Shown here one piece after another: positions 1-64,000 of a DNA stretch of 64,000 nt; position 1 is the first letter of the stretch; each line of letters opens with the position of its first letter. A model generated the notes under the pieces. The model ran no database searches. It worked only from the letters and a program-made list of their open reading frames with translations, and was not told the DNA's origin. The position numbers were made by a program, and so were the translations under genes. This DNA is from Scolanthus callimorphus (lineage: Eukaryota; Cnidaria; Anthozoa; Actiniaria; Edwardsiidae), in contig CM066919.1 in the NCBI GenBank assembly GCA_033964015.1, positions 22,537,421 through 22,601,420 of the forward strand, read 5' to 3'.

Positions 1-515
1 TTCGAGTTTTACAGTACACATCATTCCCATAAATACAGTAAATGTATGGGAAAATCTCCTGAGAAAGGGGGGCCGCGGCCAATTTAAGGAGCTAAAAGTG
101 CCAATATGCTGGCCCGGTCTGCAATATGGTCTGCAAAAAACATGAAGCCTTCTCCGTGACCACCCCGCCCTATGGAACGCTTTGCCATCTAACCTCAGGG
201 AAAACTCACCTTTTTAGGCAAGCATACTCTTATATATTATATGAGTAGTTTTTTGGAATTTATTGTTATCTATACATATTATTTAAATTTATATTAGTTA
301 CGGTTTTTAGATTTCTAGAGTTGTAAAGCGCATTAGATCAATATATATTTTAATGTTATTTGCGCTATATAAATAATAAATTATTATTATTATTATCAAC
401 TGGTTCGGCTACCCAATAGGGAAAGTCTGAACCATTACGCTAATGTCACACCACCGGAATTTCCTGCTAAATGGAAAGCTTTCTGGGTCTCAAGGGCAGA
501 AGACAACACACTTTT

Positions 516-667
516 GCTATAGCGCTGTTCACTCTGTCGTCATCCATTGTTATTAATGTGCCAACCAGAGATCGATTGATTCACAGAACAAAGGGCGCTA
601 TTCAATCTATGGTTGGCACATTAGCATTACAAAGGCAATGTTGATAAACAGTGAATAGCGCTATAGC
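516..667. repeat. Inverted repeat around GCTATAGCGCTGTTCAC
   Basis: Arms 516-533 and 651-667 pair, and the inner GTGCCAACCA/TGGTTGGCAC also pairs. Likely a small MITE abutting the one at 667-884. Confidence 0.75.
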
Positions 668-884
668 AGGGTTCCCACGTGTTCCGGCTTTCAAAATTCC
701 AGGACTTTTAAGGACCTCTTCAAGGACGTTCCGAAACATTTAATGACCTTTCATAACGAAAAATGCGGGAAAATATTTCCATGACTTTTAATGACTTTGA
801 TGGGCTTTTGTAAAAATGTCAGGACTTTCCAGGCCTGGAAAAGGACATGACTTTCCAGGTTTTCAAGGACCCGTGGGAGCCCTG
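667..884. mobile_element. MITE with CAGGGTTCCCACG-type TIRs
   Basis: Ends CAGGGTTCCCACGT and CCGTGGGAGCCCTG. The interior is rich in CCAGGACTTT/AAAGTCCTGG motifs, a structure common in aquatic animal genomes. Confidence 0.82.
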
Positions 885-1438
885 TTTAAATAAACTCTAA
901 ATATCTAGAACCCATTACTCTAATAGTACGTTACGTTATTGTAAATACCGCTATAACTTAAATATAACTCGCGTTAGCTCGACCAGAGGCCAAAAAATAA
1001 CTAGAGAGTTGTTATATCTTAGTCCGGAAAAGTTGGACAGGGTCAGTGACTATTTTAGAACACCATTTTACTCTCTGACAATAGTTTTAGTCTTTTGTGA
1101 ATTTGAACTTCACTTTTTGCATTGTGTATTGCGTTGTTCACGCACCACCCCCAAAATATGGGAGCACTCCTCCTCTCCCCTACCCCCTAAGCCGTCCTCC
1201 TCAAAAGGAAACTATAGTACAACGCCAAGAACAGCTAGGTTATGTTCGTAAGTTTTCACCACGCAGCTTGTTGTGAATGCCATACTATCCTGACGCCTCT
1301 ATTCCTACTCCGGTTCATAAGATCGCCGTAATCTTCGGAATTGTTTCTATATTTCATGTTGCGATCTTGGGCGATCTTAGGATCCGGAGTAGGCTAAACA
1401 CGTCCTTAGAAATGTTCAATATGGGCAGTCTCTCCCTC

Positions 1439-4400
1439 TCACAGTCCCCTGAGTGTCCCATAACCAGATCCTTCGAATGAGTCGGACTCCAGCAACCGCC
1501 TATTGGCGGCCTCACGAAAGCTTCGCCTTGTCCAGCCATACACTATGGAGTTCAGGAAACCCTGCATTGGCGCCGTCAACCCTGATGAAAGAACAATTGA
1601 GAAAGTTATTATTTACGTAGAGAAATAAAGAGCAATAATCTGACAATAAGTACGTTCCTTCAACTGCTTCAAGTCCCTATATATTCTGGTATGGCTTAGC
1701 TAATAATCCAGTTAACAACTAATCCCAAAAATTTGACGAACAGCCCGAGGCAAAGACGAAGCCAAGGTGACTATTCGACTTACCTGAATAACAAATAATG
1801 GGAACATCTTTCGGACTAACCGATTGCTGACTTCATTTCTCACGTCGCTGTCCAAGTCGGCAGATGCTATGACTAGAGCTGCAAAAAACACAATGAATTT
1901 ATTGCAGGTGATGAATATCAAAGGTGCAGTATGCAAAACCAAACGGCAACTCAGTCACTTGATATTAGGCCAGTAAATAATCATAAGGGGGTCCAAAAGT
2001 GATCTATGCTAAATTAATTATGCTGAAATATTCAAGATAACGCGGGTATGACTAAGGTGAATGCAGCATTCCAGCGTTTCGCACTTGTCATGCGCACATG
2101 TACATAAATAAAGCAGAAACGTGCATAGAGGATGGAGAAGGTTGAAAAAGAGCGTGTGCGGCATGGTGTTTAAGGCGGAACAAACTTCAAATCCTCCAAC
2201 AAGCAAAAACTGTGAATGTGAATTGTTGTATGCCGTGGAAGATAAGACTGGGCAAACAGCCCTCTTCTTCATGTGGCTTTCTGCAAATAACCAAATACCA
2301 AATAACTTCCTGTTGATCATGCGTGCCTATGTTTTCCAACTTGGGAGTGGGTTTGTGAGATGTGCTGGGGTATCCCAGTGATACATGTAAAACATACCTG
2401 GGCTCCAGCATAATAAGAATATCATGATGTACAAGAAAATCCTTTGGCGCATGTCATCAACACTTTGCCGCTGCCTATTTGTCAGAATGCCAATCCGCAT
2501 GACGGCTTTTCTGTAGAGTCTGTCTGACAAAAAATACATGACCTGCAACAAAAAGTTCAAAATTGTTCAAAAATAAATAACCTTACCTAATAGACATGCC
2601 GGACTTGAAACTATGACCAGCTGGTTCAGTATTGACGACCAAACACATAAACAAATTAGTCCCAGAGGTAATCGAATATTCATTTATTATTCAATACACC
2701 GATGCGCGGCAAAAATTTGGTTATTGAAACTCCAATATCTGTCTTCCGCATATGACAATATACCTGCGATATCTGTGATCACAGCGAAACTTGATGTGTT
2801 GAGATGTTTAAATATTAAAACCATTATCCTTTCGCAGCAACGGTCACAGTCACGGCGCGGCAGTAAAACTTTGTCGCGGCACTTTTCACAGTTATACGAA
2901 ATTTGCTCTATTCAGCACGGTCTCAAATCTTATGTTTCATGGCAGAACGTCAAAGGCTACCATAAGCGCAATGATAGAGAGACTCAAAGTGGAGGCCAGC
3001 ATCACAGATCCATAAACTTGCCAAATAAATTTGTCATCCTACAAGAAAAATGTATATTGTAAGCATACAGCGTAATAGAACATAAATAATAGTCTTTATT
3101 CTATCTATTAACCGGTGGGTCTCATTTGCAGGTCACACATCGCAAGCTAACTATTTCCAGTACAGGTTTCTCAAAACTGATTTACAAGTTTTCCAAAATC
3201 GCAGACTCACGTTCAGCGACTCTAACCCATTTTCCCAACCTAAAGTAAGTAACCATTCACAGACCTTGTTCACGGACGTGAGCCTGCATTCCAATACTAG
3301 AAAACGTGACTTGCGAGCTACAAATGAGACCGCCGGCTGTTTATTAACAACATCACTAAGATTAGTTACAAAAGCAGCAAGCTTACTTTTGCTGATGCTC
3401 TAGGTCGATCAAACAGGAGAAGACATCTAGAAACAAAGTGTAAATGTTAAGGGACATCAACAGGGGAAGCAGAGGGGGTGTGAAGCAACCACAATTTGCA
3501 CCATTTTGTTGCACTACAGGGTCCGGTGCTCGAAAGTGGTTTAGCACTAATCCAGGATTAATTACCATGGTGACTCGATGGTTTTGTTCAGAACTAAACC
3601 TGGTTTAAATTTAATCCACCTTTGAAACAACCCGCGCCAGAAGAACAGTTTGTACAATTCCTTCCTTATCCCCAGTTTAGTTCTGCCTCATTAGGCAATT
3701 TTCATGCACACAAGAATTAAAACAAACCAATTTTAAAAAGTGACAGGTTTCACAACCATCCTTCTCTATGCTTGGATCCATTTATCCTTTGCTTGTATGC
3801 TAGCAGGAAGGGATTAACTGGAATGGATTATTCTTGTTCACCTGTCACAAACTGGTTCCTTTCTGTCACGATATTTTGCTACCAGAGGGGTCATCAGAAT
3901 TAGAGGAATAGACCTAGGAAAAAGCAGATTGTGAGCGAGCTAATTAAAGCAAGCTAGTGCAGATTGTCTCTCCAATAGACCTACCAATTTTGACAAGCCA
4001 GAGAAACTTACCAACAGCAAAATAAAGAATCCTAAACACCCATATATAGAATGTGTTGGTAGATACCTAAAAAGAAGGAAAATATGCTAAATTCTCTATC
4101 ATGTATAATGTCATGTAGGAAGTGACACCATAAAAGGGAAGGGGCATATCCAGAGCTGTCAGAATGTTTTGAGAAAAGTAGCCAGTGGCTGCAAAAGAAG
4201 CCAACATGCAAATTTCATAGCTTCACAGCAACAAGTTAGTTTCCTCAATTTTTAGGATTCTAGTTTTTATTTCATTTTTGCAAACAATGAGGTGTGCTTG
4301 AGACTGCATTTAACAAAGTTCTGTGGTTCAAAGTTTTGTGTCTCACATTTGGCAAAAAGTAGTGGGTGATTAAACCTGCTGGAGCTCCGGCTGTCACCGG

Positions 4401-5674
4401 CTTTTTCTGACAGCTTTGCATATCCAGAGGAAGGAAGACACATAATTTCAACATTTTCTAACCTAACTTTATAATATTATTTTCTTTTCTTACAGTAGTG
4501 AAGTAAAGATTCTGTATGCAGTAGGTTCTTTCCTGTAGTCTGATGTAGACATTGATGGCATAGTTGAGAGTCAGCAGAAAAGTGGTGATGTGGAAGACCT
4601 GAAGACGGAAGATGAAACATCATGATGACCCTCCTTGCGAGTGTCAACGTTTAACTTCTTTTAGAAAGAAATGTGGTGTCAGACGGCAATTATCAGGAAA
4701 GACAAAAACTGGTAAATCTAGCTGAAATATATCACCCCTAGCTTGAGCCAAATTATTAAAAAATTTGATAATAATAATAATAATATATTTGAGAAAGCGA
4801 TGTTTATGATCCCAAAAACAGATTTTAACTTGAAAAAAAAAAGCTGATTTTCTTTACAGATTTTAGATATATTGCAGTTTTGCCTTGTGAGGCTGCAAAT
4901 GATTAAGCCTGTGGGCCATGTGACGTAGCCAGAGGTATTGTTCTCGAATGATACCTTCAATGACACACCGGCCACACCGGCCAATATTTTATTGTTCTTC
5001 AAGGGAGTCATCAGAAATACATATAATTGGAATTAGTACCTCAGCAACAACATCAATATAGAAGCAGGCTGTGACAATCGCATGCTTATCATTCACAGAA
5101 AGCCATAAAACAGCTCCCAGCAACCACACCAGGGACAGACAGAAGTCCCCAAGAGCAAGATGGAATAATGGTCGGACCTGAGAAAATATTCATACAGAAA
5201 CAATGTTAGTAATACAGCAATTACACAAGATTGAGAGCAAAATGTGTGCAAAATTATGTGGAAAATCATCAATGACATGGCAAATGTATAAAGCATGAGT
5301 GGGCTTTGAGGAATTCACACTAGAAATAAAAATAATAGTATTAGTAGTAATTGCAAATGGTAATTTCACCTCTGGATTTCGTATAACTCTTCTTGATAGG
5401 GATGAATATATATTGAACCAGACCAATAATGCTGAAAGGGAACAAGAAAATAGTTGACTCTTCATCAGGGAAAAAACTTTTTGTAGTGATTCATGAAAAC
5501 ATATCCATTACTTTTCACATCATACCTTAATGAGGATGACACACAGTAGATGATACTTATAACCTGAAGTTCATTAAATTTCTGTAGAAACCAGAATTGA
5601 TCATCTTGATTAGTTGCCATTAATGGACATTGAACATGAATAGACCTCTTTTGCTTGGCATAATGTTGTCCCAT
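1439..5674 (-). CDS. Seven-transmembrane receptor, GPR157/TMEM116-like (multi-exon)
   Basis: A spliced membrane-protein gene, probably a G-protein-coupled receptor. Exons seen in order: 5526-5620 (ATG at 5620, or in frame at 5674), 5370-5431, 5040-5177, 4012-4066, 3842-3913, 3387-3426, 2961-3038, 2398-2542, 1784-1878, 1439-1561 (TGA at 1439-1441). Exon 3 carries the intracellular-loop-1/TM2 signature RPLFHLALGD and a TM3-type Cys. Exon 4 is TM3-like, exon 5 TM4-like. The 2961-3038 exon is TM5, 2398-2542 ends in the TM6 motif CWSP, and the last exon holds GFLNSIVYGW, typical of TM7. Exons 5 to 10 join in one frame with consensus splice sites. The junctions between exons 1-2-3 and 4-5 do not keep phase, so either a small exon was missed or bases are wrong. 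The TM6 and TM7 motifs resemble the GPR157/cAMP-receptor-like group. The ligand cannot be inferred. Class is fairly sure, subfamily uncertain. Confidence 0.68.
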
Positions 5675-5865
5675 TTCAGATCACATGGCATTCCCCCAAG
5701 TATTCTTTCTTTGTTTTACTGCTACGCACCAAAGGATATATGAATATGGAAGCACCCAAACAAAGGAAGATTATTCAAATGAATGCCACATGATCTGAAA
5801 TGGGCACAACCTTACATCCAAGCGAAAGAGGTCTATTGGGAGCCAGTTGTTTAGGTGTACCACCC

Positions 5866-6255
5866 GGGGGGTTCTCCCATGTAAGAGTGATAGGGGTGCT
5901 CGTCGGGACATCAGAAAATATACCCTAAAAAATACCAGGACATAAAAAATCCAACCCCTAAAAAAACTTTAGAAAACAAAATGACCCCTAAAGAATACCA
6001 ACAATAAACCTTTTTTGTTATTGTTTCTCATCTCAAAACAAGCTTATTTTAGAGCTATAAATGAACAAGGAAAGAAGAAAACGTTTTACTTGGTTTGGGA
6101 CCCTTTCATTCATTTGCGCACCCCTAAAAAATACCATTTATTAGTGAAAGCCACAATTTTTCTCCGATACCCCCTAAAAAATACCGGAGAGTCGATTTTG
6201 ACCCCTAAAAAATACGACGAGCACCCTCTATCAGGTCGACATGTGAAGAACCCCC
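5866..6255. mobile_element. MITE with long imperfect TIRs and CCCCTAAAAAATACC repeats
   Basis: Left arm 5866-5905 and right arm 6214-6255 pair around GCTCGTCG/CGACGAGC. Inside, the unit ACCCCTAAAAAATACC recurs several times. Intergenic between the receptor gene and HADHB. Confidence 0.82.
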
Positions 6256-6602
6256 ACTCACTAGTGATCACTTTAGTATGACAATCCACAGGAGTGCTGA
6301 CAATTCAGAGGCAGATCCAGTTTTGGAAAGGGAGCCTTAGTCCTTGGCAAAAGAAAATACTATATTCTACTACCATTTTCAAGCTACTGTGGAGATGTGT
6401 TCGAGCCTGTTCGCGACTTTTCCATGTAGCTGTGCATGAAAGCTATAATTGGTTGTAAACGCCTTATATGGAAGTGCGCGTGTTGTAAATAGTCAAGTTC
6501 GCAAGAAAAAATGAGTCCACAAGTTCGTCTTCGTAGAGCGTTGTCTCTGTGGTTTCTTTCTCTCGTGCGGGAGCAGTTTTTGGGCCGCTCGTCTGGGTCA
6601 CA

Positions 6603-6813
6603 CTACCATGAACAGCAAACTATTTTCCAAGTTTTAAGACGCTTCAAACGTTCATGTTTTGTCGATAAACAGTTGTGTTTCTCGCATGCTGATTGGCTGC
6701 TGTTTTGACCGTTATTTTTCAGCCAATCAGATAGAGAAACTTGACTTTTTCCGACAAAACGTGCACCTTTGAAGCATCTAAAAACTCGGAAAAAAGTTTG
6801 CTGTTCACGGTAG
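6603..6813. mobile_element. MITE-like inverted repeat
   Basis: Arms CTACCATGAACAGCAAACTA (6603 on) and GTTTGCTGTTCACGGTAG (to 6813); the inner arms around GATTGGCTG/CAGCCAATC also pair. Confidence 0.78.
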
Positions 6814-8507
6814 CTCGAAAATGGTAGTATGACTCCTAGATATTTTTCTCAAAATTGTTTCAAGGATAAACCTCGCTCTTCCCCAAAAATATTTTACTTA
6901 GCTCATAAAATGCGCAATATCTCACTGCACTGTCAAGTTCACGTGTGAATACTGCTTTCAACATGTTCAAGCAAGCACACTTGAATGTCTCGTCTGTCGT
7001 AACAACTTGCGATAAACGTTTTACTCTACCACATCAACTCACCCATGTTTCACTTCCACTTGGCTGTATTATACAACGAGGTGCCACCCCGCTATGTGTT
7101 GTATTGGACATGATTGTGATCCTTCTAGAAAACTTGATCGAGTTCCAACACCAAAGCTGTCCTGTCACGTACTTCTTCTCTCTTTCACTTTCGCGATGTT
7201 GCTTGAATTCGCTTCATCAAGTTGCAAGTTGCGAAAGTGTCGTTTCACTTCCAAATCCATCCGGGTGAGATGGCTAAATGCAGTTTTACAACATCAAATA
7301 TGCGACATTTCAGTTTCCCGTGCAATCATTTCTGCTGTTTTGAGTTGAAGAAGTGTTGATTAAAATAGCCAGCGGCAATCACGTGACGCATGCGTGTGTT
7401 GATAAGCAGCTTCCACAGGAAAACCGAAAATGGCGGGAAAGATATGCAGGATTGCCGCCCGAAAATCAGCTGAGTGCACTAGCGAAAAGATTAGTAAGAT
7501 CGTTACGAATAAACTGCGAAATGATTGTGAAGATTTGACATCGAAAGAGTATGTTTCGTTACGTAAGCTTTGTGTTATGAACTTTAGAACATGCGGTAAC
7601 TGAGTGCTCAGACGCGCGCAGCTGGTGAAATTTTTGGCAGCGCATTATCGCAAGTTCCCGTAGAGTTTCACGGCTCATCGCTTTTTTTTTCACTCCTTTT
7701 ACCAGTTTTATTTGCTCTGAAACTCCAGAGAAATTTTCGCTACACAGGATGCAGCTTCCATTGCACTATTGTACTCTCTCAAGAGAAAATGTCTCCAATG
7801 ATAGAAGACAGGAAAAAACTTTCCTTCAAGCAAACAGAACTTTTGATAAGATTCTTGGTTTTTGACGCGCGACCTTGAATGACTGGACCCAACAGCGAAA
7901 TGAAGGAACGCTTACTTCGCCTGGGGCCAATGCAACAGTTTCTTTGATACAAATAAGAGAATACTGCAACTGTCGCCCGAACTTTGAACAGTAGCGGGAG
8001 GGATTGATGCAGGCAGACGTATTAAGATTTATTTAGAGACGTCTTGTCCCATAACCATGGCGATGCCTTTTGCATCTTTCACAATAACGCACGAAAAAAA
8101 AAACATCTGTTGCGAATTCAGAAAAGGGGGAAGGGCGGATAGTGATAATATAGGGACCAAAAATTGCGATCAGCAAAACACAGTAAATGTATGAGAAAAT
8201 CTCCCGTTAAAAAGGGGGACCCCCTGAACTCGAATCCGCTCCTGGGAATCAAGCCATTTCAAATCAAATCAGCCATTACACGTCAAAAAGAGATGAGCTC
8301 ACTTGAGTTAAACAACACCTTTTATTACCGTGTCGGTGAACACATTTTACAAAAGAGCATCCTTGTCTTAACCATGTCTTAACTGTCAGTGCTTTAGGTA
8401 CTCGAGCGATGTAATGACTGCCCTGCGAAGGCAAACTAAAAGGTCTGGTGCGCTTCATGTTGCAGCCATCAATGCGAATTATTAACAGATTAGGCGAGTT
8501 GCCAGAC

Positions 8508-11500
8508 TCAGGGGTATTTCTCGACGATCATGCCGTGGCCCTGCGGAGATAAGACGCCAGGAATGAGTACATTAGTTAAGCATCAGAGCACACCTTTCTA
8601 TGACTTTATCGGCGCAATAGAGCACGCGCCAAATAGAGTACTTGTGATGTTGGGAGAGACACTCGAAACGTTTTAAAATCACTCGCCCGTGGCTCATGAT
8701 TTTACAACTTTCTCGTGTCTCTCCCAACATCACAAGTACTCTATTTGCCGATAAAATAGAAAGTATGATATAGCGGGGGAGAACCACTACAGATTTGGAC
8801 CAATCAAAGCGCGCGTTATATCGTAGCTATATTATAATAGGGTATAAACAGCATGATATAGCATAGCCTCGCATACGGAAATATGTTCCTAACGCAGATT
8901 ATTGTTCCCCTATTCATCAATAACAAAACTGCTGGAGATTTGTCGTCACAACACAGCACCGGCACTCCCTTGATCACACATGTCGTATCAAGTTTCTCGT
9001 CTGTTTGTTTAAATATTTATGAAATAGCTAAGATTTTGCGCACGCTCTGATGGTTGAGAGTAGTGCATTCTCACAGTATAAATGCACGGCAGATCAAAGG
9101 CGGATATAAAGCAATAAAATGCGGACTTCTGTGGTTTATAATGTGATAAACGCACTTGGGATGCTGGAAAAACACTTGAAAAGTTTCTCGTACGTTTATC
9201 ACATTATAGATCACGGAAATCCGCTAGAACGTCAACCATAAGAAGGAAAAGAGTTTGCCTCCGATGAATGTCAAGAGTTTGATCCGTTTAGGGATTCTTC
9301 TTGTGCCCTTTGGTAAACTGTTGTCCCCAGAGCTCACCGGCTCAGATCGTCTCGCGGGGGAGGAGGGGGCATAGGGGACCCCCGAATACCGTAATATCGT
9401 GTCCAAAAAAGGAAAATACCATAATATCGGGTCAAAAATTCGCAAATACCGCGATATCGTGTCTAGAATTTGCTCCACAATATAATAATCATTGCATCTG
9501 ACTGGCAGTGTAAATAAACTGGTTCAGGAAGCCAAACGCAGAATGTTTCCCATGGTATAACTTCAACACGACCAAAACGAAATTGTAACTCTCAGATCTA
9601 TGAAACATCGGTCGCCGCAAAGAAATATTACCGAATTACCGTCATTTCAGATTTGTTTTCCCGAAAAACCGCGTGTTTTAAAGTGAAATTCCGCGTCCCG
9701 AGTGGAGTTAGAATATTGGCATATCGACGCGTCTTTTTAGCAGTTTCACCGAAATACCGAGGCAAATTTGTTCGAATACCGTAGTACCGCGAACCCCTAC
9801 GCCCCCCTCGGGGAGGTTCTGGTGACAGCCATTTGAAGGCCTTTGCTGATTTGGCTGATTTTGAACGTTGGGCATGCAAAGCGCAACGGCTCTGTCTCAA
9901 AGCTCGCGCATCATTCAATGGCTCTTACAGCGCCTCCAACGAGGAGACGCGCCGGGGAGCTCTGGGTACGAGAGTGGTAAACAGTCTCTCCTCGACCCCC
10001 CGGTGAGGAAAGAAAATGCAATGAGCCAATACATACCTGGCCACCGGCAGCACAGGCAGCGACCAAAGCGTACTTCCCTCCCTCTGCGTGTAGTCTGTTA
10101 GCGGCTGTAGTTACCAGCCTTACTCCAGTGGCGCCGAATGGATGGCCGATTGATAACGAACCACCCCATGAGTTAAACTTGCTCATGTCTGGGACTCCAA
10201 CCTGTAGACAGATACCAAACTCGTTTAGTAAAAACTATCAACATATCCCTTGTCCTCCAAACGTATCCGATGGGTGTGACAATGTTATGATCCAGAGCTG
10301 AAAGTAATTTTTCTTAGGGGTGGACCATTAGAAATTGGGGGAGGGGGGTGGCAATTTTTTTGCGCATGAATTTTTTTTCGGGGATCAGGTTGTGCAAGAA
10401 TTTTTTTTCGGAATTTATATCATGTTTTTTACTAGCTTGGATCTCTGCAAGATTTTTTTTTTGGAAGGATTGGCCTTGCTCGAATTTTGTTTTGGGAATT
10501 GCCTCCCCCAATTTCTAATGGTCCACCCCTTACTTGATCGTTTCCTACCGACAGACATGTGAATTCCCAACACTTGTGTCATTGAACATTCAGCTTTTCA
10601 CAAGAATGAGTTTCTGCAGAAATTCCCGGTGAAAGCCTTATGAAACACGCTCTCTCGTGTTTGATATATTACCAGGTTTTATTCAGAATCGCATAGCTCA
10701 ATTCTTACGCGCCCGTTGATTGGCTAAAAACGAGCGAGATTTAACGTGGAATCATGTCCCGCTCCATTTAATGGTTGAAATTCGACAAAAACACAGGTTA
10801 CCCGCGCAAAATCAAAGCTCGAATTATTATCAAATCTTTTTGCTATGGGATTCAAGAAAAATTCATCACTCGACTAGTTAATTCCACGTTAAATTTCACT
10901 TGAAAACGATATCGCATATCGATATTTTCGTGTGAAATTGATCGTCATGCGATGAATTTATCTGTAGAATTTGTAAAATCACGTTGCGATTTGTTTCCCT
11001 GCGGTCATATGAAACACATTCTAGTAGCTATCATGGTCTGCTATTACCTTTGAGCTTCTTCCCATATAATTTTGCGCAAACCAGTCTGAGTCCATGGCTT
11101 TCAAGTTGGAAAGAATCTGACCCTGTGGACAAGGGCAGAAATAATCGATACATGAACCGGAGATAAACAATAGTCAAAATATCATACATCAATTTAATTG
11201 AAAAATTACAGGTAACTTGAACGCTGATAATCAGACATTGTACTCACTTTCTCGATTCTGATTGGCTAACAGCGCTCGCTATACTTTGGAAATCGCGCAA
11301 TTTGAGGGTCTTCGAGAATCAGGTTATGATTCTTGATTCTACGCGCCCTATGCATCATGGGCCTAGAGCACTTGAATGGCTTTTAAGAAAGCACGTGTAT
11401 AAGAGAAAAATACACTTTGTTCATCGCGAAAGTATATTTTAATGAATCAATGTATAATAAAATAATGCTTCTTATACGTACTGCAAACGCTTCATGGTAC

Positions 11501-14500
11501 TCAAAAACATCAATGTCACTCATTTTCAAGCCGGCCTTCTCCAAGACTTTAGGCGTGGCATAGGCGGGGCTGAAATCAACAAAACACGTGTTAAAATTAG
11601 TGCACTTCTCGGCAACCGCACGAAAAATCGACCGAGAAATCCTAAAATCGAAGCATCTTTTTGCCTTGACCTGCGTTCGCGTTTAGTCTACTAGCCGCCT
11701 CTCCAGTGTTTTTTTTTTCGGATATATTTTTTTTTTGGCGCACGGGATTCCTGTGTCGCGACACTGGAGAGCCGGCTAGCAGGTTAGTTTGCGTTAAAAA
11801 GCCTGTGTCAGCCACCATTTTGACAGCATAGCAACATACCAAGTCGGAGAAAGCATCCATTTCCATCGGCTGATTTAGAAAATATAGAGCAATTTTCTCG
11901 ATTGAATTTGGTAAATCAAATCTGAAATTTTGTTTTCAGATGTTGATTACTAAAAGATTTCTACTTGTAAATCGTCTTCTAATATCGAACGAAAACAATA
12001 AGAAAGGGCTCTTTAAGTGGACAAGCACAAATGCAAAGGAGAACGCAATGCTGAGGAACACGCAAAATCTCTTACACTTGCGTTCTATCGTGAACTGGAA
12101 GAGAAAAATCTACACGCACACCCTCTGAAGACGCGAAGACTTCCTACGTTCAATTTGCGTTTGTCAAGTTTTCGTTTCTTCTGCGTGCATTTCAGCAAGA
12201 TCACACTTTTTTCTACGTGAATTACAATGAAATCCCCTAAATATCTCTAAGAACTTACCCTAGAAGCAGTTGATCCTTAGGATCTTGTGATACGTAAACA
12301 AACTCTCTGTATGGAACGAAGATGTCAAAAAGATTTATCAGAACTGGATCTACTAATCTGAGTATCAAGCTTTCGGAAAGAAGGGGAAGAGAGAAGGGAA
12401 AAGGGTCATCCTCTCTCTCTTTCTTTCTGCCTCTTTTTCTCTTTAGAGGACAGAAAGGACAGGGCTCGAAATTAACAGTCATTAAAAGTCGCAATTTTGC
12501 GACTTGCTTGATGGGATTCAGTCGCAAAAAGGGAGTTAGTTCATGGTTGCACACTTGAAGACAAACCTTAAAAACCTAGGTTTATGTCGCAAAGTGATTA
12601 ATTTTGGTCGCTTTTGCGACAGATACAGTCGCAATTCCGAGCCGTGGAGGACCTGATAACCAGGCTACCGCAGAGCTCGAGTTCTCAGCTCAGATCTCTC
12701 CGGTATATTTAGCTTGTACGGCAAATGCTAAAGAGCTGTATTACTGCATAGTTTGGAGTGCCCAAATGCTTATTGTGCCTGCAGATTAGCCCAAGGTGGC
12801 TGTGGTTGGTTGGGCCCATGAATGCGTAATGAAGGTGGTCATTCTATGGCCCATGTGCTTTACTGATTTGCGTGCTTGAGGGGAGGTTTTGTTGCATTCC
12901 CTCCGTCCGACCTCTACCGGGGAAAGTATAATTGCCACGAAGACATCTGCTAGTGTAACTGTTCAGTGTGCCTCCATGTCATTATTGCCAAGTTAACCTC
13001 CTCATTCCTAATATTGACCAGGTAAAAAAGGATTCTGACATTAACCCTATGGCTTCTTACCTCAGATAAGCTTTTGGCTTCAGGCCCATACTCAAAGCTT
13101 TCTCTTCACTCATAAGCAAACACGCTGATGCCCCATCAGTCTGTTATAAACACCAACAAGCACTGTAAGTAGATCTTCATGAAGAACTCATGCATTTTTC
13201 CACTGATTTCACTAATACGTGGTTGCACCATTTTGTTTTATGGGGGCAATTGGGAATACTCAGTGCTCAATCTAAATCCACAGCAGCTTGGACTTCGATT
13301 GACAGCTGAGTATTCCAATTGCCCCCAAAAATGAAGGAAAATGGTGTGGCTGCATAATAGTCAGGGGGAGATTTAAAGGGGCCGCGGCCCCCTTTTCTCC
13401 GGAGATTTTCCCATACCGGTACATTTGCTGGATGAAATTTGAAATTTTCGTCCCATGTTATCACTATCCGGCCCTCCCTTTCTGAAATTCCTTGATCCGC
13501 CCCTGATAGATTCAGTGGTAAAACAGGAATATTGGAACACTAGTTTTGCAGGGTTTAAGAAGGAATTTTGCTCCAAACAGAGGTTGAAGTCCATCCAGGG
13601 CTCCAAATCAAAATCATTGCAGGCTCCAGGGCTTCAAGACCACTCCCCAAACTAACTGACAAGTCACACAGCCAAACAAAGCTTGGGGACAAGGCTAATT
13701 CTGAAGTCTGCTATGAGAAGATCTACATGAGTCACTAACCAAGAAAGATGAATTGGCAGCAGTGATGGTACCAAATGGCTTGATAAATGCAGGCTTCAGT
13801 TTGGCCATCTGTTGTGGCGTAGAGACCCTGATACCATTATCAAACTCCACTACAGTTGTTTTACCAGGTACTTGGTAGGCTAGGAGATCACTGAGTTTGC
13901 CAGCCTACAAGGAACAACATGAAAAAATCATTGCGGAAAATGTAGTGCTATGTTTTTACACCTGCATCGCAGTGAAATTCCAATGTTCAAAATTGCCACA
14001 TGATCACCAGCCATTCACACAGTGCAATATAGAAATCACACTACATATTACAGGGATGTCACACACATTTTGAACATTTTCAAATTCCCCTGTGATGCAG
14101 GTGCTTTAAAAAATATATATGGTTTTTGAATTGTGGAATAATGCTTTCCAAATGATGTAACTAGAGTACAAGTCTGGTGGGCAGCAATATTCAGTTAGTG
14201 TTCCTCCTCTAAATGTCCTCATGTCATCAGCAGACAAGAGGGGGTAAGAAAGGAGGGTTTCTGGGGCAGTAAATCTTCTGTTTCCAAGCCAGTCATTACA
14301 GCCAAAGACGCTGAAGCGTCCCCTCTAGAGTGCAATAATGAGTTGATTCTTGGAATATTGGATCCATTATTCGATTCAATAATGCATTTGGCTTGGGAAA
14401 ACTTCTTTGATTTGAACTCAGATTTCGGCTAGATTACCTTCCTGAACCACGCTCCGATGCTCTTAAGTCACTGGCTTTATGCTTCTTAGAATATCCCTGA

Positions 14501-17500
14501 TAATACTGATCAACAATTTCTTCTCTAAATGAACGAGGGAGAGATTTACCAGGCTCGTAAAGTCTACCAGGCCCGCCATATTGGTAACAAAACTCATAAA
14601 CAAAAGGCTCCCTGTGGATTTTTTCCATATATGGAAGCGCCTCCGTCATCTATCGTCCAATCAAAAAGCGAAAACCAGTTCAAATCGAAAGACGTTTTCC
14701 CAAGCCGAAAGTATTATTGAATCGAATAATGGATCCAATATTCCAAGAATCAACTCATTATTGCGCTCTAGAGGGGGACGCTTGAGCGTCTTTGGCTGTA
14801 AACACCAATGTTACTCTTCAGGGCCCATCTTTCTGAGTTCAGCTGAGATCCACGTTTATTTGGCGACTAAATCTTTGCATTTTGGTGACTAATTTGTTTG
14901 ATTACTATATTTTAAAAAGTTAATGTCAGGCCGTGCTCTTCCAAATTAACTAATCACGTTTGTTTATTGATGATTATCTTGAGATTCCTACATGTAAATT
15001 CTGCTTCTAATATTGAGCATAAACTATAACAAAGATATGTCTTGTACCAACCTGTGATGCTTGATGTGCAAGTGTGTGTGATCTGATTGCATATTCATCC
15101 TGAAAACAAAAATAGGCTTATCATTAGTAAGAAAATGTTATCTGCTTCACTGCCGAATTCAGGAAGTGCCTGGCAGATTCAATGTATGGATATTCTTGCC
15201 TACAAATGACAGAAGTGGAAATTATGTAGGAGCACTTCACTATGACTGTATAGTCCTTATAAGCATACCTGTTCTTGCCTACTGACATGGAATGCTGAAG
15301 CAAGCCTGTAAATTGGAAATGGAAACACTGTTTCTGGTGCTACCTTTGGTTAACATATAGGCTGTTAGCAGCTCCTTCTTTGCAAATGTCTGGGAATTGA
15401 GTGAATTCCTATCATGCGCATATATTGTAACAAGTGGTGTTGGTGTCAGAAACTGGTGCAACATGCTTGGAAACAAAACATTCGTTTTGAACTCTTTTCA
15501 TGTTTTTCAAAACATGACTATTCTAATTCTAAAGCAGACCACCTTAAAGAATGCCTGTCACCATCATGCAACGCGTCCGTGATATCGATTTTCGTATGAT
15601 AGGAAAATACTTCAGAATCAATTTGTGAGCATTTGAATTCGTCATGCAATGCGTCTGTGGTATCGATTTTCGTATGATAGGAAAATACTTTGGAATCACT
15701 TTGTGAGCATTTGAAGTTCATCATTTTCTTGTCGCATTTATATAGGCAAACTTCACTGCCGTACATGTTGAGTGTCCTTGTGAACGTTCTTCAAGATTTG
15801 TGCACAACAGAACAGGACAAAGCGAGGAACACCTTGCACATTTGGTTTGTTTACACAGCCGCATTGCATGACTGTCGACAGGCGTTGCTGTGGTGGCAAT
15901 GATGACATCACCAAAAAATATTTTGTCTGAACATACATCAGAGAAAAAAAACAGTGAGAATTCAATTCTTAATGTTGTCAATGATGGCCTTATCAAAATA
16001 AGATCCAAATGTCAAGAATAGAATGCTACAGACAACCAGCCCTGAGTAAAGCAGTCTAGAGGGCTTTTAGGTGTCACCAGATGGGCATTTATGACTTCAC
16101 AACAATTTTGGGATCTTTGATTTTCATATTTCCCATTGATAATTATACCTGTCTGCACTATGCCCATGGTTTCACTTGTGGAGAACTCAGCAACGGCTGG
16201 AAGCTGAAAAATTAAATTTGAATGTTATGTCATCCAGTCAAACTATAGTCTGGACAGTCAGTATGTAATTCTACATAAGACTAACAGCTTACCTCTGGCG
16301 CTAAAAAGCTAGGCCTTATTCGTGACAGCAAGCTAAGCCTAGCACCCAGTGTTTTGGCCTAGTAAAACAAAAGATGATTAATAGGTGTGAGAGGCAAGTG
16401 CCTTACATGCAGCACCACTCATGCTTCCCAAGTGTGAATGGCTATCACATTTTTTCCCACACCAGGGGATCAAGGACCCTACCATTTGAAGAACCCCTTC
16501 CCCTGGAATTTCCGGGTGCCGCAACGGCCCCCTCCCCTGAAATTTCCAGGGTTCCTGAACACCCCCCTTCCCTGGAATTTGAACACCCCCCTCCCTTGGA
16601 ATTTCCAGGTTGCCTTAACACCCCCTTTTCCACAGCTTAGACAGCCCTCTCGCCCCTGGAATTTCCAGGATTTCAGGGGTCCTTGACCCCTCCCCCTAGG
16701 AATTTCCAGGGTTCAGATAGACCCCCTCCCCTTGGAATTCCAAGGGCTTAGATAGACCCCTCCCCCTGGAATTAACCAGGGTCCTCAACAATCCCCCCCT
16801 GGTGTGGATAGAAAATGCCATCAGCCAATATGCCAGTATGGGAGGCCTAGTCCATACCTTGTTTAGAGTAAGGAGAGTCTTTCTAAGTGGTCTACTAAGT
16901 CTGATAGGGACATCTGACATAAACTCCACTCCACCAGCGACAACAACGTCATGGGCTCCAGCTGCAATAAGGCTGGCTCCTGTGTAAACAGAGCAGAAAA
17001 AATGATCAGCAATAAGGCTGGCTCCTGTGTAAACAGAGCAGAAAAAATGATCAGCAATAAGGCTGGCTCCTGTGTAAACAGAGCAGAAAAATCAGCAGTA
17101 AGTCAATATATAACCAATGACTTTAATAGTATCCTGTACCCATCACTACACATCCAAACTCCTTTCCCTTTCAAGTGCATAGTCGCTCATGACATCAGTG
17201 TATGGCCTAACAACTTTTTTCGCTAAGCGTGATTGGCGACTAATCAAAAAATGTATTTGCTGAAATGCAAATATTGAGTCGCCACATAAATGTGGATCTC
17301 AGCTGAACTCAGATAGATGGGGTGCCATTTGGCGACTAGCTCTAAAGTTTTGGTTGCCTAGCCCCCAAATCAAGTTGCCATTGGCAACAACAGCAAGCCA
17401 TTCTTTCAAAATCTAGCAGGAACTCTAAAGCAACAAACCTGTAGTGATGGCTTGGTTAGATGAGATGCACGCCATAGTGACAGTGTGTGAGGGCGTCTTC

Positions 17501-20500
17501 TGTGGCAATCCAGCTCCAAGGGCAGCCTGGTAATGCACATTATATCAACTACAAATACTGCACAATGCAGAATTGTTTTTGTTGTTGTAGGCTTGTAACA
17601 TTAATATTAGAATTCCATAGCTCTATTCTTACGCATGTGTTAATTGGCTAAAGACAAGAAATTCCATGAAATTTAACATGGAATTCAATGGTGAAAGCAC
17701 AATTCAACAAAACAACAGGTTACCTGCACGCAAAGAAAGTTCAAAGCTTGAAACATTACACTAAAACAATATCAAATCTTTGCTATGGGATTCAAGAAAA
17801 ATTCATCACTCGACTCGTAAATTCCACATTAAATTTCACTTGAAAAACGATATTGAACTCGTAGCTTTGTGACTCCTGCAATATCGTTTTTCGCGTGAAA
17901 TTTACAGTGAAATTCATTCGTCTTGCGATGAATTTATCTATAATATTAATATATTTCTGCACATCTGTACTGTAGCAGATTCACAGATGGCATCATAGTA
18001 AGTCATTAACAAAAAATGATGACACAATATGCAGTGTTTTTCTTATGATGAAAAGCCCAAACAGCATGCACATTCCAAACTCAATCACACACTGCCTGTA
18101 GACCAGAGCACACATATTACCGTACCGCTCTCGAGTAACGTAACATTTTACTCGCGAGCCGCGAGTCAAAAGTCAACACTCGAAAGACTCGCGGCTCGCG
18201 AGTTATTTTATAATGAGGAGCTCATTAAACAAGTCCACTCGATCCACTCGAAATGCGCTTGCTCGCGAGTCTTGCGAGTGTAGGAAATCAACCCGGCTGT
18301 GAATGTTTCGCCGGTTTTCCTTCCTGGTAATAAAAAAACTAAATAATAACTATGAAAAACTAAAGGTAGGCTTTCTTCTTTCGTAAGTTTTGTGGGTTTT
18401 ATTTACGAAGCAAGCGAGAAAACGTGGAAGTTTATCGTAGGTTTGAATTCTTGCCCGGCAATCAACAAGCTAGCGAAAAGATGCTAAAGTATCGGTGAAA
18501 TGTTTCGCCGGTTTCCTTACCTAGTAATAAAACACTAAATAATAACTATGAAATAATTAAAGTACTTTAGTTAAGTTTTCTTCTGGCGTACGTTTCGTGG
18601 GTTTTATTTACGAAGCGAGCGAGAAAACTTGGAAGTTTACCGTAGGTTTGAATTCGTGCCCGGCAATCAACAAACAAGCGAAAAGACGCTAAAGTATCGA
18701 TGAAAATGTTTCAGTGGTTTCCTTTCCTACATGTACTTTTCCTAGTAATAAAACACTAAATAATAACTATGAAATAATTAAAGTACTATAGGTAAGCTTT
18801 CTTCTTGTTTAAGTTTTGTGGGGTTTATTTACGAAGCGAGCGGGAAAACTTCGAAGTTTAGGTTTGCAACAAACTTAGCGTCGCTAAGTATATCAGATAA
18901 ATTTTTCTCCTGTTTTCTTTTCTATTTCCCTGCTAATAATAAAACACTGAATAATAACTATGAAATAATTAAAGAACTATAGGTAAGCGTTCGTCTTTTT
19001 AAAGTTTTGTGGGGTTTATTTACGAAGCAAGCGAGAAAACTTCGAAGTTTATCGTAGGTTTAAATTCGCGCGTGCCGGACTTCGGCGACGAGACACGCTA
19101 AAACATAAACTCAAAAAATTATGCACTTGCTCGCGAGTCTTCGAGTGTAGGAAAGTTACAGGCAAAGATCAGGCCGTTCAAGCCTGTAGAATTGTTTATT
19201 ATTTCAGAAGGGCTTGTGATCGTTTTCAGCGACGGATTCAGCGAAGTCTGGAGAAGTACAGCGCTATATTAATTCTTAAACGCGAATTTTCTTTTCTTCT
19301 TTTGGAGTTTGTCACTCTGTCTCTGACGCGATAAACAACATGGCGTTGAACAAAATTCCCGGTGTCTTCTTAGTAAGAACACGCTACTTTTTCAGTGGAA
19401 GCTAGTGTGACATTTTTATTTCAAGAACTTCTTTTTAACTGAAGCCTAAGGTTAAATGAAGTATATACGGGTGATCTTCTTTTCTGAACCGCTTCGCGAT
19501 CTTCCGCGTAGTTTCGTCGGTACGACGTTTGGGCGAAGTTTATGCTTTCGGCGTTCATCAATAAAGTTCACTCGTTTGAACCTCGAGCCGAGTCAGTAGC
19601 AAAGAGTCTGGAAGGAAAAGGGCCAGTCACTCGCAAAATGCGAGTGACTTTTTGCATATCATGAATATTCCAATGAAAAAATACTCGCGAGCTGCGAGTC
19701 TTTCGAGTCTAGAATTTTCACTCGCGACTCACGATTGGAGGTTACGTTACTCGAGAGCGGTACGGTACTAGGGTGTTGTATAATTCTAAATGATGACCTC
19801 TACAAGGTTATTGTATGTAGGTAAGGGTATGCAATTCTGAAAAAGGTCTATAATATTACAATTTTAAATAAAACTTGGTATGCTTATAGAAGGATACTTT
19901 TGTAGCTAGCAGCTGGCATTTCAACATTCATGATGAATAGTTAAAATATACTGTTTCCGGGAAACGTTGTCACCCAAAAAGCCTATAAGCATGAAGCGCA
20001 AAGGATAATGGGGGCATCTAAACTGCTACTGTTTGATCTGAATTCAGACAGTTATCGCAACCACAGGTAAAATCATTAAATTTCAGCACATTTCTAAGCA
20101 TGTTTGTTTCTAATATTTTACAGAAATTCAAATAAATCTTTACCCATACTCCCTAGCGCACCAAGCTTTGGTGCTTTTTCCAGTGACAACATATCCCGGA
20201 AATGGTATATCAATTTCTGGATTTATTCCATGATAGTGCATGTTACTTACCTCCCTAGCAATGTTACTGGTCTTTACTTCCTGGATAACAGTACCAATGA
20301 CTACATATTCAACAGAGTCTAGAAAAAGAACATAGACTTGATATTTTCATACATTACTTCCACAAAGCTTTCCTTTGTGTCCCATATATGGGGCCCCTAC
20401 AAAATGTTGTGGGGGTGCTCATCAGGAAAAATGAAATTCTCCCCTCAGGTAACAATATGGGTGTGGCCAATGTGAAGTTTATTCCTAAGAGATGTTTTCA

Positions 20501-23500
20501 TATATTAGAACTCAGGACAAATTACATGTAGAAATCTCGAAATAACCATCTAAAAACAACGTTTTATTCTTGATGTTTCAATTTCATTAGAAAATCTTGC
20601 ACTACATTCCTTAAAGGCCCATAGTCTACCGGGAACCTTTGCGATTTGTTTTTAATTGGATTTATTGTTATTCAACAGCTGTGATTGGCTGATACTGTAG
20701 GTCCCAAAGGTGTTCCTATTGTTCTCCAAATTTCACAAGTTCTAACTGAAAATTTGCATTAAATTTTCGACTGCGTTTTATTCTTGTGTGCCTGCAATGC
20801 GGCTTGGGTGCTTATGGGCCTTTAAAGCAACTGATGGAAATGGATGCTTTTGATGACTTGGCATGTTGCTAGGCTGACAACATGACATCTGACTGAGGCA
20901 TTTTATAAAAATTATCTCTCCTGACATTTGGGCGATGACATTCTGTAACCTCAAGATGCTCACTCTTACCTACTGGTATTCCTGTTCGTGCTATTAAACC
21001 TCTGTGAACAGGAAAATAAAAATACAAAATGTTCAATCAATGGTAGAGCTGCAAATACCATAAAATATGGCTTTTCTCACACTTGTTTTGAACCAACACA
21101 GAAAACCAGGTTTACTGAGCAAACTTGGTCCAATTACTTTTAGCAAGTGCTTTGTGTTACACTGATGTTAAAGCAAGAGCATATAATCTGATAATAGCAA
21201 ATCTGGGCAAAGTTTGCCTTGTCTTATTATGTCTTATTAATGTTGCAGGCCTGAAAAACTACCACGCAGACCAGAGCAACAGCATAAAGCTTATTTTCGG
21301 GCATGTTTTATTTTGGCTTTGCTTGTAAATTGTCTTTGGCATTGATGTTGACCTTCTCAGTAGCAAGTGAACAATAATATCAGTGAATTTTTTTTCTCAA
21401 AACATTAGCATCCTCCCCACGCCTGCTTACTTTCTGAGAATGATATCAAATCTATTCAATTGAAATCTGTTCAATGAACAAGAAAATTGAAAACTAGTGA
21501 ATTTGGCATCATTCCCAGAGTGGTAGGTCCTATGAAACTGGCCTATAATTTAAGGCCATACTCACTGGAGTGCTCCCCTTTGGAGATCATGGGGCATAAG
21601 ATCTGCATAGCTGTAGAAAAAAAAAGAGAAGTAGATGTAGGAAAACCAGGAATGAGCAGATTTCAGATGACTATCATGAGTTATTTACAATTATTTTGTA
21701 ATCACTTCTATACACCTTATTCCAAATGGCTGAATGGCCCTTGTGGCCATGTTCTCCTGAAATTATTCTTTTCTTTCATATTCACTCAAGCACAAAGACA
21801 AAAGATAATTTCATGAGAGTTAGGCCACAAGGGCCAATGGAACAAAAGGTCGGCCATTTTGGAATAAAGTGTTATATAGGTTTATCTAGAATTGGTGTAA
21901 TTGTTTTGGGATTGGTTTCACTACAGTCAGTAGAAATCAAAACTGTACAAAAATGTTACATGCAGCTTGGTACAATAGAGCATTAAAAGTAGTGGGATAG
22001 ATACCCCCTTTGCAAGGCCTCCCATTTGTAGAAGTAGATGTCGACATAGATATAGTATTGACCTCTAACTTTGTAAAGTACAAAGTTTAGTAAGAAAAAG
22101 TGTCTTGCTTAAAGCAGATTTCAGATGAGATATGAAAGAAAATCAGAGTTACTTTGTTTTTGAGTTTTCTTCACATTATGATTGGCAGAGAATCAGGGCC
22201 AATCAGATTGCAAACAAAACCAAACACGATTACTTGCATATAGTTCTGCAATCGTCAGTGTTTTCTTATCTCACAACAAAATGCAAGTGGTAATTACTTC
22301 GCCTACTGATTGGTTGGTGGTTAAATGGATTTTATTTATGTATTTACTTTGTGTTTAGTTTTCTACACTCATCTGAAACCCGCTCTATCAAACTGACGTA
22401 CACAGTTCTACATGCCACCGATGCAGTTCATGCACAAATACAGGTAAATCAAAACACTGTGTCTTCCTTGTTTTGGTGCTTGCCTTGCTTGCGATTAGTG
22501 TGGATTGCACTCACACTAGGGAGGTCAAGCTCTTTTAAAACAATGAGCCCCATGCATATAAATGTTATAAATCGTTAGATCTCAACGAGATGAGCAATTA
22601 GGTGAAAAAAAATGTAAAAATTTTTGGGGGTTGGGAAAATTTTCGGTGCCACGGCCATCTTGGATGAGAATTTGAGCGTGCAACGTTCAATTTAGTGAGT
22701 GAAAAACACGGGAAAATAATCACTGAATGCCTTCAAAATTCAGGTAGGGACAGAAAAATACCTCCTCTTTAATTATCCAGCTTTTTATTTCTCTACAGAG
22801 TAAAATATTTGATTTCTGGGCTTCTCAATGTGCCTAACGAATGGGGTTTCGCTTAGGCCGATCGGCCGTTCCGAAGCAACCCACCCCCGGCTTTGACCTC
22901 CCTACTCACGCTATAACAAAATGTTCTTGGATGTGAAAGTGTCATTACCTTGTGCCTGACGTGAGGAAAGGAGTTCTCACTCCTTCAACTAGAACTACAT
23001 TCCTACCACTGCTTGACTTTGCTGATGCTAAAATAAAACATAATAAAATGCATCACTTAAAAATGTGTTTGGATGGCTTTTGTTGGGGTAGTCAAACTAA
23101 AAAACGCCCAACCTTTTGCAGATGCTTTTCTTTTTTGTGCCAATGTGCTTCCACATCGTAACGGTACTGTAAGAACAAAAGGAAACTTATGTCAGTATAA
23201 TATAAAGCAGCATTTCGATTTAACAGTTGACAAGTCTACAATGGATTTCAAAATCCCAAGTCCTAGATCCTATTAGCAGGGTATCTGACAGGGTGCGGAA
23301 AAAGTCAAATTGTGCGGGGATTTTAGGGTGAATTATGCGGGAAAAATAGCCGATTGTGCGGGATTTTTTTTGAAGAACGTGTGCGGTGTAGATCAAGATG
23401 GACTTTGACCTGGGATATTTTTCATTGAAAACTGACAAAAGTATAATAAGCAAGTCATAGAATATAAACCACGTTAAAGCCTAGCAACTAATAAAGAAGT

Positions 23501-23590
23501 TGATATAAACTTACGGCCACTGAATCCCGTTTTATTGAATCCCTGGGCCAAAGATCTCCACATTTTTCCACCCTGCATAATGGCCGCCAT
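8508..23590 (-). CDS. HADHB: Mitochondrial trifunctional protein subunit beta (3-ketoacyl-CoA thiolase)
   Basis: Thiolase of mitochondrial long-chain beta-oxidation: cleaves 3-ketoacyl-CoA with CoA, in complex with HADHA on the inner membrane. Coding exons: 23515-23590, 22949-23027, 21566-21610, 20970-21001, 20251-20318, 17439-17526, 16858-16979, 16293-16358, 16149-16203, 15269-15305, 15052-15099, 13740-13904, 13061-13140, 12259-12306, 11482-11569, 11048-11122, 10037-10201, 8508-8540. Together they give about 456 residues (human about 474). The N-terminus is a basic presequence; then come [20 protein letters not shown], the nucleophile motif [14 protein letters not shown], the GHPFGATG loop and the C-terminal AACAAGGQ Cys; the protein ends [10 protein letters not shown]. 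All phases agree except 16149-16203 to 15269-15305. There the family sequence MGHSADR is readable only if one G is missing near 16163-16165. The start ATG lies in a YY1-like motif. A poly(A) signal candidate (AATAAA on this strand) is at 8321-8326. Confidence 0.97.
8586..8832. mobile_element. Palindromic MITE, family A copy 1
   Basis: Inverted arms 8630-8672 and 8712-8755 around ACTTGTGATGTTGGGAGAGA. The end reads GCGCGTTATATCGTAGCTAT, the reverse of the start of the other copies. Sits just upstream (in minus-strand sense) of the last HADHB exon. Confidence 0.8.
9110..9223. repeat. Inverted repeat (hairpin) near the HADHB 3' end
   Basis: TTTATAATGTGATAAACGCA pairs imperfectly with ACGTTTATCACATTATAGA. 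Confidence 0.65.
9352..9816. mobile_element. MITE with G-rich imperfect TIRs and AATACCGTAATATCG repeats
   Basis: The left arm CTCGCGGGGGAGGAGGGGGC pairs with the right arm near GCCCCCCTCGGGGAGG. The interior is made of AATACC(G)NAATATCG-like units. In the last HADHB intron. Confidence 0.75.
10316..10531. mobile_element. MITE with 29-bp TIRs
   Basis: Left AGGGGTGGACCATTAGAAAT and right ATTTCTAATGGTCCACCCCT are inverted copies. The interior consists of T-rich repeats such as TTTTTTTCGGG. In an HADHB intron. Confidence 0.88.
10680..10978. repeat. Dispersed repeat, family B copy 1
   Basis: Shares GATTCAAGAAAAATTCATCA, an ACTCGACT-type block and AAATTTCACTTGAAAA with 17615-17945. Contains palindromic CACGTTAAATTTCACTTGAA segments. 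Confidence 0.75.
11685..11785. mobile_element. Short MITE, family C copy 1
   Basis: TIRs around TCTCCAGTGT and ACACTGGAGAGCCGGCTAGC; T-rich interior with GCGCACGGGATTCC. Confidence 0.8.
13226..13347. repeat. Inverted repeat
   Basis: CACCATTTTGTTTTATGGGG (13226 on) pairs with CCCCCAAAAATGAAGGAAAA plus TGGTG (to 13347), so a hairpin can form. In an HADHB intron. Confidence 0.8.
14297..14801. mobile_element. Foldback element with inverted arms of about 90 bp
   Basis: The left arm (14297-14386, beginning ACAGCCAAAGACGCT) is matched in inverse by the right arm (about 14710-14801). The central part is unique, with no transposase. Lies in an HADHB intron. Confidence 0.85.
15562..15722. repeat. Two direct repeats of about 82 bp
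   Basis: GATATCGATTTTCGTATGAT and neighbouring bases occur twice with few differences. Intron of HADHB. Confidence 0.85.
16470..16795. repeat. Tandem array with GGAATTTCC core
   Basis: About ten units of CCCCTGGAATTTCCAGG with variable spacers. Located inside an HADHB intron between the exons at 16293 and 16858. Confidence 0.88.
16963..17090. repeat. 45-bp tandem repeat (about 3 copies) across an HADHB splice acceptor
   Basis: The unit AATAAGGCTGGCTCCTGTGT plus 25 bases is repeated almost exactly. It contains, on the minus strand, the acceptor and first bases of the 16858-16979 exon, so equivalent acceptors occur at about 16980, 17025 and 17070. Confidence 0.92.
17615..17945. repeat. Dispersed repeat, family B copy 2
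   Basis: Second copy of the repeat at 10680-10978, in the same orientation, in an HADHB intron. Confidence 0.75.
18118..19767. mobile_element. 1.65-kb TIR element with internal 200-bp repeats
   Basis: Ends in long inverted repeats: left CCGTACCGCTCTCGAGTAAC (18120 on), right GTTACTCGAGAGCGGTACGG (to 19765), flanked by TA on both sides, which suggests a TA target duplication. Next to the TIRs are CTCGCGAG-rich stretches. The centre holds about four tandem units of about 200 bp (near 18301, 18497, 18703 and 18899) with AATAATAACTATGAAATAAT and TTTACGAAGC. No transposase frame: a non-autonomous DNA transposon inside an HADHB intron. Confidence 0.85.
21716..21869. repeat. Inverted repeat
   Basis: TTATTCCAAATGGCTG and GGCCATTTTGGAATAAA pair, as do GGCCCTTGTGGCC and GGCCACAAGGGCC. 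In an HADHB intron. Confidence 0.75.
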
Positions 23591-23593
23591 CTT
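23583..23593 (-). promoter_or_regulatory. YY1-like motif over the HADHB start codon
   Basis: On the minus strand the sequence reads AAGATGGCGGC, the classic YY1 site, and its ATG is the HADHB start codon. In animals such a site over the initiator region is common in TATA-less housekeeping and nuclear-encoded mitochondrial genes. The function here is inferred from sequence only. Confidence 0.5.
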
Positions 23594-24085
23594 GGAAAGA
23601 GATGAAACTGTGTAGCCGCGCCTCTGATTGTTGTCAGAGTACAACCACAGGTAACCCAAGTTGGTATCATCAGGCTTAGCCGGCTAAACAAGAGGAACTT
23701 ACGACTAATTATTTTGATAGAGTATTTTACTTTGTTCAATTCAAGTTTTTATGGGCATTATGATTATGATCTTTCTATTCAATACTATTTTCTTTTTCAC
23801 TTTTTAGGCAAAAGAGCTTCAACGAATGAGGCCCGACCCGATCGAGGAATAGTCGAATTATCCGAACTTCTCTCGAAGTTACAGCGAGTCGATATCGAGT
23901 GACATATTATGGTCTGCTCGTTTGCATATTCGCACGCGTGCAAGGAAAGTTATCAGAGGTTGCAGGATCCTCAAGAAAACCTGCAAAAAATCCCTTAAAA
24001 CTGCTATGAAACCTGTCAACTTCAGCTAGTACAGAACCTGGATTTATTTACTACCTTGCTGAAATATTTTTGAGCCGAAATAACG
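23591..24085. promoter_or_regulatory. Divergent promoter region of HADHB and the multi-Tudor gene
   Basis: The two genes start head to head 495 bp apart, so this segment must hold both 5' UTRs and probably both promoters. No TATA box is evident at a convincing distance. An internal acceptor-like site (ctttttag at about 23800) may mark a 5' UTR intron on the plus strand. Confidence 0.6.
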
Positions 24086-26260
24086 ATGGCTTTGCAGGTA
24101 AAATTTCCATTCGGCACCTCTGTCGACGTCTTCGTCACACACGTGGATCCGAGTTCAGGGAACATCTTCGTTCAAATCAACAACGAGGAGGCGGGGAAAC
24201 TCGACGAACTAATGGCAGAGATTGAAGAGTTCATCGCCAGAGACAGATCTCGAGAGCCGTCCGAAAGCGAAATCTTTGGAGGGAGCATTTTCTTGGCGCG
24301 GTATTCTGTGGACGGTAGATGGTATCGTGCGCGCGTTTTAGCTGTCAAACCAGCTCAGTGTGAAGTCTTCTTCATTGATTACGGCAATACTGACTTAGTA
24401 CCTCTGAGTTCTCTGAGCAAACCCCCTGACAAATTCCTAAACTTACCTCCACAAGCTCACGAGTGCGAGATAGATGGATTTAGCAAGCTAAAAACCTCCA
24501 ACTTCCAAGCCTTGGTAGATTTCCTCGCAGAGCAAGTTTTGGAACAAGAACTTGTTTGCAGAGCGATTTCAATGAAAACTAGCATGGTTCTGGTCATTCA
24601 GCTTTTCACTGACTCTAGCTGCAGTGTGCAAGTTTTAGATGCCGTTCGCAGCAGTGAGCTTGTTGAAGAGCAAGGAACTGCACCTACTGCTAAAATTTCT
24701 ACCAACAGAGCTGCAGTAGCTCCCAAAGACAAGAAATTCAAATTGTTGAATTTGACCCCTGGGTACTATGATGTCTATATCACTGCCGTCAACAGCCCTT
24801 ATGACTTCTCCTGTCAGCTTCTCTCAAGTTCTGATAGTCTTGAACTCCTAATGGAACAGCTAGCAGTGCATTATACAGATCTTGGCCCTCAAGACCTGCC
24901 GCTGCAGTCGTGTACCCCAGGATACCCGTGCTGTGCAAAATTTGCTGATGACTGTTGTTGGTACCGTGCTTTGATAACCAAAGTGGGCTCTGTAGCATCA
25001 GGATTTATAGAGGTGAAGTTTGTGGACTATGGAAATTCACAGCAGACTCCACTTACAGATGTACACGAGTTGGAGGACCAGTTTATGTCTTTGCCATCAC
25101 AAGTTATCGAGTGCTTACACCATGGTATCAAGCAGATTGAAGGATATGATGATTGGCCAGTGGAATCCCAAGTTCTGTTCAAAAAATTGACAGAGGATAA
25201 GCATCTGGTTGCAAATGTTCATGAACTCACCTCTGAGGGGAAATACACTGTTGATTTATTTGACACGACAGGTGATATGGACATGCAAGTTAGTCAGATA
25301 TTGATTGCAGCTGGCTATGCTGTAAAGACAAGTGAATTTGACCCAAATCCAGTGCGAATACCAGCAAATTCCCAACCCAATGCAATTCCCCCAGTACAAC
25401 CTCCTGTTCAAGAACAAGCCCCTCCCAAGCCTCAGTCATATCAGTACAAGAAAGAAAGTCTAACACCTGGCAAAGAGGAGAAGGTCCTGGTCACAGCTAC
25501 AGTGAGTCCTTCAAAGTTTTACTGTCAGCTGTTTAGAATGGCATCAAAACTTGAGAAACTCATGTTGGACATTGGGAACTACTATGACCGCCTTAGTGCT
25601 GATGAGGAATGGCTTTCATCTCCATCTGTGGGTGATGTATGCTGTGCCAGGTTTTCAGAAGATGAATGTTGGTATAGAGCACTTGTTACTGAAGTTCTCC
25701 CCTCAAGCCAGGTTAGAGTCCAGTTCATTGATTATGGTAACTCAGAAACATTGCCACCAAAACGTGTCAAAAAGCTTGTACCCAGATTTTCTGATCTCCA
25801 GAGCCAAGGCATTGAATGCTCACTCAATAGGATCAAACCACTTGGTAAAGACTGGAGAAGTGCAGACATCAAGAAATTTAACGATATTGCTCTTGAAAAA
25901 GAAGGAAAGCTGACCGTTGTGGCAAAGCTAGATGACGGCTCACACAGAGTTAATCTTGTGTTAGGAGGCAAGAAAGAAGTGGATGTCAGTGAGCAGATGT
26001 TGCTCGCAAATTGTGCAACTCTCATAACTGGAGCTGTTTCACAGTCTGAAAATCTTCATAGTATAGTGGCAAAGGAGTACACTGTGACTACTGTGTCAGT
26101 AGGGGACTATGAAGATGTAGTTGTTAGTTATGCAGACAGTCCTGCAACCTTCTGGTGTCAACTGGTCAAATACAAAGCTGAACTGGATGCTGTCATGAAT
26201 TCTCTGGATGAGTACTGCACCAGCTCTGGGTCAAAAGATGGAATCAACTCGCCTAGGATT
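24086..26260 (+). CDS. Multi-Tudor gene, exon 1 (Tudor 1-3 and start of Tudor 4)
   Basis: A single 725-codon exon opening with ATG in MALQVKFPFGTSVDVFV. Tudor cores lie near 24280-24420 (ARYSVDGRWYRAR, FIDYGN), 24915-25070 (AKFADDCCWYRAL, FVDYGN) and 25627-25770 (ARFSEDECWYRAL, FIDYGN). A Pro/Gln-rich linker separates Tudor 2 and 3 (about 25340-25440). The exon ends AGG ATT before GTAAGT at 26261, just before the Gly that opens Tudor 4. Three stop-free Tudor units without introns argue for a functional gene. The start is chosen because in-frame sequence upstream does not extend the homology and the ATG lies directly before the conserved N-terminal half-domain. Confidence 0.95.
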
Positions 26261-29200
26261 GTAAGTGGGACTAGATAGTAAAACTAAATATCTAAATATT
26301 GATAAATGAGAGAACTCAGGGCTTGAAATTGTGAATGTGTTGGACACAACCAAAAATGATCAGTTAGTGGCAAGACATTGACTATGACTTGGTTTTGACG
26401 ATGACTAGGTTTGTATTAACTGTACAACAAGAACTCCTTCTGAGACCAAATTTCTCAAAGAAGGCACAACGTTGTGCTGGTTATATCCTGTTAATTTCAA
26501 GCTTTGAAACTGGTTCTAGTTGTCAAAGTCCCGGTCAAGCTAAAAGGCCTATTGGGCTCCATATTATATCCATTACCCCTATCGAGGGACCTGAAAATTC
26601 CACAGGGGTTGCTGTTTTTGAAAATTTGGAGTTCCTTGATAGGGGGGTACGTTTCTTTGTTGAACATTAAACTTATTTTCATGACTTCTTATCACATGGT
26701 TTCTGTAAAAGTGTCCTATGATATCCAAACTATGAACCTCTCTTATCAGGTATGCCTTGTTGTGCAATGTTCAGTGTTGATGAAGGATGGTATAGAGGAA
26801 GAGTGACTGGAGTGAAGAGGAACCGTGATGTTGAAGTGCAGTTTGTTGATTATGGAAACTCTGAGATGATGCCGGCATCCCGTCTGAGAGCCATGAAGCC
26901 TGAGTTTATGAATCTCCCTGCTCAAGCTGTCAAGTGTGAACTGGAGCATCTAGGGTTTGACAAGAAACATCATTTCTCAGAGGTGAGCCTCTGAGTGTTC
27001 AAGTGAAGCAGGCAACTTCAAAAATATTTCTTTACAAGGCAGGACTAAAAGCTAAAAATAACAGCTGGACATCGAACAATGTCTGTCCAAAATTGAATGT
27101 CTACTGGCCAAATCTTTGTCTGGCGGGACATTTTGACCAGCCACATTCAATTTGAGTTGTCATATTTTTTTGTTATAGACTTCCCATCCCACCATTAAAT
27201 AAATAGAGAATAATACATGGGCGCATGGAGATATGGAATTTATCTTCGAGTGTTCATGCAGCAAATGAGTGAGATATCAAATGTGAACACGAGAAGATAA
27301 ATTCCATATCTCCAAGTGTCCATGTATTATTCTGTTTATTATATAAACAAGAAACACTGCCATGCTCCACGGAAGCAACTTTTATTGGCCATGAGGAAGG
27401 AAACATAGTGATGAATGTATAATTGACGATCCAATATAATTGTTGAACTTGTTGCAAATGTTCAAGTGAAAAGTTTCCGCTCCATAGATAAATACAAAAC
27501 CGACTTGACTGACAAAGGAGAAAATGCCCCTTGCCAAACACGCAGATTCCTGTCGAAACCGTGAATTTTCTCATGACCACCCTGAAATTCCATATTTTGG
27601 AAATACCCCACCCTGAAATGTTGCTCCAGTACTTTAGCTACCCACTTGGGAATTTTATGTTGTCCCTTACCCACCCTGGAATTCCACTGAATTTTTCTCA
27701 TGACCACCCTGAAATTCCATATTTTGGGAGTACCCACCCTGGAATTTTGCTCCAGTACTTTAGTGCCAACGCTGTGTGCAATTTAGTTTAAATAAGTTAG
27801 CTAAGTGAAGTTTGGTTTTCCTCTCTTTATTGAAGGAACTGATTAAAACTCCATATTTTGGGAATACCCACCCTGGACTTCTGCTCCAGTACTTTAGTGC
27901 CAACCCTGTCTGCAATTTGGTTTTAAAAAGTGAGCTAAGTGAAGTTTGATTTTCCTCTCTTTATTGAAGGAACTGATTGAGAAGTTTGATCAAGTCACTG
28001 CCGAAAAAGAACTTGTAGCTATGATTGCATCCTATGACAAGAACAATGATCAGTATGTGGTAGTGCTTCATGATGCCACTGATGGCAAGAATGAAAACAT
28101 CTTAGACCTTCTGACCCCTCTACTACCCAAACAAGCTGGCACCATAGGCGTAGCTATCCCTAAGCTCAAACTTCAAGCAGGGACCAAGGAAACTGTGTGT
28201 GTAACATCAGTTACTGGTATCTCCAAGTTCTACTGTCAGAAGATGAGTAGCTCAGTTCAGTTAGATGAGATGATGCTGGCTTTAGAAGACCATTATGCTG
28301 CTCTGACAGGTGACCAGGAAGCCCTGGCCGATGTTTCAGCTGGTGTTTACTGTGCTGCCAAGTATACTGAGGATGATGCATGGTATCGTGCTAAGGTAAT
28401 CAGCACCAGCAGTGGCTCTGCCGAGGTGCACTACATTGATTATGGGAATTCAGAAACTGTTCCAATTGCAAGATTAAAGAAGCTGACCTCCAAGTTTGCA
28501 GAGCTGCCGCAGCAAATTATCACAAGTTGTCTGACTGGTGATAGAAGTGGACTGTCTAATACTCAGTTCAGTGACCTAGTGTTTGACAAAACATTTGATA
28601 TGCATGTCATTGCTGTTGAAAGTGATGGTGTCACTGAGGTGGACCTAGTAACCAAGGACACAAAGAAGTCAATAAGAGAACATCTTACAAGAACAGCTGT
28701 GCAGACTGTTGAAGTCCCTAAGATGACCTTGCCAGCTGGGAGCAAGGAAGCAGGGCTTGTCACCTCTGTAACCAACACATCAAAGTTCTATTTCCAACCC
28801 AACAAGTCTGGTGGTGATCTTGATGAAGTGATGAGTAATATGGAGAGCTATTACAGTGGGTTGAGCGAATTGCAAGATGCGCTGGAGAATCCTGAGGTTG
28901 GTCTCTACTGTGTGTCGAGGTTTACGGAGGATGACGGATGGTACCGTGCCAAGGTATCTAAAGCTCATGCTAACAGTGTTGAGGTGTTCTACATTGACTA
29001 TGGGAATTCGGAAACTCTACCGCTAAGTAGGGTGAAGATAATCAAGCCAGAGTTTGCAACACTTCCTGCTCAGGTAATAATATTGCTAGAAACCTCTTGA
29101 AATGTACATTCCCAAGACTGTTATGGTGCTGAAGTAGGTTCCCACTTCTGTATGTTTGAAGTCTCCCTCCCCACACATATGAGGTGTTGGTTGCTACTAG

Positions 29201-32200
29201 AGGTGTTGTAAAACATTTACAGTCAGATATAGCAACTTCTTTGTCCACCCAGAATTTCCACATAAATTCATTGTTTTGGCCCTGGAATTTTGAAATCATG
29301 CTGATTTAATTTTGAAACCACATGTCTGATGAAATTGCACTCCACTTGTTACTTACCATTATGCACCATGCTAGTAAAATTGAAAATTAAATGAGACTTA
29401 CAGGAAGATGAAGTTTTTTTGGAGTTCTACCAGGTCATCACAGCAGCAGAGATAATGTCTCTGATTCAAGGACCTGGTAGAATGGAATATACACAAGGGA
29501 AGAGTAGTTTTCCAAATTTTCACGGTGTAAAATAGCTGACTTCCTATAAGCCCTTTTTTAGAAAATGCACTACTACAGTATTATGGTTCTGGGATTATTG
29601 TCAATGTATTGAAGTTGTTCTTTAATCTTGATATTTTCAGGTATTGGAGTGTTCCTTGTACAATGTCTCAGGACCAAGTGATGGACCTACAGAGACCAAG
29701 TTCCAGACTTTTGTCCTTGAGAAGGAGCTGACTGCACATGTTAAGGCAGTTGGAAGTAGTGGTGCTGCCCAAGTTGAGTTGATAGATGAGTCTGGGGTAT
29801 CTGTTGCCCAAAGTCTTGGAACAGGCAAAGAGGAAGAAGCAGTTGAATCAGTTGGTGAGTGCCATGTATTACTGTATATGGTAGCATGCCCCAAAAAATG
29901 AAACCATCTGATAATAATACCCTCCTTTCTTACCCCCTCTTGTCTGCTGATGACTTGAGGACATTTAGAGGAGGAACACTAACTGAATAATGCTGCCCAC
30001 CAGACTTGTATTACAATGTGGTGTTACATTTCCTGGAAAGTATTATTCCACATTTAGGATATTCTATCAATGCTGATAGAGTACATGCACATATTGTAGA
30101 GTGACGGCTCAGTCTTGGTCCCAGAGCGGTCATGCTGAATATTGGGGCTCTGGTAGCAGAGCAAACCCCCTGTCCTAGACTCTTAAGACATCCAGTTTTC
30201 CCATATATGATGACCATCTTTGTAGTTTAGTAGAATTTCAAAATGGCGAGCGAGACTATAGTCCAATAGGTAATATTCATATTCACATGGCCGGACTAGG
30301 ATGAACACTCAAGTGAGCCTAATCCGGGTTCTTTTTGTTTCACTCTCTCCAGCTCAGTGTATTTGGAAAAGGTGAAACAAAAGAATCACCTGCATGAGCC
30401 TCACTTGTTAGTGAGTGTTAGTCCCAGTCTGACCATTACAAAAATTGCCTATTGGAATCAGCATATGATTATTTGCTCCTGGAGCCTATGCAAAATGACA
30501 GACAGGGAAGTAGGCTCAGGGAGATTGAGTGATGGCTCAGTAAAAAATTCTGAACTTCCTGATGGGGCTTGAACACATGACCTGCTGTCTGCAGTGTTTG
30601 GTTGCTTGGTTGGCAGAGTATCCAACTGGTACTGGTAACTGGAAGTTTGTGGGCTTCCAATCTGGGAGCTCAGTATTTTTTTCTGATGTTTTCTCTCATA
30701 TATTTACAATTACAAATACAGGCAGTTAGCCCCCCAGACCAGTTCGTTCCAGTATGATATTAATTCTATTCCTGAACATGTTTTATTGTCTTATTTGCTC
30801 AGATACTGGTTTCAAGCCTTTCAAAGTGACATTCTCAGAGGGAGATTTCATTGATGTTGAGCCATTGGTCTGCCATTCTCCGCATCAGTTCTACTGCCAA
30901 GTCTTGACAGCCGAGAGGATTGCAGCCTTTGGCAAGCTAACTGATAGTATGACGAGCTACTATAGCACCTTGCCTCCTGGTCAAGATCAGATTGGACAAC
31001 CAGATATTGGAATGGCTTGTTGTGCTTTATATGAAGGTGGGGGTTATTCTGTTCCTTCTTTTAGTGTGTGTAGTCCTAAGCATTTCAGCAAAACAATACC
31101 CTGGGTTACTTGTTTGGAACCAGTCTCACTGACTTACTGACAACACTTATTGACCACCTATTGAAGCTTTTATTTCACATATTGGACATCACAAATTGAA
31201 TATGTGGCCATAGACAGAAAAGCACCATCTCTGAACATACTCAGTTGAAGACCCTATGTCAAATGAGTGTGACAATGTGATGATTGGTTTGTGGTGTTAT
31301 CTAATGCAGTACAAAACTTTCAAAATAACACAACAAGTTTGTTTTATGTTGATGATTTAGTAGGGTGAACTATAAAACAAGTTTGTCTCTTTCTAATTAT
31401 CTCAACAGTAGACAACACCTGGAACAGAAGCACATTAGTTAATGTTCTTGGGAGTGATATGGTTGAAGTCTGTTTTGTTGACTTTGGAAATGTTGAGCTG
31501 ACACCAATCTCCAACATAAAGGCATTGAAGCCAGAGTTTCTAGCCCTTGAAGAGCAAGCAGTTCTTTGTAGAATGTCATCTATCAAGCCTGCCAGTGGGG
31601 CACAGTGGTCTGGAGGGGCCACCCAGAAGTTCTCCACCCAAGTTAACCAGAAGCAACTTGTGGCAAAAGTACTTAAGATTGGAAAGCAAGGTGAATTTCA
31701 AGCTAGTAGTGCAGTGTTTTCACAAGAATTTGGCCTAAGTGGGTCATACTGTAGGGCCCTTACCTTTCAATTTTATGGGTCATCCAGGTTTTGTTGGGCC
31801 ATAGATTTGCTTTAAGTACTTCCTTTTCTTACATTGATCTCTATGCATATTTAGAATGAAATAGGAATGTCCTTGTTTGTGTAGCCTGCGAGCTGGTTCT
31901 CCAGTGTTTTTTTTTTTGGGGGGGGGGGGATATTTGATTTTTTGGCATGCGGGATTACACAGGAATCGAGCGCCAAAGAAATGAAATAACCCCTCAAAAA
32001 AGCACTGGAGAGCTGGCTTGCAGGCTATTGTTTGTTGGGTCACTCCAGAAATTCATGTGCCATCAGGGTCAAAGTTTGAGTTCCAACTGTGGACTTTTTA
32101 CATCAATCTTGCAATGGTGCACCTTGGCAAGAACATGTCCCATTAACTCGAACAATAACAACCCCTCAATGTTTCCAAACCAGTTAACTAAAAAGCTGCA

Positions 32201-35200
32201 TTTCCATGATTAAAAATATTTCTTACTGGTAGAACCTATTACAGTCAGAAACACAACTCACTCTTTTCTTTGTATCACGATTTTTGTTATAGTGAGATCT
32301 TTGCACAGTCTTTTTACCCTTAGGAAATTATTCAACTGAAACTCATCTTGATGTTCTCTTATTGTTCTAGGAACGGACACCTGCATAGAAGTAAACATGT
32401 TTGACACACATGACGACGCTAGAGATGATGACATAGGGGAACTTCTAGTTGCTGCTGGTCTAGCCATACAATCAACACCATCTGCTGCCACATCTAAAGG
32501 TCCATCTGCTAAATCACTACAGAAACTCAAGCCCTCTACTTCACAGGACCTCTATGTCACTGCAGCTGACTCCCCAGATAAATTCTACTGCCAGCTGGCA
32601 GGCACTGAGGACAGGCTTGCTGCTTTAATGGAAAACTTAGGAGTCTTTTACGAAGCCCTGCAGCCAGACGAGCTTGTTTTAACGCCGTTAAATCCAGGAA
32701 GTATTTGCTGTGCTCTGTATTCTGAAGATGGAGGATGGTACCGTGCAGTGATTCAAGAAAATCATCATGATTCTGCAACTGTGAGATTCATTGACTATGG
32801 AAATGTTGAGAAGGTACCACACACCAGTGTCAAGGAACTTACTGAGGAGTTCATGGCAGAACCTGTTTTGGCTATTGAGTGTAAACTATCTGGTGTTTGT
32901 CCTACTGGAAATGCCTCTTCCTGGTCAAAGGAATCCACGGATGCCTTCCTGGGAATTGCAGCAACTGACAAAGTGCTTACAGCTCAGGTGAAAACCCAGT
33001 CCGAACCATATGAAGTTGTCCTCCGTGATAGTTCTAGTGATGTTTCTGAGGCCTTAGTAACTGGAAAGTTTGCCATATCCAGCAAGAACAACAAGGCTGC
33101 CCCTGTGTCAAAGGCAGTTGGTGTTGTAGCTCAGGATTACAAGAAACCTGTAGTTAACATTGGAGCAGAGATTGAGGCACTTGTGACTGACATGCAGTCG
33201 CCTGGGCAGTTCCATTGTCAGCTTGCAGCCACAGGGGATGAGCTAGATGCAAGTAAGTAAAGGGATTCTATTACAATATTTTGTTTGTCCTTTTCAAGGT
33301 GGTTTTGGAATGAAGAACACTCACAGTGTGACTACTCCAGCCAAGGCCCCTCAAACAATTTTTCTTACAAAAGTATTTGAACAGTAGATGCATCAGAATT
33401 TTTCTTTTTTAGAAAAAGCATTGTTTTTACTTGCAAAAATGTTCAATGCTACAATTTTCCAAAATATCGTAAGCTCATGAGAATAAACGTCTATAAAAAT
33501 TTGTTAAAGATTTGCTTGGTTGGCCTTGGTGATGTAGTCGCTTGAGAGATATCCAGTGTAGCTAGGAGGTAAATGAATAACGGTAAATGACGATGATGAC
33601 GACAACTATGACAACAACAACAATGAGGTTCTTTAATTTGAGATCTTTACAGGATCTGTTAGACATTTCTGTTTGAAAGATCTTTAATCATTAAATAAGA
33701 TTTTTCAGAGATCTTAAAAATGATTGAATATCTTTAGGATCTTAAGGATTTGTGAATCTTTATAGTAGAGTCTGTTAAGGGAAAAAATAGGTAAAATCGT
33801 GCACTTCTGCGTAAAGGCGCCAAATTTGGACCAAATGTTCCTTAGGTGAAATAAATCAGTTTTCGGGAGGGGTGCCATCATTTCGACCCAAGGGGGGTAG
33901 GGTAGGGGCAATTTTGTCTATTTTCTAATTTCCCAATATTTCTTTAACGACAGTTTATATTCACTGGTGTTTGCAAGTTTCGAGAATGGAAAACGATACA
34001 ACATACTAGGCTCTCTATTGTCTTGTGTAAACCTGTAAAATAAAATACTGAATGTGTCTATTTTCTCTTGTTAGTGATGAATTCAATGAATGAGTACTAC
34101 ATCTCTCTTGGGAGTGCTGTCAGAAGTGTCACATCACCACAAGTGGGACAACCCTGTGTTGCTGTTTATGAAGAAGACGAGAGTTGGTACAGAGCAAGAA
34201 TCCAGAGCATATCTGGCAACAGTGCTAACGTGATATTCACCGACTATGGGAACACTCAGAATGTCCAGCTATCAGACATCAAACAAATTGAGCCACAGTT
34301 TCTGGAACTTCCTCTTCAGGCCATCGAGTGTTCATTAGACTGTGAAAAGCAAGCATGGAGTAACCAAGAGATCGAGATGTTTTTGGAAATTACAGCTGAG
34401 GAAAAAGTGACCGTGAAGATTGTGGGCACAAGAGGATCGAGATATCTCGTGAAGCTGTTCGGCAAGGAGAATTTACCCATTAGTGACACTTTCCTGGCCA
34501 AAATAACTATAACAGGTAAAGACTGTGGTTACCATAAAACGCAGGTTCCGTAACAAATTTGTCCTTTTGCCAGAAAAGTTGGAGTGGAACATTCTTGTTA
34601 TGGCTGGATCTCAAAAAGATGCTGGTGTTCAAAACTTTGGCTGATTTAAAGTTATACTTTTAAGACCTGTAATCTTGCTTGAAAGATCTTTTTTATAGGA
34701 ATAGGAGGTAAAAGGATGAATTTTCCAGCCATTTAGGTTACCATTCTAAAGGCTGAAGCATGTGAATCGGCTGCATAGACATTCAGAATTGAGGAAATTA
34801 TCGAGAGAGTTAATTACCACTAAACTTCTCTGTCTTTTCCATACCTTCTCTTATTTTCCTAATTTCGTTATTTTTCAGCTCCACAAATCAAGCCAACAGA
34901 CCTATCCATCGCCAATATGCCAGTAAACCCTGGACAAACTGCCATTACTTACACCACCAATGTCCGAGAAGATGGGTACTTCCATGTGCAACTATCTGAA
35001 TCTGAAGCGCCTCTGGATCAGGTGATGGCACAGATTGCCGAGATCTACCCCAATCTGGGTCCCTCAGAGGAACAACTAACGTTTCCAGCAGTAGGAGCCT
35101 TCTGCTGCGCCTTATTTACTGAAGATAACACTTGGTACCGAGCTGTCATCACCAAGATGGTGTCTAGTTCAGAAGCAGAAGTGGAATTCATTGATTATGG

Positions 35201-38200
35201 GAATAGTGATCTAGTTCCTGTCATATCATTGAAGTCCTTGCGACCTGATATCTGCACGTCTCCTAGACTGTCCATCCTTTGTAAGCTGGCCGACACCAAG
35301 GCTTCCTGGAGTCCTGATGATGCGCAGCTCTTGGAATCACACACCTTAGAGAAAGCTCTGGAGACCACGTTTGTAGGACAACAAGGTGAAGCGTGGCTTG
35401 TACGTGTCAAAGTCGTCGAAGGAACCAACCTGAACACCCTACCCGAGTTTGGTCAACAACATGGTGCACCCAAGGCGTTGGCATACTCCAAGGCAATGTT
35501 ACGTGGCAAAGAATCTGCCTATTTTCTATCAGCTGAAGCCATAGACAGGGTTTGGGTGCAGCCGTGCAAAACGGAAAGGGAGCTGGCAACCTTGATGAAC
35601 ACCATCGCAACAAATACAAGCCAACCCCTAACAACAGTAGCAGTTGTCCCAGGGCAAGCTTGCCTGTCTCAATTTACTGAGGATGATGGTTGGTACAGAG
35701 CGGAGGTTATTACAGTAAACAACTCTAGTGTCCATGTGATGTACGTAGATTATGGAAACTCCGAGTGGCTACCAGCAGGAAGACTCCGAGAGATCAGTGA
35801 CTCCTTGATGGGTTTACCAGCACAAGCCGTGAGATGCAGTCTGCATGGGGTGTCATCAAACCAAGCAGAAGCAGTTGTAGCACGCTTGAATGAAGAATGT
35901 GCAGAGAAAGTTGTAGAGGTTGAGACGTTGCAAGCCCCTAGCGATGGAGTACACACGGTGAGGTTTTATGATGCAGAAACGAAGAAGCCATTGACAGGAG
36001 ACAGTGGTGCACCTGCTCAAGAAATCCAGACAAAAGGATCCTTCACCAAATCCACTTTTTCTGTAAACAACAAAGAGCAAGCATATTTCTTGTCGGCAGA
36101 TGGTGTTGATGCAGTGTGGCTTCAACCACTAAAGACTGAGGGAGAGCTAGGGGAAGTCATGGATGCCATAGCTGCTGGTGTCACAGGTCAAGCTTTACTC
36201 TCCACTGCCTTACAAACTGGGCAGCCATGTCTTTGCCAGTTCACCGAAGATGATGTATGGTACAGAGCAGAAATAATTGAAGTTCAGAACTTGAGTGCGC
36301 ATGTGAGATACGTTGACTATGGGAACTCCGAGTGGGTACCTGTTGACAGACTAAGAAATATTAGTGATACGCTACTTAAGCTGCCTGCACAAGCTGTGAG
36401 ATGTAATTTGCATGGGGTCTCCCCAAGCCTTGCGGGCATAGCTGTAACCAAACTTAACGAAACCTGCAGTGAGAAGTGTGTTGAGGTTGAAGCTGTGCTA
36501 CTAAGCGGAGAATCTCCATGTGTAAACCTATACGATCCAGAAACCAAGAAGCCAATCCTCGACAATCTTTCTGCACCCCAGGTCAAAGAGGAACGCAGCT
36601 TCACTAGAGCCAGCATTTCCAATAGAGAACAAGCATACTTCCTGTCAGCAGATAGCATCCAAGAGGTTTGGGTACAGCCGTGCAAGACAGAAGGCGAACT
36701 GGCTGCTTTAATGGGTGTCATTGCTGAAACTGATACCAATGAGAAGCTGTCTCTGTCATCATTGGTCACTGGAACGCCCTGCCTCGGTCAATTTACTGGT
36801 GATGACACCTGGTACCGTGCAGAAATAACAGATGTGAAAGGATCCAGTGTGCACGTTCGCTATATTGATTATGGAAATGCAGAGTGGATTGCGGCTGAGA
36901 AATTGTCACCAATCACGGAGAGCCTTCTTCAGTTACCCACCCAAGCAGTTATGTGTTCGTTGTATGGAATCCCAGAAAGTGACAGAGATCAAGTTGTAGA
37001 GAAACTCAATGTAGGTTGTGAAGAACAAATTGTAGAAGTTGAGGTTGTTGAGAGGTTACCCTCTGGAGTTCCCGTTGTACGACTTTACAGTAGTGAGACA
37101 AAAGAGTTGGTGATCCCGCAAGCTGTAGAGCCTCCACCTAAGGCTCAGGAGTCAGATGCCAAGCTCCTGTTTTCTAAAGCTAGCTTCACCACAAATGCAA
37201 GAGAACAAGCTTATTATTTGGTGGCAGATAGCGCTACTGCTGTATGGCTCCAGCCTGTTAATACAGAAAACGAACTGACCACCTTGATGGACACCATTGC
37301 AGCAAGTGATAAATCCCAAACACTTTCACTATCTTTACTAGTAGCAGGTCAAGCGTGTTTGTCACAGTTTACAGAAGATGACGTGTGGTACCGAGCAGAA
37401 ATCCTAGAAATAAAGGAATCAATGATCCATGTCAGATATGTAGACTATGGAAACGCAGAATGGATACAAGTGAGCAGACTACGAGCAATTTCCAGGCCAC
37501 TACTCGAGTTACCTAGCCAAGCTGTAAGGTGCTGCCTTCATGAACCATCTAGTGCATCAGTGGAACAATTGAATGAAGTTTTTGCGGAGAAGACAGTAGA
37601 AGTTGAAGTTGTCGAACTGTCTGCCGAAGGACTACCTATTGTTAACATTTATGACTTGGAAACCAAAGAGCAAGTCACTCTCCAGGAAGCTACTCCAGTA
37701 CAAGAACAAGAAGTTTGTCTAAAGACGCTATCTTTCATAAAAGCAACATTCTCGTCTAGTGAAAGAGAACAAGCGCACTTCTTGTCTGCAGATGCTGCAG
37801 ATGCAGTTTGGATGCAGCCAGTGAAGACTGAGGGAGCATTAGCAGCGTTAATGGAGACACTTGCTACCACAAAACTGGACGGCCCTCTCACAGAAGCATC
37901 TGCTGCAGCTGGACAGCCTTGTCTGTCTCAGTTTACTGAGGACGATGCATGGTATCGAGCGGAGATTATCACTGCTGACTCAGGAAGTGTACACGTGAGG
38001 TACGTGGATTATGGAAACTCTGAATGGTTACCAGTTACAAGACTAAGGCCCATCAGTGAGTCCCTGCTTCAGCTGCCTGCGCAAGCAGTGAGGTGTGTTC
38101 TAGATGGAGCTCCAGATCAGCAATCTGTCAGCAAGCTAAATGAGATCTGTGCAGAGAAGTCAGTCGAAGTACAAGTTGTTAGGCAAGATCCAGATGGGCT

Positions 38201-41200
38201 AGGAACAGTAAGACTGTATGATTGGGACACCAAAGAACCTGTCCTTCCGATAGAAATCCCAGAACAACTTCAGGAAAGCAACCAAGAAAGCCTGTTTTAC
38301 CTCAAAGCTTCATTCTCTTCACATGAAAAGGAACAAGCATATTTCTTGTCAACTGATTCAGCAGATTGCGTCTGGCTCCAACCTGTAAAAACTGAAACTG
38401 AACTTACGACATTGATGGAAACTATTGCCTTAAGTCCCAAAAATCCTCTTGCAGGAGACACAGTAGCTATTGGATCAGCTTGCTTGTCGCAGTTCACTGA
38501 GGATGATACATGGTATCGGGCAGAGATCTTAGGCGTTCTTGATGGAAAAGCACATGTGAGATACATAGATTATGGAAACAGCGAGTGGCTTCCATTAGAG
38601 CGACTAAGTTCTGTTAGTAAAAATTTACTTGTTCTTCCTACGCAAGCAGTACAATGCTCTTTGCATGGCTTAACACCAAGTGACGATGCAGTTCAGATTC
38701 AAAAAATTAATGAACTATGTGCGGAGAAGACACTTGAAGTTGAGGTTGTAGAGCACACTTCAGATGGACTACCCTCAGTAAGAATCTGTGATGCCGAGAC
38801 TAAGGAGCCAGTTATCTTCCAAACTGAACCAGCTGCTGGCGAAGCAAGTCCCATCCAAGAAACATTGTCCTACTCCAAGACAACGTTTTCTGGAACTGAA
38901 AAAGAACATGCATACTTTTTGTCAGCTGTTTCTGTCGACTCTGTCTGGCTCCAGCCTGTAAAAACTGAGACTGAACTTGCAACACTAATGGAAACTATCG
39001 CATTGAGTCCCAAAAGTGCTTTAGCAGCAAACGCAGTAGTCCCTGGAGCAGCTTGCTTGTCACAGTTCACTGAAGATGACACCTGGTATCGTGCGCAGGT
39101 ATTAGAAGCGAAAGATGGAAGTATCCACGTTAGATATGTTGACTACGGAAACTCTGAATGGCTTCCTGTAGAACGACTGGGCTCTGTTAGTAAAGATTTG
39201 CTTCATCTGCCAATACAAGCAGTTCGATGCTCTTTGCATGGCACAGCTCCAAGTAACGAAGTGATAGAAAAACTCAATGAACTATGTGCTGAGCAGACAG
39301 TCGAAGTTGAAGTTGTAGAGCAGACGTCGGATGGACTACCCTCAGTAAAACTTTATGATGCAGATACTAAAGAGCTAATTGATCTTCTTAGTACACCAGA
39401 CACAGAGGACGTCAATGCAGAGACTAATGAGCTAATTGATCTTCTTAGTACACCAGTCACAGAGGACGTCAAACCCACTCTAGAAGTATTATCATACACT
39501 AAAGCCACATTCTCAACAACTGAGAAAGAACAAGCATACTTTTTGTCAGCCAATGCTGTCGATTCTCTCTGGCTCCAGCCTGTCAAAATGGAGTCCGAAC
39601 TTGGGACACTAATGGAAACTATCGTATTGGGTCCGAAAAGTGCTTTAGCAGCAATTGCAGTAGTCCCTGGAGCAGCTTGCTTGTCACAGTTCACAGAAGA
39701 TGACACCTGGTACCGTGCGCAGGTTTTAGAAGCAAAAGATGGAAGTATCCACGTTAGATATGTTGACTACGGAAACTCTGAATGGCTTCCTGTAGAACGA
39801 CTGAGCTCTGTTAGTAAAGATTTGCTTTATCTGCCAACTCAAGCCGTGCAGTGCTCTTTGCACGGTATAGCTTCAAGTAACGAAGTGATAGAAAAACTCA
39901 TTGAACTATGTGCTGAGAAGACAGTCGAAGTTGAAGTTGTAGAGCAGACATCGGATGGACTACCCTCAGTAAAACTTTATGATACAGAGACTAAAGAGGT
40001 AATTGATCTTCGTAGTACACCAGACACAGAGGACGTCAAACCCACTCCAGAAGTATTATCATACACTAAAGCCACATTCTCCACAACTGAGAAAGAACAA
40101 GCATACTTTTTGTCAGCCAATGCTGTCGATTCTCTCTGGCTCCAGCCTGTCAAAACGGAGTCCGAACTTAGGACACTAATGGAAACTATCGCTCTGAGTC
40201 CCAAAAGTGCTTTAGCAGCAACTGCAGTGGTCCCTGGAGCAGCTTGCTTGTCCCAGTTCACTGAAGATGACACCTGGTACCGTGCACAGGTATTAGAAGC
40301 AAAAGATGGAAGTGCTCATGTGCGATATATCGACTATGGAAACTCAGAATGGCTACCTTTTGAGAGACTTAGCTCCATGACTGATTCGTATCTAAGCCTC
40401 CCTATTCAAGCGATACGGTGCACTTTATTTGGTATCTCAACGAGCGAGTCCAACAAAGCTGTTGAAGTATTAACAGAGCTATGCAGTGAAAAGACAGTCG
40501 AGGTGGACGTTGTTGGGGAGACAGAGGAAGGCAATTATATTGTCAAACTAAAAGATCCAAGTACTCAAGAGTGCATTAATGACAAACTTATCCCAGTTCC
40601 AGATAAGGCTCCAATTGCCCCAGACGTATGTTCTGTCTCTTCACATACGGTATCAAAAGAAGGGTACGATGGCCCAGCCTTTTCAAGACCACAATTGAAG
40701 GAAGGCTCTGATATTGTCGCGTTTTATGTCGGAGGATCATCACCAGATTGTATACACCTACAGATTGGGGAGCAGCACGAGAAGCTTTTAGCCTTGATGG
40801 AACAGATAGGTTCATCATATAGCGAACTGGACGATGAGTACAACATTTCTGAGCCAAAAGTTAAGCAGTTGTGCTGTGCTTTGTACTCTGAGGATGAGCA
40901 ATGGTACCGGGCAGAAATTCAAGACACCAGCAATGATGTTGTTGTTGTAAAGTTTGTTGACTATGGTAACGTCGAGAGCGTCCCATTAGGCAAAGTGAAA
41001 CAGCTGAAGTCAGAGTTTCTAGAGCTTCCAGCGCAAGCATTTGAGTGCCAGCTTGCAAGAGTCATTCCATCAACAGCTGACGCGGAGTGGCCGGACAAGT
41101 GTATGAGCTGGATGGAGGAAATACTAACAATGGAGCTTAGAGTGGAGGTTCTTGCTGTTAAGGATCATGGTATTTATGCCAATTTGTACTTCAAGACAGA

Positions 41201-44200
41201 GGAAGGTGAGAACTCGGTCGCACAGTCGCTGGTGGACCTTGGGTACGGAATGTTTTGTGAAACGATTGTGGAGAAAGCTGTACAAGAAAGCATCGAGTCT
41301 GAGGTAGGAGATGTGGCACTTGCACCTGCTTCTGAGGGGGTTACAGCAGATGAGGAGGATGAAGATGAAGAGTTTGTTGAAGCAAATGAAGAATTACCAG
41401 GCGAACAGAAGCAAGAGGAGAACAAAGACACAGAATCTGCATTGGCTGATAGCGTTTCTAGAGTTTCGTCTGGAACTGATGCCCCTTTGGTGACAAGTGA
41501 CGAAATACCTGTGGAACAGAAATCAGAAGAGATTGTTGAAACAGAATCCACAGCCAAGGAAAGCAAGGAGGTCTCACTAACACAGCTACAATCAAAGGTG
41601 ATGAATGATGCTACAGATGACGTTGAAGAGATCAAAGAAGCAATTACTGAAGAAGAGTTAATGCCAGAGCCGAAACCAGAGGAGAAGGAAGAATCCGCTC
41701 CTGTGGCTGATGCCAGCGAAGAAGATGTTTACCAGGAAGCACCTGTGGAAGCCTCGACATGCAATGATGAGACCCCAGAGAAAAGCACTTTTGAAGAGGA
41801 GACGTCAGTGAAAGCCCCTGATGATCAACCATCTGACACGGATGAACCTAGGGATGTACCAGTAAAACAGACAGTTGGAGTTTTACCAGGAGAGGAGGAG
41901 GCGGCAGATGAGGAGTTCATGGATGCGGATTCCACACAGAGAACTCCAACAGAAGGTAACAGCTGTAACTAAAACGAATACACGATTCACCTAAGGTGTT
42001 GTGTAGGAGCCGCCCCGACCCGCTGTTTTTATTGAAACACAAATAAAAGAAGCTCAAACGTAGACTATTAGCAAGTAACTCTAACTCTAGAAATAGACGA
42101 GGACATGAAAGAAAGCAGTAATACGAAACACACCTAGCCAATCAAAAATGAGATAAATTAGTTGCTGCTTTATGGCTCCCGTAAGCCAATAATAAACGAA
42201 GTAATATCACTATCACGCGGTTGGGGTGTGGTCACTAAATACACAGCTGCGGTTAGTGCTAAATATGATTGGTTGATAGAAACGCAAATACAAATATAGT
42301 ATACGAGTATAGTAATACTAACAATTCCTTTGCTTTTCCCAGACCCCGCCACGCCATCATCATCCCAAGAGAGTAGCGAGATTCATGAAGTAAATGGAGA
42401 CGAAGAGGGGGTAAGTGGAGGGGCATGTTCCACGAGTTATGTTCCTTCCCCCAGTCCGGAGGTAATGATTGATAGTTCTAATGAGGTTAGGTTTGTAAAG
42501 GGAAGCCCTGAATCGTCTAAACTTCACCTAGAGCAGGAGAGCTCGTGTCCGTGAGTGAAAAACTCTAAATGTCTGATTGTGCTTACAGAAGCTGTATTTG
42601 ATCTCGCGGAAATGTGATTGCATGTTAAGTAGTTAAAGTTTGTTTTTAGTTGCTCTAGAATGAACAAGTAATAGACACTATTTTGATATGGCTTAATAAT
42701 ATCTTACAGTTATCAGGAAACGAAGTCCAGTATTCAATTCAGCACATCCTTATTAGAAAAGGTGCAATGTTTGGGAAGAATTACTCGAAAACTGACAAAG
42801 ATATGAATTTTCAAAACATAGCTTTCTGTTTTTTTTTTTACAAAAAAAATGTATGGGCAAAAAACAGCAAAACGAGGCGGTTAGCGCATCGATGCGCTAC
42901 CACCATACATTTTATTGTAAAAATCATCAATTTAGAAAATTTTTATCTCGGTCAGTATTCAACCAATCTTCACCAAACTGTACAGTTTTACTAATACGGA
43001 TGTGCCGAATTTGATACTGGACTTTTCCTGATAACTGTAAGATATTATTAAGCCATATTAACGTGATATGGGTCTATTGGAACAGAGACTTGCGAGAAAA
43101 CCGCGAACACATAAGAAGTATAGAATGTGCGTGACTAGTAACGCGAGAGCTGCACAAAATTTGAACGCTGTCCTGTTTGAGGTGTTTAACGTAGTGGCGA
43201 GTGCATCTCTCGTACGCGACTGGTCAAAATACATTCCACGCATAAAGGTGTTTCCAGTTTTCTTCGCTGTAAATAAATTTCCAGCCATCTGGATGTGGCA
43301 AAGACAACGGCAATGTAGTCTTCCACAGGTATCGCAGAAGTCAATAAATGGCTTTGTTGTTTGTTTGTAAATATATTGAGAATATTTTTATGCAAATGTT
43401 TTTTAGAAGTTATATAAAGTTCAGCGCAACTTTAAGCGTAAGTTAACCAAATGATGGCGCAGGTGCCTTTTTACTACATATTTGGTTTCTTGTTTTTCGA
43501 TTAGATAGGATATTTTGTATAGGCGTTCGTGAAAGAAAGTGATCAGAGAACACGAGCCTTGTTACTGTTGTTAAAGTATAATGAAATAATGTTAAACTTG
43601 ATTTCTTTTGACGGCAGCCAGTTTATATTGACTAGAGTAAAAGCTAAATAGTTTAGATAGCTTATTGACACTAATGTTTGATAATTAAAGTAATAAAATA
43701 ACAAATATAATCAACAATTTGATGTGTTCGTTGTAACTAACGTTTCCGTAAAATTAACTTCGAAGTAGATTTTCTAAATTAAGGTTCCTTAAAAAAGCAT
43801 AAAAGAACACATATATATGCCCTGGTGAAAAACCTGATCAGGATCCTAAAAGATCTGTAAGGAGCTTCCTGGCGTTTCCTGTAGGATCCAGTTTATGATC
43901 ATCTAAGATCCTTTATACTATAGCTACGATGTAACGCGCGCTCTGATTGGTCCAAATCTATGCTCTATTTCACCGATAAAGTAATGGTTCTCCCTTGCTA
44001 TATCATGAAGGCGTTAGAGCACAACTTTCTATTACTTTATCGTGTTGTGCTGTTGTGCGTTTTAAAATGACACATCGGCGGCTCGTGATTTTAAAACGTT
44101 CTCGTATCTCCCAACATCACGCGTGCTCTATTGCGCCGATATAGTCATAGAACGTTGTGCTCTAATGCTTTTCAGCATTTAAAAATAGGATTCTGTAAGA

Positions 44201-47200
44201 TCTTATACGATCCTGATAAGGATTTTCACCAGGGTAATATAAATAATTTTCCTATACGTGTTTTTCAATAAACGTCCCAGTAAGTACCGGAAAAGGAACT
44301 AATAACGTACTGTCATGTTGGTCGAACAGGGTTGCTACAGCTCCTGGAAAATTTGTAAAGCCCTGGATCATTATTGTACTGCTGGAACCCTTTTACTCAT
44401 TTTTCTTACTTAGTTCGGCTTGCAATTGCCATTTAGGCGTCTTGTTTCTGATTGGCTAGCGATTGCTCAATTGCAAATGTTTTCCCGATGGTCATGTGAA
44501 ATCCGCTCTATACTTAAACAATTAGTCGCCTATGGCTCCGTGACTATCGGCGAATAGTCACCGATACGAAAATCACGTTAAATTGTAAGATCCATCGCCT
44601 GGCCACTACAAACTTGGTAAATTGACTGATATGTTTTTAAACATTTAAGAATATTTTGCTGCAGCATTTGTCCTTGATGCCAGTGGAAGAACCTGTTTGA
44701 ATAATCGCGTATTCCATATATCGATTTATTATTAACGGATGTACCTTACAACGTATGGGGTACAGGCCTTCTTTTCAACGAGGTCGTTTAAGAGTTATAA
44801 AAAGAAAGGGGGAAACTAGTTGTGCTTGTGAGCAATTTGCTGTTCGCAGTGTTTGTGTTGTAACGCAAATCACATACGCATTACTATCCTCGATCATTAC
44901 GACCCTCAGTCATCACTCTCTGCTGGCACCACATTAACAACTAGTTTCTTTATTTGACGTCATTTTCAGCCACCAGTCTCCTTCAAAAGCTCGTAAGCCA
45001 AGTAAGATGTTTTTTTGGGATTCCCGCCATTTTGTCAGCCTAGCATTTTCTCAGAAAGCATCCATTTCCATCGGCTGATTGTGGAAAGGTTGTGCGATAT
45101 TTTCGATTGGATTCGGTAAATGAAGGATGAGAGCTTGTAGATTGTCATTCTACACGTAATTTGTCTTCTGATATCGAATCCAAAGGAGTGGCTGACAGCG
45201 TTATGATACGGACCGCTTAGAGCCGAAGCCAGACTTTATTTTACCACGGTGAAAACACTCAAAACAGATAGTTACTATGACCGAAACTCCTCCGCTTTGT
45301 AATGCAAGGCCGAAACCCCTCCGCTTTGTAATGCATCTAACCATATCTGTTCTTAGACGTTCTGCAGTGTTGTTTGTTGCCGTATTAAGCCGTGTTTGTA
45401 TCTGGCTACACTAAGGTACTGTGTTCATTTTGTCATACTTCTCATACGTCTGCTGTTTCAATCTACACTATAGAGTCACAACGATTTTTTTTGTAAGAAT
45501 TGAGATTGTAAATTGTTCAGCAAATGTGCTAGCAGATGCCTCTATCCCATCAGGAAATTGCAATTAGAAATCCTATTTCTTGGGATTCGAACCCATCACA
45601 TGCATTACTTGTGCTTTATAGAAGCATATTTTCTCTTTATGAAGTGATGTTACTACAAAGCAGAATTTGATGCTTGGGTTCTTGGGAACCATAGGCAGAA
45701 ACTTCAGTTGAGGATCTGCTTCATAAGTTTAAAAAAAACTTACATGGTTACGTGGTGCTCTTGCTGAATAGTCGAACCCTGTTCATCAAGGACATTTCAT
45801 TGTTCAGTAGGAAGGAGCAGTGAGATTCGTATCACAGGCAATTTCTGCAGAACCCCATTCGCGGGAAGCTGATTTTCCCATTGTAGAAGAATGAGAAGTG
45901 CTCGGAATTCCCATCACAATCCATAGGACATAGCAATCCCATGGGAAATACGAACACTCCCCAATCTTTGTCTTGGGAAAATCACATGATTGTGTAGTCT
46001 GCGTTCCATTGTTCGGCTGGCTCCACAGGCCTTGGTACTGGCATTGGTACTAGCATTGGTACTGTCCAGGCATCGGATTTATTCTCATTACTTTTCAACC
46101 CCATGTTGTTTCCCTCTCGTGTATTGTGATTGCTGATTGTCTTGTTGTTGTTGATTATCCACCATGACGGTTTGAATTGTTTCAATCTGTAGATGGTAAC
46201 CAGTTTCACCAGAGAAGATCCCGACTCGATAGAATGCCAAAAAATGGCTGGAAATTTCCTTGAAGAAATAATCGCGGAGGTCATTAACAAAATGGAACTT
46301 CTAGCAATGAAAGACCAAAGCCTTATGCAACTGGTGTTGCCAGCACACAGAGTCAAATATTCGAACCAAAAATGCTTTATGAAGAAAGCAGAGACATGAC
46401 CAACACCGACAACGTGAGTTCCAGAACGGAAACTTGTGATGAAATTACAACACAACCATCAGATCCAACGTCCAGTGCGGGAATCGAGGTCGATGCAGCA
46501 TCAAGCGAAGAGAATTCAAAAGAATGCGAAAGTGGTTTGAAATCCGGAGATTTGGATTCTGTAGACGTCAAGGGCATTGCTTCAAACGTGAGTGATGGCG
46601 ATTCGAGGAACCTTCAAGAAGAAGCTCACTTGGCATCGGAATGTTGGAAACAAGACACTGATAAAAAGGCCACAGATCGTGAAGAGAAACACTTGGAGAC
46701 TGCCCCCTTGCCTGTAACAAGAGGTGGGCTTGCGGATGAGATCCAGAGAAAGGAAGTTGCCGAGGATATACTAAGCGAAGTGTTGAAACAGGTATGTGAT
46801 GTTACTATAACAGCAGACGTTAGACATCCAACTAAAGAAAACGTAGAAGATTCGTCTCCTGCTTTGAAAGAGAATCCTGATGTTATGAATTATAAAGAGG
46901 AAACCGCTATGGAGGAGAACGAAACGAAATTGGAGCAGCAAGAAATCACACAAGAACAAGAGGTAGCACTAATGGAGCAGGAACAATCACCACGTGAGGA
47001 AACCACACTGGTAAAAGCGATCCTCTGCTGGAACCGGAGGGATCCCCACTTCAACATGGAGAACAGTTGTTGGAAAATATAGAACCACCACAGACACAAG
47101 AGGAAGCCCCGATGGAACATGAACAGGCAACCGTGGTAAGCGAGGAAACTGCACTGGTAAAGAGGGATACCCCACTGGAACCTTTGGGACCCCCGCTGGA

Positions 47201-49144
47201 ACATGGAGAAGACTTAGTGGAGAATGAAGAACCACCGCAGAATCAAGAGGGAGCCCTGGTCGAGCATGAACAGGAACCGGTGCCTTGCATGGAGACCACA
47301 CTTACACAAAGTGATACCTCGGTGGAACCTGAGAGATCCGCACTGGAATATGGACAACATTTATTGGAGAATGAAGAACCACCACAGAATCAAGAGAAAG
47401 CCCCGATAGAGCATGAACAGGAACCGCTGGAATGCAAGGAAACCACGCTTGCACAAAGTGATACCTCGATGGAACCTGAGAGATCCCCACTAGAACACGA
47501 AGAACACTTGCAGCATGATGCCCGCGAAGAGGAGCCCTCGCAGGAACATCCAGGAAGGGCCTTGGGGCAGGAAGAAAAGGAATTTGAGTACGACGAAAGT
47601 CCAGTAGAACATGCGGAACCTCCACTGGAACCCAGAGAAGCCCCAGAACATGAGGAACCTCCACTGAAACCCAGAGAAGCCCTAGAACATGAGGAACCTC
47701 CACTGGAACCCAGAGAAGCCCTAGAACATGAGGAACCTCCACTGGAACCCAGAGAAGCTCTAGAACACGCGGAACCTCCACTGGAACCCAGAGAAGCCCT
47801 AGAACATGAGGAACCTCCACTGGAACCCAGAGAAGCCCTAGAACACGAGGAACCTCCACTGGAACCCAGAGAAGCCCTAGAACATGCGGAACCTCCACTG
47901 GAACCCAGAGAAGCCCTAGAACATGAGGAACCTCCACTGGAACCCAGAGAAGCCCTAGAACATGAGGAACCTCCACTGGAACCCAGAGAAGCCCTAGAAC
48001 ATGCGGAACCTCCACTGGAACCCAGAGAAGCCCCAGAACATGAGGAACCTCAAAGAGGACATACACAGCCCTCACTACCACGTGATGAATCTCCGTTGGA
48101 ATGCGAGGGAACAACATTAGAACTTCCTCTGGAGCACGAAGAACCCTCACCAGAGGACATTTCACTGGAGCAGGAAACATTTCAAGCGGAACTTGAAACC
48201 TTGGAACACGGAAAACAAAACACGGAGACGAACCTGAACAGTTGTTTCAGGGAAAATCATATTAACGACGATGATCAAGAACAAGGTGATCAGCTCACGG
48301 GAGAAGAGGTTATAAACGAAGAACCCACTACCACAGATTCCAAGTCTGATGTGGATATAGAAACAGTCCAGGGAGCAGCTAACGGGTTGGAGAACGCGAA
48401 ACCAACTGAGCAACCAATGGTAGGTGAAGAGATAGATCCGGTTCTGCAGGACGATGCATCATTCCACGTCTATAGCACTGTTCCAGGGGCTGAACTTATT
48501 CCAAAAGGTGACATGAAGGAAGATATATCGGACAGCGAGGGGGATATACCTAACGGTGTGCCGTCTAATGATAGCACATTGAATGATCTAGATGTGACAC
48601 CGAATGCAGTTTGTGAAGACAGCGTAGGGGAGCACCCTGGTGATTCTGAGGTGACGTCCACGGATAGTACATCCGAGCAACAACAAGATGCTATGCCACG
48701 CTCCAGTGGTACTCAGCAGCCTGATACTCGGCAGGAAACATTGATTGATAACGGAGAAAGCAAAACGGATGTGACTAGTGTTTTACCAGTTGTTAATGAC
48801 AAAAAGAAGAGGCCACTCTTCTCGAATATGGAGCGGGGCATCCTCAACAAGAATCTAGCGCGGAGCAGGCGTTGCTGGATAGCAATGGAAGAGTGTCCAA
48901 CGGTGTGGAGCAGCAGTTGAATGGTAGTAACGAAGGGAAATGTGCGGAGCGTTTATCAGAGGGCGCCATTCAAAGTTCGGATGTGAAGGGAGAGGATGTC
49001 ATGTCAGATGACGGCCTGGAGATGTTGAACGAAGCGTTGGAAGACAGTCAGGTGACGGAGAAGGAAGAAATGGACGTAGGAGGTAAGGAAGGGGTAGTAA
49101 AAGTAGGCGAGGGTCCTTTACAAAATAACGGTACATCTGTATGA
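24086..49144 (+). CDS. Giant multi-Tudor protein (20 Tudor domains), TDRD6/Tudor-like germ-granule scaffold
   Basis: Predicted scaffold binding symmetrically dimethylated arginine on Piwi-family proteins in germ granules (family knowledge; not shown here). Exons: 24086-26260, 26750-26982, 27970-29073, 29641-29854, 30803-31036, 31409-31690, 32371-33252, 34075-34515, 34879-41955, 42343-42410, 46193-49144. From exon 4 on most introns are phase 1, and consensus splice sites join in frame except at exon 1-2, where one base is lacking. Twenty Tudor cores of the type C.A.F.ED..WYRA...V.F.DYGN are readable: three in exon 1, one across exons 1-2, two in exon 3, one across 5-6, one in 7, one across 7-8, and eleven in exon 9. 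Each is preceded by an extended-Tudor half. Predicted length is about 5,200 residues with exon 11, or about 4,280 if exon 10 reads through to TGA at 42552-42554. Drosophila Tudor has eleven domains and vertebrate TDRD6 fewer. Orthology to one named TDRD is not certain. Confidence 0.93.
26750..26982 (+). CDS. Multi-Tudor gene, exon 2 (core of Tudor 4)
   Basis: Acceptor TTATCAG at 26743-26749; donor GAG before GTGAGC at 26983. Encodes CCAMFSVDEGWYRGR and VQFVDYGNSE, a complete aromatic-cage core. The exon is 233 bases, but both flanking junctions are phase 0, so it needs 234. The opening Gly of the core (GMPCC) needs a second G after the acceptor. I read this as a lost G in the run at 26749-26750. 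Confidence 0.88.
27197..27345. repeat. Long hairpin in a Tudor gene intron
   Basis: Arms of about 50 bp around GAGATATGGAATTTATCTT and AAGATAAATTCCATATCTCC, and AATAATACATGG with CCATGTATTATT. About 40 bp of loop. Confidence 0.85.
27540..27960. repeat. Minisatellite-like repeats with a duplicated exon 3 acceptor
   Basis: Repeats of a CCACCCTGAAATTCCATATT-type unit fill the intron. A duplication of about 130 bp carries a copy of the polypyrimidine tract, TATTGAAG acceptor and first nine bases of Tudor exon 3 at about 27797-27845; the true exon begins at 27970. Confidence 0.85.
27970..29073 (+). CDS. Multi-Tudor gene, exon 3 (Tudor 5 and 6)
   Basis: Runs from the acceptor TATTGAAG (27962-27969) to CAG before GTAATA at 29074: 368 codons, phase 0 at both ends. 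Tudor cores are at about 28340-28465 (AKYTEDDAWYRAK, YIDYGN) and 28896-29020 (SRFTEDDGWYRAK, YIDYGN). Both have intact cage positions. The intron just upstream holds a duplicated copy of this acceptor with the first bases of the exon (see findings). Confidence 0.94.
29641..31690 (+). CDS. Multi-Tudor gene, exons 4-6 (spacer and Tudor 7)
   Basis: Three exons: 29641-29854 (linker, phase 1 end), 30803-31036 and 31409-31690, all joining in frame. Tudor 7 is split across 31036/31409. Its core reads CALYEVDNTWNRST then FVDFGN, so the usual WYR is WNR and DYGN is DFGN. It may therefore be a structural rather than ligand-binding unit. The exon 6 donor is AAGCAAG before GTGAAT at 31691. Continuing past it gives sequence with no Tudor similarity, which supports the donor choice. 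Confidence 0.88.
31882..32028. mobile_element. Short MITE, family C copy 2
   Basis: TIRs TAGCCTGCGAGCTGG and CTGGCTTGCAGGCTA with CTCCAGTG/CACTGGAG inside. Interior TTTTTGGGGG and GCATGCGGGATTACAC match the copy at 11685. In a Tudor gene intron. Confidence 0.82.
32371..34515 (+). CDS. Multi-Tudor gene, exons 7-8 (Tudor 8 and 9)
   Basis: Exon 7 is 32371-33252 and exon 8 is 34075-34515, both phase 1. Tudor 8 (about 32694-32820) reads CALYSEDGGWYRAV and FIDYGN. Tudor 9 has its N-terminal half at the end of exon 7 and its core at 34143-34265 (VAVYEEDESWYRAR, FTDYGN). The intron between them (33253-34074) carries GATCTT-rich repeats near 33630-33760 and no gene. Confidence 0.93.
34879..41955 (+). 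CDS. Multi-Tudor gene, exon 9: eleven Tudor domains and acidic tail
   Basis: A 7,077-base stop-free exon from acceptor TTTTTCAG to GAA G before GTAACA. Tudor 10 (35094-35220) is followed by nine similar units, Tudor 11-19, with cores near 35650, 36220, 36770, 37347, 37910, 38472, 39045, 39672 and 40237, then a divergent Tudor 20 (40860-40990). Each of units 11-19 opens with AYFLSA-like and VWLQPVKTE-like segments, then CLSQFTEDDTWYRAE, a Y[VI]DYGN[SA]EW motif and a CSLHG-like stretch. All nine keep the Phe, Tyr, Tyr, Tyr and Asn cage positions. From about 41290 the sequence becomes Glu/Asp-rich with no domain. Without splicing at 41956 the frame ends at 41970-41972, with an AATAAA at 42042-42047, so a shorter isoform is possible. 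Confidence 0.97.
35476..40630 (+). repeat. Nine tandem extended-Tudor units (about 560-620 bp each)
   Basis: Units begin near 35476, 36035, 36595, 37165, 37727, 38293, 38867, 39489 and 40059. The last three are the most alike: long identical DNA blocks around the core at 39100-39180 and 39715-39795 point to recent duplication or gene conversion. A short tandem duplication of about 60 bp (ELIDLLSTP followed by TEDV, twice) makes the seventh unit longer, at about 39360-39470. Confidence 0.93.
42343..42554 (+). CDS. Multi-Tudor gene, exon 10 with alternative end
   Basis: Acceptor CTTTTCCCAG at 42333-42342 joins exon 9 in phase 1 and reads DPATPSSSQESSEIHEV. Two outcomes are possible. A donor GAGGGG/GTAAGT at 42411 ends the exon at 42410 in phase 0 and fits exon 11 exactly. 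Reading on instead gives a stop at 42552-42554. Serine- and glutamate-rich, no domain. Confidence 0.7.
42685..43059. mobile_element. MITE with TIRs of about 35-50 bp
   Basis: GATATGGCTTAATAATATCT at the left end is inverted at the right end (AGATATTATTAAGCCATAT). The interior has GCGCATCGATGCGC. In the intron between Tudor exons 10 and 11. Confidence 0.88.
43820..44234. mobile_element. MITE with GCCCTGGTGAAAA-type TIRs, carrying a second MITE
   Basis: Arms CCCTGGTGAAAAACCTGATC and GATTTTCACCAGGG lie at the two ends. Between them (about 43917-44168) sits an element of another family, so the insertion is nested. Confidence 0.8.
43917..44168. mobile_element. Palindromic MITE, family A copy 2 (nested)
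   Basis: Begins TATAGCTACGATGTAACGCG, contains GCTCTGATTGGTCC and a long palindrome around CTCCCAACATCACG. Same family as 8586-8832 and 57090-57340. Confidence 0.8.
44990..45190. repeat. Dispersed repeat also present at 11830-11990
   Basis: AGAAAGCATCCATTTCCATC plus GGCTGATT, and later GTCTTCT(G/A)ATATCGAA, are shared in the same order at both places. Confidence 0.7.
46193..49144 (+). CDS. Acidic repeat-rich exon, likely exon 11 of the multi-Tudor gene
   Basis: Opens at 46193 right after a good acceptor (tttcaatctgtag), in the phase that exon 10 needs, so I join it to the Tudor gene; it also begins with ATG, so a separate gene is possible. It encodes about 980 residues dominated by Glu, Pro and Gln. 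An amphipathic segment NFLEEIIAEVINKMELL is followed by acidic sequence, a second helix EDILSEVLKQVCDV, degenerate repeats of about 60 residues with EEPPQNQE and EHEQEP (46960-47500), then the 13-residue array at 47616-48044. The end is TGA at 49142-49144, with AATAAA at 49567-49572. Three frame changes, near 46325-46335, 47013-47016 and 48801-48805, each have the sign of one lost base, two of them in A runs; coding character continues across each. Confidence 0.72.
47616..48044 (+). repeat. 39-bp coding tandem repeat, 11 units (13 residues each)
   Basis: Eleven consecutive units encoding EPPLEPREALEH plus E or A. The variable last residue follows a pattern of two E units then one A unit, so there is a higher-order period of three units (117 bp) over most of the array. 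First and last units carry AP instead of AL. Near-identity at DNA level indicates recent expansion. A long opposite-strand open frame here is a by-product of the repeat. Confidence 0.97.
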
Positions 49145-49894
49145 CTGGTTTGTATTGAGGGATGTACTGCATTGTACGAGAAATCTTGGTTTGCCTATGC
49201 ATGTACGCCTACTGCAGTTTTTACAGATTTTCAGTTCCAAGAAAGAACTGATGACGATTTCTTAGGAATAGCAGGTAGGGAAAGGTTTTACTGCAACTTC
49301 TTGATGTAGGAAATAACTTTGGCCAATAACACAATAGCTTTATAAATTTGCATTTTCTATGGATTTTGCACCACACGGTTCAGAGGTGTTGGATTTTCAC
49401 GTTATGGAAATCCATGAATTTAGAAGAAATATGACAGTAATATTCCTGAGTTGTGGACTCGCGCAAGCTAACGAGAGAAAGTGCGAGCTAAATTCCCAGA
49501 AGCGTTTGTTAAAGATTAGACTACTCGAGGAAAACGTTTCGAAATATCTAGCAATGCAGAGATGAGAATAAACTCCACTCCAAGGCTACCTAAATCGAGT
49601 CATGTCTGCAATTTGCTTAGACCCCTCAGCGATTTGGGGCTGTTTGCTAAGAAGTATCTAATGCCGAGGCTAAACTGAGACATGTTCACGCAACTTTGTT
49701 GCCTGTAACTTTTCTTTGTTTCATAATTTGGTCACAAGGAAATACTGTTGCGCCCAATACATTTTGCCTCCAAGCCACAAAGCGTGCTGATTTCCCCACC
49801 GTTCCCAGTTTAAACCACTAGCGGGTAAAATCGCAGGAGACAGGGTTATCGGCTGCGTATGCCTTAGTGTAGTCTCACCTTGAAGGATCCGTAT

Positions 49895-49996
49895 CACCCT
49901 ACCCATAATGCACTGCTGCATCGCCAACTTTCAAAGTTTCTGATGCAATGATTCATTTAAACAAAAACAAAGCAATGCATTATGGGCAGGATGAGG
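49895..49996. repeat. Inverted repeat downstream of the Tudor gene
   Basis: CCTACCCATAATGCACTGC and GCAATGCATTATGGGCAGG face each other. Confidence 0.6.
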
Positions 49997-50236
49997 CGCC
50001 CTTATAAGTATCCATAGAACGTCCTCAGTAAATATTCCAACGCGTTCGCTTCTCAGGGCGCGAATGTCACACTTAGAGTCGGAAGACAGTGCTGGATGTA
50101 ATGTATAACCTAGCCGAGCCTAGTGATTATTATTGCTAATCAGCAATCTACCCCGTGTATTTTAGCGCTTTCTCGCCGAGTCAAGTGCTAAAATCGTTCT
50201 GTTGTCAGTCACTGTTACTCTTTCCTTATTATCTAG

Positions 50237-50283
50237 GACGTTCTCGAAGGAAGATTCATAACAAATCTTGCATCAGCCATTAA
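50237..50283 (+). CDS. Candidate alternative last exon downstream of the Tudor gene
   Basis: A pyrimidine-rich acceptor (tttccttattatctag) precedes 50237. If a GAG/GTAAGG donor in exon 11 near 49082 is used (phase 1), this exon adds a basic tail ending at TAA 50281-50283. Read in phase 0 it is open to TGA at 50348-50350. Splice logic is the only support. Confidence 0.25.
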
Positions 50284-51373
50284 CCAGCCCCACGATAGAT
50301 GGACTTCTATGCGGTATGATCCTGCGCAAGTGAAGAGGCCTCGTGACTGACAATAGATGTGCGGTAGAAGAGATTCATATTTATTTGTTACTGTTAGCCA
50401 GTGTTGCATATATTGTTGTAAGCGTAGGAAGCATTGTCTACATGGGCTCTCATCCCTGTTGATAAAACCAAAACGTCAGGAGCCTCCATCTAGTCGACTA
50501 GATCTAGCCACATGCACAGGAGTAGGAGAATCTATTTTTAGCTTGTGGATTTTGAATTTAAACGGAAAATCGGTACTTCGAGAGTGAGAATATGGGCTCA
50601 ATGCGCGTACTGTGATTTAATTGCGGATGATGACGATTTGTGACACTAATTTTCGCGGAAAAGTCGTAATCTACAATCTAAAGGTAGATTCATCTAATTC
50701 TGTGCTTCGGACGCCCACCACTACTAGGTGATGGGAGACTCCTGTTGATGGACTCCTGGCTCCTGAAGACTTCTATCAACGCGAGGGGAGCTCCATGTAA
50801 ACTTTGCTTAAAAAATATATATCATGGCAGATAAGGAAACCAAACACTTGTCGCATTTGTCTACCTTGATGCCTTGGCTTGCGCTTGCGGTTTTTCAAAT
50901 GTCGCATTTGTTGAGCGACTATAATTACGCTGCGACAAGAAATTGGCGAGGTCGTGCTCTCAAGCGCATCAGGGCAAGATGGCGAAAATAATTCAGAATC
51001 GTAGGAGAAATAAAAGCTTAAAAATTGTTACTGAGAACTCCAAATCTGAGACTTTCTTCAGTCCGGACATGTCTACAAACCTATTTTTCATGCATTTTTT
51101 GTATTATGACCGTGTAAATAAGCAAGGAATAGAATACGAGGGTCAGGGAATAAAGCAGAAGAAGTAAATATTCATTTTTCGATGGCGATGCGGTTTCTTT
51201 TAATTTATTCCCGAGCCTCGGACTCAAGTGAGAATATTAATATATCGAAAGCCGTGATTGCCTATGATGCGAGGGAGAGCGCGAACTTGTCTATTCGCCT
51301 TTGTCACACAAGCGCCATTTTGAATTTTTCAGCCGATTTATTCAGCATGGAAACGAGCCCAACCAGGGCGATT

Positions 51374-51486
51374 AGCACTCGTTCACACTGACCAAAAGAA
51401 CGAGGAGCATCACAATATATCTATGCCTCGTTCTATTGTTTCACAGACAATAGGACGTCCTTTTGATCAATGTGAACGAGTACTAA
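51374..51486. mobile_element. Small MITE
   Basis: AGCACTCGTTCACACTGACC with CAAAAG on the left, and CTTTTGATCAATGTGAACGA with GTACT on the right. Confidence 0.75.
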
Positions 51487-52983
51487 CCAAGCAGGGCGCG
51501 GGTTTTGCTCATGTTGAAAAGCGAAGCCTGATGCTGGGATTTATGGTACTGAGGAAACAAAATGGCGGCGCCATGACAGGCGAATTGCGGAGACTCGCTC
51601 CTGTAAGTGCGACTATTTCATGAATTATCGAATGTGCGAGGTGTCTTTATACGACTGGTGATTTCACGAAACATTTGATATATCCAATTTTCATGTATTT
51701 TCATATAAAAGATTCATTCATAAAAGTTTATTGATTTAGAGAAAACGATACAAAGTTATTTAATAAAAGTTGCTCATAAACAAATAGTTGTATGTATGGC
51801 ACTTAGGGTGGGAAATTGCGAACAATGAGCAGTCGCAGAAATAAAGCTGCTTCCAAACTGTTAGGACAACAGGAATTCTAGGGTGGGTGTTCCTCGAATT
51901 ATAATACCGTGTATCATAGCCTGCTTGCAGGCGGTACTCGGTCCTCCGTTCACTGATCGGGCGCCAACTTGGAGTTTTGAGGTGCGCGGTCCCGGGGCGA
52001 GCGCAAAAATCAGGCAAACATATCGCCCCCTCCCCCCTCCCCTTCGCCTGATTTTTGCTTTGACGAACGTTGCGTGACGAACAACGGACTGCCTGCCTGG
52101 CAGGCTACTGTACTGCCATCTCGCCTCGAGGCCAGTTTTCCTGTCGAGCGAATCAAATGATTCCAAGATGTCACCCAAGTTGTCACGCGTTCTTGCGAAA
52201 AGCAGAAATCCAATCTACTTTGCAACTCTAACGCAATATTTTGTTGCGTTGCGGTAGTATGCCGCGCAATTTTCGCTGACTGTACCCTGGGAGCAGAGCT
52301 TTCCTTGAAGTTAGTCGCGTGTCATGCATTCATTCGCGTAGTTTTGTTTTGTTTTTCTTCAACGAGATAAACAAAGAAAACAACGCGCGACAAAACTGCG
52401 AAATGAAACGCCTCTGCTAGCAGGGTACGCTGACTGCGAGTTACAGGAAACATGGCCTTTACACCAAAAATCAGGAGACTTAGTGACGACTGTTGCAGGA
52501 TTGACCCTTTTTATTCCTGATTCTCGGGTAATTTATTAACAGGGCTTGTACTATTTCCGTGCCCATATTCCTAGTGCATTATTATAAAGGTTCCTCCTGT
52601 AAAATATATACCATATTTCTTTGATAAGATTTTCTGTCAAAAACATACAAGTATTTGAATTTGTGTTCCAATAATAAAAAATACAAACTTTGAACATTTG
52701 ATAAAATGGTCTACGTTCCTAAAAGAGTATCGTGAACATTATTCCCGGAGCGGGGTCCCCGAAAAAAGATGTACCCCGTGTTAGATGGGCATGACACTGT
52801 TATGGTCTGTTGTGTTAAGAAACTTTAAAAATAATACACGATTTGTTTGCTGTTCTATGACCAGATCACAAGTTTTAGAACAAAGGATGGATCGAAATTC
52901 CACGAGATTTAGGCGGATTAAGTTCACTACTTTTACCGGCTACAAACAGGGACGTCGAGTCTCCCGGTTTTCCCCCTGGAGTC

Positions 52984-53080
52984 AGGGGCGTAGCCAGGGG
53001 GGCCGCCCCCCCTTTCTCGGCGAGTTTCATGTTTTCACTATCCGGCCCCCCCAACCAAAATTCCTGGCTACGCACCTGCC
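52984..53080. mobile_element. Short G/C-rich MITE
   Basis: AGGGGCGTAGCCAGGGGGG and TTCCTGGCTACGCACCTG form TIRs. The inner GGCCGCCCCCCC/TTTCTC and ATCCGGCCCCCC segments resemble those at 13370-13510. Confidence 0.7.
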
Positions 53081-53534
53081 GGGAGTCTGAGATTTTTCAC
53101 TTCGTCTACTGGGAAAAATTCAAGATGGCTGCCATACATTAACTGTATTTCTCCCGGGAGAATTTCAGGAAATTTCGTCATTTTAAGGCGGTCTCCAGAT
53201 TTTTGAAGTCCTGGGCTTGACGACCCTGTTACCATGTCACGGCCATCAGCCACAGGCTCCTGTAGCCGTTTGCATCTATATAAAATATATAAAATTTGGA
53301 TTGTAAGGCGCTAAACTATTAACTAGACGTTTCGTGGCTCCTGACACTTCATCAGTGCATCTAGCTCATCTAGCTGACGACAGCGGCTGTCGCCGTTTGC
53401 CTAGCGCGTACGAAACGTCAAGTTAAAGTGAAAAACATGAAAGTTTGCTGCTATTTCAAAACGTTTCAGTTCGTAGATTAGATGATCAAACGAGTGCATT
53501 CGGCCGATTGCATCGGGTCCAAAGTAACAAACAT

Positions 53535-53780
53535 TGGGCAATTCCAGAAAATAAAGGTACCCTCCCCACGGGCGGCACTAGTTTTTGACCCCCCCATGCA
53601 TCCAGAACTTCCAAAATGGTTTACCCCCCCATGCATATAGAATTCCGGGCAGGTTAAAGAAATCCAGCTTCCAAAACCCCCCCTTGCAATCAGAATTCCG
53701 AGCTCCTAACCCCCCCATCCCATCGGAATTTCCAAATGCCGCCCGTAGGGGGGGTACCTTTATTTTCTGGAATTGCCCAT
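53535..53780. mobile_element. MITE with TIRs of about 33 bp and internal CCCCCCATGCAT repeats
   Basis: Left TGGGCAATTCCAGAAAATAA, right TTATTTTCTGGAATTGCCCA. Inside are several units of ACCCCCCATGCAT followed by CAGAATTCC-like sequence. Confidence 0.9.
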
Positions 53781-53968
53781 TTCTTACTATAGTACTAGAT
53801 TTTCAAATTTACCGATCAAACAATTATTTAAATTCCACATTTCTCTGTGCCAATTCTAAAGAGGACTTAGGCCTAATACATACGCCGCTCTTATCATGAG
53901 CCGATCCTAATACAAAATCTCAACAAAACAATGTTTTTTGTCCATCTCTCGTCTGCTTGTAGCCTAAA

Positions 53969-54252
53969 GGCTGGTTTCCATATAGTCGTATCTGCGCAAT
54001 GTCGTATCTATTGTATCTGTCGTATGAAAAAAAATTATGCGACTCATAAGACTATATGGAAATGACTCGTAAGACCAATACGACAGATACGACACATGCG
54101 ACCGGTCGTATCACTGTCGTATGGGATTGAAAAAATATATCTGCGAAAAAGTCGTATCTGTCTCATCAGCCGACCGTGAAACAATGAAAGTTTGAATTAT
54201 TCTTTTGTTTCACGGATACGACAGATAAGATACGACTATATGGAAACCAGCC
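53969..54252. mobile_element. MITE with GGCTGGTTTCCATATAG TIRs
   Basis: Ends GGCTGGTTTCCATATAGTCG and CGACTATATGGAAACCAGCC. The interior is made of CGTATCTGTCGTA-type repeats. A solo end fragment (ATGGAAACCAGCC) recurs near 63838. Confidence 0.9.
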
Positions 54253-54383
54253 TATTCTAAATCAAACCGGGAATGTAGAATCGTTATTATCGCCGCGAGT
54301 TTCGAGTATTTCATGGTAACAGTTTGGTACGGCTCATGTTAAGAGCGGCGTACGTACTAGGCCTGAGCAAGATTGAATTTGAT

Positions 54384-56566
54384 TCAACTTATTAGACATT
54401 TTCTCTTCCCAGATTCACCATCGCTATCCCTGAGTTTGGTTTTGATATTAATAAATCCTATCTGCGTGCCGTACTGGTTGCCGTCCCTACGGTAGGAGAA
54501 AACCTCTTCTTCTCGTCGCACTTGGTGCACTGGGTCACTCGCTCTGACGGGTCCACGCCCTCTATTTCGCTAAAGAGAACACATGAATTGAATTAATATC
54601 CACGAAGGGGGACGTTCACGTAGCCTACGAGTTTCTAATTACAGTATAGCAAGCCTATGCTCGGGGAACTGAGAGAAGGGACCGATTCTAAGGTGAACAA
54701 GTTGCAATAAACAATATCTTATGGTTATTCCGGCCGTCGAACCCAATTTCTCGAAAGCCCTTGTTCGAGGACGAACCGCTCAACCTCCCTCCCCCAGGTT
54801 TGGCGATACTAGTCAGGGTAAGCGAGGGGAGGATTGACTCGGAAACCCCAATGACGCTTCGCTCCGAAACAACAGGACGTCACCGTCGCGCCGCATCCCG
54901 AAACTACAAAAGGAGGCCTAAAATGCTTTCAGTTCGGGCAATAAAATATTAGAACCCCATATGATAGCAGCGCAGAGATCCACTGCAAATGTAAGGAAAT
55001 ACAAGTAGCTTCTTTACCCTGTCCCATCGTCGATGTTCAAAGGATTTATACCAAGACCCTCTAGCAGAATCCGCGACGTCTTTCTCAGGTCGATAAAAGG
55101 CTTGGGCGCTCCTTCCTTTCTTATTATAACATCCTCGCTGATCTTGACGAACTGCTCTGCCACTTCTTCGCCAACTTCGAAACAGCAGGGTCCGATGGAA
55201 GGACCTATTGCCACGCGGATATCTCTGGTGTTGCAGGAAAAACGGGTTTTCATAACTTCCACGACGGCTTGGGACACACCCGCTAGTATGCCCTTCCATC
55301 CGGCATGCGCGGCTCCACAGACCTAAAGAAGAAAGATCTAAAGTTGGGTGTCGTAAGGTAAAAAGTATCGAGGGAAATGTCCACACTAGGATGAATAAAT
55401 AAGAAAAAGTATCTTTTTACTATGGTTTCGCACATTGTTTCTTGTTGTTGATTTTTTTCGTGCGAGTTTTTTGCCTTTGTCTCGGCGATTTTTCTCGCGC
55501 GAGTTGCAATTACAACTCTCTAGTGTAAACGAGATGCAAATCCGGTGTGATTTTTGTGCTCTCCTTTCTTCAAGTTGCAAAGAGTTTCCGACATGTTTGA
55601 AATCTCCGCGACATCGCGCGACAAAATTGCGGTCGGTCGCGCCGAGTTGCACTTGGTTTACATTAGTGATTTTGTTGACGCGTACGCGCGAGACAAAATC
55701 GCCGCGACAAACAAGTGTAAACTGTAAAAGTTTCTTGCGTATTGACATGGACGGGATGCAAGGAAGAATAAGAAGATACGCGTTTTCAAATTGGTCTGGA
55801 TTGTTTGGACGATTTGACTAGGGATGTAGCCTTCTTGGGTATTGTGTTCATTATTTTTTGCAGTGGCAGAAATCGGAGATGATCTTGAAGAGGAAGAAGT
55901 TAACGAGTTAACGAAGATGACAATATGATACCTGACTGTGTTCGTGAAGGAAACAAGATGTAGAAAACTAGTAGGAGTGAAATAGATGGGGCGATGGCAA
56001 CATAGCCATTGCTTGATGATGATGAAAATGATAACAACACAAAGGAGCTCATACCTTTTTGACTGGATCACAAAATAGCTGAGGCATACAGTCAGCACTG
56101 GGCGCAGCAATAGTTATTCCCGTATGTGACGTCACTACACCATCATAATTCTCAGGCTCTGCTTCTCCAAACACCCATACATTGGCCTTGTGCGCGCACT
56201 TAGCAAAGTAGAAACTGTGCTCATCAAATATACAGTTCCTGGCAAGACGCAGCCGGTTTTCATTGATGTTTGCCTCGGGGTCTCTTCTGTTAGGGCTGTA
56301 TACCATGTTCATAGTTGCCAGAGTCTCGTATGTGGAGATACCTCCAGATCTTGTAGTGAAACCATGGGTAAAGTGCCGATCATCTATGTATGGAGATTTC
56401 AGGAGTATAAGAGGGGTGTAGGGTACATCTTGAGTGACGTAATAGATGTGCTGGTCAACGCATTTCATGTATTCCTCCTCTCTTCTCATTCGCTTGGGAA
56501 TTGAATCATCACTGGGGTCATGTGCGCATCCATGGTAATTGACTGTGTATACTCCAGCGGGTATAT
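54384..56566 (-). CDS. LACC1: Laccase-fold (LACC1/FAMIN-like) C-terminal region
   Basis: Related to LACC1/FAMIN, a purine nucleoside enzyme family with the YlmD-type fold. Exons: 56055-56566, 55018-55322, 54384-54569 (TGA at 54384-54386), all joining in phase. Motifs in order: HGFTTRSGGIS, CAHKANVWVFGE, a SADCMP segment, AAHAGWKG, a GPSIGPCCFEVGEE segment, IDLRKTSRILLEG, TQCTKCDEKK and YGTQIGFINIK. The metal-binding His-Cys-His set (His of CAHK, Cys of SADC, His of AHAG) is intact. In the last exon the family motif RFFSYRRDG is reached only if one T is missing from the run at 54499-54502. The first exon has a clear acceptor and no obligatory start; its upstream half looks like the end of a YdcF domain, so this may be the C-terminal part of a fusion. 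Confidence 0.9.
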
Positions 56567-56649
56567 CTACAATGGAAATAGGTCAGGTATGGTTTAGAGA
56601 GTAAGTAATGCTTTTTGCTAGCCTGCAAAAGCCAACACCAATTAGTACT

Positions 56650-59600
56650 CACTGAAAGAGACTCACGTCTGCGTGATCAAGCCAACTAATCAGCCTGCAA
56701 GTCTTAATAGTCTTTAATACCTTTTCAAAAAAATACCTTTTCAAAAATTGTCTTTGTCCTCTCAAGATGATATTTTGTGGTGACCACATGGACCACAGAT
56801 CCACCCAGTTGTCAACTATAATTCTACTCCAATAGGCATTTCCCGCTGTGGAGTTGGCCTTCTCCTCCAGAATTATATGCTCACTTGGAAACAGGTTTTC
56901 CTCCAGGCAAACCTTCTCCATTGCTTTAGCTTCTGTTATTATCTGCAAATAGACAAGGTATCAAGGAGTCTACAAGACAACCTTCTTTACTTTGACTCAC
57001 TACACTTTGACTATATCACTGGTTGATTTTCATCTTCGATGGGCATTCTAATAAATTTACCAACCTCAATAAGTTTAAAACGATTTATAATATAGCTACG
57101 ATATAACGCATGCTCTGATTGGTCCAAATATATGCTCTATTTCACTGATAATGTAATGGTTCTCCCCAACTTTACCATAAAAATCATTATTTGTTTCTAT
57201 GACTTTATCAGCGAAGTAGAGCGCTTGTGATGTTGGAGAGACACTCAGAACGTTTTAAAATCACTCGCCTGTGGCTCATGATTTTACAACATTATATGCT
57301 CTATTTTGCTGATAAAGTCATAGAAAGTTGTTCTCTAATGGTAATAAAGTGCAGCTCAATATTATGTACAACCCCTTAAATGGCAAATGATTTTATACCC
57401 ATATGGAATATTTTGTGATTCTAGAAATCAGTGTGCTCCAAAAATCATCCATAACCCCCATGGAAGGGGTTGAGTTGTGACCCCCACCCCACCCCATCCC
57501 ATTTTTATCACGTTTTTATACATTTTCACTAAACTCAACCAAAACTCACGAACATACTGTAATACCCAGACAGACCTCCCCACATGTCTATACCCTTCCT
57601 GGGGGTATTGATCATCTTTGCTGGAGTTTCAATGTGCTTGTTAGTTATTCTCACCAGTTAAGATAATTGTTATGCCTCACTACACAACTATTACATTGTA
57701 TTTTCAATAAACAATAAACATGTGTTTTCAATAAACACAGAAAGAGAAAAGGCATCTTTTCGATCTCACCAGCTGACTAACTTTATTGAAAACATGACTA
57801 ATTAATTTCCAAAAGATTATCTGTTCATGTCTATTTTAATACCCCAACACCACCACTACAAAAAGATCAACACTGCAAGGGATCAGATTAAATGTGTCAA
57901 CTGGCGAGTCAGCCAATCTTAGATGTCAGGAATGGTCCACTACCTTGACAGACTTTCTCTTACTTTGAAGTTATCTGTCTGACTCAGGGTACACGCACAA
58001 TAACATGCTTTATCTACATGTCATCACGAAAATTGATAATCTGTTTGAGAAGAGGGGCTGCACTTTTTAAAGGGCAATGAAATGTAATGTGTCAGATTGG
58101 CATGTGTGGAATAGATATAGTTTAAGAGAGATAAAGAGAAACCAATCCTTCAGCAGTTCTGATTCAAAATAAATAGCCTTGTGCAGGAAATTAACCCTAG
58201 ACTATTATATCAAGAAAACCAGAGACAAAAGTATTGCATAAGAGGCGCCAGAATTTGAAAATATTAAAAACAGCAAATTGAGAACCATTGCATAGGGGAC
58301 CAACAAATACTGCAATACAGATACAGATAGTCTTATTACTTACAAAACGCTGTTGCAGGTGTGAATATACAATAAATAAAGTATTAGAGAGAAGTAAAAA
58401 AACGATAGGATTTGGTAATTGCAATGCATGATAGGTAATTGCTATGCAGTGTCCAAAAATGTAAAATATCCATCTCAGGGATTGGAGATTGGAAATTCCG
58501 GAGGGTTGGGGGTCAATTTACCTGATTTTTTTCCATACAAATATACTGTATTTTTCAACATCCTTCTTCTGTACAACCGCCTTCTGGCTTCCGTCAATCA
58601 ACTCCAGAGTCTTTTCGTAGTTGGCTCTTTGTGCTTTTTGATTGGCCAGTGCCTAAGCGGTACTAAAATGGCTTTCTGTCACGCCAGCAACGGTTACGTG
58701 CTAGCCAATAAAAAAGCACTAAGAGTAACGATGAAAAGACTTGGGAGTTTTGATTGACGGGAGCCAGAAGGCGGTTTGACGGTTTGAAATCGTTAGCGAG
58801 AGTTCGCAGAATTACGAAAACCACAGTAAGTAATAATCCATGCAAGAACTAGGCAAACCTCCATTGCTCTATGGCATTGAGGGTTCCCCACATAGAATAT
58901 GTCCTGTTTTTTTATCATTGAAAGTTGTCATAACTAGTATAACATAATAAAAGTGAAAAAATGATAGGTTTCGACTTGCTTTAATATGGCAATAAAAGGT
59001 CCCTAGACCAATCAGAATAACGAAGAACAAAGGATGGAGAATCAGCATTTTACGCTAGGTTCCCCACATACAGATTCTTTTAAATTGCATATTCTGTTTT
59101 TTGAGCAGCACATGTGCTTATGTATGCCTAAGAACCCTCAGAAAAGTTTTTCTAGCATAGTGATTTTGCTGATTTTTATGTCTAAGCCAATGAAATTGCC
59201 TACATTTCAATATAAATTAATTGCATTCCAGCATACTTTGCAATTGGCTTGCCTACCTCTTATACGGACCATTGGACCCCCCCATGGAACCCCCCCTGGA
59301 TCCGCCACTGGGAACTCCAAATTTTCAAAAATTGCTCTACAGCTCCTGCACAACCCCTGTGGAAATTTGAATCAACCCCTGTGGAAATTCCACATTCCCT
59401 TGTGCCCCTGTGGAAATACCAAAGTTGCAAATGAATACTCTGTGGAAATGCTGGGGAGAGAAAGGCCCTGTGGAAATTCCAGGTCCAAAAACAACGACCT
59501 CTGGAAATTCCAGGGTCAGGCACAATGACCCCCTATGGAAATTTCAGGTTAATAATAATAGTTATTCTTTTTAATACTTATGCACCAGTCAATTGACAAC

Positions 59601-61515
59601 CCCGCACTCCCCCATTCACCTTCTTGGCAAGTGAAAGGCAGTGAGCACCTCAGTTTGTGGGGACAATCTGAGAGGTGAATGCACTGCCCCCAGGGTAACA
59701 ATAAGAGTGAATGCACTCCTTGCCCAATGAATTTAGAAAAATAACACAAAGGATTTTTACTCACTGAAAAGAGTCATGTCAATGGTGCCCAGTTTTCAAT
59801 GCACCGCAGCCGATCGCAAAGTGCAATAAAACATATTTTTCTACTTGCATGTACTTTCGCTAGTGTAGATTAAAATTTAATACGTGTAATTCAAGTAACA
59901 AAAATCTGTAGTTGTTGTGTCTTTGTGAAGTAAGGGGTGTTCATTTGGAGGTGAGACAGCCCGGAAAAAGCGGGCTGGTTTCTGCTGTGTTGTGTCCGGG
60001 GAAGAGAGTGACTCTCCACTCGATGTACTGTGTGGAAGAAGTGAAAGAAAGCGCATCTCCCTACCAACGGGGCAGTAATGTAGTGTGAATTCTGTACGAA
60101 AGCCCCGCTAGTAGCCCGTATGCGAATGGGTTATGCTAGGTTGCAATGGGTGTGGAAATGACTCATAGGTTGCCTTGGGGGGGGGGGACTGTGCAGTCCA
60201 TGATGGTGCATATACATAATATACAATGATCATAGGTTCCTCGATAGGAGGTAATGGATATAAACTGGAACAGCCCAATGTGTGTTCCAAAATTATCCTA
60301 CTCCCCTTCGGAAGGGCAAGAAATTCTGAGGGGGTGGTTGTGTGGGGGGGGGGGGGGGGGGGGGGGGTCAATTACCTGATCATTTCCATGTATTTTTCCT
60401 TGGAAATTCCAGAGGGTGGGGGGATCACTTTCAACACCCTTCTGTGGAGGGGGTATGGATATTTTCTGGAACACACATTCTGAAAAAAACATGGCCCCAC
60501 CACAAAGGGAGTTGGATATTCCAGGGCAGTGTTGGGGTCATTACACCTCTTATTTCCAACACACTGGAAATTCCAAGGGGGTGGTGGTGTTTCTTAGCTT
60601 AATTCCCTGCCATAGGTGTGTATGGATGGAACATTTATGGAATTACATAATGTCAGCAGCTAAAACAAATACTTTGATCAGGGGATTGATCACAAAAACA
60701 CTGTAAAAGATTGTGTGACAATGTCACACTCACTAGCAAGAAGCTGCAATCTGACCAATTAGATAGTCAAAATACATTGCATTTTATATAAGCAAAGAAT
60801 GATAAAACTAATTGCACATCAAAACAGCACTTGATAATCTTAACAACCGAAAACGTGTTGAGTATGAAATTATCAATATCATTTCAATATCAATATTCAT
60901 TTTGCTAACCTATTAATAATGAAAGCATTTAAATGGCCCAAAGCGGTACACAGTATAAATTAATTTGCATTGAGTGTGAAATTATCAATTAATTTTTGTT
61001 TTCATTTTTGCTTAGTGAAAGCATTTTAAATGGCCCAAAAGCGTACACAGTATAAATTAATTTGCACTCAGAAATACAAAGATAAAGAAGACCAAAGCAC
61101 CAAAATTAAGAGGTAATTATTGACATTATTCACTTCAGCTGAATTAACCATGCCCTCGTATTGAGTTTCAATAGACTTCTTGTGAATGACATCTATAGTT
61201 AGTCTGTTTAAAATCAAAGTTTACATATAGTAATTAAATCCACACCCCATTCTATCTAGTCGTGGAATCAGACTGAGAGATAACCTGAGAGTGTGATACA
61301 ATTTAATAAATAATCAAATATATTCAATACCTGATCATGTGCCATATATCCCGTTAGGATCACTTTTGGATGTGGCCGCCTTCGGATGTTATAATGCCGC
61401 AAACTCTAGATGCCTCATGTAAGCGTCTCCGCATCAAATCCGGTGCACTCCCATCCTGGTTTGTACGAAGACCAAGAACTACGACAACTTCGATTTCTTC
61501 TGAAGCACTCGACAT
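56650..61515 (-). CDS. YdcF/DUF218-like domain, probable N-terminal part of the LACC1-like gene
   Basis: Exon 1, 61331-61515, starts MSSASEEIEVVVVLGLRTN and carries LMRRRLHEASRV. It joins in phase 0 to exon 2, which starts at 56942 and reads ITEAKAMEKVCLEENL, HIILEEKANSTAGNAYW, then VHVVTTKYHLERTKTIFEKV. This order of motifs (VVLG, seAeaM, IilEekS.NT..NA, VTt.yH..R) is that of the YdcF/DUF218 family, a Rossmann-like fold of poorly known function. Reading it needs one missing base in exon 1 (near 61373-61380) and one in exon 2 (56809-56810). A 16-bp duplication at 56719-56748 shifts the frame back. The 3' end of exon 2 and the junction to 56566 are not resolved: no donor gives the needed phase 1. 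It could instead be a separate gene ending at TGA about 56650. Confidence 0.72.
57090..57340. mobile_element. Palindromic MITE, family A copy 3
   Basis: Begins TATAGCTACGATATAACGCA and has the same ATTGGTCC and TGATGTTGGAGAGACACTC blocks as the other copies. Lies in the long intron of the YdcF/LACC1-like gene. Confidence 0.8.
58577..58774. mobile_element. MITE with CCGCCTTCTGGCTTCCGTCA TIRs
   Basis: The left end is inverted at GGAGTTTTGATTGACGGGAG plus CCAGAAGGCGG. TIRs about 30 bp; no coding frame. Confidence 0.85.
59285..59550. repeat. Tandem array with GGAAATTCC core
   Basis: Units of CCCTGTGGAAATTCCA at spacings of about 20-45 bp, in the long intron of the YdcF/LACC1-like gene. Confidence 0.85.
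60343..60600. repeat. Poly-G run and GGAAATTCC repeats
   Basis: A run of about 25 G (60343-60367), then units around CTTGGAAATTCCAGAGGGTG and GTGGAGGGGG. Confidence 0.8.
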
Positions 61516-62297
61516 AATGATAAGCTAACTAATCACTCATCCTGCTTAGAGAACAACACCTTTGCAAAGAGTAGGACACGAAATTACAAGGTGCTCGCAC
61601 TGGAACGTAAAGTTGCGTGCTTCGGAGTCATTCGATACAAAGCTGACAGAGAGGAGTACGAGTTCTTCGTTCGGTTCAATCGCTCGCCCCAATCCTCAAG
61701 CGAATGTGTAGACGTTCCAGGAATGGTTGACATTCTCACATGAAGGGCACGTTTTTATGGCTGTCACGCTACTGAAGCACGCCCAGTGTCAGAGTGGAAC
61801 TGCCTGTTTGTTTTGACTAATGTATGTGGTAAAGGTTACAAATCAAATCAGGCAATACTGAAAGAGCACAATGACAGAAGGCATGCCTACAGCACAAATG
61901 CGTATACACTGTGTAATGGCTATTCGGAAGGGCTGTTTCGCACAAAGGAGGAGGACCCCTGCTATAGAAGCTGGGTTTACTTCTTTTGTTCTCCTTTCTT
62001 CTCATTGGGCAAAAAAGTTTATAGCATCATAGGCAGAAAACATATAAGTTAGTTGAAACGTAAGCTGCGGAATATTCGCAGAATAACAATTGAACAGATT
62101 TTGAAAATAATGTTGTTGCAAGATGAAAAGAAAGTTATATGTTCTGATCATAGGCCTCACAGGCTACTGGAAAAGGTTTGAAAATGGGAGCGAGAGTGAA
62201 CATTGTAAACGAGTGACCAGTGGCATGAGTTCAGACCCAAATTTCCCCCTAAAAACCGAGAATCTAATCACAATATACACACTAGACCATAACGTAA

Positions 62298-62465
62298 TGC
62301 ACCAGTCAATTGACAGCCCCGCCTCCACCCCCCCCCCCCCCCCCCCCCCCCCCCATTCGCGCATTAGCGGGTACTAGCGGGGCTTTCGTACATAATTCAC
62401 ACTACATTACTGCCCGTGGTCGGGAGATGCACTTTCTTTCACGGCTTCCACACAGTACATCGTGC
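62298..62465. repeat. Poly-C run and copy of sequence seen at 59577-60116
   Basis: GCACCAGTCAATTGACAGCC is shared with 59580. The stretch after the C run (about 30 C, near 62325-62354), with TAGCGGGGCTTTCGTAC, is the inverse of 60070-60115. Confidence 0.75.
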
Positions 62466-62719
62466 GTCCTTCGCTTGCAAAAGGGTCGTCCAGCGACCGT
62501 TACCATAGTAAAAAATCCTTTTTCGGATTCAGCGTTTCTTTCGTTCTACAAAATTCCATGAAATTTCACGTCGAATCTGAATCCGGATTTTCCCAAAGAA
62601 ACGCACCCTAAAGTGATTCATAGACAACAAAAAATGTTTTTGTTGGATTTTTTCACACGATCACTTAGCAAAACTCTCGCGCGCACTACAATCAGCGCGC
62701 GGAAATTCTTATACTTGAG

Positions 62720-62935
62720 AATTTAACTGTTTTCTTGCACCTCATGGCGAACCACTGGTGCCGTAATACAGTACCTATTTAAGGTAACAATTAGCCTCCC
62801 CAGGCTCCGTGATATCGGCTCCGCCATACTCACCGAGACGAAGCTGAGGCGACTAAGTGATTCATAGACAACAAAAAAAATTAACTGTTTTCTTGCCTCA
62901 TGGCGAACCACTGGTACCGTAATACAGTACCTATT
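62720..62935. repeat. Tandem duplication of about 160 bp
   Basis: TTAACTGTTTTCTTGC followed by CTCATGGCGAACCACTGG and AATACAGTACCTATT occurs at about 62722 and 62881. Confidence 0.8.
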
Positions 62936-63181
62936 ACTTTACTTTTTCCAATACAGCCTACCCCTCGTAACGAGGATTACTGGCTGGGGAAATTTTTGAA
63001 GGGGTTGATAACTGATATTGGGAAACATAGTACCAAATTTTGGTGCATTCCTACCTTCAAGTCCCTAGAAATTTATCATTGTACATTTTCAGTTTCAGGA
63101 TCAGATTGTTCTAAATACGTTTCATTATGTTATTGGAAAGCAACCATAGTCCATAATCCAGACAACACCTGGCCTGACAAT

Positions 63182-63375
63182 CGCCACGGTAGAGTTCGTT
63201 TGCACTTCCTACCTGAAATGGATACGATATCTTCACCTTGCATCGTCTGGGCAAAGGAAAGGTAAATTTTCTGCGATTTGAACAGAGAGACACAAGATTC
63301 CTCTGCAAATCGACCTAAACAGGTGTCGGCACTTCCACGCGGAGGTAGGAAGTGCCAATGAACTCTACCGTAGCG
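63182..63375. mobile_element. MITE-like inverted repeat
   Basis: CCACGGTAGAGTTCGTTTGC on the left and GAACTCTACCGTAG on the right, with CACTTCCTACCT/AGGTAGGAAGTG inside. Confidence 0.8.
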
Positions 63376-64000
63376 GATGAGAATCAGGCTAGAAATCACC
63401 CTGAAAGCTGAAGCATCGCATGGCGATCACTCGGCTCTTCCCCTCCAGCTTGAAATCACTCGTTCGTTTGAAATCGCCATGGACTACCAGACGGAGCAAC
63501 AAGCGCGCTACCATCTGGCTAATAAGCACACAATGAAACACTATAGAGGAAGGGTAGTGAAAAGGGTCAAATTCGGAGTTCGGGCCAACTAAGCCAGATA
63601 ATGGTCCGCCCTAACCGCACTTTACACACACGTTTTACAAAATGAACTTTACTTACTCCACTATTAAAATTAAAAGTACATAAAAAGCTCGCTTGGAGCA
63701 CACATTACATGGTGGATTAAATACGCATTTTAGTATCCTAGAGTGTTTCCCCATCGTCCGGTTATAGGACACAGGAAGTACCAACAAATATGTGGGATTC
63801 AACTAAGGGAGTTATCTTGTCCGGAAATAGGTAACTTATGGAAACCAGCCTTGAAATCTAGTTAGAGAGCAAACTGGACCCACCAAGCGAAAAAAGACTT
63901 AAAGAGTCTCACTTCATTTGTTGAAGTATAACACTACAAGACGCAGAAACTGTGGAAATCTAGAATATATTTTTTTACACCAAAGATGACCAATTATATA

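Follow-up and report, generated by a model that had tools for sequence, protein, structure and literature searches.

It is still debated whether a condensate scaffold works through the number of its equal binding sites or through several different ones. In Drosophila, nearly all Tudor domains are reported to contribute individually (PMC12261137). The protein predicted in the window, i.e. the whole 64,000-nucleotide stretch of Scolanthus callimorphus DNA analysed here, holds both kinds of site in one chain, about eleven old and distinct domains together with nine related copies, and the two ideas therefore become separable in one molecule.

The predicted gene occupies positions 24086-42554 of the plus strand, and its 10 exons join in one open frame of 4,285 residues with no internal stop, bearing out an earlier note on this DNA that had described one in-frame exon chain with 20 Tudor cores. 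The nine introns of the spliced gene model are all GT-AG and measure 363-987 bases. Exon 1 (24086..26264) is an open frame carrying the start codon, Tudor domains 1-3 and the first part of domain 4, and is followed by exon 2 (26750..26982; core of domain 4), exon 3 (27970..29073; end of domain 4, domain 5 and most of domain 6), exon 4 (29641..29854; end of domain 6), exon 5 (30803..31036; first part of domain 7), exon 6 (31409..31690; rest of domain 7, with WNR and DFGN), exon 7 (32371..33252; domain 8 and start of domain 9) and exon 8 (34075..34515; rest of domain 9), all on the plus strand. The giant exon 9 (34879..41955, +) then encodes domains 10-20 and an acidic tail in a single open frame; a chance open frame is ruled out, since this exon alone stays open for 7,077 bases. 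Inside it lie the array of nine units (domains 11-19, 35457..40655, +; 183-208 residues each with boundaries set by us), whose youngest part comprises domains 16-19 (38274..40655, +), and domain 20 (40716..41129, +), the last Tudor domain according to both Pfam TUDOR and the profile count described below. Exon 10 (42343..42554, +) supplies the C-terminus and the stop codon at 42552-42554. The earlier note had ended the gene at 42410, which is 144 bases short; this end was dropped, as the residues gained by reading through to the stop (SPSPEVMIDSSNEVRFVKGSP) resemble, in a by-eye comparison, those at the C-terminal end of the protein from Stylophora. The first Tudor domain starts at residue 16 here and at residues 13-15 in three anthozoan orthologues.

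To judge from the domain order and both ends, which have counterparts in single predicted proteins from other anthozoans, this is most likely one gene, and it would presumably be transcribed as a single mRNA. It is very improbable that the model fuses more than one gene or reflects an artefact of the assembly. Such a misreading would accommodate the ambiguous donor of exon 1, where the stronger site (GTAAGT at 26261) breaks the frame and a weaker one (GTGGGA at 26265) keeps it, but the N-terminus and domain order are shared with single predicted anthozoan proteins, the C-terminus is shared with one, and all nine introns are under 1 kilobase. Moreover, the closest array copies differ (dS 0.25) and are thus not one copy assembled twice, and a search of the 597-megabase assembly (302 contigs, with the window on contig C9) located the array at one locus only and found no second copy of the nine units. 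The tandem donors (26261-26270) lie four bases apart, and use of GTAAGT would cause a frameshift and a product cut after three Tudor domains. A 134-base direct duplication (27712-27978, 91% match) runs across the acceptor of exon 3, leaving two candidate 3' splice sites.

The D(Y/F)GN cores number 20, all on the plus strand from 24377 to 40959, and a search for D[YFH]G[NQ] in all six frames of the window returned these together with one unrelated match on the plus strand and two on the minus strand. Domain 7 alone departs from the signature (WNR...DFGN). The count of 20 domains in the earlier note, for which it had proposed the Pfam TUDOR profile as a check, agrees with the 20 stretches found by that profile (9 in residues 1-1856 and 11 in the giant exon) and with the 20 domains found by a home-made profile built from window and other domains. 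Among 183 proteins counted alike with the latter (the window's included), the window protein ranks first, followed by Mnemiopsis with 19 domains, 14 proteins with 18 (one from the sponge Dysidea), five with 17 (including Oculina, Stylophora and one amphioxus record) and five with 16; a further amphioxus record has 15, giving amphioxus a range of 15-17. The number 20 is therefore the top of a continuous range. Cnidarian Tudor copies up to 19 have already been published (PMC12147562), while according to a Drosophila paper from 2025 the highest number known is still 11 domains (PMC12261137). Drosophila's eleven, by which the earlier note had judged the multivalency unusual, was the wrong yardstick and was dropped, since 15-19 domains occur in relatives from a ctenophore, a sponge, corals and amphioxus. 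In the comparison with other cnidarians that the note had also proposed, two corals reach 17 domains.

What sets the window protein apart is instead the grouping of nine copies and the near-complete retention of the aromatic cage. According to a home-made sequence pattern, 19 of the 20 domains have the full aromatic cage with its Asn, the highest cage count in the compared set, domain 7 being the sole exception, and the cage residues are identical in all nine array copies. A Trp three residues past the cage Asn (YGN(S/A)EW) occurs in 9/9 array domains and in 0/11 other window domains. It was considered as a private mark of the array and rejected, as it is found once each in 13/182 homologues and in 6/56 further ones; it is probably old, because these homologues include P0039, P0048 and P0058, where it lies in the single array-type domain. 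The modelled fold is that of an extended Tudor domain, with a Tudor barrel and an SN-like part, and solved structures of TDRD1 domains (the nearest) and of Drosophila Tudor domains match that predicted for the array domain. The two-unit model of A1 was poor (pLDDT 53.3) and was left out of the interpretation. A cage is no proof of binding, since one Drosophila Tudor domain binds Aubergine despite an altered cage while domain 10 does not bind it (PMC12261137), and for many extended Tudors whose cage is incomplete the preferred ligand may be unmethylated arginine (PMC8249470).

The origin of the array is indicated by a tree of 68 domains, in which all nine of domains 11-19 group with Oculina 17, Stylophora 14 and Actinostola 14 (support 100/98). 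By sequence, nine of the 20 domains thus cluster with just one domain in other anthozoans, a feature missed by the earlier note, and the window protein minus the eight extra copies would have 12 domains. Another 20 anthozoan-like proteins, very probably fragments encoded by one giant exon, each have the array-type domain as best match once (20/20), and the same order of seven domains recurs in 18 of them. Together with the three named proteins, a single array-type domain was found in 23/23, with the proviso that two of these models, those of Oculina and Actinostola, end directly behind this domain. Elsewhere, two or three domains best matching the array type, weakly, were seen in 16/179 non-anthozoan proteins and in 2/56 proteins of a later set, and none in either set had more. 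Searches by length and shared words, one of which gave 120 listed matches of 853, yielded no relative with a similar array, and no title or abstract in the open-licence literature was found on such an array under tandem duplication or valency topics; likewise, topic queries on coral and sea anemone multi-Tudor proteins and on the highest Tudor number returned nothing.

The copies are of different ages. Units 16-19 firmly form one clade (100/98 in the 68-domain tree and 99/98 in a tree of 29 rows), with dS of 0.25-1.98 and dN/dS of 0.18-0.33 in 6/6 pairs; units 17 and 18 are the closest, at 87% identity and dS 0.25. Pairs with units 11-15 have pS of 0.71-0.87 and a nonsynonymous difference of 30-39%, and the array is consequently old, since synonymous sites in these pairs are near saturation. 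The array is not necessarily unique to this species, as its nine domains are one side of a weakly supported branch (78/51) in the 68-domain tree. In the 29-row tree, Actinostola 14, P0048 and P0058 fall in the same unresolved group as the array, and part of it may predate the split from these lineages.

It is conceivable, though unlikely, that the array arose by neutral drift, with unequal crossing-over in an intronless exon adding repeats that brought no new function beyond the ancestral dozen. Copy number does seem labile in this family, because amplification of single domains recurs at different positions (e.g. Oculina 6-10), and 35/183 proteins hold at least two domains that are at least 50% identical. 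Against drift count the cage residues shared by 9/9 copies, the low dN/dS among the youngest four units and a nonsynonymous difference in pairs with units 11-15 of only 30-39% at near-saturated synonymous sites. We give a similarly low probability to the idea that the copies diverged into distinct sockets for different partners and do not repeat one interaction. Units 11-15 are merely 55-63% identical to their best in-array matches, and Drosophila Tudor domains are non-redundant with differing partners (PMC12261137), but all nine units share the cage and the nearby Trp.

At the threshold of at least 50% identity, the nine domains of the window protein make up the largest in-protein cluster, followed by seven in P0109, whose record lists a MYND finger. 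That the array is the largest at every threshold was a claim we dropped, as P0109 equals it at 45% identity, with nine domains in either protein, and at 60%, with seven. Similar domains also cluster in Oculina P0001 (6-10; best pair 95%), P0109 (3-9; 99%) and P0173 (1-6; 56%).

The closest relatives are the 'Tudor domain-containing protein 1' of Stylophora pistillata (P0002, 3,696 aa), whose C-terminus is like that of the window protein by eye, and ACROYT_G009026 of Oculina patagonica (P0001, 3,322 aa), whose model ends just after its array-type domain. Both have distinct best matches for most of window domains 1-10, except that domains 5 and 6 share one Oculina match and that 5, 6 and 8 lack a clear match in Stylophora. 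They differ from the window protein in having 17 domains, one array-type domain and 10/17 full cages each, and Oculina 6-10 and Stylophora 6-8 form a separate clade of their own (100/100), which shows that the corals multiplied another domain. QZH41_018695 of Actinostola sp. (P0003, 2,921 aa; 14 domains, one array-type domain, 11 full cages) has its own best match for 10/10 of window domains 1-10 and is sister for seven of them (3, 4, 5, 7, 8, 9 and 10; six with strong support, 9 without); its model stops just past the array-type domain, making later copies possible. Window domain 1 groups with scleractinians, and 2 and 6 have no settled placement. Taken on their own, these placements suggest a hexacorallian, perhaps on the sea-anemone side. 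The 29-row tree, contrary to the 68-domain tree, places domain 10 with corals and not with Actinostola (87/82). Giant multi-Tudor proteins similar to that of the window occur in Mnemiopsis leidyi (ACHWQZ_G017946, P0136; 19 domains, 5/19 full cages) and Dysidea avara ('maternal protein tudor-like', P0008; 18 domains, 13/18 full cages), neither of which holds one of the 22 largest similar-domain clusters that were listed.

With regard to family membership, the 20 Pfam stretches place many extended Tudor domains in one chain, as in Drosophila Tudor, which has 11, and in TDRD1, which has several. TDRD1 additionally has a MYND finger, whereas Pfam matches in residues 1-1856 and exon 9 of the window protein included no MYND, KH, LOTUS, RING or helicase part. 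As regards one-to-one domain orthology, best matches to domains of Drosophila serrata P0180 and amphioxus P0121 are scattered, and a published survey could not resolve these Tudor families either (PMC12147562). The gene looks like the animal's MYND-less TDRD6/Tudor-type gene. A second, TDRD1-like multi-Tudor gene with a MYND finger lies on another contig (C6:11626596-11636506) and has 2 + 5 TUDOR stretches in its two longest frames and proline/glutamine-rich repeats inside the second.

Taken together, the predicted protein, with 20 extended Tudor domains of which nine group with one, is probably a multivalent scaffold for symmetrically dimethylated Piwi-type proteins in germ granules. Each Tudor domain would clasp one methylated arginine tail in a cage of four aromatics and an Asn, the 19 cages kept could bridge up to 19 tails per molecule, and the nine-unit array, a comb of similar sites, may increase avidity and favour condensation. 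What is new is the way in which binding sites were multiplied within a TDRD6/Tudor-type scaffold. Nematostella tudor, a putative counterpart of the window gene, is expressed in germ cells (oocytes and spermatogonia), and its mRNA is found together with the proteins Piwi1 and Vasa2 at germ granules around the nucleus (PMC11464780); for Tudor in the fly, binding and a granule role are reported (PMC12261137). The germ-granule role proposed in the earlier note thus fits the family, and for the window protein itself we infer it. Piwi-domain exons (Piwi and Argonaute genes counted together) and PRMT5-family exons are present in the genome. On contig C15, a reading frame (MPRKGKGRGRGRGRG) lies between two Piwi-domain loci, about 18 kilobases upstream of the second, and is presumably its first exon; no GRG-rich frame was found within 20 kilobases upstream of the first locus. 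Against the scaffold reading stand this presence of a GRG-rich frame at only one of the two loci, the weaker strength of the in-frame donor of exon 1 and the variable length of the array units (183-208 residues).

A bolder extension of the scaffold reading, which we put forward only tentatively, is that scaffold valency is a tunable genetic dial: one caged domain in an intronless exon was copied nine times (19 cages, the top of the set) and scleractinians multiplied another domain, and the length of the array may still differ from one individual to the next, thereby determining granule size or piRNA output.

Downstream of the gene, an acidic, repeat-rich coding frame (46288-48917, +) is split between two frames near 47000, contains 11.5 copies of a 39-base unit (47605-48051) and seems to be a separate gene interrupted by a frame break or a short intron. 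It was rejected as a 3' part of the Tudor gene, as it has no Pfam match and 0/307 tblastn rows with three anthozoan orthologues, two of whose models look incomplete, fell outside 24000-42500. Paired matches of near-equal score on C28/C3, C31/C9, C107/C7 and C118/C15 suggest leftover alternative haplotypes in the assembly. Two neighbouring genes are present as exon pieces only, a thiolase gene (9914-13904, -) and a Cu-oxidase_4 gene (55017-56582, -), which we take to be of the LACC1/YfiH type.
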